A stretch of 48,558 nt of DNA from a virus. This document shows positions 1 to 48,558 of this stretch, in pieces. How positions within the stretch are numbered: the first letter of the stretch is position 1; each line of letters opens with the position of its first letter. A program made the translations under genes and the position numbers. The notes below the pieces were generated by a model. The model saw only the letters and a program-made list of their open reading frames with translations. It was not told the DNA's origin and searched no databases. Location: IMG/VR virus record IMGVR_UViG_3300036852_000350, positions 1 to 48,558 of that record. The stretch is one strand, 5' to 3'.

Positions 1-127
1 GGCTGTCGTGCGCCGCGGGTTTTTCGTAGCGTGGGGATCGAGCCACGTCGAAGCGCGGGAATCGAGCCACGTCGAAGCGTGGGGATCGAGCCACGTCGTA
101 GCGTGGGAATCGAGCCACGTCGAAGCG
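1..127 (+). repeat. Contig-end overlap, left copy
   Basis: Bases 1-127 are identical to 48432-48558. An exact overlap of 127 bp is what a de Bruijn assembler run with k=127 leaves at the ends of a circular contig. It probably reflects circular or circularly permuted DNA rather than a real terminal repeat of the virion genome. The overlap falls inside the tandem-repeat gene, where assembly is least reliable. Confidence 0.9.
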
Positions 128-766
128 CGGGAATCGAGCCACGTCGAAGCGTGGGGATCGAGCCACGTCGAAGCGCGGGAATCGAGCCACGTCGAAGCGT
201 GGGGATCGAGCCACGTCGTAGCGTGGGGATCGAGCCACGTCGTAGCGTGGGAATCGAGCCACGTCGAAGCGTGGGGATCGAGCCACGTCGAAGCGTCCAA
301 GTACGTCGCCATTCACAAGCCCGAAAACAGCGAGGCGACGATCTCCGGGGGCATCGTCATCGAGGTCAAGGCGCCTCGCACCCCTGAGGAGTGGTGCGAC
401 TACTACGGCGTTGCGGTCAGGCGGGGCGTAGTCACCCTGTACAAGGCGTTGAATGATGTGTTTGGCGCACCCCACAACGGTTTTCTCTACACCCCCGGCT
501 CCAAGCCGAAGGCACCCGACTGGGATGGTGGCAAAGCCGAGTGTGGCGGCGGTCTCCATTTCTCCCCCTCCCCTGTTCTGGCCTTGCAGTGGTACAGCGG
601 TAGCGATGTCCGCTTCGTCGCCTGCCCGGTGCGACTGAAAGAGGTCGTTGTCCATCACCCGGCGGTGTACCCGGCCAAGGTGAAGGCGCCAAGAGTCTGC
701 GGCAGGGTCTACGAGGTCGACCGCTTCGGTAAGCGGATCGAGCAGGAGAAGGAAGTGGCGGCGTGA
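1..766 (+). CDS. Octapeptide-repeat protein, C-terminal part (gene starts at 48373)
   Basis: This is the 3' part of a gene that crosses the circle junction. The 5' part is at 48373-48558; the joined protein is about 274 residues. After a short N-terminal lead it has eleven 8-residue repeats of the form SSHVEAWG / SSHVVAWE / SSHVEARE (bases 29-292), then a globular C-terminal domain with the segment GGLHFSPSPVLALQWY and a short hydrophobic strand after it. The C-terminal part resembles small phage and actinobacterial proteins of the DUF7666 type; I recall this from pattern only. Regular 8-residue repeats with alternating hydrophobic residues suggest a beta-solenoid. Function is unknown. The stop overlaps the next start (GTGA), so translation is probably coupled. 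It lies in the early operon downstream of the regulatory switch. Confidence 0.85.
   Translation, partial: AVVRRGFFVAWGSSHVEARESSHVEAWGSSHVVAWESSHVEARESSHVEAWGSSHVEARESSHVEAWGSSHVVAWGSSHVVAWESSHVEAWGSSHVEASKYVAIHKPENSEATISGGIVIEVKAPRTPEEWCDYYGVAVRRGVVTLYKALNDVFGAPHNGFLYTPGSKPKAPDWDGGKAECGGGLHFSPSPVLALQWYSGSDVRFVACPVRLKEVVVHHPAVYPAKVKAPRVCGRVYEVDRFGKRIEQEKEVAA
29..292 (+). repeat. 24-bp tandem repeat array, 11 units
   Basis: Eleven in-frame 24-bp units encode the octapeptide repeats of the gene above. Units differ at a few positions (GCGTGGGGATC, GCGTGGGAATC or GCGCGGGAATC; GTCGAA or GTCGTA). Each unit contains CGTGG and CCACG, which are inverted repeats of each other. Single-stranded DNA or RNA could therefore fold as a series of alternative hairpins, within a unit or across a unit boundary. 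Four units reappear at 48460-48558 as part of the contig-end overlap. The copy number was assembled through a repeat longer than 127 bp and may be wrong. Confidence 0.95.
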
Positions 767-1266
767 GAAACGACTGTCGCATCCCCAGCTCCAAGATCCG
801 GTCAATCTGGACGATCTACCAAGCGGGGTTCTCAACTGGATGGATTGCGGAGCGAATCTACCGGCGCTACGGATACGCCAGCCCCGAATCGTGTCAGGCG
901 GCACTCTTTCGTGCCTTTAGACGCCGAACATTGCGCCCGCGCGACCACCGTCTCGCCGCCCACTTCCGGCAAGACTTCAACCGAGGTTGCGGCGGCTGTG
1001 GCTGCTCTCTGGACGAGCGGACGATGGGCTGCAAGCAATGTACGCGTCGTCACTCGCAGCGTAGCTGGCGCAAGGTTTCCGCCCCCGGCCGCCGGTCGTG
1101 CGCGGGTTGCGGCGGACCGATGGATGGTTACACGATCGGCTGCCGCCACTGCGCCGCCAGACATTATCATCGCCGCTGGCGAGCAAAGTCCGGCCCCGCC
1201 TCCTCCCCTCGCGCCGAGAACCGCGACGGCGGGGCCGCCCTCTCTCCGCGAAAGGTGGCCGCGTGA
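763..1266 (+). CDS. HTH-like protein with two duplicated zinc ribbons
   Basis: A 167-residue basic protein starting at GTG 763, overlapping the previous stop by 4 nt. Residues about 8-60 form a helix-turn-helix-like segment (IYQAGFSTGWIAERIYRRYG). Two zinc-binding repeats follow: GCGGCGCSLDERTMGCKQC and SCAGCGGPMDGYTIGCRHC, each followed by an RRH/RHYHRRWR basic helix. The two modules look like an internal duplication. A DNA- or RNA-binding role is inferred. The protein ends KVAA, whose codons supply an AAGGTGG ribosome-binding sequence for the next gene. No family was recognised. Confidence 0.75.
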   Translation: MRNDCRIPSSKIRSIWTIYQAGFSTGWIAERIYRRYGYASPESCQAALFRAFRRRTLRPRDHRLAAHFRQDFNRGCGGCGCSLDERTMGCKQCTRRHSQRSWRKVSAPGRRSCAGCGGPMDGYTIGCRHCAARHYHRRWRAKSGPASSPRAENRDGGAALSPRKVAA

Positions 1267-1424
1267 ACATTCCACGTGAAGCAGAGAACGCGCAGATTCG
1301 GCTGATGCAGGCGGTCCGCTACGCGATCTCCCACGGCGCGACCGACCGCGACATCCGCATGGCGGTCGAAGCGACACTCGAAGAGCGGAAGGCTTACGCC
1401 GACGTGCCAGGCGGTGCCGCATGA
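1263..1424 (+). CDS. Small early protein, unknown
   Basis: 53 residues from GTG 1263, overlapping the genes on both sides by 4 nt. It is mostly helical with charged residues (IRLMQAVRYAISHGATDRD) and ends GGAA. The segment HGATDRDIRMAVEATLEE could be a small helix-turn-helix, but that is a guess. Evidence that it is real is the tight overlap and coding-like composition; no family recognised. Confidence 0.55.
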   Translation: MNIPREAENAQIRLMQAVRYAISHGATDRDIRMAVEATLEERKAYADVPGGAA

Positions 1425-1873
1425 ACCCGACCGAGGCCGATGTGATCCGCGCTGCAATTAAGCAGATCCAAAAGCGCGACGGCTTCACGACCAGCGCTTA
1501 CTTTCATGACGCTAACGGCAACTACATGGAACTAGCTGAAGTAAACGGGAAAAAAGTCGCAGCGACTTGTGCAATCGGCGGCATCGAACACGCGATCTTC
1601 CAACTCACCAATGAGATCATTTCCGAGGACGAGCGGCGTACAAACGCTCAACTGGCGACCCCCCGGTCACGCGCAAAAACAGGTGCCCTTGGTCTCTACG
1701 TCAAAACAATGCGGCGCATCAATCGCTTGGCGCGCGAATTATACCCCACTGACGTGGATGGCGATAAGAACACGACCGTAGAGGAACTCACATTCTACGG
1801 CTCAGATGCCGCCGCCAAGCAACGTGTTCGGAAAGTTTTTAAGGCAGCGCTGGAAGAGGCTGAGTCCGCCTGA
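1421..1873 (+). CDS. DUF6197-like phage protein
   Basis: 150 residues starting ATG 1421 in a 4-nt overlap. The layout is an N-terminal helix (VIRAAIKQIQKRD), a GxCAIGGIEHA segment, a long helix, and a C-terminal LTFYGSDAAAKQRVRKVFKAALEEAE segment. This order (helix, CxxGA-like patch, then a helix after a T/W-rich turn) resembles DUF6197 proteins common in actinobacterial phages. A clearer member is at 9172-9513. Function is not known. Family assignment is tentative. Confidence 0.7.
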   Translation: MNPTEADVIRAAIKQIQKRDGFTTSAYFHDANGNYMELAEVNGKKVAATCAIGGIEHAIFQLTNEIISEDERRTNAQLATPRSRAKTGALGLYVKTMRRINRLARELYPTDVDGDKNTTVEELTFYGSDAAAKQRVRKVFKAALEEAESA

Positions 1874-2076
1874 TGGCCTCCCTCGCCCCGATGGACGATC
1901 TCTTCCCCGAGCGGAAACCGTCGCCGCTCCTCGGCCTCGGCGTTTCGCTCGTCCTGCTCGAAGCCGACGTGCGCCGCTTCCGTGTCTGCTGGGAGGAATT
2001 CATGGCGGCCCCGTTTCCCGATTATGAGACCAGGCAGGCGTCGCTCGACTACGCCGCCGACGAGGACCAGGCGTGA
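1873..2076 (+). CDS. Small acidic early protein
   Basis: 67 residues from ATG 1873, sharing one base with the previous stop. It is acidic (ends YAADEDQA) with a hydrophobic patch PLLGLGVSLVLLEADV near the middle. It lies directly upstream of the ERF recombinase and overlaps its start by 4 nt, so it may be co-translated with it. No family recognised. Confidence 0.55.
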   Translation: MASLAPMDDLFPERKPSPLLGLGVSLVLLEADVRRFRVCWEEFMAAPFPDYETRQASLDYAADEDQA

Positions 2077-2765
2077 GTGAGGGCAAGAATCCTCTGGCGG
2101 CTGCGCTGCTCGCCACACAGAAGGCCATGCCTGCCCTTCACAAGGACAGCAAGGCTGAAGTCGTCAGCAAGAAAACGGGGGCGAAGTTTAGTTACACCTA
2201 CCTCTCCCTGACCGCACTCTTGGAGCAAGCTATCCCCGTTCTCAACGAACATGGGCTCTCCCTCTTGCAGATGCCCAGCTTGCGAGAAGACGGGGCACAG
2301 GTACTCATTACCACGCTGCTTCACGGCGATTCGGGCGAGCAGTTTATTGGCGAGACACCCCTGATTCTCGCCGGAGAACAGACGCCACAGACCTGGGGCG
2401 GCGCGGTCACCTACGCGCGAAGGTATGCGCTAACGGCCCTGCTCGGGATCGCCGCCGACGAGGATGATGATGGGGCGTCCGCCTCACGGCCCTGGACGGC
2501 TGTCTCGCCGAAACGCCAAAGCGAATTTGCTGCCCAAAATTCCGCTGAAGAAAAAACCCGGCCAGCCTCCGCCGCTGCCAGTAGGCGTATCCACGCAATC
2601 ATCACCGAGCTCGCCGAGGCGCGGGGGGCTCCCCGCGAGCAGGTCCAGTCTGCGCTGAAGGGTGCTCTTGAGATCGAGTCGATGGCAAATCTGTCGGCGA
2701 CAGACGCTGCTAGGGCTGATGGGATTTTGGCGGAGTGGAAGCAGAAGGTGGGGGTGGGCACGTGA
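2073..2765 (+). CDS. erf: ERF-family single-strand annealing recombinase
   Basis: 230 residues from GTG 2073. The N-terminal two thirds match the ERF superfamily (single-strand annealing proteins of phage recombination). The pattern starts LAAALLATQKAMPALHKDSK, then YTYLSLTALLEQAIPVLNEHGLSLLQ, then TTLLHGDSGEQ, then QTWGGAVTYARRYALTALLGIAADEDDDG. The last block, with GA.TYARRY.L...LGI..DEDDD, is the family signature. The C-terminal third is a linker and a helical domain. ERF proteins bind single-stranded DNA and anneal complementary strands. The exonuclease at 3136 would supply 3' overhangs, so the two probably act as a recombination pair, possibly to circularise the incoming genome. Confidence 0.9.
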   Translation: MSEGKNPLAAALLATQKAMPALHKDSKAEVVSKKTGAKFSYTYLSLTALLEQAIPVLNEHGLSLLQMPSLREDGAQVLITTLLHGDSGEQFIGETPLILAGEQTPQTWGGAVTYARRYALTALLGIAADEDDDGASASRPWTAVSPKRQSEFAAQNSAEEKTRPASAAASRRIHAIITELAEARGAPREQVQSALKGALEIESMANLSATDAARADGILAEWKQKVGVGT

Positions 2766-3136
2766 GCATCACGCTTCCAGAGGTTCGCCCCGAGCTTGGT
2801 TCTGGCCTTGTCACGGAAGTACCGCTACTTCCTGCCGAATTGCTAGAGCGCATTGATGGCGCAGGCAATCGCTTCACTCTTCACTTATGGGAAAAGGGTA
2901 GGGAGGTCGCGAGCGACAAGTGCTGGCTCCCCTACTGGCCGTCAGAGCTCGGGGATCGTGTGGTGGCAGCGGAGCCGACGATCTTTTCTCCGACTGAGGA
3001 GTGGCGGCTCGATGAGTGGTCGGTCACGTCCGCTGGCGAAGAGCTTACGCGCAACTCGTGCGGGGGTCTTAAGTCACACTTTTGGCCTGGCGACACGCTC
3101 TTCTCCACTGTCAGCGTTGTCGTGGTGCCGTTCTGA
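2762..3136 (+). CDS. Hypothetical protein between recombination genes
   Basis: 124 residues from GTG 2762, overlapping ERF by 4 nt and the exonuclease start by 1 nt. It is predicted beta-rich and ends in a run of valines (STVSVVVVPF). It contains WLPYWPSELGDRV and a single conserved-looking Cys in TRNSCGGLK. No domain was recognised. Its position inside the ERF-exonuclease pair suggests an accessory role in recombination or replication; this is inference only. Confidence 0.6.
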   Translation: MSITLPEVRPELGSGLVTEVPLLPAELLERIDGAGNRFTLHLWEKGREVASDKCWLPYWPSELGDRVVAAEPTIFSPTEEWRLDEWSVTSAGEELTRNSCGGLKSHFWPGDTLFSTVSVVVVPF

Positions 3137-3834
3137 TGGCCGTAACAGAAGGTGAGGGCGTGAGCGCTGTCAAGCAAGGCGCCGGTAGACCGATGAAGGG
3201 CTACTTCACCGCTGATGGAATCCGCGTCCCTGGAGTAACGACCATCACGGGGTTCTACAAGACCCGACAACTCATGGTTTGGGCCAACAAAGAGGGATTG
3301 GCCGGACGAAGCATTGACGAAAAACGTGACGAGGCGGCATCGGTTGGCTCTCTCGTCCATGGCTGGATCGAGTCGTACATCCACGGACGCGACGGGTACT
3401 ACCCGACACAGGACGAGCCAGAGTTTCTCGTTGGCGCCTGGTCGGGCTTCAAGGCTTTCCTCGACTGGGCGGAGCAGGTCGATCTCAACGTCATTGAGAC
3501 AGAGGCCCCGCTTATCAGTGAGAGGTATCGCTACGGAGGAACCCTCGACGCGGTGGCTCTCGTAGGTGGAACGTTGAAGCTGCTGGATTGGAAAACATCG
3601 GGCGGTGTGTATTCCTCGATGCTTGCCCAACTCGGGGCCTACCGACAGCTGTTGCGCGAGCGCGATGGCAACACAGCCCCGGATGCAGCGCAACTTCTCA
3701 GGGTCGGCAAGGAGCATGGCGACTTTCATTTTCACTCGTATCCCCAGAGCATTCTTGACCTGGGCTGGCGCCAGTTCCTTCTGTGGCGTGAGTCCTATGA
3801 GTTGGAGAAAGAACTCAAAAAGGTCGCGGCGTGA
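3136..3834 (+). CDS. PD-(D/E)XK exonuclease (RecB/Cas4-like)
   Basis: 232 residues. ATG 3136 is chosen because it overlaps the previous stop (TGATG). The PVGVTTITGFY-like N-terminus (VPGVTTITGFYK, residues about 31-42) and GSLVHGW with His75 are typical of this nuclease family. The core motif is complete: Asp138 in GGTLDAVA, then LLDWKTS with Asp151 and Lys153, then QLGAYR with Gln165 and Tyr169. Such enzymes digest double-stranded DNA ends and partner annealing proteins like ERF, which lies just upstream. The C-terminus (KVAA) again provides a ribosome-binding sequence for the following GTG. Confidence 0.88.
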   Translation: MAVTEGEGVSAVKQGAGRPMKGYFTADGIRVPGVTTITGFYKTRQLMVWANKEGLAGRSIDEKRDEAASVGSLVHGWIESYIHGRDGYYPTQDEPEFLVGAWSGFKAFLDWAEQVDLNVIETEAPLISERYRYGGTLDAVALVGGTLKLLDWKTSGGVYSSMLAQLGAYRQLLRERDGNTAPDAAQLLRVGKEHGDFHFHSYPQSILDLGWRQFLLWRESYELEKELKKVAA

Positions 3835-3971
3835 CCTGCGCCTGCCGTCGCCACGCGGTCTGCGCGCATTGCCTCGGCCTGCTTTCTAAGGATCTCGTTA
3901 GAAAGCGCCGCCGCGAGTCCCTGCGCTCCCTGACACGGTTTAGCCAAAAACTCAAAGGTAGGTATAGGTGA
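3831..3971 (+). CDS. Small Cys-rich basic protein
   Basis: 46 residues from GTG 3831 in the usual 4-nt overlap. The N-terminus has four cysteines (CAC and CAHC) plus histidines, which could bind zinc; the rest is strongly basic (KRRRESLRSLTRFSQKLKGRYR). The composition suggests nucleic acid binding. It is too short to assign. Confidence 0.45.
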   Translation: MTCACRRHAVCAHCLGLLSKDLVRKRRRESLRSLTRFSQKLKGRYR

Positions 3972-3993
3972 CGACGTTGCGCGAGCGGGAACC

Positions 3994-4167
3994 ATGGATG
4001 CACACAGCCTCCCGGTGCAGCCGGACCACCGTCCCACTCGCGGAGCGCCGCCTGACGGCGACTGCGGCGGGGCGGCGCCCCAAATGAAATCCCTCGAAGG
4101 AATCGCCCTCTTCTCCCTAATCCTCCTCGCGGCAGCCGCCTGGGCTGTATGGGGGCGACGGGCGTGA
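3994..4167 (+). CDS. Possible small membrane protein upstream of integrase
   Basis: 57 residues from ATG 3994. The last 22 or so residues form a transmembrane helix (GIALFSLILLAAAAWAVWG) followed by positive charges (RRA). An internal ATG at 4084 would give only the 27-residue hydrophobic peptide. The stop overlaps the integrase GTG at 4164 in the genome's usual manner, which favours it over the competing 39-residue frame at 3968-4087. Low confidence on the exact start. Confidence 0.4.
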   Translation: MDAHSLPVQPDHRPTRGAPPDGDCGGAAPQMKSLEGIALFSLILLAAAAWAVWGRRA

Positions 4168-5102
4168 GCGCCCTTGCTATCGAGCGTCCTACCGTCGTAG
4201 ACTCCGCCTTCCTGCGCGACCTCACGCACTTGAATGCGCGAGCCGCCCCGGACTTGGCTGATTGGCTCGTTTCGCTAGAGGTTTCCAACAGGGCCGACCG
4301 GACCATCTACGCCTACCGCCTTGAGATCGCCAGGCTGCTGCGCATGTTCATGGACAAGCCGGTAGACGACTTCACCGCCTCCGACATCGAGCGCTGGATC
4401 ATCGACCACCCGCGCAAAAGCCGGCATATCGTCCGTGCTATAGCTTCCGCGTTTTTCACCTGGCTCTACCAGCAAGAGCGGATTGTAAAGAACCCGATGG
4501 ACAGGGTGGTCAGGGTCAAGCAGACCGCCCGGCCTACGGTCGACATCTTCGGCGAGGGCGAGTGCGCTCTCCTCGAAGCCCTCCCCGCCCCGCACGGCCA
4601 TTACTTCTCCCTCCTGTTCGGAACCGGGATCAGGCGCGACGAAGCCCTTCGTCTCCAGTGGGGGTCAATTGACCTCGGTCGCGAACGGCTGGTAGTTCGG
4701 CATGGCAAGGGGGACAAGCCCCGCATCGTGCCGCTGCTCGACTTCGCCTTGGTTGCCCTGGCGGAGCTCGATGGCTTCGAGCGCTTCAACCGAGACGACC
4801 ACGTGTTCTTCAAGACCCGCGGCCCCAACAACCCGCCCCGCTACCGAGAGAAGCACTTGCGCCGCAACGAGCTTTCGACCTCCGCCTTCCAGCGTTGGTA
4901 CGCGGACTGCATCGAGGACGCCGACGTGACTTACCGCAAGCCGCACACGACCCGGCACACCTACAACGAGATCCTGCGCTCCCTTGGGTTCGACCTGGAG
5001 GAGCGACAGCTTTGCCTCGGGCACGAGTCCTCTAGGACCACCGCCGACATCTACGGCCACATGACGATCGAGGATGTGGCGCGGAAAATGAGAGCCCGAT
5101 GA
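4164..5102 (+). CDS. int: Tyrosine recombinase (integrase)
   Basis: 312 residues. GTG 4164 is preferred to ATG 4149 because it gives the common 4-nt overlap. The N-terminal SAM-like core-binding domain spans residues about 35-110. The catalytic domain has the full set: Arg157 in GTGIRRDEALRLQW, Lys182 in RHGKGDKPRIVPL, His261 and Arg264 in HTTRHTY, His287 in LCLGHESSRTT and nucleophile Tyr297 in DIYGHM. It catalyses site-specific strand exchange between attP and a host attB, so the phage is probably temperate. I could not identify attP or a core site. No separate excisionase was recognised. Confidence 0.93.
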   Translation: MSALAIERPTVVDSAFLRDLTHLNARAAPDLADWLVSLEVSNRADRTIYAYRLEIARLLRMFMDKPVDDFTASDIERWIIDHPRKSRHIVRAIASAFFTWLYQQERIVKNPMDRVVRVKQTARPTVDIFGEGECALLEALPAPHGHYFSLLFGTGIRRDEALRLQWGSIDLGRERLVVRHGKGDKPRIVPLLDFALVALAELDGFERFNRDDHVFFKTRGPNNPPRYREKHLRRNELSTSAFQRWYADCIEDADVTYRKPHTTRHTYNEILRSLGFDLEERQLCLGHESSRTTADIYGHMTIEDVARKMRAR

Positions 5103-5290
5103 AGCAGACAACAGAGGCCCAGCTCTGGCGCGAGGGAAAACTGGTCGAGACGTTCGCCATAGAGTGGACACAGACCAAAGACGGCAATTGGGTCTGCACA
5201 ATCCGGCTACCTGGGGCGACGGTTGCCCATGACGTGATCCGCTGCGAAATCCCAGAAGAAGCGGCGCGGAAGATGGGGGCGGAAAGATGA
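5099..5290 (+). CDS. Small early protein
   Basis: 63 residues from ATG 5099, overlapping the integrase stop by 4 nt. It is predicted to be a small beta-sheet protein (QLWREGKLVETFAIEW, then WVCTIRLPG) with a short C-terminal helix. Being the first gene after the integrase, it could be a directionality factor, but no helix-turn-helix or other supporting feature is visible. Unknown function. Confidence 0.55.
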   Translation: MKQTTEAQLWREGKLVETFAIEWTQTKDGNWVCTIRLPGATVAHDVIRCEIPEEAARKMGAER

Positions 5291-5529
5291 GCGACCACCT
5301 GGAGGCTCTTGAGAAACGTGGCGATGAAGTCGAGCGGTTCCATGACTGTCAACGCCAAGCCAACAAGTACATACGCGACACGGGTTCACAGGCGCTCGTG
5401 AATGAGCTTCGCGTAGCAAGAGAAGGGCGCCGCCAGATGCGTGTTGGAACGATCAACACGCTCGTTCTCCTTCATCACATTGACCGCCTTGAGGCGGAGC
5501 TTGCGAACGAACCGTTGAGGATGCCGTGA
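5287..5529 (+). CDS. Small helical early protein
   Basis: 80 residues from ATG 5287 in a 4-nt overlap. It is almost wholly helical and charged (LEALEKRGDEVERFHDCQRQANKYI, then IDRLEAELANE), consistent with a coiled coil. No family recognised. Confidence 0.5.
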   Translation: MSDHLEALEKRGDEVERFHDCQRQANKYIRDTGSQALVNELRVAREGRRQMRVGTINTLVLLHHIDRLEAELANEPLRMP

Positions 5530-5542
5530 TGAGGGCGGAGAG

Positions 5543-5632
5543 ATGAGCGATCGCTGTAATGCCAGGATGACAGCGGTGGCCTTGCCGTTCGTGTTCGCTC
5601 TGCGCCGCAACTTGAGGCCATCGGCCGCGTGA
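5543..5632 (+). CDS. Possible 29-residue peptide
   Basis: A 29-residue frame from ATG 5543 with GGCGGAGAG upstream as a possible ribosome-binding site. It is basic with a hydrophobic centre (TAVALPFVFALRR) and ends SAA. It is separated from the previous gene by 13 nt. Weakly supported. Confidence 0.25.
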   Translation: MSDRCNARMTAVALPFVFALRRNLRPSAA

Positions 5633-5665
5633 CCCCCCTCTCTAACAGCCCGGAACGGAGGGGGG
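5633..5665 (+). promoter_or_regulatory. Hairpin sequestering the ribosome-binding site of the 5667 gene
   Basis: CCCCCCTC (5633-5640) is complementary to GAGGGGGG (5658-5665), with a 17-nt loop. The right arm contains the GGAGG ribosome-binding sequence immediately before GTG 5667. Folding would hide the start, so translation may depend on ribosomes or a factor opening the stem. No U-run follows, so it is not a standard terminator. Confidence 0.5.
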
Positions 5666-5666
5666 C

Positions 5667-5882
5667 GTGAACGAGCGCGAGCAGATATTCGTGCGGACGA
5701 TCACCGAGAGACTGCGTGATCCTGGGATTCGTCTGGCTAGCAAGGGGTGGAGCGCCGAAATTGTGGTGCTAGCCCCGGAAGAGATCCCACGCATCCCTGG
5801 CTACAAGGTGGCGCTCGTCGTATCCGAGGCAGGAGTTCCCCCCCCTAACAGCGTCGCGCGTGTAACAGAAGGAGAGAAGTGA
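5667..5882 (+). CDS. Small early protein
   Basis: 71 residues from GTG 5667, with the strong GGAGGGGG upstream that lies in the hairpin described above. The N-terminus is helical (MNEREQIFVRTITERLRD), followed by beta-like segments (AEIVVLAPEEIP, KVALVVSEAG). No family recognised. Confidence 0.55.
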   Translation: MNEREQIFVRTITERLRDPGIRLASKGWSAEIVVLAPEEIPRIPGYKVALVVSEAGVPPPNSVARVTEGEK

Positions 5883-6118
5883 GCACGGGGGCACTACCTC
5901 AGCCGGCTGAACGTAGCGAAAGGGGGGCGCGCGCAAATCGCGAGCGCCATTACGCCGACCCGATTGATCGCGCCAAATACTGGTGCGGGGCGCCGCGTGA
6001 CCCCGCAAGGCCTCTCGGCCCCCTTTCGCGTCAGCGCTGTACATGCGTCGTCTGCGAAGACATCTGGCGCACGTATGGGACGCGGGGCTGGCTTAGCGGA
6101 AAGAGGCCCGCAAAGTGA
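5879..6118 (+). CDS. Small basic protein with a Cys motif
   Basis: 79 residues from GTG 5879. It is basic, with three cysteines near the middle (YWCGAP, RCTCVVCEDIW) that could bind a metal, and a YGTRGWLSGKRP tail. The stop overlaps the next GTG. A nucleic-acid-binding role is possible but not shown. Unknown. Confidence 0.5.
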   Translation: MSTGALPQPAERSERGARANRERHYADPIDRAKYWCGAPRDPARPLGPLSRQRCTCVVCEDIWRTYGTRGWLSGKRPAK

Positions 6119-6339
6119 TCGCTCCCTCTCGCGTCGATCTCCTTGAGCTCGACATCGACCAGCGCCTTCTCGACCTCTGGGCCGAAGCACACGAGATCAA
6201 GGATTGGAACCTTGAGGCAGCCGCGGCCTTCATGCGCGCCGCCTACGGCGTCGGCTACTGCGCCGCCCTAACCGAGGCTAAGCCGGGGAGTCTCTGTCGC
6301 GACCACGGGTACAAGATTCCGGCGCGGCGGGTGGCATGA
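6115..6339 (+). CDS. Conserved phage hypothetical protein
   Basis: 74 residues from GTG 6115. The pattern FMRAAYGVGYCAALTE followed by GSLCRDHGYKIPARR is one I recognise from many actinobacterial phage genomes, where it is annotated as hypothetical. The GYC, LC and DHGY residues may form a small metal site. It precedes the HNH-like gene with a 37-nt gap. Function not known. Confidence 0.65.
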   Translation: MIAPSRVDLLELDIDQRLLDLWAEAHEIKDWNLEAAAAFMRAAYGVGYCAALTEAKPGSLCRDHGYKIPARRVA

Positions 6340-6376
6340 AGCCCCACCTTCTTGATCTCAAAACGAAGGCCGTAGC

Positions 6377-6754
6377 ATGATCGCCGCACTTCTCACCATC
6401 GCGACGCTGATCCTCCCGCAAGTGTCGGGTGTCTACCAAGGCCCAGGCTGCGAAGGCCACTCGGCACGGCCCCCGTCGTCGTATACGTCCCGGCTGAAGG
6501 TCGAGCAGATCCGCGAGCTCGGCTACACCGACACCGACCCGTCCGACTATCAAGAGGACCACCTTGTGAGCTTGGCGCTCGGAGGTCATCCAACCGATTC
6601 CAAGAATCTGTGGCCTCAGCCCTGGCCCCAGGCGCACCGCGACGATCGCATCGAGCTGGAACTCTGGCATCGCGCCTGCCGCGGTATAGGGCGACCATTG
6701 ACTGTCCGAGAGGCTGTCCGGTGGGAGCGCCAATGGAAGAAAACACATGGGTAA
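6377..6754 (+). CDS. HNH-like nuclease with N-terminal signal or anchor
   Basis: 125 residues from ATG 6377. The first 18 residues (MIAALLTIATLILPQVSG) are a hydrophobic signal or membrane segment. Then comes the motif DYQEDHLVSLALGGHPTDSKN, residues about 55-75, followed by LWPQPW, a pattern of ββα-metal (HNH-like) proteins that are usually exported. The His in EDHL and the Asn in KNLWP would be the catalytic and metal-binding residues. An exported nuclease in a phage is unexpected; a role at the cell surface is possible. The end overlaps the next gene by 8 nt. Confidence 0.7.
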   Translation: MIAALLTIATLILPQVSGVYQGPGCEGHSARPPSSYTSRLKVEQIRELGYTDTDPSDYQEDHLVSLALGGHPTDSKNLWPQPWPQAHRDDRIELELWHRACRGIGRPLTVREAVRWERQWKKTHG

Positions 6755-7202
6755 TCAGCTCGCATTTTCCATGCCCGATCAGTCTCCAAAACCCTGCGAA
6801 TGCGGCTGCGGTGCACCAGCACCGATCGCGAACCGGACGCGGCGCGGGCTTGGTCACGTCAAAGGCGAACCGATCAGATTCATTCAGGGACATCACGCTC
6901 GCACACACAGTTATCGCGCGAGGATGGATTCGCCCACGCGACTCCCGAATCTGGCTGCGGCAGCAGCAAGACGGATCAAAGATGCGGCCGAGATCGACTA
7001 CTCGGCGCTTCACAAGTGGCTGCGGCGACATCTTCACAAGACCGGTGCGTGCGAGGAGTGCGGTGCCATAGAAGAGACTGAATGGTCGCTGATCGGTGGT
7101 CGCCAATATAGCCGCGACCGTTCTGATTACCGCGAGTTGTGCCGCCCATGTCATCGCACTTATGACGCCCGCGAGGCTCCTAGGAAACGGACGCACGGGT
7201 GA
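6747..7202 (+). CDS. HNH endonuclease-like protein
   Basis: 151 residues from ATG 6747. The N-terminus has CECGCGAP, a short zinc ribbon, then a basic helical linker. The C-terminus (residues about 105-145) has CEECGAIEETEW, then YSRDRSDYRELCRPCHRTYD. This CxxC ... LCxxCH arrangement is typical of phage HNH-type proteins, although the first catalytic His is not obvious. It could be a mobile endonuclease or a degraded one. Confidence 0.7.
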   Translation: MGNQLAFSMPDQSPKPCECGCGAPAPIANRTRRGLGHVKGEPIRFIQGHHARTHSYRARMDSPTRLPNLAAAAARRIKDAAEIDYSALHKWLRRHLHKTGACEECGAIEETEWSLIGGRQYSRDRSDYRELCRPCHRTYDAREAPRKRTHG

Positions 7203-7251
7203 GCGACGGGACCCGGACGGTTGGCCGAGGGACGACGAAGGGAGGAACGTG

Positions 7252-7914
7252 ATGGAGCTTCAGACGATCACTGAGGAGCCTGAGGTCGCTAAGCGGCTCT
7301 TCGAGGAGTACCGCACGGAGATCCGCAAGCCGCTCCGAGACGAGGCGACAGCGGCGCAGCTCGAGCTGCGGCGTCTCGACACGGAAATGGCTCGCGCGTG
7401 GAAGCAGCTCGCGGATGGCACGACGCTGCTCCGCCTCGCCGAGACGATCAGGGCAGGAGGGCTCATGCAGCGGGCCGCGTGGGGTGACTTCACGTGCGCC
7501 TTGCCGAAACTGGCGGTCGCACGAGCCGACGCTCGGCACGTCTACACGATCGGCGTCACATCACGCGGCAACATCACCTTCTCCGTCGCGAAGACGCCGA
7601 ATTGGCGGCAACTTTCCGAGGCGCGTCAGAACATCGTCGAGATCGACGAAGCCTTCGAGGAGGACGCGGGGAAGGAGCGCTACACGAGCAACGGCACGAT
7701 CTGGAGCGCACTCGTTCCGACTGTGCCGCCGAGATACCGGCCCAACCGTCTTGCCGGCTATCACGTCCTCTTCGAGGTGGAAAACTGGCAGCGCGAGCCG
7801 CAGCCGCCGGGGCGTGACCCCGCGCTGCTGAAGCACATCGGAGGCGACCTCTGGGCCGTCGTCGCGACGTGGGATCTCACGCCTCTCGAGGCGGCGGTGC
7901 TCGGCCAGCAATGA
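7252..7914 (+). CDS. Conserved phage hypothetical protein
   Basis: 220 residues. ATG 7252 is chosen because GGAGG lies 6 nt upstream; a longer frame to 7096 would overlap the HNH gene. The N-terminus is helical (residues 1-75); the C-terminal half has conserved-looking PPRYRPNRLAGYHVLFEVE and LKHIGGDLWAVVATWDLT segments. I recognise this C-terminal block from hypothetical proteins of Actinobacteria and their phages, but not its function. Confidence 0.65.
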   Translation: MELQTITEEPEVAKRLFEEYRTEIRKPLRDEATAAQLELRRLDTEMARAWKQLADGTTLLRLAETIRAGGLMQRAAWGDFTCALPKLAVARADARHVYTIGVTSRGNITFSVAKTPNWRQLSEARQNIVEIDEAFEEDAGKERYTSNGTIWSALVPTVPPRYRPNRLAGYHVLFEVENWQREPQPPGRDPALLKHIGGDLWAVVATWDLTPLEAAVLGQQ

Positions 7915-8000
7915 GGGCCCGCTACTTCCTCGCCGGCGTCCTCACCGGACTACTGCTCCTCGTCGCCTGCCAGCACATTAAGGCAAAGGCGGCGGCGTGA
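7911..8000 (+). CDS. 29-residue lipoprotein-like membrane peptide
   Basis: Starts ATG 7911 in a 4-nt overlap and ends in a 4-nt overlap with the next gene. Sequence features: basic start, hydrophobic stretch (FLAGVLTGLLLLVAC), a lipobox-like Cys at residue 20, and a KAKAAA tail. It could be a tiny lipoprotein or single-pass membrane peptide. Overlaps on both sides support it. Confidence 0.5.
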   Translation: MRARYFLAGVLTGLLLLVACQHIKAKAAA

Positions 8001-8419
8001 GCGGCAAGCCCGATCTTCGCACTTGGACCTGCAAGCGCCAGCGCGATGGCCGCAAGTGTGGCTATCGCAATCCCGCGATGAAACGGCGTTGCGTCAAATG
8101 CGGTGCCGCACGGCCACGCAAGCGAGAGCCTCGTCACATGATTGTGCTGCGCGGCTTGACTTTCTCGGACTTCGTGGCGATCAACCTGGAACGACACGGG
8201 GTCGGGGAAGCCTGCGGGGCCTGTGGCGAATCCTCCAAATCGGACGGGGCGCCGCTTAAACTCTACCGAGATCACGAGCACAGGAATCTCGGCAACCCGC
8301 GCGGCCTCTTGTGTTTTCGCTGCAACCGGAAACTGGAGGTTTCGGATACTCCGGAGTATCTGGAAGCGCTAGCGGGATATCTGCGGCGAGCCGCCGACCC
8401 CGTAAAGGAGGCAGCGTGA
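7997..8419 (+). CDS. Recombination endonuclease VII-like protein with zinc ribbon
   Basis: 140 residues from GTG 7997. An N-terminal RanBP2-like zinc ribbon (TCKRQRDGRKCGY ... RRCVKCGA, residues about 11-36) is followed by the endonuclease VII core: ACGACGESS, LYRDHEHRNLGNPRGLLC, FRCNRKLEV. DHEH and the four cysteines are the expected metal and catalytic residues. Endonuclease VII of T4 cuts branched DNA, but stand-alone members are often mobile endonucleases. Location next to recombination genes allows either role. Confidence 0.82.
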   Translation: MSGKPDLRTWTCKRQRDGRKCGYRNPAMKRRCVKCGAARPRKREPRHMIVLRGLTFSDFVAINLERHGVGEACGACGESSKSDGAPLKLYRDHEHRNLGNPRGLLCFRCNRKLEVSDTPEYLEALAGYLRRAADPVKEAA

Positions 8420-8664
8420 AGAACGCGGTCATCACCATCACTGTTACCGCAGAGCCTATCAACGCCTGGATAGTGAACAAAGACAGCGGTCACGTAATCC
8501 AGCGCGGTTCCCAAGGACTCTTCCAGGCATACGTCAACGAGATTTATGACGACGACATAGTGACCAGGATGATTGGAAACTTCAGCACCCTGCGCGAGGC
8601 GATTCTCTGGGTGCAAACGTTTCCGATCCATCGCGATACAGAGCCGAGTCCGGCGGCGAAATGA
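8416..8664 (+). CDS. Small early protein
   Basis: 82 residues from GTG 8416; the preceding KEAA codons contain AAGGAGG, a strong ribosome-binding sequence. A beta-strand-rich N-terminus (NAVITITVTAEP) is followed by helices (FQAYVNEIYDDDIV, LREAILWVQTF). No family recognised. Confidence 0.5.
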   Translation: MKNAVITITVTAEPINAWIVNKDSGHVIQRGSQGLFQAYVNEIYDDDIVTRMIGNFSTLREAILWVQTFPIHRDTEPSPAAK

Positions 8665-8972
8665 CCAGTCGATTCGCGTCTGTTGCTCCTCTCCTTACGA
8701 AGGCAGAACGAGGGCTGCTTTCACAAGCCCGCCGCAACGAAAGAAATCTTGCTCCCGGCGCGACTACGACAAGAGAAGTCCTCGAAGTCTTGTTCTTTGA
8801 ACTCGATGCCACCCTCCGTCCTACCGGGGTGGAGAGGGCGAGAGAACTGGCGGCGTTGGTGGAAGGAGGGCGATCGGAGAGCGCGCGCTCGATTGAAACG
8901 GGTCGAGATGAACCCGTGTCGCCCCCTTCCGCGAGCGCCACCCAGGACCCGCTGTGGGAGGAGGCGGCGTGA
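8661..8972 (+). CDS. Small early protein
   Basis: 103 residues from ATG 8661. The first 70 residues are helical (LTKAERGLLSQARRNERN, then TTREVLEVLFFELDATLRP); the C-terminus is disordered, rich in Ser and Pro, and ends EEAA with an overlapping GGAGGAGG ribosome-binding sequence for the next gene. Unknown. Confidence 0.5.
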   Translation: MTSRFASVAPLLTKAERGLLSQARRNERNLAPGATTTREVLEVLFFELDATLRPTGVERARELAALVEGGRSESARSIETGRDEPVSPPSASATQDPLWEEAA

Positions 8973-9175
8973 TCCCCCACTTCTGCCCCTGCGGCGTCAG
9001 CGACGCCCGCACCGCCCTTGGTGCTGTCTTCTGCCAGTCCTGCTACCGGCTGTCGCTGGCGGACAGGCAAGAACTACTGGAGGCGAGTGAGTGGAGTGCG
9101 TTGGCGCGCCGGGCGTTGTTGCGGATACAGGGGTCGGATGAAGTCGAGGGCCACGAGAGAAGGGAAGCCGCATGA
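8969..9175 (+). CDS. Small zinc-ribbon protein
   Basis: 68 residues from GTG 8969. Cysteines in FCPCG and FCQSC are arranged as a CxC...CxxC zinc ribbon in the first 26 residues; the rest is helical (LADRQELLEASEWSALARRALLR). It probably binds nucleic acid or a protein partner. Ends REAA. Confidence 0.55.
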   Translation: MIPHFCPCGVSDARTALGAVFCQSCYRLSLADRQELLEASEWSALARRALLRIQGSDEVEGHERREAA

Positions 9176-9513
9176 GCGTGATCGAGAAAGAACGGTTGCC
9201 GGGGGCCGTCCCGTTTGCTGAGCCGACAAACCCCCCACGTGAGGTAACGAGGGCGGATGTGCTGGAACGGGCAGCGGATCTGCTGGAGGAGTTTGGGTGG
9301 CTTCAAGGGACACTCGGCAGCAAGGAGGAGGGCGGGTTTTGTCTGCTCGGTTCGGTTTTCACGGCGCACAGAGATTTGACCGGAGAGGACCCTGGGACGA
9401 TTCTGCCGTACCCGGAAGTTGGGAGCTCGATTTGGAACGATCAGCCGGGCCGAACCAAAGAAGAGGTTATTGTCAGGCTTCGCGGGGCGGCTGCGAGACT
9501 GAGGGGCGAGTGA
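9172..9513 (+). CDS. DUF6197 family protein
   Basis: 113 residues from ATG 9172. The pattern VLERAADLLEEFGWLQG, GGFCLLGSVFTAH and SIWNDQPGRTKEEVIVRLRGAA matches DUF6197, a widespread actinobacterial and phage family of unknown function. The Trp-Asn-Asp followed by GRT and a C-terminal helix is the family's hallmark. A more divergent relative is at 1421-1873. Confidence 0.8.
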   Translation: MSVIEKERLPGAVPFAEPTNPPREVTRADVLERAADLLEEFGWLQGTLGSKEEGGFCLLGSVFTAHRDLTGEDPGTILPYPEVGSSIWNDQPGRTKEEVIVRLRGAAARLRGE

Positions 9514-9562
9514 AATCGACCCGTTCGGCTCCACCGAGATCCTGCAACTCATTCGCCGCCGG

Positions 9563-9790
9563 GTGGACGCGCTCGAGCGGGAACTCGCCTGCGTGGCTAT
9601 AGAGCGGGACAATGCGCGGAGGACAAGTCGCTACTGGAAAACCCAGTGCTATGCGTTACGCCGAAGCCGAGCTTCCTGGCGGGAGAAAGCCAAGCAGCGA
9701 CGGCGCGAGTTGACCCAAACTCGCTGGCAACTCGACCGCTCCCATCCGCTGCATCCTTATTCCGAGGCACGACAGAAGGTGGCAGCGTGA
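9563..9790 (+). CDS. Small basic coiled-coil protein, start uncertain
   Basis: 75 residues from GTG 9563. The basic helical sequence (VDALERELACVAIERDNARR, then REKAKQRRRELTQTRWQL) suggests a coiled coil with nucleic-acid affinity. The frame stays open upstream and reads IDPFGSTEILQLIRRR in continuity, but lacks a start there. GTG 9510, which has the genome's usual 4-nt overlap with the previous stop, is in another frame. A frameshift near 9510-9515, sequencing error or programmed slip could join them. It ends KVAA. Confidence 0.5.
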   Translation: MDALERELACVAIERDNARRTSRYWKTQCYALRRSRASWREKAKQRRRELTQTRWQLDRSHPLHPYSEARQKVAA

Positions 9791-10422
9791 GCGGCTGGCT
9801 ACAGATCGTTGGCTGGGAGAAGTTCCAGCACTACAAGGACCGCCGGCCCACCTGGATCAAAAACTACGTCGACCTACTCCGCCGCGATGAGTACACAGAC
9901 CTGACCCCAGCGGCCCGGGCGGTGCTTCACGGGATCTGGCTGTTAGCAGCGAGCCGACCGGATGCGAGCAGGATGCGAGCAGTCTCGTTGTCGGCTGATC
10001 TCAAGATGCGAGTAACGAGAGCACATCTGGAATCGCTTAACCATGCGGGTTTCATCCTACTTTCTGCTAGCGATTCTGTATCCACATTGTACAAAACCGC
10101 TAGCCTAGAGACAGAGAAAGAGAAAGAGACGTTAGCTAAGGGTAGAGCCGAGGAGTTTTCCACAGGAACATTCGGACTCGCCGGTGAAGTCGTCGACATC
10201 ACCGAAGGCCCCCGAAGAAAGAAAAACCCAGACAACCCGGACCCGCGCTTCCGGAGCGGCGATGGCACCGCGCGCTACACGGGCTGCACGATCAAGCGCG
10301 GCAGCCACGGCATGATACCCATCCGTGACCCGCTCGGGATTGACCTTCCGCCGCGGGACTGGCCGTATCCGCCGCCCACGGCTCAAGAGATCGCCAGTGC
10401 ACGGCAACGGAGGGCGGCGTGA
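9787..10422 (+). CDS. Probable replication organiser (winged-helix)
   Basis: 211 residues from GTG 9787. The N-terminal domain (WEKFQHYKDRRPTWIKNYVD, then LTPAARAVLHGIWLLAASR, then AHLESLNHAGFILL) has the pattern of phage replisome-organiser or DnaD-like winged-helix proteins. The first motif, F.HYKDR.P.W.K.Y, is characteristic. The C-terminal part is disordered and basic. Such proteins bind the phage origin and recruit host helicase. As no helicase or polymerase gene is recognised here, this may be the key replication gene. The origin itself was not identified. Confidence 0.65.
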   Translation: MSGWLQIVGWEKFQHYKDRRPTWIKNYVDLLRRDEYTDLTPAARAVLHGIWLLAASRPDASRMRAVSLSADLKMRVTRAHLESLNHAGFILLSASDSVSTLYKTASLETEKEKETLAKGRAEEFSTGTFGLAGEVVDITEGPRRKKNPDNPDPRFRSGDGTARYTGCTIKRGSHGMIPIRDPLGIDLPPRDWPYPPPTAQEIASARQRRAA

Positions 10423-10461
10423 CCGTCCCTCCTGCCCGGGTAACCTCAACGAAAGGAAGCT

Positions 10462-11166
10462 ATGGAAGCCGTACCCTTCCTACGCTCAGGCGTAGGCAGT
10501 AGCCCCGCCAATGGTGGCTGCATCCTCCAGATCGTCGACTGGATCGACCGAAACGGCTGGACCGACCGGCCCGACTGTGTGCATCCGCTGTTGCGAAAAC
10601 TGGCGATCTACGTTAACGACCACTTGCCGAACGGCGAGCGGCAGAAGCTACTTGACCTGACCGGCCGACTGATGGGGACGAACACGGGCGGGAAAGAGCT
10701 GTCGGTGCGCCTGGCCATGTTCTGTGCGCGGAAGGTTCTACATATCTACGAGCAGAAGCATCCCGGCGATGACAGACCACGGCGGGCGATCGAGGCTGCG
10801 GAGCGCTACGCGGATGATCCAAGCGAGGAGAATAGGCTCGCCGCCGCCTACGCCGCCCGCGCCGCCGACGCCGACGCCGCCCGCGCCGCCCGCGCCGCCT
10901 ACCCCGTCGCCGTCGCCGTCAACGCCATCAACGCCGCCGCCCGCGCCGCCGACGCCGCCGACGCCGCCGCCCACGCCGCCCGCGCCGCCGACGCCGCCAC
11001 TTACGCCGCCCCCGCCGCCTACCCCATCGCCGCCGCCAGCGCCGCCTACGCCTACCAGCTTCTCATCGACGTTCTCGATGAGTACGACCGGCTAACAGGA
11101 CGCGGGGAACAGGAATCGGTGGACTTGTCCCCGGTTGCCGCGATGCTGGAGTTGGTTCGCGCGTGA
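10462..11166 (+). CDS. Ala-rich helical protein, Imm5-like
   Basis: 234 residues from ATG 10462 with AAAGGAAG upstream. The N-terminal 110 residues are globular (CILQIVDWIDRNGW, LRKLAIYVNDHLP). Residues about 120-200 are an Ala-rich helical stretch built from repeated AARAAD/AADAA units, followed by YAYQLLIDVLDEYDRL. This design resembles the immunity-protein-like (Imm5-type) Ala-repeat proteins often seen in Actinobacteria and phages. The DNA is a near-simple GCCGCC repeat, which would favour slippage. No toxin partner is adjacent; function is unknown. Confidence 0.65.
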   Translation: MEAVPFLRSGVGSSPANGGCILQIVDWIDRNGWTDRPDCVHPLLRKLAIYVNDHLPNGERQKLLDLTGRLMGTNTGGKELSVRLAMFCARKVLHIYEQKHPGDDRPRRAIEAAERYADDPSEENRLAAAYAARAADADAARAARAAYPVAVAVNAINAAARAADAADAAAHAARAADAATYAAPAAYPIAAASAAYAYQLLIDVLDEYDRLTGRGEQESVDLSPVAAMLELVRA

Positions 11167-11188
11167 CTGCCGAAGAGACGGAGGACAG

Positions 11189-12013
11189 TTGAACCCCAAC
11201 CGCGTCACCTGGATCGGCCGCACCGACTCCGGCGTCGTTCGCCAACGCCTGTACGACCGGGACATCGGCACCCTGCTCCTCTCCCCGCTCGACCCCGGGC
11301 GGAAAGCCTGGGATGCCGCGATCCGAAAAGAAGGCGCACACACCGGCCGTTACATCGACCCGCACTGGTACGGCCTCGCCGCAGATGGCAAGGCGCTCGC
11401 CTTCCGCCAAGTCTGCGACGCCGCCTGCACCGAGCTCGTGGCAGGCGAGATGCTGATGCTCGACCTCGAATTCGTCTCTCCCGAGTACCTGCGCCGGCTG
11501 CTGTTCGGCTCGACCGGCAACCGCGGCCTGGTCGGCTCGAACAATCCGCAGCAGCCGACAGGGACACAAGCCGGCCGGCCGCTCGCCTACACGAACATGC
11601 CCTTCCAAAACCACACCGTCGTCGACTTCGTCGCGATCTGGAACGCCGGCCTACACTGGTACCCGCAGCTCTACTACGGCGACATGTCCCCGGCCGACGT
11701 CGGCGCGGTGCTGCTCGAGATCGAGCGTGACATGCGCGCTTGGGTCGTCGGCGAGGAGGGCTGGCCGGTCAACTTCTCCGAGCGGCTGCACCCCTTCTAC
11801 GACGGCAAGCTCTACGCCACCGATCAGCGGGATGGCGCCTGGTTCACGGCCGAGCGGATCCCGGGAGTGTTCTCGCCGACAGCGTGGATGGGGCGGCTGT
11901 TGCAGGCGAGGCGTGCGCCGGTCACGGGGGATTCTCTGCGCGCTTACTACACGAAGCTGGCGGAGGCAACCAGCCGTGGCGTGACAATTCCTGTGGCGGA
12001 GGCGGCGGCGTGA
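11189..12013 (+). CDS. TIM-barrel-like hypothetical protein
   Basis: 274 residues. TTG 11189 is chosen since GGAGGA lies 5 nt upstream and TTGA overlaps the stop of a 9-codon frame (11163-11192). The order of strands resembles a TIM-barrel hydrolase such as GH25: GRYIDPHWYG, MLMLDLEFVSPEYL (Asp and Glu of a D-x-E pair), VVDFVAIWNAG, WYPQLYYGDMS and LYATDQRDGAWFT. The match is by pattern only. No signal peptide is seen, so it would act inside the cell or in the virion. Its place in the early operon argues against a lysin. Ends EAAA. Confidence 0.55.
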   Translation: MNPNRVTWIGRTDSGVVRQRLYDRDIGTLLLSPLDPGRKAWDAAIRKEGAHTGRYIDPHWYGLAADGKALAFRQVCDAACTELVAGEMLMLDLEFVSPEYLRRLLFGSTGNRGLVGSNNPQQPTGTQAGRPLAYTNMPFQNHTVVDFVAIWNAGLHWYPQLYYGDMSPADVGAVLLEIERDMRAWVVGEEGWPVNFSERLHPFYDGKLYATDQRDGAWFTAERIPGVFSPTAWMGRLLQARRAPVTGDSLRAYYTKLAEATSRGVTIPVAEAAA

Positions 12014-12519
12014 TTCCAACCGAAACCTGGGTCCTTCCCCGGCCCCGCAAAGATGCTTACGTGGGCTCTTTCCCCTTGCACTTTGAACAACGGCTGTGGC
12101 GCACTCTCGGTAAGCCGTCGAAAGTGCTGCACCCCTTTGGCGGGCTTGCAGAGATCGGCGACTCCGTCGATCTAAACGAAACCACAACCCCGACTTGGGT
12201 CGGCGACGCCCACGACCTGAACTTCATTGAGGACGAATCGTATGACCTGGTGATCCTGGACCCGCCGTACTCGGACGAAGAGGCGGAGTGGTTGTATTCG
12301 ACGCCGCCGCTCAAGCCCGGTAAGTACGTCGCGGAGGCCGTTCGCGTTTGTCGCACCGGAGGCCATGTCGCGGTCTACCAGGTGAAGCAGCCGCCCCGCC
12401 CGGCCGGGACGTTCCTGGTTCGTCGCATCGTCATTCTCACTCGTACCGGGCATGCGGCACGTGTCTGTTTCATCTTCGAAAAAGGCGGGCCGACGCAGCA
12501 AGAACTGGTGGCCGCATGA
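12010..12519 (+). CDS. DNA methyltransferase (DPPY motif)
   Basis: 169 residues from GTG 12010. Motif I-like KVLHPFGGLAEIG (residues about 38-50) and catalytic motif IV LVILDPPYSDEEAEW (residues about 81-95) identify an amino-methyltransferase of the N6-adenine or N4-cytosine type. A conserved RVCRTGGHVAVYQV strand follows. It uses S-adenosylmethionine to methylate DNA, probably to protect phage DNA from restriction. It is short, with little room for a target-recognition domain. No restriction enzyme is adjacent. Confidence 0.75.
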   Translation: MIPTETWVLPRPRKDAYVGSFPLHFEQRLWRTLGKPSKVLHPFGGLAEIGDSVDLNETTTPTWVGDAHDLNFIEDESYDLVILDPPYSDEEAEWLYSTPPLKPGKYVAEAVRVCRTGGHVAVYQVKQPPRPAGTFLVRRIVILTRTGHAARVCFIFEKGGPTQQELVAA

Positions 12520-12731
12520 AACTCCCCGTCCACCTCGTCCCCGCGGAAATCGAATGGCAAGACCCAGACGGAGAAACGCTAGCGATCACGAAGGTCGACA
12601 CCTTCCAGCGGTATGAGGTCGCCTTCGAGATCGCGCGCACGAAGCAATCGTTCGAGACGGTGGCACGACGCATGCTTCAGAGAGGCCTTCGCGCCCATAT
12701 CCGCCTACACAAGCACCACCAGCAGCGCTAG
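12516..12731 (+). CDS. Small early protein
   Basis: 71 residues from ATG 12516 in a 4-nt overlap with the methyltransferase. It starts with beta strands (LPVHLVPAEIEW, ETLAITKVDTF) and ends with a basic helix (VARRMLQRGLRAHIRLHKHH). Unknown. A gap of 79 nt follows. Confidence 0.5.
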   Translation: MKLPVHLVPAEIEWQDPDGETLAITKVDTFQRYEVAFEIARTKQSFETVARRMLQRGLRAHIRLHKHHQQR

Positions 12732-12810
12732 CTGCCGCGTCCGCCGGCGGCGACGCGTCGGCCATGACCTCCGACACAACCGGCATCCATCCGTCCGAAG
12801 GGGGTTGTCT

Positions 12811-13374
12811 TTGTCAGACCTCGCCGATGCGATCAGGCCACGCAAGCTGAGTCTACGCCAGGAGATTTTCGACGACCTGCTTACCCGCTACACCGACGCC
12901 CGCCAAACCTGCTTCGGCCGTTCCGGGCCAGGGATGGGCGATGGCTACGTTCGCATGCCATCGGTCTGGACACCCACCTACCGGGCGCTCGAACGGGTGC
13001 TGCTGCTGTACCGCGAGTACGCGAACAAGAAAGTCCAGGTCGGCCTGGGGCAGACGATGCGCTCCGACTACTGGCACCTGGCGCAGTGGTACCTCCTCTG
13101 CCGTCGCTACCCGCAGTGGCCGAAGAAACGGCTGATGCAGCGCGGCCGCGAGATCGTCGAGGTGCAACCGCCGGTGCGCTGGATAGTCGACCGCCACGCC
13201 GACACCGACCACGGCATCGTGCATGTGTCGCTCCTTTGGCTCGACGACGAGTGGGACCGCTCTGTCATCGGGCGCCGCTTCGACCTCGACGACGGCGGGC
13301 GGCTCGTGGAGATGGGGGAGCCGCAGCGCCCGCCGGAGTTCCGTGCCGAGGTGGGGGAGCGGGTGGCGGCGTAG
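12811..13374 (+). CDS. Early-region hypothetical protein
   Basis: 187 residues from TTG 12811, which has GAAGGGGG 6 nt upstream. A longer reading from 12613 would overlap the previous gene and has a low-complexity Arg/Ser start. The protein contains YRALERVLLLYREYANKKVQVG, SDYWHLAQWYLLCRRYPQWP and a His/Asp-rich segment DRHADTDHGIVHVSLLW. I do not recognise the family. It ends RVAA although no gene follows for 230 nt; it is the last gene of the early block before the terminator. Confidence 0.65.
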   Translation: MSDLADAIRPRKLSLRQEIFDDLLTRYTDARQTCFGRSGPGMGDGYVRMPSVWTPTYRALERVLLLYREYANKKVQVGLGQTMRSDYWHLAQWYLLCRRYPQWPKKRLMQRGREIVEVQPPVRWIVDRHADTDHGIVHVSLLWLDDEWDRSVIGRRFDLDDGGRLVEMGEPQRPPEFRAEVGERVAA

Positions 13375-13401
13375 ATTGCCGCAGGCTCGCCTAGAAAAAA
13401 C

Positions 13402-13589
13402 CTCCTTGACACTACTGCTACCGTAGGTAGTGAGACCTGGAGTAGTGCGCCTTGATACCCGGGTGCCGCCAGGCAAACGCCCCGGACAGCGGGGCTCCTT
13501 GACACTACTGCTACCGTAGGTAGTGAGACCTGGAGTAGTGCGCCTTGATACCCGGGTGCCGCCAGGCAAACGCCCCGGACAGCGGGGCT
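13402..13589 (+). repeat. 93-bp perfect tandem duplication, two copies
   Basis: Two identical 93-bp units (13402-13494 and 13495-13587). Each contains TTGACA, a CACTAC that can pair with either of two downstream GTAGTG copies, a CCCGGG palindrome, and a GC-rich hairpin (GCCCCG-GACAG-CGGGGC). The interval has no convincing gene. It separates the early operon from the next genes. A small RNA, attenuator or duplicated terminator is possible. Confidence 0.9.
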
Positions 13590-13596
13590 TTTCTTT
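13572..13596 (+). terminator. Rho-independent terminator (second copy of repeat)
   Basis: Stem GCCCCG (13572-13577) and CGGGGC (13583-13588) with loop GACAG, followed by TTTTCTTT. It would end the long early transcript. The identical hairpin in the first copy (13479-13495) lacks the T-run. Confidence 0.75.
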
Positions 13597-13608
13597 AGGG
13601 AGGGCACA

Positions 13609-13755
13609 ATGGAAGCCGAGCTCGACTTCGAGCACCTCGCTTCGTGCGTGGACCCGCATTGTCTCTACTGCTCCGACGAAGAACCCGAGCGTGACCCCGA
13701 AGTGCAGGCGTGGCTGGACGCGCTCGCCGCGCAAGACCTCCCCGTCGCCGCCTAA
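13609..13755 (+). CDS. Small acidic Cys protein
   Basis: 48 residues from ATG 13609 with AGGGAGG upstream. Cysteines in SCVDPHCLYC, with a His, could bind zinc; the rest is acidic (SDEEPERDPEVQ). It begins directly after the terminator. Ends PVAA. Confidence 0.5.
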   Translation: MEAELDFEHLASCVDPHCLYCSDEEPERDPEVQAWLDALAAQDLPVAA

Positions 13756-13758
13756 CCT

Positions 13759-14427
13759 GTGCCTCTCGCCGCCCGCCTGCTCGCCCTGGCGGCGGCGCTT
13801 GCGCTCGTCCTGGTCGTTTGCGCAGCGGCGGCACGCGCGCAACCGATCTACGTCACCAACAACTCCGAGCTTCCCGAGACCGAGTTGTTGGCGGCCCTGC
13901 CTGCGATTCAGGCCGCGGCCGACCAGGATTTCGCTCCCGCCTGGAACGTTTCCGTGACCTTGGTCTATGCCGCCCCGCCGCCGGGCGCCTGGACGATCGA
14001 GCTGGTCGACTCACCGGACTGCTGGTTCTGCGCCGCCTTCCACGATGTCCTTGCCGGCGCCCCTCGCGCCCAGGTCGGACTCGGGGACGCCTGGACGATC
14101 AACTTTACCCACGAGCTGTGGGAAATGCTCGCCGACCCGTGGATCAATCGCGGCATGCTCGTCTCCACCCGTCCGGGCTTGCGTCGGTGGTGGGCGCTCG
14201 AGGTCGCCGATCCCGTCGAAGCTGATGCACTCGCCTATACGCGTGATGGCATCCAAATCAGTGATTTCGTTACCGAGGCATGGTTTCGTCGTGGTTCACG
14301 CGGTCCCTGGGACTTTGCGGGGCACACGAAGCGACCGCTGCAGGTCCTCCCCGCCGGCTACCAGCTTGTTTGGAACGGCCATGCCTGGGAGTGGCGCTCG
14401 CCAGGTTATAACAGCATCAGAACGTAG
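13759..14427 (+). CDS. Secreted zincin-like protein
   Basis: 222 residues from GTG 13759. Residues 1-28 are a signal peptide (LLALAAALALVLVVCAAAARA then Q-P). The segment INFTHELWEMLADPWIN (residues about 114-130) has an HE pair at 118-119 and Asp at 126. This recalls a family of uncharacterised proteins with an SHEVLEMLxDP-type motif that look like metalloproteases. Downstream there are Trp-rich beta segments (RRWWALEVADPVEADA, LVWNGHAWEWRSPGY). It is predicted to act outside the cytoplasm. A secreted protein early in the map suggests a role in the host's surface or in lysogenic conversion, not in the virion. Confidence 0.65.
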   Translation: MPLAARLLALAAALALVLVVCAAAARAQPIYVTNNSELPETELLAALPAIQAAADQDFAPAWNVSVTLVYAAPPPGAWTIELVDSPDCWFCAAFHDVLAGAPRAQVGLGDAWTINFTHELWEMLADPWINRGMLVSTRPGLRRWWALEVADPVEADALAYTRDGIQISDFVTEAWFRRGSRGPWDFAGHTKRPLQVLPAGYQLVWNGHAWEWRSPGYNSIRT

Positions 14428-14643
14428 CCGCCCTAGTCGTCGAAAGGCGAGGGGCGCCGAGAACACGAGCCACGACGGCCGCATGAACGACTTGTGGGCT
14501 GTTGACGGTAGCCCGGCAACGACTGACCGAGGGCCGCGTGGTGACGCCTCAGCCGTTAAAGATGTTGTGACGAGTGGTGTTCATTTAGGTGTTCAGAGGA
14601 CCGTCGTCTAGTATAAGGAGTGCTTATACCCCTGGGGGGAAGT
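14428..14643. other. Intergenic region upstream of broken HNH gene
   Basis: This 216-nt stretch has one weak 42-codon frame (14483-14611) without a clear ribosome-binding site. Near its end is a perfect inverted repeat, GTATAAG (14611-14617), 5-nt loop, CTTATAC (14623-14629), then GGGGGGAAG directly before ATG 14644. The hairpin lies in the untranslated leader of the HNH gene. A -10-like TAGTAT overlaps it, with no clear -35. Confidence 0.5.
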
Positions 14644-14861
14644 ATGAATTCTTCTTCTTTCGTAAGGGCAGCACAACAAAGCGTTCACGCCGCCTTGCGG
14701 TCTGGACAACTAACGCGACAGCCATGCGAGAGGACTGTAGCGTTTCTTACGTCAACGCCCATCACGAGGACTACGGGCGCCCGCTAGATGTGACCTGGCT
14801 TTGTCCAGGGCATCACGCGGCCCGGCACGTCGCTCACAAGTACTTACCTGTTGGTCGGTGA
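14644..14861 (+). pseudogene. HNH endonuclease, frameshifted
   Basis: ATG 14644 has GGGGGGAAGT upstream. The first frame reads SVHAALRSGQLTRQPCER, a typical start of small phage HNH proteins, and then runs into unrelated sequence. From about 14736 another frame reads CSVSYVNAHHEDYGRPLDV, then TWLCPGHHAARH to the stop at 14861. Skipping two bases (AC at 14734-14735) joins them and restores CERC, NAHHEDY and LCPGHH, the expected zinc and catalytic residues. The gene is therefore disrupted, or expressed by frameshifting, or carries an assembly error. Confidence 0.8.
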
Positions 14862-14865
14862 GACT

Positions 14866-15108
14866 ATGCCACCAGGATTCTGGAGACAACCAGAGAAGAC
14901 CGAGAACCCAGAGCCCCTGCCCGAAGTCATCGACACAGAGCTCGTCAAAATCGTAGCCTGGCGGATAGATGTGCTAATCCGCGAAGGGGGCTTCGACTTC
15001 TACCACGCCGGCAGGCTTGCCGCTATTCCCTCTCTCGATTGGCGAGAAGCGGTTCGGTTGCGCAAGGCGGGCTGCAAACAGCGATTGGTAGAGGAGATTC
15101 TGGCATGA
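14866..15108 (+). CDS. Small hypothetical protein
   Basis: 80 residues. ATG 14866 is preferred; a TTG at 14851 would overlap the HNH reading. After a Pro/Glu-rich start it is helical (LVKIVAWRIDVLIREGG, then AGRLAAIPSLDWREAVRLRKAGC). The C-terminal half resembles a helix-turn-helix, but not clearly. Unknown. Confidence 0.5.
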   Translation: MPPGFWRQPEKTENPEPLPEVIDTELVKIVAWRIDVLIREGGFDFYHAGRLAAIPSLDWREAVRLRKAGCKQRLVEEILA

Positions 15109-15123
15109 GGGGGACGCGAGGAG

Positions 15124-15147
15124 AAGTACTTGACTGCTCAAGTACTT
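15124..15147. repeat. Perfect 10-bp inverted repeat, half recurring at 15463
   Basis: AAGTACTTGA (15124-15133), spacer CTGC, TCAAGTACTT (15138-15147). The 18-nt AAGTACTTGACTGCTCAA is repeated directly at 15463-15480, 339 nt later, but there the right arm is incomplete. A protein-binding site is likely. Confidence 0.85.
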
Positions 15148-15237
15148 TTAGGGGCGGTTATCTCAAGCAAGCGATCGGGATAATCAGCGACCCGTTCGGT
15201 TAACGGAGTAGCTTGTCCGGACCAGGAGATTTGCTCA

Positions 15238-15540
15238 ATGAAATCCAAGATGGTAATTGAAAACCTCGGTCGGAAAGAAATTGTATTGGGCAATCGCACT
15301 ACTTCCTTTAATCAGCTTCGTGTTCGGTATGCAAAGAAAGGAAATGACAATGACGGGCGAAATCAAAAAGTTAACGGAAAGTTCCATGAGCGTACAAGGG
15401 ACGCGTGGCAAGCGTTCGTTCCCGCCGTGGAAGATCCGGGGCGGGCGGTAGGCCAGCCCGAAAAGTACTTGACTGCTCAACAATCTACTTCGAAACGCAT
15501 AGAGGTGGCGTCGAAAGATCTCAATTCCTCCGCTTCGTAA
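15238..15540 (+). CDS. Possible 100-residue protein, weak
   Basis: ATG 15238 with AGGAG about 10 nt upstream. Basic and polar (GRKEIVLGNRTTSFNQLRVR, then DAWQAFVPAVEDPGRAV), no domain recognised. The second 18-bp repeat lies inside its 3' part, which argues that the frame may be fortuitous. A competing shorter frame at 15257-15451 is equally unremarkable. Confidence 0.25.
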   Translation: MKSKMVIENLGRKEIVLGNRTTSFNQLRVRYAKKGNDNDGRNQKVNGKFHERTRDAWQAFVPAVEDPGRAVGQPEKYLTAQQSTSKRIEVASKDLNSSAS

Positions 15541-15559
15541 GCTCTAATCTCTGAAGAAT

Positions 15560-15606
15560 GGCTTAAGCAAGCCAAAGGACGAGGCATCTAAGAGATGTTA
15601 GATGCC
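15560..15606. promoter_or_regulatory. Inverted repeats upstream of ribbon-helix-helix gene
   Basis: GGCTT-AAGC-AAGCC at 15560-15573 and GGCATCTAA-GAGATG-TTAGATGCC at 15583-15606, both perfect. Ribbon-helix-helix proteins usually bind such inverted repeats and often repress their own gene. The gene at 15746 encodes one, so this is a candidate operator. Confidence 0.6.
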
Positions 15607-15745
15607 CGATATGACAACGAAGCCGGGGATGTTAATTCGCGCGCTTCTGAAATACCGCTATCCAACGCACCCAATTTTCACACCATAAAACCCCGCTAGA
15701 TCCTCTTGCCTCCCTCCTTCCCCCTCGATCTACACGGAGCATTGA

Positions 15746-15910
15746 GTGAAACTACGCACCTTCAAGGCCTCTGACCACGAATACGCGCGATGGCGTTCTG
15801 CCGCCGAAGCCCAGGGGTTGTCTTGGTCCGCCTGGCTGCGGAGAGCTCTGAACGAGCGGGCTTCGCTGGAGTCCGCTTTGGAGAAGGAGCGAAATGCCCG
15901 CGAAGAGTGA
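15746..15910 (+). CDS. Ribbon-helix-helix DNA-binding protein
   Basis: 54 residues from GTG 15746 with GGAG upstream. The pattern KLRTFKASDHEYARWRSAAE, then AQGLSWSAWLRRALNERA is that of the ribbon-helix-helix fold: one DNA-binding strand followed by two helices. It would dimerise and bind an inverted repeat; candidate sites lie 140-190 nt upstream. It is the first gene of the rightward block leading to the terminase, so it may control late expression. It overlaps the next gene by 17 nt in a different frame. Confidence 0.75.
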   Translation: MKLRTFKASDHEYARWRSAAEAQGLSWSAWLRRALNERASLESALEKERNAREE

Positions 15911-16019
15911 GGCGCAGCGGAAGTACCTTTACGCACATTTCGGGGCGACCTGGATGAAGAAACACCACTTCGACAATCCGGGGAAGTTGCCGAGGCGCGC
16001 GAAGGTGAAGAAGCGTTGA
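15894..16019 (+). CDS. Small basic conserved phage protein
   Basis: 41 residues from ATG 15894. The sequence begins MPAKSEAQRKYLYAHFGATW, then MKKHHFDNPGKLP and a basic tail. This is a short phage protein I recognise from many structural regions (MPAKSEAQR... type), of unknown function. Its stop overlaps the next TTG. Confidence 0.7.
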   Translation: MPAKSEAQRKYLYAHFGATWMKKHHFDNPGKLPRRAKVKKR

Positions 16020-16282
16020 GGCTTGTAGAGGTCGAGTGGATAGATAGCGTTTCTCACTGCGACAAACCCTGGCACTCTCGCCAGGAACTCAGCGATGGTT
16101 TGGACACCCTGACCTGTTGGACCGCTGGCTATCTGTTCCATGAAAACGATGAGCACTTGACGGTCACCCTTTCTTGGGGCGAGGGTGAGGATGGCGAGGT
16201 TGGGATGGCACTGACGATTCCCCGTCGCTGCATCGTTTCTGTTCGTGACCTCCAGCATGTCCACATGCCAACCTTGGCGTGA
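16016..16282 (+). CDS. Small hypothetical protein
   Basis: 88 residues from TTG 16016 in a 4-nt overlap. Predicted beta-rich: RLVEVEWIDSVSHCDKPWHS, AGYLFHENDEHLTVTLSWGE, MALTIPRRCIVSVRDL. This order recalls small phage proteins in front of glycosyltransferase or terminase genes, but I know no function. Confidence 0.6.
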   Translation: MRLVEVEWIDSVSHCDKPWHSRQELSDGLDTLTCWTAGYLFHENDEHLTVTLSWGEGEDGEVGMALTIPRRCIVSVRDLQHVHMPTLA

Positions 16283-17418
16283 CCCCCCGTACTTGCTTCG
16301 TGCCCAACGACCTAGACGGCCCCGGCTTCTATCGCCTCTTGTTTCCGATGCGGGAGTTGATCCGCAAGGGCTGGGACGCGACGGTCCCCCCTCACGATAT
16401 CGTCGAGCACGCCGAGGACGACAACTGGACGCTCGTCGACGGAAAGTGGACGCCGCCCCCACCGCCGAAGAAAGAGTACTCGTCCTGCTCGACCCTGTTC
16501 TATCTGGGGGCAATCGACGTCGATTTGTGGGTGCTTCAGCGGGCGCATCTAATCGGCTTTCGCGGCACGCGAGGGAACAAGACAGTGATCGGCGATCAGG
16601 ACGATAGTCCCCACTTGCCGAAGTGGCACCGCGCCTACAAGAATGCCGTCGCCCTCCATCATAAGGAGATGAACGACGGCTACCGCTACGTCGATGCAAT
16701 GACGGTTTCGACTCCGCAGCTTGTCGAGGACTACGCCGACTACTGCGACAACATCTACCTTCTCCGTAACTACCTGGATGGGGAGATGTGGGCGGATGTT
16801 CCCCAGCAGTCGGAGGTTGAGCGCGACCGGGTGCGAGTGGGCTGGATGGGCGCCTACGACTTTCACCAGGGCGATGTGCATGTTCTCCGTGGCGTTCTCG
16901 GACCTTGGCTAGAGCAGAATCCGCAGGTAGATTTTGTTGTCGCCGGCCCGAAGGCGGAGCGGACACACGATGTTCTGGGCATTTCCCAGGCCCAGAGGAT
17001 TTGTGTAGATGGGGTCGCTTTTGGCTCGGGTCGACTGGCTGAAATTACGGCCACTATGGACATTGGGCTTGTCCCGCTTGAGCCCTGCCGTTTCAACGAA
17101 GCCAAGTCTCACCTGAAGGGGATGGAGTACGCGGCCTGCGGCATCCCTGTGATCGCGACTCCCACCGAGTCTTACCGCTACTGGGTGAGGGAAGGAGTTA
17201 ATGGCCTCTTCGCCAGCAAGCCAGCAGAGTGGCGCACCGCTCTTGAAGCCTTCGTGGGTGACGATGCTTTCAGACGCGACTGTGGACGAAACGCCCGTGC
17301 ACATGCGCTCGAACACACGATTGACAAGCACATCCACGAATGGGAAGAGGTTTACATGGCTGTTTGCGGAGGACGTGCCCTCAGCGGTGACGCGCAGAGA
17401 GTCGGAGCGCCTTGCTGA
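16279..17418 (+). CDS. Glycosyltransferase (GT-B fold, GT4-like)
   Basis: 379 residues, start overlapping the previous stop. N-terminal half: FVPNDLDGPGFYRLLFPM and a sugar-acceptor domain. C-terminal nucleotide-sugar domain: VRVGWMGAYDFHQGDVH, then VDFVVAGP, then DIGLVPLEPCRFNEAKSHLK, then GMEYAACGIPVIATPTESYR. The last stretch, a Glu followed by K..EYAACGIPV, is the donor-binding signature of GT4-like enzymes. No signal peptide is present, so it acts in the cytoplasm or on a lipid-linked glycan. Substrate is unknown: candidates are virion proteins, phage DNA or host surface polysaccharide. It overlaps a methyltransferase gene, so both may work on the same glycan. Confidence 0.85.
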   Translation: MTPRTCFVPNDLDGPGFYRLLFPMRELIRKGWDATVPPHDIVEHAEDDNWTLVDGKWTPPPPPKKEYSSCSTLFYLGAIDVDLWVLQRAHLIGFRGTRGNKTVIGDQDDSPHLPKWHRAYKNAVALHHKEMNDGYRYVDAMTVSTPQLVEDYADYCDNIYLLRNYLDGEMWADVPQQSEVERDRVRVGWMGAYDFHQGDVHVLRGVLGPWLEQNPQVDFVVAGPKAERTHDVLGISQAQRICVDGVAFGSGRLAEITATMDIGLVPLEPCRFNEAKSHLKGMEYAACGIPVIATPTESYRYWVREGVNGLFASKPAEWRTALEAFVGDDAFRRDCGRNARAHALEHTIDKHIHEWEEVYMAVCGGRALSGDAQRVGAPC

Positions 17419-17866
17419 CCTGGCCCAGGAGAAAACAGTTCTTGAGGTCGGGGCGCATTACGGCCGCTCGACGATTGCTCTCGCTTCGACGGCGAAGCGG
17501 GTCTTTTCCTTGGACTGGCATCAGGGCGACGGCTTTACGAAAGGCTGGGGCTTCACCGCCGGCACCTACCTCAAGAACCTGTTGCGCTACCGTGTCATCA
17601 ACCAGGTGGTCCCGATCATCGGTCGTGGGGAAGACGTGGCCCCCACCCTCACCGACGAGTTCTTCGAGCTCGTCTTCATCGACGCCGACCACGCCTATCA
17701 GGCTGTGCTTGAAAACATCGACCTGTTCGTGCCGAAAGCCAAACCAGGCGCCCCGATCGCCTTTCACGATTACACGATCGAGGGTTGCTTCGAGCGCCAG
17801 GCGGTAGATGAGAAGTTCGGCAAGCCCGACGAGCTGATCGACTCGCTGGCGATCTGTCACAGGTGA
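17375..17866 (+). CDS. Class I SAM-dependent methyltransferase
   Basis: About 163 residues. GTG 17375 is taken as start (GTG 17387 is an alternative); the frame is open to 17201 but that would overlap the glycosyltransferase by 218 nt. Motif I is TVLEVGAHYGRSTIALAS, then VFSLDWHQGDG, then the acidic loop FFELVFIDADHAYQAVLENI and PGAPIAFHDY. This is the Methyltransf_24-type pattern used for small molecules or glycans. Overlap with the glycosyltransferase suggests sugar methylation in the same pathway. Confidence 0.8.
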   Translation: MPSAVTRRESERLADLAQEKTVLEVGAHYGRSTIALASTAKRVFSLDWHQGDGFTKGWGFTAGTYLKNLLRYRVINQVVPIIGRGEDVAPTLTDEFFELVFIDADHAYQAVLENIDLFVPKAKPGAPIAFHDYTIEGCFERQAVDEKFGKPDELIDSLAICHR

Positions 17867-18234
17867 CCGCTCCGGAGAAGATCAGCGAGGCTGATCTGGA
17901 GAAAGTTTTGGAAGCTATGGCGGAGTCGGTCGAATCCGATTCCTCCGACTTCCTCCAATTGGGTGATCTTGCAGGCAAAGAGCTTCTGCGCCGCTTCAAG
18001 GAAGACCCTACCAGCCTTCCATCGACGTTCATGTTCAAGTTCTTCCTTGATTTTCAGAAGGCGTTGGCGGCGAAACAACTTCCCACTGATCCCGAGAAAG
18101 TTCAAACGAGCGTTCTGGAGATCGTCAACGATTCCACGCTTCCTGATGAGCGTAAGAAAGAACTACTGTTCGTCGAGCGCGAACGTCTCGAGGACGAGCT
18201 CGAACTAGTCAGAGCGAAACTGGAGGAGATGTAG
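17863..18234 (+). CDS. Helical acidic protein near terminase
   Basis: 123 residues from GTG 17863. All-helical and acidic (EADLEKVLEAMAESVESDSS, then FMFKFFLDFQKALAAKQLP), with a C-terminal coiled coil (ERERLEDELELVRAKLEEM). By position, two genes before the large terminase, it could be the small terminase subunit, but it lacks a visible helix-turn-helix. Family not recognised. Confidence 0.6.
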   Translation: MTAPEKISEADLEKVLEAMAESVESDSSDFLQLGDLAGKELLRRFKEDPTSLPSTFMFKFFLDFQKALAAKQLPTDPEKVQTSVLEIVNDSTLPDERKKELLFVERERLEDELELVRAKLEEM

Positions 18235-18413
18235 TGGCGAACCTTTACTGGGTTTACGACATCAGGAACCGATCATTTCTCTCGGCCCATGAGTCAAGCG
18301 AGGATGCGGCAAACGCGATTCGTAAGTCGATCGCACAGGGCGGGGCAATCGCCAACCAGGCGCTCTCTCCACGCGAGCCGCACGAGTACGAAGTCGTCAT
18401 CGTTACGCGGTAG
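18234..18413 (+). CDS. Small hypothetical protein
   Basis: 59 residues from GTG 18234, sharing one base with the previous stop. Layout: beta strands (NLYWVYDIRNRSFLSA), a helix with SSEDAANAIRKSIAQGG, and a terminal strand EYEVVIVTR. No function known. Confidence 0.55.
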   Translation: MANLYWVYDIRNRSFLSAHESSEDAANAIRKSIAQGGAIANQALSPREPHEYEVVIVTR

Positions 18414-18590
18414 ATGACCGAGAGGCGTTGCCAGGCCTGTGCCGTTATGTACGACAAGAAACTAGGGGATTGTCCCGAATGTGGGACTGCGCCCTATGCG
18501 TTCAACAAATATCTCAGGACGGCGCAGTTGAACAACGGGCTCTATAAGCAGGCCGAGCGTGCAGAGGCACAGAAACGCCGGGCGGCTTGA
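18414..18590 (+). CDS. Small zinc-ribbon protein before terminase
   Basis: 58 residues from ATG 18414, directly abutting the previous stop and the terminase start. CQAC and CPEC spaced by 11 residues form a classical zinc ribbon (residues 6-24), followed by a helix rich in basic and Ala residues (LYKQAERAEAQKRRAA). Possibly a nucleic-acid-binding partner of the terminase. Confidence 0.6.
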   Translation: MTERRCQACAVMYDKKLGDCPECGTAPYAFNKYLRTAQLNNGLYKQAERAEAQKRRAA

Positions 18591-20150
18591 GTGGAGCCCT
18601 GGAAACGAGTTCTTCTCGATAATCCAGACCTTTTTGTTCTTCGCTACTTTCCCCACCGCATCGAGCGGCTGGAGGACTTCCACCTTCGCCTAATCAAGTC
18701 CGCGATCGGGCAGAACCGGGCGCTGATTCTCTACCCAGCAGGGCACGGGAAAACCACCCTCGTTTCAACGCTGCTGCCGATCTGGGCGCTTTGCCATAAC
18801 CCGAACATTCGTATCGCCATCATCGGCAAGAACGACACCGAGGGTGAGGCGATCATGTCCGTCATCCAGGCGGAGCTGGTGGAGAATGAGGAATTGGCCC
18901 GCGACTTCGGCCCGTTCAAGCCCGAGGCCGATTCGCAGAAGCCGTGGGCGCTTGGCCGCATGTCGGTGGTGAGGCGAACCCGCCGCGCGAAAGAGGCGAC
19001 GATCACTGTCTTTGGCTCCGGTGCTAAAACCGTTCTGGGGTATAGAACGGATTGGACGATTTGCGACGACGTTGTGACCGAAAAGAATTCGGCTACTCCC
19101 GTCCAGCGCCAGAAGACAAAAGATTGGTTCGACCTTTGTGTAGAAACCGGGCCAGAGCACATTGAATCTAGGCTTACCGTCGTCGGGACGCGCTTTGATC
19201 CCAATGACCTCTACGGGGATTTGGAGGAAATGATAAACCCCGAGAGCGGGGCGCGACTTTGGCACATGCAGAAAGAGGATGCGATCCGCGACGAGGAGGA
19301 ACACAAAACGCTCTGGGAGGCGCGCTGGCCCTGGCTGCGGCTGATGGAGCAAAAGGCCAAGGTTGGAACGCTCGCATTCAATAAGCGCTATCGAAACATC
19401 GCCGTCGACGCGTCTCGCATGGTCTTTCGCGAAGAGTACGTTCGCGGCGGTTGGGCGGTTGGGCACCAATATCCGGGGTGCCTCGACCGCACTTACAAGA
19501 GCGGCGACTATGGGGACAATTGGCGTCTTGTCTCCGGTTTCGACCCGGCTATTGGAACAGGGCATTCCGCCAAGTTCTGTGCGCACGCTGTTTTGGCGCA
19601 GGGTTCTTGCATCGACCACGAACGCTGTTTTTGGGTTGTAGACATGACCCGAGAGCAGATGACCTTGCCGCAGCAGGTCGACCTGATTCTGGCGAAGCAC
19701 CAGGAATACAAGCTGTTCAAGTCGGTTGTGGAGGCAAACAGCTATCAGGCGGGGTTGCTCCAGGCGCTCGAGCACAAGATGAACGAGCGGGGAGACCAAC
19801 TCGCAGTCGAGCCGCATTACACCACGCGCACCAACAAGCCCGACCCCGAGATCGGAGTCCAGTCAATGGCCCCCTGGTTCGAGCGGGGCGCCGTTCACAT
19901 TCCCTGGGCGGATGGGTTTTCCCGGCGGCGGATGCAGCAGTTTGTTGACGAGCTCATTATGTACCCGGATTCGCGCACCACGGACACGGTGCTTGCGTTC
20001 TGGTTCGCGTGGCGAGCGCTACAAGAATCGGCACCCAAGTTCGGCTCCTATAACCGTCTTGACCGTAACCCGGCGCTGAAAAGCTTGCGGAGTGTTGCGC
20101 CAGGAAGGCGGGTCCTCAAGAATCCGTACTACATCCAGGAGGCCGCGTAG
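18591..20150 (+). CDS. terL: Terminase large subunit
   Basis: 519 residues from GTG 18591. ATPase domain: Walker A PAGHGKTT at residues 49-56, Walker B WTICDD with Asp159-Asp160. Nuclease domain: first acidic residue Asp318 in SGFDPAIGTG, a KSVVEANSYQAGLL segment, and the C-terminal RTTDTVLAFWFAW acidic motif. It packages DNA into proheads and cuts the concatemer. Which packaging mode it uses (headful or cohesive ends) cannot be read from the sequence; the circular assembly fits either. It is followed immediately by the portal gene. Confidence 0.95.
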   Translation: MEPWKRVLLDNPDLFVLRYFPHRIERLEDFHLRLIKSAIGQNRALILYPAGHGKTTLVSTLLPIWALCHNPNIRIAIIGKNDTEGEAIMSVIQAELVENEELARDFGPFKPEADSQKPWALGRMSVVRRTRRAKEATITVFGSGAKTVLGYRTDWTICDDVVTEKNSATPVQRQKTKDWFDLCVETGPEHIESRLTVVGTRFDPNDLYGDLEEMINPESGARLWHMQKEDAIRDEEEHKTLWEARWPWLRLMEQKAKVGTLAFNKRYRNIAVDASRMVFREEYVRGGWAVGHQYPGCLDRTYKSGDYGDNWRLVSGFDPAIGTGHSAKFCAHAVLAQGSCIDHERCFWVVDMTREQMTLPQQVDLILAKHQEYKLFKSVVEANSYQAGLLQALEHKMNERGDQLAVEPHYTTRTNKPDPEIGVQSMAPWFERGAVHIPWADGFSRRRMQQFVDELIMYPDSRTTDTVLAFWFAWRALQESAPKFGSYNRLDRNPALKSLRSVAPGRRVLKNPYYIQEAA

Positions 20151-22241
20151 GTGGCAATCGACTACGAGGCGGCCAAGCGGCTCCGCGATGATCTCGATCG
20201 TGACTACACGGATCGGCACGCGACCTTTAAGAAACTTCGCGACTTCTGGCACGGACGACACTGGGAGACGATCGACTCACAGGCCCATGGGCTAGCGAGC
20301 CTGTTCAAGGATTTGCGGGGCCAGTCAGACGTAGGCCCGGACCTCAAGATCGTTCACAACGTCGTCAAGGAAGTCGTAGACAAGTACCAGACCTTTCTTT
20401 CTCCGACGCCAATGATCCAGGTCTACGTGGATCCGCCTGAGTCGGAGAAGCGTCGCGCGGCCTCGACCCGCAAGGAGCGATTCCTGTACGGCTGCTGGTC
20501 CGAAAACCAGATGAGCCAAATACTCGGCAAGCTCTCCTGGTACCTGCCGGTTTTTGGTGACTCGTTTCTAGGCATCTGGCCCGACTTCGAGAAGAACATT
20601 CCTCGTGTCGTTCTGCGCTCTCCCGAAAACGCCTATCCCTTCCACGGATTCGACGGGGACATGCGCGGCGTCATCTTTAGCTGGAAGATCAGGGAATCGG
20701 CGCTCAAGCGAGACTTTCCCAAGTATCAGCGCCGTGGTGACCGGATGCGCGGAAAGTTTCTTCGAGGACAACCGCAAGACCCAGAAGTGGAGTTGCTGGA
20801 ATACTCAGACGGTCGCGAGTTCGCCCGCTGGGGTGACGATCAGAAACTCAACGGGATCGAACACAGCCTGGGGTTCAACCTCTTTGACCAGGTGCAGTTT
20901 CTCAACGTGCCGGACGAGCCGTGGGGCCACGGCGCAATCGAGCAATACGTCGGACTGAACTTTGCCAGCGACGTGCTAAAGTCCCTCTTGATCCAGGCAG
21001 CCTTCGCATCGGTATTTCCCGAACTTGTTCTCATCAACCCGTCGAAGTTCTCGGAGAACATGGAACGTGGCCCCGGCGCTGTTTGGGGAGTCAACGAGGG
21101 CGGTGACGCCAAGTACCTCCAGGCCCCGGTACAAGGGATCGTCGCCAACACCCAGTTTGCCGCCAACATGGATCACAACATCCGCATCGGAACCGGGATG
21201 CCGGAAGTGAACATGGGGGTCGCCCCAACATCCTCCGTTGCAACCGGGAAGGCGATCAACGAGCTTCAGGGCGCGGCAACGGGGGCGATGGTCGAGCATG
21301 TGCAGGGGCTTGGTATTGGGCGCGGTCTCGTTTCGTGGAACGAAAAGGCGATCACGATAGCCCAGTCCATGTTCCGCGACGATCGAATCTATCTTTTTGG
21401 AGTCCGCCCTGAGTCGAACATGGACCTAGTGCCGCAGCGCTTCGCGTGGTCGGGCAAGGGCTCCGATCTTGTCGGTTCGCCGCGCAACGAAGTCATCTTC
21501 TCACCCCATATCTCCGACCACGAGAAGTTGGTCATGGGCCTCCAGGCTGCCGGCGGCGGGCTCGTGTCGAAGAAGTGGCAGCGAAACAACATCGGCATCC
21601 CTGACAACGAGGCGATGGTCGAAGAGATTTTGGCTGAGGCGCTGGAGGACGGTGTGCTCGGAGCAGTTCTTCAGCACTTCATGGCAGAGCCTTCGCCCGA
21701 GGGCGCGGAACAAACAGCGGAGCAGGCGGGGGCTTTCCTCTCCGGTCTTCCCGCGCCCGCGCCCCATCCGCTGCTCGCGCTTCCCGGTGGTTCGCCGCAG
21801 GGTGGTTCTGCCGGCGCGCAAGGTGGCGGCCCTCCTGTTGGGCCGATTTCACCCGGCGCCCCGGGTCAGGCTATGTCCCCCGCCCTGCGGGAGCCGCCCG
21901 GGAGCCCCCCGCCAGCGGGCCTGGCGCCGCAAGGTGCGCCGCAGGGACGGGGAGGCGCGATCGCGCTCAACGATGTCGTCGCAGCCTTCCAGTCGGTGCA
22001 GGGCGTCAGGGGGCGGGTATTTCTCGTCGGCGAGATCGTCGCCCGCGGCGAAACCTCCGCTGACATCGAGGTTGCGTTGACCGAGGATGATCGGCAGGCG
22101 ATCGGTACAGCTCCGTCATTGGCACAGTACGCACCTAGGTTCGTGTTCCATCAGGTTTCGGGCGAACCGCAGGAGGAGCATGTTGAAGTGACGCCAGGTC
22201 GCGTGCCACAACGAGGCGCCCTGGTCGCGGCGGCGGCGTAA
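20151..22241 (+). CDS. Portal protein
   Basis: 696 residues from GTG 20151, adjoining the terminase stop. Portal-like features: FKKLRDFWHGRHWE at the N-terminus, VHNVVKEVVDKYQTFLSP, then the crown and stem with NQMSQILGKLSWYLPVFGDS, LRSPENAYPF and helical GKAINELQGAATGAMVEHVQ. The last 150 residues are Gly/Pro/Ala-rich and disordered (LPAPAPHPLLALPGGSP), followed by a small beta domain. The portal forms the dodecameric ring at one capsid vertex. The length is at the upper end, as in podovirus-type portals. Confidence 0.85.
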   Translation: MAIDYEAAKRLRDDLDRDYTDRHATFKKLRDFWHGRHWETIDSQAHGLASLFKDLRGQSDVGPDLKIVHNVVKEVVDKYQTFLSPTPMIQVYVDPPESEKRRAASTRKERFLYGCWSENQMSQILGKLSWYLPVFGDSFLGIWPDFEKNIPRVVLRSPENAYPFHGFDGDMRGVIFSWKIRESALKRDFPKYQRRGDRMRGKFLRGQPQDPEVELLEYSDGREFARWGDDQKLNGIEHSLGFNLFDQVQFLNVPDEPWGHGAIEQYVGLNFASDVLKSLLIQAAFASVFPELVLINPSKFSENMERGPGAVWGVNEGGDAKYLQAPVQGIVANTQFAANMDHNIRIGTGMPEVNMGVAPTSSVATGKAINELQGAATGAMVEHVQGLGIGRGLVSWNEKAITIAQSMFRDDRIYLFGVRPESNMDLVPQRFAWSGKGSDLVGSPRNEVIFSPHISDHEKLVMGLQAAGGGLVSKKWQRNNIGIPDNEAMVEEILAEALEDGVLGAVLQHFMAEPSPEGAEQTAEQAGAFLSGLPAPAPHPLLALPGGSPQGGSAGAQGGGPPVGPISPGAPGQAMSPALREPPGSPPPAGLAPQGAPQGRGGAIALNDVVAAFQSVQGVRGRVFLVGEIVARGETSADIEVALTEDDRQAIGTAPSLAQYAPRFVFHQVSGEPQEEHVEVTPGRVPQRGALVAAAA

Positions 22242-22242
22242 C

Positions 22243-22539
22243 ATGCCGAATCCCACCGGCATCAACTCCTTCAATCGCTTTTCCCCTGAACCCGCCTACG
22301 GGGAGAAGATCCAACAACGGCAACTCGAGGCTGTCGCCCCGGTTCCCCAGAACCCGGCGCTGAACGCGCCTCGTCGCGCCCAGCGCTCTGGGCAAAAGCC
22401 ACAGCCAGTCGCTCCCCCTACTCCCGCCCCGCAGGAGATGACACCACAGGCCTGGGGTGCGCAAGCGTGGGGGTTGATCGCGCAAATCCCTGGCATCGAC
22501 CCACTCGCGGCTCAGTTTGCGGCGCGCGCCCGTGACTAG
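22243..22539 (+). CDS. Small Pro-rich virion-region protein
   Basis: 98 residues from ATG 22243, one base after the portal stop. It is disordered, rich in Pro, Gln and Ala (QKPQPVAPPTPAPQEMTPQA), with a C-terminal helix WGLIAQIPGIDPLAAQFAAR. The same kind of helix ends the next protein (WSLIASQPFASPETQDWAK), which suggests a shared short docking motif. Unknown. Confidence 0.6.
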   Translation: MPNPTGINSFNRFSPEPAYGEKIQQRQLEAVAPVPQNPALNAPRRAQRSGQKPQPVAPPTPAPQEMTPQAWGAQAWGLIAQIPGIDPLAAQFAARARD

Positions 22540-23155
22540 CATTACCGGTGGTATCTCTAGCCAGTATCCGTTTCTGCACACCGCACGCCGCGATGTGGAC
22601 TGGCGGCACGTTTCTCCGATCCTGTTGCGACAGTTGAACGCGCTCGGTCGCGAGCTTGGCAAGATCATCGTAATCTTCTCCGGCTACCGCTCCGACAGAT
22701 ATTCGGAGAAGGTTGGGGGCTTTGCCGGAGACCCACACACCCGGCACATCGCCGTCGATGCCACCATTGGCGGTAAGCCGATCGGGCAGGTTGTCTCCCC
22801 CAGGCTGTTCTACAAGTACAGCCTTCGTTCTGGGAACCAGCCGAACTTCTACAGGGGTAAACGTGACCCGTCGCACGTCGATCTTGTCGGAACGGGAATC
22901 GAGAAAGCGGCGACAGGTACTTCTGCGGTCGCACAACAGCCAACTTCAACCCCGACCAGTAATACGATGGCGCTACCCGATTTCGGGGGCGACGTTCCGT
23001 TCGGGCCACAACTACGTGAGCCTGCCGCCAATCTTCCCGGCACCGTTCCCGCCGGAGGTTCCCACCTGAGTCCGGCACAGGAAACATGGTCGCTGATCGC
23101 CAGTCAGCCGTTCGCCAGTCCCGAGACGCAGGACTGGGCGAAATCAGCGGGCTAG
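22532..23155 (+). CDS. M15-like D-Ala-D-Ala peptidase, virion-associated
   Basis: 207 residues from GTG 22532, overlapping the previous gene by 8 nt. Residues 48-80 have IFSGYRSDRYSEKVGGF, then PHTRHIAVDATIGG; residues 112-118 have PSHVDL. SGYRS, the His/Asp set in HTRHIAVDA, and SHVD fit the zinc-binding pattern of M15 peptidases, which cut peptidoglycan peptides. The C-terminal part is disordered with a WSLIAS tail helix. Between portal and ejection-protein genes it is probably part of the virion and helps DNA cross the wall, rather than being the lysis enzyme. Confidence 0.75.
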   Translation: MTSITGGISSQYPFLHTARRDVDWRHVSPILLRQLNALGRELGKIIVIFSGYRSDRYSEKVGGFAGDPHTRHIAVDATIGGKPIGQVVSPRLFYKYSLRSGNQPNFYRGKRDPSHVDLVGTGIEKAATGTSAVAQQPTSTPTSNTMALPDFGGDVPFGPQLREPAANLPGTVPAGGSHLSPAQETWSLIASQPFASPETQDWAKSAG

Positions 23156-23253
23156 CGTCGTTGGCTCCGGCCCACGGCCCGGCCCCATTCCCACACAACC
23201 CAGCCGACCAGCAGAACCGCGATTACTAGGGCGATTGCGTCTTCGCGTGACAT
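23152..23253 (-). CDS. Possible antisense membrane peptide
   Basis: A 33-residue frame on the minus strand in the 128-nt gap between two plus-strand virion genes. It reads MSREDAIALVIAVLLVGW, then VVWEWGRAVGRSQRR: a clear transmembrane helix flanked by charges. It resembles the hydrophobic segments of the minus-strand proteins near 37-38 kb. No good ribosome-binding site is visible, so it is uncertain. Confidence 0.3.
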   Translation of the reverse strand: MSREDAIALVIAVLLVGWVVWEWGRAVGRSQRR

Positions 23254-23283
23254 CAAGCGGGAGTTTGACAAGGAGAGTGCTGC

Positions 23284-26200
23284 TTGGCAAGACTGAGCGG
23301 CGGGGGACCGCCAATAGCGCCGCCGCCGCGGCCAGACGATCGAGCTGGTTTGCGTGGGCCGGGACAACTTCCGCCAGGCAGGCCGCACCCGGCGCTGAAA
23401 GCGGTCGGCTTTTACGGCACCATTCCTGAGTTCAACAATCGGCTCCGCCAGGTTGTTGACGCCCATCGTGCCGCCAAGGGTTTCGACCCTTCGCCGGGGC
23501 TTGCGCTCGACGTTGTGCGCTCGCCTGTTGATCCAGCCCAGTACACAAATCTGTTCAGTGTCGGAGCATCACGGATCGGGGCAAGGGCGCAGAAGATCGC
23601 CGTGTCGAGCGGGCTTGACCGTAGCATCCCAAAGAATGACCGCGATCTTTTCCTCAAACAGTATTTCGAGGCGAAATCCCAGGGGTTTGCGGGCGAGCAG
23701 TTCCTCCAGGAACACGAGGATGAACTCAAGACCTATCTGAAAGACAAGGGGTTTCGCGACAAGTTCGTCAGGCAGGCGCTCGTCCAGGAGAAGGCGCAGG
23801 CGGCGAGCGTTGTGGCGATGACCAATCCCGCTAGCGTCATCTCCAGGGCGATTGGTTTCGGCGCCCTGGCGGGCAAACAGATTTCGCAAGGCCTCGTGGT
23901 CGGGCCGCCCACCCTAGTCTGGGAAGAGGGCAAGGCGGTCACGCGTAGTGTGGGGCAACGATCGCTGAAGCCCCTCGCCAAAACGAACGTGGGGCTCGCC
24001 AAGGGCATCGTAAGGGGCGTCGGGCGTGACATTACACATCCCGGCGAGAATCCTGGCTACCTGTTTCTTGATGTCTTTGGTCTCGCCTCCGCGGGGGCGG
24101 GGATAGCGACACGTCTGGGGCGTGCCGGGGCGGCTGCGGCACGCGGTGAGGGCGGGGCGGCAGCCCGTAACCTAGTCGAGCGCCCGCGCGGCGGACGGAT
24201 CGAGATGCGGAAGGGCGGGGCGACGGAGCAACGCCTCGGCTCCGAGAACATGCTTGTCAATGCCGTCCAGCGGCTCGGTAATGAGCGGGCGAACAGGCGA
24301 ATGGAGATTCGTAGCGGCGGCGATCCGGCTGGCGTTCTCTCCGTAGTTAGGCCGCTGAGGGCAAGAGACATTCTGGAAAGGGTCTTCGAGCCGCTACGGA
24401 TGAAGTTCGGCGACGAGGCGAAGTTTCGCCGCGAACGCCAGGCGCGTCTTCGCGTCGAATCAACATTGGCGATGGGGCTGAGGCGTGACCTCGACAACAT
24501 CTCCCGTTGGTCCGAGCGTACTTCGCAAGTGTTCGGCAAACTCCCCGAGGGGATGCGGCGAGGCCTTTCGGTTGGAGAGCAAAAAGCGTTGCAGGTCATC
24601 ACCCTTGACGATCCAAACCCGCTTGCCGCCTGGCGTAGCTTCCACCGGCGAATGATTGAGCAGGGGATCGGAGATGCCGCTGGTCATCGCGCCCATCTCG
24701 CCGCGCTCGACCTGGCGGAGAAGGCGTTGACGAACCCGAGCAAACGATTCAAGCAAGCTGCGACGAAGATGTATGAGGTCCTGGCAGAGCAAGAGCGCCT
24801 GAAGATGGAGGTGTTGGGCCTACTCCCCGACATCGGCGACCGGAGGATTATCGCTGCTGGACAGGTCGTTCGTTCGGGCGAGCAGGTGGCGGGCGCTCGC
24901 GCGGGACGTATCGAGGGACAGATCAGGCAATTGGAGGGTCTTCTCAAGGCGCAACACACGCAAGATGCCTGGCGCGTAGCTGCCTACAACACGGCGACGG
25001 TTCAAAACAAGCTTGTCAAGCTTCGTTCTGATCTAGCAAAGGCTAGGGCCGAGGCTGACGCTCCCGCCGAGCGTCAGTCCGCATCCTCTATCTACATGCC
25101 GTTTTTCTCCAGGGCGCGCAGTCCACGCCGCCCGAGTGAACGAAACCAGTACCCCGCCCTTCGTGATGCGGGCTATGGCTACGGGCCGCCACAGGGGCTA
25201 ACCGAGCTCAAGCACCAGTTCACCGGGGAGTCCATCCGCATCGGCGACTTCCGAATCGACGCAACCAACCTCGCAGGGGAATCTTACGGTCGCACCGTTC
25301 AGTTGGTCAGCAAGATTCACCAGTACAAGTCAATCTGGGATGCCTCTACTGCGACAAAGAAGGGGCCGTTCGATGGGCCGGTACGTGACATCCGCGAAAT
25401 CCGCGACCGACTTCGCGAGGTGCTGGATAAGGCCGACGAAGGACTCATCACTGAGAAAGACGCGGCGGTACTGAAACCACAGGCCCTTGACGATCTCAAC
25501 CGTTTTCTCTACCCCGACGAGAGCGACAAGATTCCGAACGTTCGTTGGGCCGACCCGGCTCTTTTTGACATTGAACGCGCCCCGATTCCCTCGGCGGTCA
25601 AAGCGGCAGGGCAGCTTATCAACGAGCCCGCCCGCATCGCCATCCTTTTTCTGCGGGTCGCCTACATCCTAAATGCTGTCGGCAACGCGGGCATGGTCGT
25701 ACTTCACCAGGGGCATCACGCCCCTCCGAACATGTTGCGCGCCATGTTCGCCAACACCCTCTACGGCGACAAAATCACCAGGACGCTGGACGAGCTTGGT
25801 GGGGAGACACGCTCGATCTCCTACGTCACCGACCGCAACCTGTTCGGAATCAACATTGTCGGGCGCGCGCTCGCCCATGGCTGGACAGCGGTTGCAGACC
25901 GTGCTTTTCGACGCGCCGCGGTCATTCACGAGCTGCGTCGCCTCGGTTACGACCTGCCCCTCGGCGAACTAAACCGAGCGCAGCGCGCCGAGATGGAGCG
26001 CATCCTCTCCCCCCGCGCTAGCGCGAAAGAAAAAGCGGATGTGATCGAAGCGTCACGCCGGGGCAACAAGGCGATGGTCGAGTTCGACAACCTCGCCTGG
26101 GTCGAGCGGGAACTCCTCAAGCAGTTCATCTTCGTCTACCCCTGGGTGAGCCGTTCCCTCGTCTGGTCGCTTCGCTCCGTGGTGGAGCATCCGGTCAAGG

Positions 26201-27978
26201 CCGACATCCTTGCCCAGATCGGGGCGGAGGCAGAGCAGGAACATCCAGAGATTTACAAGAACGTGCCCGCCTGGTTCAAGCAGGGCGGCTACATCCCGGT
26301 GGGCTTCGACAGCAAGGGTGCACCGGTCGTTGTCAACCCGACTTCCGTCAACAGCTTTTCCACCCTGTCACAAATGCTTTCGACGGCGCAGGCGGGATTT
26401 GTAAACGGTGCCCCCGGAACCGAATACGACACCGCCTACGAGATGCTTGGGCCGATGGCGAAGTTTCTCGTCCGGGGAATCTCCGGCACGGATGAGTACG
26501 GAAACGCCTACCCCGGTTCAGATTGGGCGGGCGCGGCAATGACGGTGCTGAACAACTTGCCGCAAGTCACCGCAGTCAGGCGCTCGGGGAAGAAGAACCC
26601 CCCCGAAACCCCGGTCGACCTTGCTAGTCGAGAGTCGCTATTGGCGCATTACCGCGCCGGCTTGCGCCGAACAGTGTTTTCCCCAGGCTGGGCCGATGGT
26701 TTCGGGATGCTTGTCAGCGGGGGGCTTACTCCCCGCTCGGTCGACCAGGGTGCATTGCAAGCGCGTCAGTGGCAGGAGTTTGGTTTGGCGAAACGGCATG
26801 CATTGGAAAGGCGACTGCTTCAAGATGCACTCAAGGAACAATCCAGCCTGCTGAAAGAGCCGGTGACGGGCGCGGTTAAGGATGCCGTGGGGCTTGCGTC
26901 AGAGATGTCCTGGGCGGCGGCGCAGAAATCGAAGGAACTCGGGCGCACCGTCACCATTGGCACGCTCGAGCGAACGCTGCTCGATATCAACACGCTTGTC
27001 GCCAACCACCGCATCCCCCCAGACCAGGCTGCGCTGCTACGGAAGAAAGCGCGAGGCGCGGAAACAAAGGCCGACCAGACTCGCTTTCACTCCGCGATCA
27101 TGGACAAATACGCGGGCGCGAAAGCATTGCAAGAATGGGATGACAGCGTTCGCTTCGTTGCCTCCTTTACCAAGGAGAACTTACAGGCCCGACTTCACGC
27201 CCTCGGCGACCTGACGGAAACCAAGCGCGTCATCGCTGATCAGGGGGAGTTGTACGAGGCGGGCAGACAGGCGCTCAAGTTCAGGCGAGAGGTTAAACGG
27301 CGCACCGACGAGGCGGGGGCCTTGCCGAGCGAAGCCCGGGGCGTGGAAAGCGCAGACTTCCGGGCCTGGCTCGATTTACAAGACAAGCCGATTAAAGTCG
27401 ACGGCAAGGTGGTCGCCCCCTCCCCCGTTCGCCTTGATTGGGCGGACACCCCCCGCGCCGACAGGGAGGCGAAGATTCGCTCCTTGTCCCAGGGCACATG
27501 GGCCTCAATGTCTAACTTCGAGAAGGAGATCGTCGGTAAGAGGGTTGCGTCGAAGGTTTCGGCGGCATGGGCGATTATCGCCAAGCTGAAGGCCGACTAT
27601 AAGCGTGACAACTACGTCGCCGCAACGGCGGATCAGGTGGTAGCGGTGGTCAAGCAAATGGACAAGCAGGGCTACGAGGGGATCTTGCGGGACTACATCT
27701 TCTCAATTCAGCCGACCATCCATCGCTTCGAGGTTTTGAAGCCGTACACCGATCTTCCGATGGAGACGCGGCGAGAATTCGATCGGCTTGTCGGTAACGA
27801 CGCGAAGAAGGCGGTAGCGGCGATCACATCAGGAAACTACAGCGCGGGCGATGTTAGGCAGGCGTGGAAGAACTATGTCGCCACCAGTTTGCAGGCCGAG
27901 CTCGTTACACACCCGAAGCTAAAAACATGGCTGGAGCCATTCGGCCCCAACTTTCTGCCCAACCTGCTCGGTAAGTAA
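23284..27978 (+). CDS. Very large probable ejection (internal virion) protein
   Basis: 1564 residues from TTG 23284 (AAGGAG 8 nt upstream). Disordered Pro-rich start, then long helical regions and a Gly/Ala-rich amphipathic stretch (VFGLASAGAGIATRLGRAGA). Residues about 770-800 have a hydrophobic segment (ARIAILFLRVAYILNAVG). The middle contains QFIFVYPWVSRSLVWSLRSV. No enzymatic motif was found. Size, helical nature and place before a lytic transglycosylase gene resemble podovirus internal core proteins that are ejected to form a channel through the envelope. A tape-measure role is less likely, since no tail-tube or tail-assembly genes are recognisable. Confidence 0.65.
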   Translation: MARLSGGGPPIAPPPRPDDRAGLRGPGQLPPGRPHPALKAVGFYGTIPEFNNRLRQVVDAHRAAKGFDPSPGLALDVVRSPVDPAQYTNLFSVGASRIGARAQKIAVSSGLDRSIPKNDRDLFLKQYFEAKSQGFAGEQFLQEHEDELKTYLKDKGFRDKFVRQALVQEKAQAASVVAMTNPASVISRAIGFGALAGKQISQGLVVGPPTLVWEEGKAVTRSVGQRSLKPLAKTNVGLAKGIVRGVGRDITHPGENPGYLFLDVFGLASAGAGIATRLGRAGAAAARGEGGAAARNLVERPRGGRIEMRKGGATEQRLGSENMLVNAVQRLGNERANRRMEIRSGGDPAGVLSVVRPLRARDILERVFEPLRMKFGDEAKFRRERQARLRVESTLAMGLRRDLDNISRWSERTSQVFGKLPEGMRRGLSVGEQKALQVITLDDPNPLAAWRSFHRRMIEQGIGDAAGHRAHLAALDLAEKALTNPSKRFKQAATKMYEVLAEQERLKMEVLGLLPDIGDRRIIAAGQVVRSGEQVAGARAGRIEGQIRQLEGLLKAQHTQDAWRVAAYNTATVQNKLVKLRSDLAKARAEADAPAERQSASSIYMPFFSRARSPRRPSERNQYPALRDAGYGYGPPQGLTELKHQFTGESIRIGDFRIDATNLAGESYGRTVQLVSKIHQYKSIWDASTATKKGPFDGPVRDIREIRDRLREVLDKADEGLITEKDAAVLKPQALDDLNRFLYPDESDKIPNVRWADPALFDIERAPIPSAVKAAGQLINEPARIAILFLRVAYILNAVGNAGMVVLHQGHHAPPNMLRAMFANTLYGDKITRTLDELGGETRSISYVTDRNLFGINIVGRALAHGWTAVADRAFRRAAVIHELRRLGYDLPLGELNRAQRAEMERILSPRASAKEKADVIEASRRGNKAMVEFDNLAWVERELLKQFIFVYPWVSRSLVWSLRSVVEHPVKADILAQIGAEAEQEHPEIYKNVPAWFKQGGYIPVGFDSKGAPVVVNPTSVNSFSTLSQMLSTAQAGFVNGAPGTEYDTAYEMLGPMAKFLVRGISGTDEYGNAYPGSDWAGAAMTVLNNLPQVTAVRRSGKKNPPETPVDLASRESLLAHYRAGLRRTVFSPGWADGFGMLVSGGLTPRSVDQGALQARQWQEFGLAKRHALERRLLQDALKEQSSLLKEPVTGAVKDAVGLASEMSWAAAQKSKELGRTVTIGTLERTLLDINTLVANHRIPPDQAALLRKKARGAETKADQTRFHSAIMDKYAGAKALQEWDDSVRFVASFTKENLQARLHALGDLTETKRVIADQGELYEAGRQALKFRREVKRRTDEAGALPSEARGVESADFRAWLDLQDKPIKVDGKVVAPSPVRLDWADTPRADREAKIRSLSQGTWASMSNFEKEIVGKRVASKVSAAWAIIAKLKADYKRDNYVAATADQVVAVVKQMDKQGYEGILRDYIFSIQPTIHRFEVLKPYTDLPMETRREFDRLVGNDAKKAVAAITSGNYSAGDVRQAWKNYVATSLQAELVTHPKLKTWLEPFGPNFLPNLLGK

Positions 27979-29259
27979 ATGGCCTTCGTTCTTCCCCCGC
28001 CGAAGAACAAAAAGCAGGCGGGGCAGCAGGGGGCTTACCGCTCCTACATTAACTCCCACCCGTCGATGCGCGGGTACGCGCAGGCGATCTACAAGGCCGC
28101 GATCAACAGCGGCATTGACCCGGTGTACTACGCCTCGGTGCTCTGGAAAGAGTCGTTTTCGGAGGCGAAGCGCCAGGGTGTTCCCGTTGAAACAATCGTC
28201 TCCCCAACCGGGGAGGGCGTGGGAATTGCGCAGATTAACCCGAGGGCGCACCCGAACATTACCGCAGCGCAGATGCGGAATCCCGCCTTTGCGATCAACT
28301 GGGGCGCTGCCTATCTTGCGCAAGGTCTTGGCAAGTACGGCAACTATGATGCCGCCTACCGCAAGCACTACAACCCCGGCTACAGGGGGCCGGTGTTCAA
28401 CGACGTGCCCAAAGGCTACGTCGCAACGGGGACGCAGAAGTCTCCGACCGAGGCGGCACAACGCTCGGTAGATGTTGCTACCGCCAAGCAGGACCTCACC
28501 GACCCATACGTCACGATTCGCAACGGCAAACTGGCCAAGGCCGACGCGAAGCACGCGATCAAAGTCTTCGGACAATCGCTTCGCCGTAGCCAGTTCCTCG
28601 CCACCTGGCAAAATTTGAACGACCTCTACCTCACCTATACCGGCAGGCCGGTGACAAATCGAGCGGTTGTGGACATTCTCGTCTCGGGCAAGTCTAGGTA
28701 CAAGATCATTGACATTCTCGCCCGTGGTCCGAATTTCGTTGGCTCCCCGGTGTGGAAGCAGAATGCTCCCGGCTATCAGTCGGTTTGGTCGGACATTTAC
28801 GGTCCAAACGTGAAGCCAGACAATGAGGCGATTCGTTACGCGATCGTCAACAATCTCGGCGGGGAGGGCTTCGCGCAGGTTCTTCGCGACCGCCCGGACT
28901 ACGTGTCGAGCAACAAGTTCAAATCTGACACCGCCACCATGTCGGGCGTGTACAGCAAAATCTTCGGCATTCCCGACCAAAACGGGGTCAACATCATCAA
29001 ACAGGCGACGATCGGCGGTTGGTCGCAGGATCAATTTGCCGACTGGCTTCGTCACACCCCGGAGTACGGACACTCCGAGGAATACCAGGGCAAGGCCCTC
29101 TACTTTGCACAAACGCTCGGGCTTGTTACCGGAGACATTCCGACCCTTGCGCCTGGCCCCGCCCCTACGGGTAACGGCGCCCCGTCGTTGCCGCAAGATC
29201 CCCGCCTTCCCGGCGCTATTGCCCCGAACCCGAACTCTGTTTTGGCGGTGAGCAAGTAG
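27979..29259 (+). CDS. Virion lytic transglycosylase (SLT-like)
   Basis: 426 residues from ATG 27979. The N-terminal SLT domain has catalytic Glu58 in WKESFSEAKRQG, the GVGIAQINPRAHPN motif at residues 81-94, then AINWGAAYLAQGLGKYGNYD and AYRKHYNPGY. The enzyme cleaves glycan strands of peptidoglycan. The C-terminal 200 residues are helical repeats (RPDYVSSNKFKSDTATMSG, VYSKIFGIP, GWSQDQFADWLRHTPEYGHS). A similar helical unit is found in the next gene product. Likely ejected with the DNA to open the wall. Confidence 0.82.
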   Translation: MAFVLPPPKNKKQAGQQGAYRSYINSHPSMRGYAQAIYKAAINSGIDPVYYASVLWKESFSEAKRQGVPVETIVSPTGEGVGIAQINPRAHPNITAAQMRNPAFAINWGAAYLAQGLGKYGNYDAAYRKHYNPGYRGPVFNDVPKGYVATGTQKSPTEAAQRSVDVATAKQDLTDPYVTIRNGKLAKADAKHAIKVFGQSLRRSQFLATWQNLNDLYLTYTGRPVTNRAVVDILVSGKSRYKIIDILARGPNFVGSPVWKQNAPGYQSVWSDIYGPNVKPDNEAIRYAIVNNLGGEGFAQVLRDRPDYVSSNKFKSDTATMSGVYSKIFGIPDQNGVNIIKQATIGGWSQDQFADWLRHTPEYGHSEEYQGKALYFAQTLGLVTGDIPTLAPGPAPTGNGAPSLPQDPRLPGAIAPNPNSVLAVSK

Positions 29260-30890
29260 TGCCCTACGGTGTCTCGGATGATGTTTGGAAGTATCTACCG
29301 CAAGAAGACAAGAACTCCATTATCAATTCCTACAATGCGGCGCAAGGATCGACTGCGCCCCAGCTTTCCACAGCCGTTTATGTTTCCCCGGCCGCTCAGG
29401 CGCTTGAGCAGCAGTACGGCATAACCTCATCGCCAAGCCCGGCGGGTCCGACCTATGGCGCCCCTGCGTCTCCCGCGCCAGCGCAGACGCAGAATCCCCA
29501 ATGGATCTTCGCTGTCAACTTGCCCAGCACCTACCCGGACTTTAGCGCCATGAGGCAAGCGGGGTCGGGTCTAGTCATTGTCGCTGACGATCCTAACTTC
29601 CAGGTTTTGCTTGACGGTGCGCGCGAGTGGGGCATCCAGGTTGCGATCCAGGTGAACGCACCGCCGGGGATCACCCCGGAGCAGTATGCGCAGCGGGTGG
29701 CGCAAGCGCAGGCATTCGCACCCGACAGGCTCGTGCTCGACATAGAGGCGGCGGGCAAGGGCTACGCAGGCTCCCCGGGCTGGGAGTTCTCGAATCAGGT
29801 TGCGGCCCTTATCAAGCCGATCGTTGGCTCGACACCGCTTGCGGTGACGATGGAGCCGAACCAAGACGACTACAACTATGCCGCCTACACCGGACTCGGG
29901 GCGCAGGTGTGGGTGCAAAGTTACACGGGAGACATGGCGCCGGTTGATCCAACGGCGGCGGCTGCACGGGTGGCGGCGAACGGTGTCAACCCTTCACAGA
30001 TCATCCCGATTCTTGGCCCGAACCAGCAGCCGACTACAAGGGGCCTGTACAGCTCTTATGGGATTCCGACAACGGGAGCGTCGGCCGCTGGTGTCTACGG
30101 CGGTACCTATATCCCCGGTACCTCCGTAACCTATGGCGTAACTCCGGGAGGGCAAGCACTCGCAGGGGCTACGGCGACATATATGGCCGGCGTCACCTCA
30201 ACGCCAAGCGCTAGCACCGCCAGCGCTGGTTCAACGAACGCAGCGGCAACAGTCGATGCGACTAGCTGGGCAACCGCTTACTTCGGTAGTCTCGGCCTCC
30301 CCCCGGAGTTAGTCGGGCAGATTGATCAGATTTTCCGCCAGCACGACGACCCCCAGGTCGCAGCGCAGTTTGCCCTTGCCTATGTCCGTGGCACCCCCTG
30401 GTATGCGCAAACCTACCCCGGAATCAAGGAGGGCATCCAGAAGGGTGTCGTCGGCAACGAGGCCGACTACCGTTCCTATCTGAACGCTGTCAATGGGTTG
30501 ATGCGTCAGTATTTCGGACGCGACGTGTCGTCAAGCGAGGTTGCGGGCTATCTCTCAGAAGGCTTGGCGCCGCAGACCATTGGGCAGCAGTTCCAGGGGC
30601 TCGCCGGGGTAATGGCCTACGGGCAGGACTGGCGCTACTACCTGGGTGGGTTCGGGGAAGAGGGAACCCAACAGCCCACTAACGATGACCTGCGGGCGCT
30701 TGGTGAGGAGCAGGCCGGACGTGACTCACCGCTGGGCTTGAGACTGAAGCGCTCGCTGGACATGGCGATGCAGCGCTACTCCAAACTTTTCGAGGGCAAC
30801 CTTGCGGCGCCCTCCCTGTCACTGGGCGCGACCGGGCTTTCCGCCCCGTCCCTTTTGGGCGGTCGCACGAAGCCCGACATAGCGGCCTAG
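29259..30890 (+). CDS. Virion protein with TIM-barrel hydrolase-like domain
   Basis: 543 residues from GTG 29259, one base overlap with the previous stop. Residues about 80-300 look like a glycoside-hydrolase-type TIM barrel (WIFAVNLPSTYPDFSAMRQAG, then IQVAIQVNAPPGITPEQYAQ, then DRLVLDIEAAGKGY with an acidic D-x-E, then LAVTMEPNQDDYNYAAY, VWVQSYTGDM). The C-terminal helical part (QIDQIFRQHDDPQVAAQFA, then LMRQYFGRDVSSSEVAGYLS) resembles that of the preceding protein. The barrel may bind or cut glycan. It is a third probable wall-acting virion protein in a row. Confidence 0.65.
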   Translation: MPYGVSDDVWKYLPQEDKNSIINSYNAAQGSTAPQLSTAVYVSPAAQALEQQYGITSSPSPAGPTYGAPASPAPAQTQNPQWIFAVNLPSTYPDFSAMRQAGSGLVIVADDPNFQVLLDGAREWGIQVAIQVNAPPGITPEQYAQRVAQAQAFAPDRLVLDIEAAGKGYAGSPGWEFSNQVAALIKPIVGSTPLAVTMEPNQDDYNYAAYTGLGAQVWVQSYTGDMAPVDPTAAAARVAANGVNPSQIIPILGPNQQPTTRGLYSSYGIPTTGASAAGVYGGTYIPGTSVTYGVTPGGQALAGATATYMAGVTSTPSASTASAGSTNAAATVDATSWATAYFGSLGLPPELVGQIDQIFRQHDDPQVAAQFALAYVRGTPWYAQTYPGIKEGIQKGVVGNEADYRSYLNAVNGLMRQYFGRDVSSSEVAGYLSEGLAPQTIGQQFQGLAGVMAYGQDWRYYLGGFGEEGTQQPTNDDLRALGEEQAGRDSPLGLRLKRSLDMAMQRYSKLFEGNLAAPSLSLGATGLSAPSLLGGRTKPDIAA

Positions 30891-30914
30891 TACCACAACC
30901 GAAAGGAGCACCAG

Positions 30915-31673
30915 TTGAGTGCAGCCACCGATGCTGCCGCCGGACTTACGCCCGAACTCGCAGGCGAGTTGGTTGAGAAAATTCCCGTGACCAGGGACGA
31001 TGCTCTCGCCACAGAACTTGCCGACGCGACGGGCCAGTCCGTCGAAGCGGAGGAGACTCCGAGCAGCACAGAGGCAGCCGCCGCTCAGAAAGTAGAGCAA
31101 GAGGCGGCAGTTGAGATACCCAGCTACGAGGCCGATGTCCCGGATGACCTGCTCGCCGAATTAGACGAGCCGGATTTTGAGGCCGAGGCGGAGGCGGAGA
31201 CCTCCGGCGGGGAAGAGGAGTATGTCGAAGGTTTCGAGGCTGACAGCGAAGAGCGCAAGCGGCGGATTGCCGCCGAAAAGAAGGCTGTCTGGCTAGAGCA
31301 ACGACTGGCCGAGCAGAATAAGGGCAAGTGGCAGGCGGAGGCGAAGAAGTACTTTCCTCTTTCCGAGCATGCCCTCGCCAACATCAAGGCCGATTCGCGG
31401 CGTGCGTTCTTGCGCGAGGCGAGGGCTGCGCATGAGGCGATCCTGCCTTATGTGAAGCCGTTGGTCGAGAGGCTGGCTGAAGTCACACAGTCGGCAAAGG
31501 AACAGGCGAGGGCCGAGGGTCGCGGCGAGGCAGCCGCGGCCTGGGGTGCTCCTACCACTGGCCCCGGGGTCGTTCCTGTCAAGGCGAGTGCGAACGAGGC
31601 TGAACTCGAGGCGGCTCGCAAGACCGGGAACCTCGCCAAGATTATTGGCGTTCTGATGAAACAAGGGGGGTGA
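30915..31673 (+). CDS. Scaffolding-like protein
   Basis: 252 residues from TTG 30915, with AAAGGAG upstream. Very acidic N-terminal half (DDLLAELDEPDFEAEAEAE, then SGGEEEYVEGFEADSEERKR), then a long coiled coil (RRIAAEKKAVWLEQRLAEQN, KEQARAEGRGEAAAAWG) and a helical tail ELEAARKTGNLAKIIGVLMK. This layout just upstream of the capsid gene is typical of phage scaffolding proteins, which guide prohead assembly and are removed. No protease motif is visible. Confidence 0.7.
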   Translation: MSAATDAAAGLTPELAGELVEKIPVTRDDALATELADATGQSVEAEETPSSTEAAAAQKVEQEAAVEIPSYEADVPDDLLAELDEPDFEAEAEAETSGGEEEYVEGFEADSEERKRRIAAEKKAVWLEQRLAEQNKGKWQAEAKKYFPLSEHALANIKADSRRAFLREARAAHEAILPYVKPLVERLAEVTQSAKEQARAEGRGEAAAAWGAPTTGPGVVPVKASANEAELEAARKTGNLAKIIGVLMKQGG

Positions 31674-31921
31674 AACAGATGCCAAACATTCCCAGCACGG
31701 GGGCATCCGGCGAGATTGATTTCAATGGCGACATCAAGAGTTCGCACGGTCGCCCAAGCCCACGGGCGGGCTCACAAGAGCATGGCCCGAACAGTCCTTC
31801 ACATGGCGCTGCGGGTGGCTACGACATCCCGCTCGATACGCATGGTGCCGCCCCCCAGGTCAGGCCGGAAAAGAACATTGACATTGGACTGACAACGAAC
31901 GACCCAGAGTTCGGCCGGTAG
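31670..31921 (+). CDS. Small Gly/Ser-rich protein
   Basis: 83 residues from GTG 31670 (4-nt overlap). Low-complexity, Gly/Pro/Ser/His-rich (SSHGRPSPRAGSQEHGPNSP), with few hydrophobic residues. Likely disordered. It lies between scaffold and capsid genes and could be a minor head component. Confidence 0.5.
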   Translation: MKQMPNIPSTGASGEIDFNGDIKSSHGRPSPRAGSQEHGPNSPSHGAAGGYDIPLDTHGAAPQVRPEKNIDIGLTTNDPEFGR

Positions 31922-32099
31922 TAATTCGTTGAGTCCGCCCAGCCGTCACAGGCGGCGGGCTCCTTACCCCAGTAAGCGCAACCCCCTCGAGCGAACGCGA
32001 TTCGTGGCGCGCACCGATGCGGCCAGCGCGAAGGCGGACGGATGAGCGAACTGCGTGAAGGGGCTTACGCAAATCCAAGCCGAAAGGAGGTGATAGGAC
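31922..32099 (+). promoter_or_regulatory. Leader of the major capsid gene
   Basis: 178 nt without a convincing gene. A GC-rich hairpin near 31937-31963 (GCCC-A-GCCG pairing with CGGCGGGC) and, just before the start, AAGGAGGTGAT, a near-complete match to the anti-Shine-Dalgarno sequence. The structure and the strong site fit high-level translation of the capsid protein. Confidence 0.6.
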
Positions 32100-33242
32100 A
32101 TGGCTCTAGCAGCAGCTTCACCCTTCGCTTCATTCGATATCACCGACAAGTCGCAGATTCGGGACATCTCCCCGGTTCTTTCCGAGGCGCTGTACCTGGA
32201 ACTCGGCCTACTCGGTAAGGGGCTGAACGTAGAGTTCGATGAGCCGGCGCAGGACACGGCCTTTATTTGGAACGAGGAGGCCCTGAACGCGCGCACGGCA
32301 ACAACGGCCGCGTCAGCAACCTCCACCGCAACCACGCTCTCGCTTACCGCTGGGCATGGTGCACGCTTCGGAATCGGTGACCTGATCTATGACACGGCGA
32401 TCAACTCGTCGGAGGTTCTTCAGGTCACGGATATCTCGACCGATTCGCTTACCGTCGTCAGAACGTACAACTCGACGGTGGCGGCCTCGATCGCGTCCGG
32501 GGCGACCCTGGCGACCTTCAGTGCCCGTCAGGAGGGTTCGGACATCGGCTCTGATAAGTCGGTCAAGCCGGTGGTCAGGGAGAACTACACGGAGATCCTC
32601 TTTGCCGGGGATCTGCTCGTCTCACGGACGCAGCGTAACCGCAAGATGGCGACGATTGCATTGGATGTCTCGCGCCAGCTCGCCAACCGCGCGATCGAGT
32701 TGAAGTTCGACCTGACGAGGATGGCCCTCTACGGAGAGAAGTCCTCATCGGCGGGTTCCGACACCGTATATCGCACTTGCGGTGGGATGCGGTCATGGAT
32801 CAGGGATAACAGCGGCATCACCTCCAGCACATCGGAGGCGCTGGCCTGGTCTGTGCTCAACACCCACAACAAGACGGCGGTGGATCGTGGCAAGTACCAC
32901 GATACGCTGACGGTCGGAACCGACCTTGTCGGCTCGCTTGCGGCGATCGACTCGTCGAATCGCCGGATGCTCGAATCCGACACCCAGGCTGGTTACACAA
33001 TCCAGCAGGTACGACTCGCCCAGGGCAACGTCGTCAACATCGTTGTTGATGGCCGAGTCAAGACCGGAGATGCCTTCCTGTACTCCAAGGAACAGGTGTC
33101 TCTACACCCGTTCGCGGGGAGCGGCATGTTCGTCATTGCCGCAACGGACTTCGTGGACGGTGTGAAAAGACGGTTGGGCGCTGAGTGGACGTTGCGTTTC
33201 CGTAACCCGGAAGTCGGCGTCTACCTCAGCAACCGCACGTAG
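32100..33242 (+). CDS. Major capsid protein (SU10/DUF5309-like)
   Basis: 380 residues from ATG 32100. N-terminus DITDKSQIRDISPVLSEALY; an inserted beta domain at residues about 65-135 (TATTLSLTAGHGARFGIGDL, then SSEVLQVTDISTDSLTVVRT); then VVRENYTEILFAGDLLVSRT, a conserved-looking helix QLANRAIELKFDLTRMALYG and C-terminal strands. The inserted domain and the ENYTEI...VSRTQ block match the SU10/DUF5309 capsid family, which has the HK97 fold. It builds the icosahedral shell. The exceptionally strong ribosome-binding site supports high expression. Confidence 0.85.
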   Translation: MALAAASPFASFDITDKSQIRDISPVLSEALYLELGLLGKGLNVEFDEPAQDTAFIWNEEALNARTATTAASATSTATTLSLTAGHGARFGIGDLIYDTAINSSEVLQVTDISTDSLTVVRTYNSTVAASIASGATLATFSARQEGSDIGSDKSVKPVVRENYTEILFAGDLLVSRTQRNRKMATIALDVSRQLANRAIELKFDLTRMALYGEKSSSAGSDTVYRTCGGMRSWIRDNSGITSSTSEALAWSVLNTHNKTAVDRGKYHDTLTVGTDLVGSLAAIDSSNRRMLESDTQAGYTIQQVRLAQGNVVNIVVDGRVKTGDAFLYSKEQVSLHPFAGSGMFVIAATDFVDGVKRRLGAEWTLRFRNPEVGVYLSNRT

Positions 33243-33254
33243 CACTACCAGTGA

Positions 33255-33278
33255 CGGGGGCGGCGCAAGTCGCCCCCG
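33255..33278 (+). terminator. Hairpin after the capsid gene
   Basis: CGGGGGCG (33255-33262) pairs perfectly with CGCCCCCG (33271-33278), 8-nt loop. No U-run follows. It may stabilise the capsid mRNA or lower transcription of downstream genes. Confidence 0.6.
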
Positions 33279-33295
33279 CACACCAGGAGGTTCTT

Positions 33296-33526
33296 TTGGT
33301 ACCAACCTGTATCCGCTGCAGGACGCAGCACTACAACTTCACGCCCTGTGAGAAAGCTACTGACTGGCAGGCCGCGCACACACGAGCAAACAGGCAGCCC
33401 GAAATGGAGTGGCGCACCGCTCCCGAGGGTTACCGCCCGTTCGGCGACAGGCTCACCAGTTACGAGCGTCACGGCAACGTCTACTACCTAAAGAGGCCGG
33501 GCGATGAACCGCCGCAAGCGGCCTAA
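33296..33526 (+). CDS. Small Cys-containing protein
   Basis: 76 residues from TTG 33296, with AGGAGG 5 nt upstream. CIRCRTQHYNFTPC at the N-terminus could bind zinc; the rest is polar, with WRTAPEGYRPFGDRLTSYER. Ends PQAA. Unknown; by position a minor structural or assembly protein. Confidence 0.6.
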   Translation: MVPTCIRCRTQHYNFTPCEKATDWQAAHTRANRQPEMEWRTAPEGYRPFGDRLTSYERHGNVYYLKRPGDEPPQAA

Positions 33527-33542
33527 GAAACGCCCCTACTAA
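33504..33542 (+). CDS. Possible 12-residue basic peptide
   Basis: ATG 33504, sequence MNRRKRPKKRPY, overlapping the end of the previous gene by 23 nt. Strongly basic. Such mini-frames of K/R/P appear in other phage head regions, to my memory, but its expression is not demonstrable here. Confidence 0.25.
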   Translation: MNRRKRPKKRPY

Positions 33543-33554
33543 GGAGGAGCCTGT

Positions 33555-33767
33555 ATGGCTGCATTTAGCCCCGGCGACCGTGTTGCCTGGGACCATCAGC
33601 TCGCGACACAGCATGCCGCCGGGTCGATCATTCGTATCGATGCGGCCGGGGGCGAGTTTGGTGTCGTCAAGGAAGTAGCGAACGAAGAGGGCACCTGGTT
33701 TCTCGTCGAGTTTGACGAGGGCGAGAAAGTGCTGACAGCCGACGAGCTTGTACGGGTCGGTGAATGA
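33555..33767 (+). CDS. Small SH3-like protein
   Basis: 70 residues from ATG 33555 with AAGGAGGAG upstream. The pattern FSPGDRVAWDHQ, then IIRIDAAGGEFGVVKEV, then TWFLVEFDEGEKVLTADELV is that of a small SH3-like beta barrel, as in KOW-type modules. Likely a head or neck decoration component. Stop overlaps next start. Confidence 0.6.
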   Translation: MAAFSPGDRVAWDHQLATQHAAGSIIRIDAAGGEFGVVKEVANEEGTWFLVEFDEGEKVLTADELVRVGE

Positions 33768-33961
33768 AAACACCGCTCCAGAGTTGGACGGATGTCCCCC
33801 AGTCAGTGTCTTTGGAGGCGGTCGTGATCCGCGCTGATGGGACGAGGGAGCCGCAGGGACAGATTGCTTACTGGCATCGCAACCCGCTTAAGCGATTCGC
33901 TTGGCGTGTTCGTCACCGCAATTTCAGATCACGCATTACGACAGCAGGAAAGGAGCTATAG
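33764..33961 (+). CDS. Small basic protein
   Basis: 65 residues from ATG 33764. Contains IAYWHRNPLKRFAWRVRHRN, then FRSRITTAGKEL. Basic and beta-like. Unknown; co-transcribed with neighbours, 3 nt from the next gene. Confidence 0.55.
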   Translation: MKTPLQSWTDVPQSVSLEAVVIRADGTREPQGQIAYWHRNPLKRFAWRVRHRNFRSRITTAGKEL

Positions 33962-33964
33962 GAA

Positions 33965-34366
33965 ATGGCGTTTGGTACCGCAACTGTGGTGACGAACAAA
34001 GGAAAGGCCATCCTGGCTGACCGGGTTCGCACCACTCCGGGCACTTACACAGCATCGCCGAAATATTGTGCGATGGGAACGGGCGCGACGGCCGCTGCGC
34101 GCACAGCAGTTGCGGCCGACACGGCTCTGTCTACAGAGGTGGAAACACGGGCGGCCGGCACGGAGTCTGTCGTTACCACCACACAGACGGGTGACACATA
34201 TCAGTCGCAGGGGACTGTCTCTGCGACGGCCACTAGGGCGGTTGACGAGGCCGGTCTTTTCGATGCGTCAACGGTTGGAAATATGTTCACGTCGGCGACC
34301 TTCTCGGTCATCAATTTGAACAACGGTGACTCTATCCAGTTCACTCACAAAGTCCAATTGACATAG
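33965..34366 (+). CDS. Virion structural protein, conserved phage family
   Basis: 133 residues from ATG 33965. The pattern VVTNKGKAILADRVRT, then YCAMGTGATAAARTAVAADT, then TYQSQGTVSATATRAVDEAG, then LFDASTVGNMFTSATFSVIN and DSIQFTHKVQLT is a common phage structural protein (often annotated as tail fibre- or baseplate-associated). It is beta-rich. Function unknown in detail. Confidence 0.7.
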   Translation: MAFGTATVVTNKGKAILADRVRTTPGTYTASPKYCAMGTGATAAARTAVAADTALSTEVETRAAGTESVVTTTQTGDTYQSQGTVSATATRAVDEAGLFDASTVGNMFTSATFSVINLNNGDSIQFTHKVQLT

Positions 34367-34373
34367 GGTCGAC

Positions 34374-34403
34374 TTGACTAAATTGGACGGAGTGTGCTAA
34401 TGT
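34374..34403 (+). promoter_or_regulatory. Promoter of endonuclease VII gene (near-leaderless)
   Basis: -35 TTGACT (34374-34379), 18-nt spacer, -10 TAATGT (34398-34403) preceded by TGC (extended -10). Transcription would start at about 34410, just at GTG 34411. No ribosome-binding site is present. CCAATT (34354-34359) and AATTGG (34381-34386) flank the -35 as an inverted repeat. Confidence 0.7.
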
Positions 34404-34410
34404 CTCTCTC

Positions 34411-34890
34411 GTGGCGAAACCGAAGAAGTGCCGGCGGTGCCGGAACGTGCTGGAAGACTGGCGACGGGCGCTTTGCCCAGAGTGTGCAAAGACGCATCGT
34501 TGGTGTAACCGATGCAAGTCCATCAAGCCTCTCGACGATTTCTTCCGATCGAAGAACGTCACCGGCGGGCGGACGAGGTACTGCCGTCAATGCCATTACG
34601 AGCACATCCGGCGACCAGAGGCTCTTGAGGCAAGGCAGGAATACTTCTACCGCTACCACCTGCGGCGAAAATTCGGGATTTCAGAAGAGGAAGCTGATCG
34701 ACTTGCGTCCGCGACGCATTGCGATTGCTGCGGGGCTGAGAAGGACGAGTTTCGGCTCCATGTGGATCACAACCACATCACGGGCCAAGTCAGGGGCGCG
34801 GTTTGTCGTTTGTGCAACTACGCAATTGGCTATCTCGAAAAAGAAGATCTCGTGGAGGCCGTCAGGGCATACCTCTTGCGCTACGCATAG
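34411..34890 (+). CDS. Endonuclease VII-like protein, free-standing
   Basis: 159 residues from GTG 34411. The N-terminus has paired zinc motifs (CRRCRN, CPEC, WCNRCKS and YCRQC), a pattern frequent in phage endonuclease VII relatives. The core is THCDCCGAEKDEFRLHVDHN, then HITGQVRGAVCRLCNYAIGY. DHNHITG with four Cys is the catalytic and zinc centre. It sits alone between virion genes under its own promoter, as expected for a free-standing homing-type endonuclease rather than a virion function. Confidence 0.88.
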   Translation: MAKPKKCRRCRNVLEDWRRALCPECAKTHRWCNRCKSIKPLDDFFRSKNVTGGRTRYCRQCHYEHIRRPEALEARQEYFYRYHLRRKFGISEEEADRLASATHCDCCGAEKDEFRLHVDHNHITGQVRGAVCRLCNYAIGYLEKEDLVEAVRAYLLRYA

Positions 34891-34912
34891 CCTCTCCGGG
34901 GGTGCATAGCTC

Positions 34913-35302
34913 GTGGCCGACGACTTCACGGTCTCCACTACGGGCGGCAACGAGGTAATCCGGGCCACCGGTCTTTCGGGCGGACAGAAAGCACAGCATC
35001 TTTTCGTCGGCCCCCTGCGTCGGACGCCGGTAGGCCCGCCCGAAAAACTGACGGTCGGCACCGGGGGGGTGGTAGGGCTTTCTCCTCCCGGCGCTGCGAC
35101 TCACGCCATGCTGTTCGTAGAAACGGCCGACATTCGTTACTACGAGGACGGGACGACGCCGACAACGGGGGCCGCCGGGAATGGCGCGCCTGTTGTTGCT
35201 GGAAACGTAATCGAGCTTGACCTTGCGTCGTTTGCGAACTTCAAGATGATCGCCAAGACGACGCTGGCCACCGTTCACGTCCTGTATTGGAAGTACGTTT
35301 AG
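34913..35302 (+). CDS. Small virion-region protein
   Basis: 129 residues from GTG 34913 with GGGGG upstream. Beta-rich and Gly/Thr-rich (DDFTVSTTGGNEVIRATGLS, ATHAMLFVETADIRYYEDGT, NVIELDLASFANFKMIAKT). The arrangement resembles small head-decoration or fibre proteins. No family recognised. Confidence 0.6.
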   Translation: MADDFTVSTTGGNEVIRATGLSGGQKAQHLFVGPLRRTPVGPPEKLTVGTGGVVGLSPPGAATHAMLFVETADIRYYEDGTTPTTGAAGNGAPVVAGNVIELDLASFANFKMIAKTTLATVHVLYWKYV

Positions 35303-35303
35303 C

Positions 35304-37013
35304 TTGCGGCCGAGGATTATCGGGGCGCTCGCAATCTTGGGGGCGCTCCTAGCAACAGGCACCTACATTTACAAGCAGCAATCGGCGCCGGTTAATACGG
35401 CCGCCCCCGTGATTACGGGCACCGATCAGGTTGGGGTCGGGCCTCTCGTTGCGAGCACAGGAACGTGGACAGAGAACCCCGCGAGTTTCAGCTATCAGTG
35501 GCAGCGTGCCGACAATCTTGCCTTTACTGCCAATGTGCTCAATGTCGGCTCGGACCAGGCGAGCTACGCGCTTACTGTCGGTGACGATGGGAAGTATCAC
35601 CGCGTTCAGGTTACGGCCACGAATACGAGTGGATCGTCAACGGCCACCTCGGCGGTTATCGGCCCCACGGCAGGAGCGACTGCTGCTGACTTCTTTGTCT
35701 CGACATCCGGCTCAGGGACAGCCTGCACCCTGGGGAATCCGTGCGGAAGCATGAACCAGGCATATGCGACCGCTGCGGCTGTGGCCACGTCTCCAAAAAC
35801 GGTCGAGATGGCCGGCGGAAGCTATGGGTCGCAAACTTGTAACTCCGCAACCCGGGCGGGGAATGGGCTTATCACCTTCCGGCCCGCTGCCGGGGCGACT
35901 GTGACAACGGGCGGGATTCTGTTCGGCTCAGACCCCGGCGGGTCGGGGGTGTGGACAACCGCCTCCTGCACCTATGTGAAGCTATTAGGGACGATGAGTC
36001 CCACGGTTGGTGAAGGTAACTCGAACTTCAAAGCTACCGGCACCATCATCCTGAATGGCAGCGCCGACAACATCACCATCGACGGGCTCGACGACAGGAA
36101 CTTTCGTGTCAAGGGGTCCTCCAACGTACTGCTCACGCGTCTAGATGATGGCCCGGAGCTAGTAGCTAAGCCAGGCACCGAGGCGGACTCGGAGTTCAAC
36201 CAGGGCTATCGGCAGGCGAACGGCGTCGGCGGCTTTATCTCGAACTCAAACGTCACGCTCAGTAACTCGAATATCCATGAGCACAACTGCGTCACGCTCA
36301 CCGACTGCCAGGGCGGCGACGCCGTTCACGTCCAGGGACTCTGGCTTTATTCGGCCAACGGTCTGACGATTTCAGGAAACAAATTCTGGGGGAACGGTAT
36401 CACCAACATGTTCCGCGATAACTGCGGCGTCGGCTGCACCAATACCTTCCAGGGTGTCGATATCGTCAACAACTGGTTTGGCGAAGCGCTAAACTGCGCC
36501 GGGGACACAGCCTCCACCTGCACCAACTTCTCAAGCAAGACGATTTTCCTCCAGAACAACCCGGCAACTGGGTCGTTCAAGATTCGTTTCAACACGTTCG
36601 CGCGGCACTCATATCCACTTTCCTGCTCCAGCGTCTCCATCTGCGGTAACGCCACCACGCATGCTGTGATCGCGGGAAACATCGGGCAGGGCGGCGCGAA
36701 CCTGTGCAGTTTCTCCAACGTCGATTTCTCCTACAACACCTGGTTTCGTACCGCTAGTGGCGACACTGCCTGTGGCGGATCAAACGACACGATGATGACC
36801 TGGGACCCGTCCGGGGACGGGATGGTCGGGAAACTCGTTGACTCCACCTCGTTCGTCACATTCAACTTCAACCTCTCCGGGGTGAACTGGGCCGCCGACA
36901 ACTCAATTCCATGTGGCAGCGTTAACGGTGGCTGCCCGACACCGGACCGTGCCGGTTTGAGCCGACCCCAGAACGCGAACGCTGATGCGGGAGCCGCCGA
37001 GAGGAACTCGTGA
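35304..37013 (+). CDS. Tailspike-like protein: Ig-like domain plus beta-helix
   Basis: 569 residues from TTG 35304. Hydrophobic N-terminus (IIGALAILGALLATGTYIY). Residues about 35-125 form an Ig-like domain (APVITGTDQVGVGPLVASTG, then FSYQWQRADN, then DGKYHRVQVTATNTSGSSTA). Residues about 130-560 are a right-handed parallel beta-helix (FFVSTSGSGTACTLGNPCGS, repeated N-x-I/V turns such as ITIDGLDDRNFRVKGSSN). Beta-helix proteins of this type bind and often cut surface polysaccharide. The Ig-like domain pattern is common in soil Actinobacteria. A hydrophobic N-terminus is unusual for a tailspike. Cysteines are frequent. Confidence 0.75.
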   Translation: MRPRIIGALAILGALLATGTYIYKQQSAPVNTAAPVITGTDQVGVGPLVASTGTWTENPASFSYQWQRADNLAFTANVLNVGSDQASYALTVGDDGKYHRVQVTATNTSGSSTATSAVIGPTAGATAADFFVSTSGSGTACTLGNPCGSMNQAYATAAAVATSPKTVEMAGGSYGSQTCNSATRAGNGLITFRPAAGATVTTGGILFGSDPGGSGVWTTASCTYVKLLGTMSPTVGEGNSNFKATGTIILNGSADNITIDGLDDRNFRVKGSSNVLLTRLDDGPELVAKPGTEADSEFNQGYRQANGVGGFISNSNVTLSNSNIHEHNCVTLTDCQGGDAVHVQGLWLYSANGLTISGNKFWGNGITNMFRDNCGVGCTNTFQGVDIVNNWFGEALNCAGDTASTCTNFSSKTIFLQNNPATGSFKIRFNTFARHSYPLSCSSVSICGNATTHAVIAGNIGQGGANLCSFSNVDFSYNTWFRTASGDTACGGSNDTMMTWDPSGDGMVGKLVDSTSFVTFNFNLSGVNWAADNSIPCGSVNGGCPTPDRAGLSRPQNANADAGAAERNS

Positions 37014-37014
37014 G

Positions 37015-37317
37015 CTACCCGCGATTCAACAACTGTCGCATCCAACCCCAAATCAAAACCGGGGTTAGCAGCAGTAACAGCAGAGTGCCGACTATCACCC
37101 CGAGACCGTCGCTTAACGGTCCCGTCCATGAGTCCTTCACGAGCCGCGGGGTGCGCATGGCCAGCGACTCTACGCGCTTCTTGACCAACCCAGCTACTAG
37201 ACCTTCGGGGGGTTTGCCGTGGCGATAACGCGCGACGTTCTTCTCGGCACAGCCGACATCAGCGCATTGGGTCATCCGCATTGATGTAGAAACAAAGCGT
37301 TGAAAGGACCCTTGCAA
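37015..37317 (-). CDS. Small membrane protein, minus strand
   Basis: Up to 100 residues on the minus strand, stop at 37015; a start at ATG 37158 is also possible. The C-terminus is a transmembrane helix, GLGVIVGTLLLLLLTPVLIW, followed by a short basic tail. Its hydrophobic segment resembles the N-terminal one of the methyltransferase just upstream (GVLLLMLLIPALVGWG). It overlaps that gene's end by 46 nt, so the two form a minus-strand pair. Confidence is limited as no ribosome-binding site is clear. Confidence 0.4.
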   Translation of the reverse strand: MQGSFQRFVSTSMRMTQCADVGCAEKNVARYRHGKPPEGLVAGLVKKRVESLAMRTPRLVKDSWTGPLSDGLGVIVGTLLLLLLTPVLIWGWMRQLLNRG

Positions 37318-38186
37318 TCAGGGAGCGGGCGCAGCCGCCTCGGCCACACCTGAAAACCGCTGTATCCGTCGAGACTCGATTCAATGACCTGGGCGCTCTC
37401 GCCGGTGACCTCACACAGTAGGGCCGGGTGATGCCGCTCGATGGTTTCGGCCATCCCGCCAAAAACGGCGAGCTCGTGGCCCTCTACGTCCACCTTGATC
37501 ATGCTTGGCGCGAGCCCGTGACGGGCCACCTCGGCATCGACGGTTGTCGTCTCCACCTCAACCCTTCTGACTTCCCCAAGTAGGGGCTGGCTCGCTTCAA
37601 GCGACGCCCAAGAGGAGTCACCTCCAATCGGGACAAGTAGCTGTGTTGAACCGGAGTGGCTGGACACCGCCTTGCCGATGACGAGCACGTTCGAGCAGGC
37701 GTTCAAGCCCAGGTGGCCCTCCAGGCGGCCTCTGGTCAGTGGGTTCGGCTCGAACGCCAGCACGCGTCCTCGTTTCAAGCGGGCAGCGGCGACCGTGTAG
37801 AGACCGATGTGGGCACCCACGTCAACGAAGTCACCGCGGAGGAATTCACGCAGCAGGGCAAACTCGGGCAGGTCGCACAAGCCGAATAGGTAGTCCCGTT
37901 CGAAGGGCTGCGACAGGTCGAGCCGGAGCCGTGTTCCGCCGCGGAACCTGGCGACCGCGGTTCCCCGGTTTCGGATCGGCAGCAGCCGATGTAAGGGGCG
38001 TTTCCCCCGCATCTCGAAGTGGCGGAAAGCAGGGTAGAGCGTCCATTCGAGGAGCATGGGAGCGGTCGCGGCCCGACACAAATCTCCCCAACCTACCAGA
38101 GCCGGGATTAACAACATCAACAACAGGACGCCAGCAGCGATACCGAGAGCGAGGATTTCTTGGCGACCATCATAGGCGCGGTCCAA
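37272..38186 (-). CDS. FkbM-family methyltransferase with N-terminal membrane helix
   Basis: 304 residues on the minus strand, from TTG at 38186 (a start is uncertain). Residues about 12-34 are a transmembrane segment (LALGIAAGVLLLMLLIPALV). The methyltransferase domain has motif I FVDVGAHIGLYTVAAARLKR, then RVLAFEPNPLTRGRLEGH, then TTVDAEVARHGLAPSMIKVDV and EGHELAVFGGMAETIE, all typical of FkbM enzymes, which methylate hydroxyls of glycans or natural products. A minus-strand -10-like TATAAC lies at 38217-38212. Alone on the minus strand among tail genes, it is probably a lysogenic-conversion cargo gene acting on host surface glycans. Confidence 0.8.
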   Translation of the reverse strand: MDRAYDGRQEILALGIAAGVLLLMLLIPALVGWGDLCRAATAPMLLEWTLYPAFRHFEMRGKRPLHRLLPIRNRGTAVARFRGGTRLRLDLSQPFERDYLFGLCDLPEFALLREFLRGDFVDVGAHIGLYTVAAARLKRGRVLAFEPNPLTRGRLEGHLGLNACSNVLVIGKAVSSHSGSTQLLVPIGGDSSWASLEASQPLLGEVRRVEVETTTVDAEVARHGLAPSMIKVDVEGHELAVFGGMAETIERHHPALLCEVTGESAQVIESSLDGYSGFQVWPRRLRPLPDCKGPFNALFLHQCG

Positions 38187-38891
38187 CTCGGCGACAACAC
38201 GGACGCTACCAGTTATACGGCGACCTCTTTCACCCCCGCCGCGAACGACTTGCTCGTAGCGTTTGTCGCAGCCACCCTAACTGTTGCGGCGGGTTCTATG
38301 ACGGACACTCAGGGGCTTGGCTGGACAAAAGCCACTAGCGCCTCTTACATAAGTAGCGGCTCAACCCTCTACTGTTTCGTGGCGAATGCTCTTGCCGCCG
38401 CGTCGTCGATGACAGTAACGTTTGACTGTACTGGCGATGCTTCTGCGGGCGTTCTAATGGTGGTCGCTCGTGTTAGTGGTATGTCTCGCACCGGGGCCGC
38501 GGCGGTTCTCCAGTCAGCGAAACAGGAAAACCAGGGCTCCGGCACCACTCCTGCGCCCGTTTTCGGCAACAGTGCACTGACCGGCAATCCGACGCTGGGC
38601 GCTGTGGCAAATACGTCGAATCCAGCTACCCTTACGCCGCCGACAGGGTGGACCGAGCTGGACGATCTGGGCATAACCAGCCCCACGGCGGGACTGGAAT
38701 ATATCGGCCGCAACTCGGGCTTCACAGGCACAACGGTTACCTGGGGCAGTACTAGTCCCACGCCTTTCGCCTCTCTCATTATTGAGTTGGACACAACCTC
38801 CGGGGCGGTCCAGTACAACCAGACGCTCTCGGCATCCAGTGGGGGAACGGCGACATCTCCTAAGCAGGTCAACAAGATCGTAGTGCCATAG
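38160..38891 (+). CDS. Virion beta-rich protein
   Basis: 243 residues from TTG 38160 (GAGGA 4 nt upstream), overlapping the 5' end of the minus-strand methyltransferase by 27 nt. Beta-rich and Gly/Ser/Thr-rich: ATSYTATSFTPAANDLLVAF, then VTFDCTGDASAGVLMVVARV, then GTTVTWGSTSPTPFASLIIE. This design is seen in phage and bacterial adhesin-like domains. Likely a tail or fibre component. Confidence 0.65.
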   Translation: MATIIGAVQLGDNTDATSYTATSFTPAANDLLVAFVAATLTVAAGSMTDTQGLGWTKATSASYISSGSTLYCFVANALAAASSMTVTFDCTGDASAGVLMVVARVSGMSRTGAAAVLQSAKQENQGSGTTPAPVFGNSALTGNPTLGAVANTSNPATLTPPTGWTELDDLGITSPTAGLEYIGRNSGFTGTTVTWGSTSPTPFASLIIELDTTSGAVQYNQTLSASSGGTATSPKQVNKIVVP

Positions 38892-39770
38892 GTGCCGGTC
38901 ACAGCAACCGCAACCCTGGCAAAACGGACGAACTGGGTTCGTAGCTATCAGGCCAAGGCCAACAGGGTTGCCTATCGCACATACGCTGCGACCACAACCC
39001 CATTGGCGACGTTGTCGATGGCCATCAGCAAGGCGGTCTTGGCTACCCTTCCCCCGGCCGCCTACGTTTCGAAGCGTGCGAGCGAAACGAAGTCCACATC
39101 GGCCACAGCAACCGCGACGATCGCGGCATCCGCGGCGCTGAATGCCCTCAAGACGCTAACGACCTCGGTCGTGGCGATTCCGACGCGGGTTAACAGGGTG
39201 AGCAAGACGCTCTCCACGTCCCTGCTCAATCTCCCGCTGCCCCCGATCGTTTCCAGCGTTACCCCCATTGCCTCGCTGGCCTTCTCGTATGTGTACGGCA
39301 AAGTCCTGTCGGTAACGCAGGGTCAGTCGGCGTTTGTCCAAATCGTCACAGCGCTCAGGCTTAGCTCGGCTGCGTCTTCGGTCGCAACCCTCTCCACACA
39401 GCTTGCAACGCAATTGAAAACGCTGACCGCCTCCGCCACAAGTACGGCCCTCGGGTTGGTGAAGTCGGTTCTGTTCGCGCTTCTCGCCAACAGCCAGGCA
39501 GCCGCATCTTCACAACTGGGTTCGCGCATCACCCTGACAACAAGCCAAAGCCAAGGCGCAACGCTCATCAGGGCCACGGTGATTGCGCCGATAGCGAAGG
39601 CGCTGACCACGGCCTCGTCTGCCCTGGCATCCCTAGTTGTGACGTTTCGTTCTCGCCATGATTCGGTTGCTCATCACCAGCCCGAGTTGACGGTCTCCGC
39701 GGGGACACGGGGGACCCTAACCCAGTTTGCTAGTAACAAGCCAAGCCTGATCGAAAGGGAGACTCCGTAG
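38892..39770 (+). CDS. Low-complexity Ala/Ser/Thr-rich virion protein
   Basis: 292 residues from GTG 38892, adjoining the previous stop. Regularly spaced Leu/Ala/Ser/Thr with loose repeats of the form T-x-x-K-x-L (ALKTLTTSVVAIPT, QLKTLTASATSTALGLVKSV). Few charged residues; no transmembrane pattern in the strict sense. It may be a fibrous or helical shaft segment. The composition is unlike its neighbours. No family recognised. Confidence 0.6.
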   Translation: MPVTATATLAKRTNWVRSYQAKANRVAYRTYAATTTPLATLSMAISKAVLATLPPAAYVSKRASETKSTSATATATIAASAALNALKTLTTSVVAIPTRVNRVSKTLSTSLLNLPLPPIVSSVTPIASLAFSYVYGKVLSVTQGQSAFVQIVTALRLSSAASSVATLSTQLATQLKTLTASATSTALGLVKSVLFALLANSQAAASSQLGSRITLTTSQSQGATLIRATVIAPIAKALTTASSALASLVVTFRSRHDSVAHHQPELTVSAGTRGTLTQFASNKPSLIERETP

Positions 39771-40637
39771 GTGCCCACCTCCGCCCCGGTACTCGTGCAA
39801 CGAACACGCAGGCTGATCCGCGATTACCCTGACTTGGGTGTAGCCGCCGGGTCACTTTCCTCGTCGGGTACTACGCTCTCGGTTGAGGACTCTTCTCTTT
39901 ATGGAGTCAACTCGGTTATCCAGGTTGACCTAGAGGCGATGCGAGTACAAGCAATTCCAGATGCCTTCTCTCTCACCGTCCGCCGGGCGGTGAGAGGCAC
40001 GAGCGCAGTCTCACATGCATCGAGCGCTGCAATTTTGATTCACCCGGCGTTTCTAGATGTCGAGATTCTGGACTCCCTAAACGAAGGTCTCGACGCTTGC
40101 TTTCCGCTGCTTTACCGTCCAATCTCGCTTGAGTACACGGGGATTGTCGATCCCAACTACGAATACTTGGTTCCAAATATGTCCGGGATCGGTGTACCGA
40201 TTCCTTACCTGTCTGAGATCGAGTTCAAAGAGACGGGGGATCCTTCCTTCCACAAGGACGAAGCCTGGTGGGTTGTTCGGGGTGAGACTCCCTTTATCAA
40301 GTTCCGCCGCCAACCGGTCGCAGGCTCACGCATTCGTATTTCCGGGTACGGCCCCTTTACCCATCTTCAGCTAGGAGTTAATCCGGCCAATACCCTTGAC
40401 GCATTCTTTCCGGTTCAGGCCGAATATCTGCCGACCCTATACGCGGCGGCGATGCTACTTGCCTCCGGCGAAGCGGGACGAGTGCGGGTTGATACCGGGG
40501 TAATCGACGATCGCGAGCAGGCCAACCGGACAGGATCGTCAATGGCTGCGTCGGATAAACTTTTGCAGCGTTTTTACAAGCGCCTGAATGACTCGGCGAT
40601 GCCGCCAATGCCGAAGCACGTCGTCTCGGTGTTCTAA
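39771..40637 (+). CDS. Neck or adaptor protein
   Basis: 288 residues from GTG 39771, adjoining the previous gene. N-terminal RTRRLIRDYPDLGVAAGSLS, then SGTTLSVEDSSLYGVNSVIQ and VRRAVRGTSAVSHASSA (a small beta module), then IHPAFLDVEILDSLNEGLDA and a C-terminal helical part (QAEYLPTLYAAAMLLASGEA, LLQRFYKRLND). This is reminiscent of the head-tail adaptor (gp11 or tail tubular A-like) of podoviruses. The downstream gene fits a nozzle. Confidence 0.65.
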   Translation: MPTSAPVLVQRTRRLIRDYPDLGVAAGSLSSSGTTLSVEDSSLYGVNSVIQVDLEAMRVQAIPDAFSLTVRRAVRGTSAVSHASSAAILIHPAFLDVEILDSLNEGLDACFPLLYRPISLEYTGIVDPNYEYLVPNMSGIGVPIPYLSEIEFKETGDPSFHKDEAWWVVRGETPFIKFRRQPVAGSRIRISGYGPFTHLQLGVNPANTLDAFFPVQAEYLPTLYAAAMLLASGEAGRVRVDTGVIDDREQANRTGSSMAASDKLLQRFYKRLNDSAMPPMPKHVVSVF

Positions 40638-42437
40638 ATGGCGGCGGCAAGCGAGGTGCCGAGCCGCTTCGACGTAATTATCAACGGCCAGGGCTATCTT
40701 CTCGCCGACGTTGAAGAAGTCAAAGCCCAGTTCGGCTACACCCCTACCTTCGTCACCAGGCAGAACACCCAGGGGGATTACGGGGACAACCAACAGGATT
40801 TCTGGCTGACGTGGACGCAAAGGGACTGGTCGTTGGGGGAGGAGCAGAAGTATTTTCGCCAGGCGGATGACCTGGCCCCCCGGCGGTATTCCACCGGCAC
40901 CAATGTTGATGTGCGGGTGCCCGGTGCGGTGGGGATGCGATACGCGAAAACGTCGGTGTCGTTCCCAGCCTCCCCGGTCGCGATGGTTGCCGGCGGGTTG
41001 GCGAGCAGCAATATCTTTGCCGCCACCGCGTCGAACCTCTATGAGGTTGACCCATCCGGCACCGCCACTGATCGGGGCGCCCACGGGCTTGGGGTGTCGC
41101 CGTCACGGCACGGGATCGCCAACGACGCCAGCGCCAAAATCTATTTAACCTCCAGCGTCAACCCCACGGTGGGGGTTCGCAAATGGACCGGCAGTGTTTT
41201 CAACACCTTCTCCGCCAGCGGCGCGGACGCCCTTGCGTTTCTAAACAACACTCTGTATGGGCTCCGCAACACCACCTGTGACCTTGTCCGCTGGGACACG
41301 AGCGGCGCCCTAACCTCCCTGTTCCCCTGGTTGACCGCGGACGGTGCCGCCTTTCTCCCTGGCGGGTCTAACGGCTCCAAGCTGCTCCCTTACGGTGGGG
41401 ACCTGCTGATCTACTTCGGTGGGGTCAGCCCTTCTAGCCTGTGGTTGTACGACGGCACCGGGGTCGTGCTTCTGCACCGCTTCGATCCTGGGTTTGTTGG
41501 TTCCGACGCTGTTGTCTCGAACGGCATTTGCTATGTGGCGGGGGTGTTGCAGCAAACGATTAACGGCAGCACCTACGGGGTGCAGGCCGTCTACTACTTT
41601 GCCCAGGGCACACCGGGGTTACTGTGGAAATCACAGGCGGCACCGGGGTTGTCGGTTGTGGGGCCGAGCATTGCGCCCTTCGACGGCGGCGTGGTCTGGA
41701 CCGAAGCCGCCACCAACCAGTTCATGTACTACAACCTTGCCGATGGCGGGGTGCAGCGCTTTGGGCTGTCAACCTTGGGCACGATTACGGTGGGTGGGCG
41801 GCGGAGTTTTCTGAGCGGCGGGGTTCTTACCAGCGCTGACCTGTACCCAAGCAGCAGCATAGCCACGACTACGACCGTGACGAGTTCGCTGGTGGACTTC
41901 GATTCGTCCTTGGACAAGCTGTTCCTGGGCGCGAGGGTGGACTTCGATGCGGCTACTGATGGTGATGGTGGATCTGTTGATGTGTCCTACAGGGTGAACG
42001 ACACGGCGGGGGCGTTCACCCTACTGCAGGCGGGGGCTGTCAGCGGCGCCGAATACAAGTTCCCGGCTGGGGTGTCGGGCAGAAGCATCGCTATCAAGGC
42101 CACCCTGAACAGAGGCACCTCGACACTCGGGCCGGTGTTGAAGCGCAAATCGGTGCGAGCCGCACCCCAGCAGTTTCCCTTCCGCCGCGACACCTTCATC
42201 CTCAACTGCACCGGCAGAGACGGGAAAATGCCGGTGAGGTTGCGGGATGGCACCTACCACCCGAAAGACGGATTGGAGATGGCGACAGAACTGCGGTCGG
42301 CGGCGAGGTCGGGGACTCCGGTCTCAATCACCGACGAGTTCGGCTCTTTCACCGGAATCATTGAGAACGACGGTTTTCAATTGAAAAGGGTTAGGCAGAA
42401 CGAGTTCATCGCGGTCGTTCCAGTCAGGGAAGTATGA
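40638..42437 (+). CDS. Tail nozzle-like beta-propeller protein
   Basis: 599 residues from ATG 40638, directly after the adaptor. Repeated propeller-like units: NIFAATASNLYEVDPSGTAT, IYLTSSVNPTVGVRKWTGSV, ALAFLNNTLYGLRNTTCDLV, DLLIYFGGVSPSSLWLYDGT, ISYVAGVLQQ-type strands, VVWTEAATNQFMYYNLADGG. The C-terminal part is a small beta domain. Podovirus tail nozzles have beta-propellers; the adaptor-nozzle order agrees. The alternative is a minor tail protein with a receptor-binding propeller. Confidence 0.65.
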   Translation: MAAASEVPSRFDVIINGQGYLLADVEEVKAQFGYTPTFVTRQNTQGDYGDNQQDFWLTWTQRDWSLGEEQKYFRQADDLAPRRYSTGTNVDVRVPGAVGMRYAKTSVSFPASPVAMVAGGLASSNIFAATASNLYEVDPSGTATDRGAHGLGVSPSRHGIANDASAKIYLTSSVNPTVGVRKWTGSVFNTFSASGADALAFLNNTLYGLRNTTCDLVRWDTSGALTSLFPWLTADGAAFLPGGSNGSKLLPYGGDLLIYFGGVSPSSLWLYDGTGVVLLHRFDPGFVGSDAVVSNGICYVAGVLQQTINGSTYGVQAVYYFAQGTPGLLWKSQAAPGLSVVGPSIAPFDGGVVWTEAATNQFMYYNLADGGVQRFGLSTLGTITVGGRRSFLSGGVLTSADLYPSSSIATTTTVTSSLVDFDSSLDKLFLGARVDFDAATDGDGGSVDVSYRVNDTAGAFTLLQAGAVSGAEYKFPAGVSGRSIAIKATLNRGTSTLGPVLKRKSVRAAPQQFPFRRDTFILNCTGRDGKMPVRLRDGTYHPKDGLEMATELRSAARSGTPVSITDEFGSFTGIIENDGFQLKRVRQNEFIAVVPVREV

Positions 42438-43015
42438 CCGACCCTTCGTTTGCGAGGCCAGCCTCCGAGCTCGGGAAGCCCCATGTGACAGTCAACCCGA
42501 CGGCGGGGATGGGTTTGTCGCTCAATGCGAGCGGGGGGATTCCCGCGACGGTTCTCGCCCCCACCCCGGCCGACAAGCTGCTTTTGCGTTACAACGCCTC
42601 AACGGGGCAGGCCGAGTGGGCGGGGGCCTGGACAGCGTTCACGCCGTCTTGGGCCGCCGCCGGAGCGAATCCCGTGATTGGTAACGGCAGCGTCTTCGGT
42701 CGCTATGTCCAGGTGGGCAAGACCGTCACCGGGCGAATCTACATCGCCCCCGGCAGCAGCACCACTTTCGGTTCGGGCTACTACATTTTCGGGCTTCCTG
42801 TTGCCGCCAACACCTCGCTTTTGGCTGGCATCGCGGGCAAGGGGATCTTCAATCGCGGCGGGATCTTCTACCCGGTTCTGATGGTTTGGCAAACGTCCAG
42901 TAGCGTCACTGCTTACACCACCGCCTCTCCCGGTGTGATCGTCACCAACACCGCGCCGGCAACATGGGTGAACGGGGATTGGTTTTCTATCGAGTTCACC
43001 TATGAGGCGGCATGA
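42434..43015 (+). CDS. Virion fibre-like protein
   Basis: 193 residues from ATG 42434 in a 4-nt overlap. The N-terminus has LLRYNASTGQAEWAGAWTAF; then a beta-sandwich-like C-terminus (GSVFGRYVQVGKTVTGRIYI, YYIFGLPVAANTSLLAGIAG, VLMVWQTSSSVTAYTTASPG). The pattern resembles terminal domains of phage fibres. Ends YEAA. Confidence 0.65.
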   Translation: MTDPSFARPASELGKPHVTVNPTAGMGLSLNASGGIPATVLAPTPADKLLLRYNASTGQAEWAGAWTAFTPSWAAAGANPVIGNGSVFGRYVQVGKTVTGRIYIAPGSSTTFGSGYYIFGLPVAANTSLLAGIAGKGIFNRGGIFYPVLMVWQTSSSVTAYTTASPGVIVTNTAPATWVNGDWFSIEFTYEAA

Positions 43016-43077
43016 GCGGCTGGATGATCACCACCCTGGAAACGTTCGTTGTCTTGAACTTCATCGTGAAGACATAG
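43012..43077 (+). CDS. Possible 21-residue membrane peptide
   Basis: ATG 43012 in a 4-nt overlap; sequence is hydrophobic (WMITTLETFVVLNFIVKT). A further mini-frame (43095-43157, 20 codons, GGGGGG upstream) ends overlapping the next start. Both are weakly supported. Confidence 0.3.
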   Translation: MSGWMITTLETFVVLNFIVKT

Positions 43078-43153
43078 CCCCGGGGGGTTGAGAAGTGTCT
43101 GGGACAACGAGCATCCGCGCGGGATCGACTACTACCGGGAAAGAGGGGCGCCG

Positions 43154-43582
43154 ATGAGTGGGGAGTATCACAACTTGCTCGATGAACGGATCAATACCAG
43201 GGGCTTTTTCGAGCGCATCCTCGCGGATCGAGACAAGCTCGACGGCGAGCGCGACAGGCGTATGGAGGAGCGCTTCGAGAACCAGGAGAAGGCCGTGGTC
43301 AAGGCCGAGCAGCGCCTTGATGAAACCTTGCGCGGGTTCCCGGAGGAATACGCCCGAAGGTTCGAGCTGGAACAGTTGAAGGAGAATGTACAGGAGGCGA
43401 GCAACCTCCTGGCTCAGAAAGTGATCGAGTCGGCCTCTGTCCTAAAGGAGTCGAGCGACAAGGAGAGCGACCGGATCGACGGCCGAATCAAGGCCCTGGA
43501 AAACTTCCAGTCCAAGCTGCTAGGGCTTGCGCTCGCTGCCCCGTTCGTTTCAGCCCTGGCCGTTTATCTGATTTCCCAGTGA
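43154..43582 (+). CDS. Coiled-coil protein with C-terminal membrane anchor
   Basis: 142 residues; ATG 43154 is chosen because GAGGGG is upstream and ATGA overlaps a small frame; a TTG at 43088 is possible. Long charged coiled coil (DRDKLDGERDRRMEERFENQ ... EQLKENVQEASNLLAQKVIE) and a terminal transmembrane helix (LLGLALAAPFVSALAVYLIS). This layout is common in phage lysis regions (holin- or anti-holin-type). Possibly holin-related. Confidence 0.6.
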   Translation: MSGEYHNLLDERINTRGFFERILADRDKLDGERDRRMEERFENQEKAVVKAEQRLDETLRGFPEEYARRFELEQLKENVQEASNLLAQKVIESASVLKESSDKESDRIDGRIKALENFQSKLLGLALAAPFVSALAVYLISQ

Positions 43583-43893
43583 ACGACGGCCGGGCCACCA
43601 ATCCGCTAAGCGGAGTCTGGCTGGGGTTTCTGATGATCCTGGGCGCGGTGGTGCTAGTCCTCGGAGTCCAGGGTTTCCGGCAGATACAGACAAACGCCAC
43701 CTCGCACGATGTGCTCTGCGCCCTCAAGGCGAAGGAGGCGGGGGCCGCGAGGCGGACGCAAAAGCTTTTGGATGAGAACCCCGGCCCGATTGTCCGGGCC
43801 TATGGGCTCAAGATTCCGCGCAGCGTGCTTCTAAGCAATCAGGCCGAAACGCGCGCCACGCTCGCCGTGTTTCGATTCTTGGCCTGCTCGTGA
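43579..43893 (+). CDS. Small membrane protein in lysis region
   Basis: 104 residues from GTG 43579. One N-terminal transmembrane helix (VWLGFLMILGAVVLVLGVQG) followed by a charged periplasmic or cytoplasmic helical domain (LCALKAKEAGAARRTQKLLD). Reminiscent of spanin-type proteins, but an actinobacterial host would not need a classic spanin unless it has an outer layer. Unknown. Confidence 0.5.
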   Translation: MNDGRATNPLSGVWLGFLMILGAVVLVLGVQGFRQIQTNATSHDVLCALKAKEAGAARRTQKLLDENPGPIVRAYGLKIPRSVLLSNQAETRATLAVFRFLACS

Positions 43894-44087
43894 GCAAGCC
43901 GATCCGGCACGAGCGCGACCGCCGCATCGCTGAGCTAGAGGCGCTCGTAGTCGGGCAGGGGGCGGAGATCGACCGCCTGAACAAGCAGCTCGACAATTGC
44001 GAGGGGATGGCGGTCAAGCTTGCGCTCGCATTGAAGGGCCTGAACGAAGCCGCCCGCAGGGTCATCGAGGAAATGGAGGAGAAGTGA
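43890..44087 (+). CDS. Small coiled-coil protein
   Basis: 65 residues from GTG 43890. Basic start then a coiled coil (RRIAELEALVVGQGAEIDRL, then ALKGLNEAARRVIEEMEEK). It overlaps the genes on both sides. Probably a partner of the neighbouring membrane proteins. Confidence 0.5.
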   Translation: MSKPIRHERDRRIAELEALVVGQGAEIDRLNKQLDNCEGMAVKLALALKGLNEAARRVIEEMEEK

Positions 44088-44215
44088 ACGCAGGAGCAAT
44101 CCTGATTCTGGGGAGCGTCATTATCTTCGCCTTTGCAGCGGCGGGGGTGTCGGTGGGCGGGCTGGCGCTCGTTCCGCTCGGGCTCGCGTTTTTCGCCGCC
44201 GGACATCTCGTGTGA
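44084..44215 (+). CDS. 43-residue membrane protein, holin candidate
   Basis: GTG 44084, 4-nt overlaps at both ends; the end overlaps the endolysin start. The sequence is almost all hydrophobic, with two helices (ILILGSVIIFAFAAAGVSVG and GLALVPLGLAFFAAGHLV). A small two-helix membrane protein just upstream of an endolysin fits a holin, which makes the membrane permeable at lysis. Confidence 0.55.
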   Translation: MNAGAILILGSVIIFAFAAAGVSVGGLALVPLGLAFFAAGHLV

Positions 44216-44751
44216 AGACCTATCGGGAGCGCGCGCTGGAGATAGCGCTGGGCGAAGTAGGCATACATGAGATCGGATTTCACAACCGGGGTAGGCGGGT
44301 CGACCAGTACGAGCGCGCCGATGATCTACCCGGCGTCGGCTACTCCTGGTGTATGTCGTTCGTCCAGTGGTGCTATCGGCAGGCCGGGCACAGGCTACCC
44401 ACCCTATCTCCCTCGGTTGGGATCGTCCTCAACTGGGCGCGCATGGCAGGGCTCGTGACGACGGGGCCGCGGCGAGGAGATCTCGTCTGCTTCAACTTCG
44501 ATGCCGACAGCTGGCCCGATCATGTCGGTTTCGTCATTCACAATTACCCGCTCTACATCCGCACGGTAGAGGGCAATACTTCGCCGGGCACGGGTGGTTC
44601 GCAGGCGGATGGCGGCGGGGTTTATCGGCGCACGCGGCGCAAGAGTCGCTGCATTTTCATCCGCGTCCCGGGGCGCCCGCGCAGGCCGCATCACCGCCCT
44701 GTCCGCCGGGCGGTTGTCCGGCGTGGCGGTTCGTCGGGACGCCCGGGGTGA
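44212..44751 (+). CDS. Endolysin, CHAP domain
   Basis: 179 residues from GTG 44212. CHAP-type cysteine peptidase or amidase: catalytic Cys47 in GYSWCMSFVQWCYR, His104 in WPDHVGFVIH, and Glu120 in RTVEGNTS. The N-terminal segment RALEIALGEVGIHEIG precedes the core as in other CHAP enzymes. The C-terminus is a basic tail (RRPHHRPVRRAVVRRGG) that may bind the cell wall. It degrades peptidoglycan for host lysis. No signal peptide is seen, so export would need a holin. Confidence 0.87.
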   Translation: MKTYRERALEIALGEVGIHEIGFHNRGRRVDQYERADDLPGVGYSWCMSFVQWCYRQAGHRLPTLSPSVGIVLNWARMAGLVTTGPRRGDLVCFNFDADSWPDHVGFVIHNYPLYIRTVEGNTSPGTGGSQADGGGVYRRTRRKSRCIFIRVPGRPRRPHHRPVRRAVVRRGGSSGRPG

Positions 44752-44993
44752 CTCGCGAGCATATCGGCTGGATGCTCTGGGGTGGGATCACCCTACTCAT
44801 CCTCTGCCTCGAGCTTCCTGCCGTCGCCGGCAAACTCCCCATCCCTTCGATCTCCGAGACCGTCTGGGGTTTGCAGCAGCGCTGGCCTTGGCTGACCGCC
44901 CCGCTCCTCGGCGCTCTCGCGCTCTTGACCGCCCACATCGTCCGGTTGCGGAATGTGCAGCAGCGCACCGGGCCGACGAAGGAGGATCAATGA
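44748..44993 (+). CDS. Two-helix membrane protein, holin-like
   Basis: 81 residues from GTG 44748. Two helices: WMLWGGITLLILCLELPAVA (residues 8-27) and LTAPLLGALALLTAHIVRL (residues 48-66), then a basic tail. Located just after the endolysin. A second holin candidate, or the holin of this phage with 44084 as a partner. Confidence 0.6.
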   Translation: MTREHIGWMLWGGITLLILCLELPAVAGKLPIPSISETVWGLQQRWPWLTAPLLGALALLTAHIVRLRNVQQRTGPTKEDQ

Positions 44994-45169
44994 AACCGGG
45001 ATTTCGCACGTCCGAATTTTGGATCACGGCCCTCTCGATCACGGGGCTTGTGATCTCCTCTGCCGCAACAGTTCTCTCCCCGCGTTACGCCGCGATCGGC
45101 GCGTCCGTCGCCGCTGCTGCTTACGCGGTCTCGCGCGGCCTGGCCAAGCTGAACGCACCCTCCGCGTAG
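44990..45169 (+). CDS. Small membrane protein
   Basis: 59 residues from ATG 44990. FRTSEFWITALSITGLVISS, then a helix VAAAAYAVSRGLAKLNAPSA: one or two membrane helices. The FRTSEFWIT start is common in phage holin-like small proteins. Belongs to the lysis cluster. Confidence 0.6.
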   Translation: MKPGFRTSEFWITALSITGLVISSAATVLSPRYAAIGASVAAAAYAVSRGLAKLNAPSA

Positions 45170-45565
45170 TTGGCGTCCGCCGCGCAGGACGCGCCCCATA
45201 CACCCAACTCGGCCGACCCGCCCCGCAGGGGGCGCGCGCCAGCATGCTCTTGTCATAGCGAGGCGATGTTCTGGCACAAGGATCGTCGCAGGATCACTGG
45301 TGGGTATTGGGAATGCCTTATCCACAAGCGTGAGGGTGATCGACGACGCAAGGCACGTCGATATGCAGAAGACCCGGCGTGGGCAGAAAGGGAGCGCCAA
45401 CGAAAGGGCAACTGGTTCCGGCGGGAGTTCGACAGCAACTTCTTCTTTCGCGCCGAATACCAGCTCGTCAATCGTAGACGCATGGCGCTACATCGCAAAG
45501 CCAAGCGACACCAACTATTGAAGGAGGAACGTCTTGGCTCGCTATCGGAGCAAGGACTTAACTGA
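45170..45565 (+). CDS. Hypothetical basic protein with Cys motif
   Basis: 131 residues from TTG 45170, adjoining the previous stop. CSCHSE and WECLIHKRE (residues about 26-55) form a Cys/His cluster, followed by a very basic helical C-terminus (RRRKARRYAEDPAWAERERQ, then RRMALHRKAKRHQLLKEERL). The Cys/His cluster and basic helices suggest a nucleic-acid-binding protein. A start at ATG 45267 would lose the cluster. Confidence 0.5.
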   Translation: MASAAQDAPHTPNSADPPRRGRAPACSCHSEAMFWHKDRRRITGGYWECLIHKREGDRRRKARRYAEDPAWAERERQRKGNWFRREFDSNFFFRAEYQLVNRRRMALHRKAKRHQLLKEERLGSLSEQGLN

Positions 45566-45791
45566 TCTGGCTTGGAATCGCGTTCGCAGGCGCATCACGC
45601 GAGAACTTGACACACAGATCAGCGATTGGCGCGAGGAGGCACTGAACAAACTTCTCACTGACGCTTGGGCACGCTACGTGACCGCCCTCGGTGAGGGCGC
45701 GACGCTCGAATTGGAGGCGGAATACACGACGTTTGTTGGGCAAGCCCTTGCCGAGCACATCGACATCAGTCTCGACGATGAAGTGGGTTAA
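45534..45791 (+). CDS. Small helical protein
   Basis: 85 residues from TTG 45534 with AAGGAGGA upstream, overlapping the previous gene by 32 nt. Helical (DLAWNRVRRRITRELDTQIS, then EEALNKLLTDAWARYVTALG). Unknown. Confidence 0.5.
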   Translation: MARYRSKDLTDLAWNRVRRRITRELDTQISDWREEALNKLLTDAWARYVTALGEGATLELEAEYTTFVGQALAEHIDISLDDEVG

Positions 45792-46377
45792 ACACTCCGA
45801 CCTGCGCATCCTTGACTTCGACCTCGAGTGTAGACCGCTGAGTTGGTACGGGGGCGAGTGGGTGACAAGGGAAATCACCGCAATCGGCTGCCGCTTCCTC
45901 GACCGCAAGACCGGCCGCTGCTGGCTGCTCGGCCGAGACGATCCGCGGGAGATGCTGGAGGAATTTGTGACCGACTTCTACAACACTTCCGACGTTGTGA
46001 CTGGGCACTACATACGCGGCTACGACCTGCCGACGCTGAACGGGGCGCTGATCGACCACGGGCTCCCCGTCCTCGGGGACAAATTGAGCCAGGACACGAA
46101 GATGGATTTGGTCAAGATCGATGGACTCTCCAAATCGCAGGAGAACCTGGGGGCGTTGCTCGGGCTGGCGGCGCCGAAGGTACAGATGGACCAGCAGAAG
46201 TGGCGGCAGGCGAATCGTCTTACGCCCGGCGGGATTGCGGAGGCGCGCAGGCGCGTCCTCGGCGATGTCGAGCAGCACATCGAGTTGCGACAGCGGCTAC
46301 TTGAAATGGGGTTGCTCGGTCCGCCGCGGTTGTGGACATCGGGGCCGGGCCGGAAACCGGCGGCGTACGCGGCGTGA
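45778..46377 (+). CDS. 3'-5' exonuclease-like protein (DnaQ fold)
   Basis: 199 residues from ATG 45778, overlapping the previous gene by 14 nt. Motif I ILDFDLECRPLSWYGG with Asp13 and Glu17 (the D-x-E pair lies in DFDLE), motif II VVTGHYIRGYDLPTLNGALI and a later acidic region SQDTKMDLVKIDGLS. This is the RNase H-like exonuclease pattern of polymerase proofreading domains, without a polymerase. It may process DNA ends or degrade host DNA. A longer reading from 45691 lacks support. Confidence 0.7.
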   Translation: MKWVKHSDLRILDFDLECRPLSWYGGEWVTREITAIGCRFLDRKTGRCWLLGRDDPREMLEEFVTDFYNTSDVVTGHYIRGYDLPTLNGALIDHGLPVLGDKLSQDTKMDLVKIDGLSKSQENLGALLGLAAPKVQMDQQKWRQANRLTPGGIAEARRRVLGDVEQHIELRQRLLEMGLLGPPRLWTSGPGRKPAAYAA

Positions 46378-46622
46378 TCGCCATTGCCCCCGCCCACCCT
46401 GTCCCCGGTACCGACACGCACGGCGTTGTCATCGGCCCCGTCGCCCCCGGCGCCGCCTTCTATCTCGGCATTCTCGTCTGCATCATCTTGGTTGCGTTGT
46501 GGGGCGGGTATGTAGAGCGCCGCTTCAAGAATTGCAGGTGCTCGGACAAGCCGACACTGCTGCGCCCAAGGTGGAAAAAGGTGAACCCGAAAGACGATTA
46601 CGACCGCTACGGAGGAGACTGA
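46374..46622 (+). CDS. Small single-pass membrane protein
   Basis: 82 residues from GTG 46374 in a 4-nt overlap. A transmembrane helix AFYLGILVCIILVALWGGYV is flanked by a Pro-rich N-terminus and a basic tail with CRCSDKPTLL. Unknown. Confidence 0.5.
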   Translation: MIAIAPAHPVPGTDTHGVVIGPVAPGAAFYLGILVCIILVALWGGYVERRFKNCRCSDKPTLLRPRWKKVNPKDDYDRYGGD

Positions 46623-47152
46623 TGACCAGGCCCCCATCCCCGCCGCCCCTCGAAATTCGCGGTCCCATAACGCTACACGCGCGCGCTCGCGAATATCACA
46701 GCGAGGCGGCACCCGTCAAGGTTCGGCTTGCCGAGTGTCCCGATGACGGGGAGCCGAATCCTGCTGCCCCAGGCTTCGTCGACGTGGGCCGCGCGCCTTG
46801 CGGGCGCCCGGAACCCTGCGACAAGGGCGACTGCGCCAGTTGTCGGGCGGCCGGCGGGCGCGGACACCCGGAGTATCTCGCGCTCGTCAACGAGTTGAAG
46901 AGGCTGCACCTGACGAAGTCGGGCGGCTACGGCACCGGCTCCGACCCGTTCGCCAACTTTAGCGCCGTCGCCCAAGCAAGCGGCGAGCCGCGCTACCTGT
47001 ACGCCATCCTCCGCTCGCTGGAGAAACTAACCCGCTGCCTCTCCCTCCACGCCCAGGGCCGGGTCGACGAACTCGGCGAGGAGTTCACCGACACCGCCTC
47101 CCTACTCCTATGCGCGGAGGCGATGCGAAGAGACGACTCGGCGGGGGATTGA
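46622..47152 (+). CDS. MazG-like (DUF6378-type) protein
   Basis: 176 residues from ATG 46622, overlapping the previous stop. A Cys-containing N-terminal half (GRAPCGRPEPCDKGDCASC) precedes a C-terminal helical domain with SGGYGTGSDPFANFSAVAQA, then YAILRSLEKLTRCLSLHAQG and EEFTDTASLLLCAEAM. The order GYG..DPFANF...LEKLTR...E.FTDTA is that of phage MazG-like nucleotide pyrophosphohydrolase or DUF6378 proteins, which act on nucleotide pools. The Glu and Asp residues that would bind metal are partly visible (E and D in EEFTDTA). Confidence 0.65.
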   Translation: MTRPPSPPPLEIRGPITLHARAREYHSEAAPVKVRLAECPDDGEPNPAAPGFVDVGRAPCGRPEPCDKGDCASCRAAGGRGHPEYLALVNELKRLHLTKSGGYGTGSDPFANFSAVAQASGEPRYLYAILRSLEKLTRCLSLHAQGRVDELGEEFTDTASLLLCAEAMRRDDSAGD

Positions 47153-47180
47153 CAATTCGCAACGGCGGGTAAACTGCGAA
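47149..47180 (+). promoter_or_regulatory. Promoter with inverted-repeat operator
   Basis: -35 TTGACA (47149-47154), 15-nt spacer, -10 TAAACT (47170-47175). TTCGCA (47156-47161) and TGCGAA (47175-47180) form an inverted repeat over the spacer and -10. The short spacer weakens the call. It reads toward the 3' end of the minus-strand repressor gene, so it could make an antisense RNA; a CCGGCC-8 nt-GGCCGG hairpin follows at 47195-47214. Confidence 0.45.
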
Positions 47181-47246
47181 CTGCGGCCCCACCCCCGGCC
47201 TCCTCTGCGGCCGGACAATCCGAGGATGCTGGAGGGCTAACGGCCG

Positions 47247-47441
47247 GTGGGCGACGAACCACAGGGGCTAGAGGACGCGCTTGTGCTGATCGTGGCGGCA
47301 TGCGACTTACTCAGACGTGCCCGGATCGTTCTAGGGCGCGCCGGAGTTCTCTCGCCTCCTGTTCCAGCTCCACCAGACGACGAATCACGGCCCCTATATC
47401 AATCGACTCAAACAACTCCGCCGGAACCCCCTCACGAATGA
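47247..47441 (+). CDS. Possible plus-strand gene antisense to the repressor end
   Basis: A 64-residue frame from GTG 47247 with GGAGGG about 9 nt upstream. It starts helical (ALVLIVAACDLLRRARIVLG), then becomes Pro-rich. From 47311 it runs antisense to the repressor coding region, whose codons make better sense. Kept only because the first part lies outside any gene. Confidence 0.25.
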   Translation: MGDEPQGLEDALVLIVAACDLLRRARIVLGRAGVLSPPVPAPPDDESRPLYQSTQTTPPEPPHE

Positions 47442-47601
47442 GCCCGTCGACATAGTCGCGTGGGTAGGCGCCCTTCTCCCAGTCGATCACCCGCTGCCTT
47501 GAGGTGCCAAGCGCTTTCGCCAGGCGCTCATGGGAGCCGTGGTGTTTTCGGAGTGCCCGTATTGCTTCCGGAAGGGTGCCATGACGTGACGCCGCGTCCA
47601 T
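47311..47601 (-). CDS. XRE-type HTH repressor (minus strand)
   Basis: 96 residues on the minus strand from ATG at 47601. Helix-turn-helix at residues about 12-45 (AIRALRKHHGSHERLAKALG, then TSRQRVIDWEKGAYPRDYV), typical of the Cro/CI (XRE) family; a C-terminal coiled coil (IRRLVELEQEARELRRALER) for dimerisation. It is transcribed opposite to the early operon, as expected for a lysogeny repressor. Its start codon lies within the motif CACGTCATG. No ribosome-binding site is visible. It has no protease or LexA-type domain, so induction is not SOS-cleavage-based in an obvious way. Confidence 0.8.
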   Translation of the reverse strand: MDAASRHGTLPEAIRALRKHHGSHERLAKALGTSRQRVIDWEKGAYPRDYVDGLIREGVPAELFESIDIGAVIRRLVELEQEARELRRALERSGHV

Positions 47602-47694
47602 GACGTGACGCAGTTTCCGGGAATTTCCTCTCGGGCGAAAGTGCCAAAGGGCTTGACACGTCATGTGACGTGATGTAATACTCCGCACGTCATG
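47580..47694. promoter_or_regulatory. Divergent switch region with repeated operators
   Basis: The motif CACGTCATG or its complement occurs at 47580-47588, 47599-47607 and 47686-47694. A palindrome CACGTCA-TG-TGACGTG lies at 47657-47672. The rightward promoter TTGACA (47653-47658), 17-nt spacer, TAATAC (47676-47681) contains the palindrome in its spacer and places the RNA start 3-5 nt before ATG 47692. A minus-strand -35-like TTGGCA lies at 47647-47642. Binding of either HTH protein here would set the lysis-lysogeny choice. Confidence 0.8.
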
Positions 47695-47970
47695 TCGCCG
47701 CGCCACCATCGGATTGGCCAGGAAATCCGTCTCGCCCGCACACGGCGGGGCTGGTCGCAGGAGCAGGCGGCGCGCCGCGTCGGCACCTCGCGTTTCCACT
47801 GGATCAAGTGGGAGCAGGGTCTCCACAAGCCGACGGCAGAATTCCAGAAACGGCTCATTCGTAACCTCGGCCTCGAGCCAGCCCTTTTCGATGAGGACGA
47901 TGAGGAGCGCCGCCGCGCGATGGTGCTGTACGGCGCGGTCAAAGACGCGATCAGGGAGCTTGTCGCGTGA
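47692..47970 (+). CDS. XRE-type HTH regulator (Cro-like position)
   Basis: 92 residues from ATG 47692. HTH at residues about 8-45 (IGQEIRLARTRRGWSQEQAA, then RRVGTSRFHWIKWEQGLHKP) is textbook XRE family. The mRNA starts only about 3-5 nt before the ATG. It is the first gene of the rightward early operon, divergent from the repressor, the place of Cro in lambdoid phages. It would repress or balance the divergent promoter. The stop overlaps the next GTG. Confidence 0.85.
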   Translation: MSPRHHRIGQEIRLARTRRGWSQEQAARRVGTSRFHWIKWEQGLHKPTAEFQKRLIRNLGLEPALFDEDDEERRRAMVLYGAVKDAIRELVA

Positions 47971-48119
47971 CCTGCGACTTCTGTCACCGCCCCATCCCCC
48001 GCCGTGACGTAGCGGCGCGCCGCTACACCTACTCCCGATTCACCGGCAACCACTATTGCCTGCGCGCCGACTGCGAGGCCGTGCATACGCGAGCGAAACG
48101 GAAAGAGGCGGTGGCGTAA
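47967..48119 (+). CDS. Small zinc-finger protein
   Basis: 50 residues from GTG 47967. Cys pairs in CDFC and CLRADC with His residues (HRPIPRRD, HYCLRADC) form a zinc finger; the rest is basic. Ends EAVA. Probably nucleic-acid binding. Confidence 0.6.
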   Translation: MTCDFCHRPIPRRDVAARRYTYSRFTGNHYCLRADCEAVHTRAKRKEAVA

Positions 48120-48376
48120 TGGGTTATTTCTCGAACGGCACCGAAGGCATGGCATACGAGGAGCGTTACTGCCGCCGCTGCATCCATTACGGCTCCGAGG
48201 AAGGACCGGGATGCCCGATCTGGTTCGCGCATCTGCTCCATGCGTATGACCTTTGCAACGAGGACCCGAATGCGAACCCGGGCAAACAGATGCTCGACAT
48301 GTTCATCCCGTTAAGCGCGGATGGCTGCGACAACGAGCAGTGCGTCATGTTCGTGGAAGAGAAGGCGGCGGCGTGA
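48119..48376 (+). CDS. Conserved phage protein (MGYFSNGTEG type)
   Basis: 85 residues from ATG 48119, overlapping the previous TAA. MGYFSNGTEGMAYEERYCRR, then CIHYG, GCPIWFAHLLHAYDLCN, and a tail with ADGCDNEQCVMF: a widely distributed phage protein with a likely Cys-rich metal site, function unknown. Ends KAAA, and the next gene begins in a 4-nt overlap. Confidence 0.8.
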   Translation: MGYFSNGTEGMAYEERYCRRCIHYGSEEGPGCPIWFAHLLHAYDLCNEDPNANPGKQMLDMFIPLSADGCDNEQCVMFVEEKAAA

Positions 48377-48558
48377 ACTACGTCGAATGCAAAACTCAGG
48401 CAGACCTGAACAAAGTGCGGCCCGGGGACGTGGCTGTCGTGCGCCGCGGGTTTTTCGTAGCGTGGGGATCGAGCCACGTCGAAGCGCGGGAATCGAGCCA
48501 CGTCGAAGCGTGGGGATCGAGCCACGTCGTAGCGTGGGAATCGAGCCACGTCGAAGCG
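48373..48558 (+). CDS. Octapeptide-repeat protein, N-terminal part
   Basis: The 5' part of the gene that continues at base 2 and ends at 766. GTG 48373 overlaps the previous stop. The first 22 codons (VNYVECKTQADLNKVRPGDV then AV) are absent from the left end of the window, so the left-edge reading is N-terminally truncated. The repeat begins after about residue 33. Confidence 0.85.
   Translation, partial: MNYVECKTQADLNKVRPGDVAVVRRGFFVAWGSSHVEARESSHVEAWGSSHVVAWESSHVEA
48432..48558 (+). repeat. Contig-end overlap, right copy
   Basis: Identical to bases 1-127; see the entry for the left copy. These bases should be counted once in the circular genome. Confidence 0.9.

Follow-up and report, generated by a model that had tools for sequence, protein, structure and literature searches.

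The window analysed here is a virus record of 48.6 kb (48,558 nt, GC 0.614), in which the gap at 37.0-38.2 kb holds no convincing plus-strand gene and is filled by two minus-strand frames. The larger frame (37272-38186, 304 aa when read in its longest form from TTG 38186) encodes an FkbM-family (Methyltransf_21) SAM-dependent methyltransferase, as a sequence-only reading of this DNA had claimed. The encoded protein matches the PF05050 profile with E=9.6e-19 (68.6 bits vs a curated cut-off of 22.7; domain at about residues 119-262) and the FkbM protein family phrog_8156 with E=7.2e-23. In an 11-sequence alignment, its motifs DVGAHIG, FEPNP and IKVDVEG are intact, and D122, G124, A125, G128, E146, K231, D233, V234, E235 and G236 are invariant in all 11 sequences. 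The AlphaFold2 model has a mean pLDDT of 80 with the core mostly >90. A PDB search with the sequence gave no matches, but a structure search with the model placed the FkbM methyltransferase 2py6 at the top (E 1.1e-8, probability 1.00), followed by other class I methyltransferases. The phage protein shares the domain, motifs and fold of the PF05050 family including 2py6, although the identity to 2py6 is 19% in the structural alignment and the phage version adds an N-terminal helix and a small partner. Taking the sequence and the model fold together, the gene product is predicted to be a class I (Rossmann-type) SAM-dependent methyltransferase. The closest homologue, L002, comes from a Thermoleophilia MAG (JAICPI010000044.1) and is 55% identical over residues 45-299.

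The second minus-strand gene (37015-37275) encodes a small membrane protein of 86 aa from ATG 37275, with one C-terminal helix and no family assignment. In its longest form the frame covers 37015-37317 and would give 100 aa from TTG 37317. At the minus-strand junction, which reads CAATGCGGATGACCC, the FkbM stop TGA and the small-gene ATG overlap as ATGA. Such a stop/start overlap is the usual sign of translational coupling, and the start of the small gene is most likely ATG 37275, not TTG 37317; the protein itself is thus likely shorter than the open frame. The model of the small protein is reliable for the helix only (residues 68-98 in the numbering of the 100-aa form, pLDDT >90). No relatives of the small protein were found in phages or viral contigs, and the weak matches (E 0.004-0.006) obtained from 349 genomes of the class that includes L002 were not accepted as homologues.

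The cassette is flanked on both sides by plus-strand genes. The left gene (35304-37013, 569 aa, hydrophobic N-terminus) is convergent with the cassette, and the two stops lie 1 nt apart, the plus stop being at 37013 and the minus stop beginning at 37015. Behind its hydrophobic N-terminal helix, the protein matches phrog_26223 over residues 20-127; several segments matching it are present at another place, 12.7-15.3 kb, in the related phage G005. The right gene (38160-38891), which has no assigned function, starts at TTG 38160, and this start is right because its homologue in the viral contig L056, 62% identical from residue 1, starts at the same residue; L057-L059 are 44-48% identical. The proposed 27-nt divergent overlap (38160-38186) is consequently real, with a well-supported start on its plus side and, on its minus side, the FkbM start that gives the longest frame. 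Homologues of the right flanking gene in L056-L065 have no FkbM or small gene nearby, and these phages, being differently ordered, were rejected as a true empty site. The claim that all neighbours are on the plus strand holds for both flanking genes, but the cassette is probably not the sole minus-strand gene, since a weakly matching HTH gene lies at 47311-47826.

A promoter-like TTGTCG-17-TATGAT sequence, a consensus match only, is located at 38169-38197 on the minus strand and points into the cassette; one such match was found vs 0.2 expected in shuffles. No terminator of its own was found 3' of the small gene. The cassette borders carry neither a target-site duplication nor good inverted repeats, the longest direct match being 8 nt, at unmatched positions, and the longest inverted match 7 nt. 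The GC content of the cassette (~0.60-0.63 vs 0.614 for the window) equals that of the rest of the phage, and there is therefore no sign of recent import in its composition.

The FkbM frame begins with a 43-residue extension (38058-38186, minus strand) upstream of an alternative start, ATG 38057. This extension contains one predicted membrane helix at about residues 11-33 with a mean hydropathy of 2.68, which the AlphaFold2 model places at residues 7-31 with low confidence. Across the six frames of the window, a mean hydropathy of at least 2.4 occurs at only 7 places, two of which are the helices of FkbM and the small protein. The two helices match each other with a BLOSUM score of 59, which was reached by none of 5000 composition shuffles and compares with 40 for the best other frame of the window, so the expectation that the second small protein carries a similar helix proved correct. 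As DNA, the helix-coding stretches score 65, reached by none of ~9900 random same-strand stretches, and their 18 codon pairs comprise 4 same, 6 synonymous and 8 changed ones, with changes mostly hydrophobic-to-hydrophobic. The segments that encode these homologous helices, one near each end of the cassette, constitute a direct repeat of ~95 bp that has diverged; its left copy (small protein) lies at 37018-37113 and its right copy (FkbM N-terminus) at 38066-38158, both on the minus strand. This repeat suggests a duplication of the helix-coding segment.

Whether the helix is part of the enzyme depends on the start codon. The extension lies in the FkbM reading frame, as the proposed fusion implied, but L002 begins exactly at phage Met44 (ATG 38057), without the helix. 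A comparable N-terminal helix was present in none of 29 FkbM relatives; the two borderline hydrophobic stretches seen there are located far upstream, in frames that are over-long. Moreover, the promoter-like site, read literally, would start the RNA after TTG 38186. These observations favor a soluble FkbM translated from ATG 38057, with the upstream helix stretch as an untranslated remnant of a duplicated small-membrane-protein gene and the small protein working by itself, for instance as an exclusion protein in the membrane. Against this, the extension is open, in frame and coding-like in its codon-position GC (0.67/0.49/0.60), it is an extreme hydrophobic outlier, and the pattern of codon pairs is the one expected if both helices are translated. 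No clear ribosome-binding site was found at any FkbM candidate start, which again counts against the helix being part of the enzyme. On balance, we consider the anchored form, with the helix translated, to be fairly probable, and the soluble form, an anatomical variant compatible with any functional reading, to be unlikely though well worth keeping in view. Phage FkbM methyltransferases themselves are already known; what is unusual is that two proteins share one membrane helix.

In addition to the cassette, the window encodes an integrase (4149-5102, PF00589), a terminase and portal (18591-22241), a major head protein (32100-33242), a connector-like protein (39771-40637), an endolysin (44212-44751), and an Erf-like annealing protein with an exonuclease, while no tRNA genes were found in it. 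A phrog_15773 gene occupies 8-766, and its homologue in G005 (40485-41456) contains apparent tandem repeats of ~24 bp, which produce many shifted matches. A GT4-like glycosyltransferase gene (16279-17418; phrog_7162, PF13524) lies just before the terminase and is overlapped and followed by a DNA-methyltransferase-like gene (17201-17866, phrog_2675). A divergent pair of HTH genes at 47311-47970, in which the minus member (47311-47826) is a weak match and the plus member matches phrog_2439 with 8e-9, is probably a repressor/Cro-like switch. Because of the integrase and these divergent regulators at 47.3-48.0 kb, a lysogenic phase is plausible and the phage is plausibly temperate. A terminase search covering 349 genomes from the L002 class and 396 from its phylum (E 1e-30, run without a positive control) gave no match, and therefore a host prophage was not found.

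We compared the locus with three related phages, whose terminases are 58-63% identical and whose connector-like proteins are 42-45% identical to those of the window. In the record G003 (48457 bp), the connector-like gene is split across both ends of the contig, which is probably a permuted circle. The interval from the head protein to the connector-like gene is 6.5 kb here (33243-39770) vs 0.90, 0.90 and 0.26 kb in the relatives, where it holds small genes on the same strand. Besides the cassette, the block contains an endonuclease VII-like gene (34411-34890, PF02945), the 35304-37013 gene and two plus-strand genes; a second endonuclease VII-type gene (PF02945) is found elsewhere, at 7997-8419. 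The extra genes thus make up the whole 6.5-kb block, a variable site for added genes that extends beyond the cassette alone. The site that had been placed inside the tail genes lies in a variable stretch from the major head protein to the conserved connector-like gene, and tail genes are not proven there. The synteny comparison with cassette-free relatives that had been suggested as a check shows that the cassette is absent at the same site in all three, none of which has an FkbM gene. Single-sequence scans of viral contigs with FkbM, the small protein, the head protein and the connector-like protein found no relatives, and alignment-based scans with FkbM and the connector recovered the three phages that the terminase had identified, plus L050 and nothing else. 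L050 (134-10035) is from an unrelated 75-kb phage contig in which a weak GT9-like gene and FkbM are flanked by a baseplate J gene and by tail-fibre genes of the S74-chaperone type; the pair may be a module for tail-fibre glycans.

The genomic surroundings of L002 point to the origin of the cassette. Its neighbours encode GT2 glycosyltransferases, a Wzz-like protein, a PF02397 sugar transferase, an epimerase and a polysaccharide deacetylase, and because of these polysaccharide genes its native role is most likely surface polysaccharide methylation. L002 differs from the phage gene in that it belongs to a chromosomal-type polysaccharide cluster and has neither the helix nor the small partner. 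Other FkbM relatives in the same class are at most 44% identical. FkbM proteins in general occur commonly in viruses, but among phages with annotated genomes the relatives are remote only: phages of phrog_8156 (Sinorhizobium phage phi3LM21, Xanthomonas phage XacN1 and Streptomyces phage Ankus) also carry an FkbM domain, but it is 28-32% identical to the one here over about half of the protein. The phage appears to have acquired the cassette from a bacterial gene cluster for surface polysaccharide. Because small molecules are also substrates of FkbM enzymes, a glycan substrate for the phage enzyme is suggested by gene context only.

The reading that best accommodates these results, to which we give about an even chance, is a two-gene moron in which a membrane-held FkbM would methylate a host envelope glycan in lysogens and alter the surface to which phages bind. 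The N-terminal helix would probably anchor the methyltransferase to the inner face of the cytoplasmic membrane, with the enzyme in the cytoplasm because an arginine-rich side follows the helix. The single-pass small protein, coupled through ATGA, may pair with FkbM via the homologous helix, or it may instead place FkbM beside membrane-bound glycan assembly enzymes. FkbM would then O-methylate a sugar in a host envelope polysaccharide that is lipid-linked or still nascent. In lysogens, a minus-strand promoter belonging to the cassette would drive its expression separately from that of the structural genes, and the changed surface may alter the binding of other phages or of the same phage, leading to exclusion. 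The idea of exclusion is drawn by analogy with prophage serotype conversion. Well-known examples of prophage enzymes that alter sugars of the surface and block phages are P22 gtrABC and the D3 O-acetylase (reviewed in PMC11436027); the logic proposed here is the same, but those systems transfer glucosyl and acetyl groups while a methyl group is predicted from the family here. None of the GtrA flippase, GtrB bactoprenol transferase and GtrC families was found in the cassette or the examined neighbours. The surface-glycan moron envisaged in the sequence-only reading gains from the absence of the cassette in the relatives, the temperate features and the polysaccharide cluster around its nearest relative, but the missing terminator and the composition, which is not foreign, speak against it.

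A more specific version, which we regard as rather doubtful, is that fusion to a copy of the partner's helix turned a captured soluble methyltransferase into a membrane enzyme and that the matching helices would join both proteins at the site of glycan assembly. With similar reserve, such a unit could be seen as the equivalent, based on methyl transfer, of gtr-type serotype conversion; its host may be a Thermoleophilia-like actinobacterium, a kind of host for which we know of no cultured phage model.

Apart from the soluble variant, the main rival to the moron is modification of virion glycans, a serious alternative in which FkbM would cap or tailor glycans attached to head or tail proteins by a glycosyltransferase of the phage itself. 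The phage has the GT4-like glycosyltransferase at 16279-17418, which all three relatives share at 35-40%, and the FkbM of L050 sits between S74/gp34-type tail-fibre genes, co-oriented with them and adjoining a weak GT9-like protein. Glycosylation of mycobacteriophage virions is reported (Freeman et al. 2023, cited in PMC11256854). However, the relatives keep the glycosyltransferase without FkbM, a membrane anchor is unexpected for a modifier of virion proteins, and FkbM opposes the structural genes, which would call for expression from the other strand in the late phase. The orientation of the cassette neither proves lysogenic expression nor settles this rival, because the bS21 genes of phages, which sit among structural genes in reverse orientation, show late expression (PMC9723584). 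Weakened by the strand and the helix, virion decoration seems to us improbable, although it is the strongest of the functional rivals.

Less probable still is methylation of a small molecule or lipid unrelated to the surface, in which an FkbM of the natural-product type would be a neutral or metabolic passenger. The family is named after a methyltransferase of a polyketide pathway, which counts in favor of this explanation. Earlier authors counted the FkbM gene of a phage as part of auxiliary metabolism in the polyketide sense (PMC5537653), but the closest homologue sits in a surface-polysaccharide cluster. Finally, a high-GC phage has many shadow frames, but chance frames on the shadow strand are rejected with near certainty for the FkbM gene, though not by extension for the small gene, by the 55% identity over 255 residues with a cellular protein, the Pfam match (E 1e-18) and the lack of a convincing plus-strand gene in the gap.

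If the anchored form does not hold, the locus adds one further phage FkbM gene, whose nearest relative is well evidenced in a polysaccharide cluster. If it is true, helix duplication would have turned a glycan enzyme captured from a host into a membrane-localised surface modifier, and the cassette would be a concrete candidate for a methylation-based receptor change.
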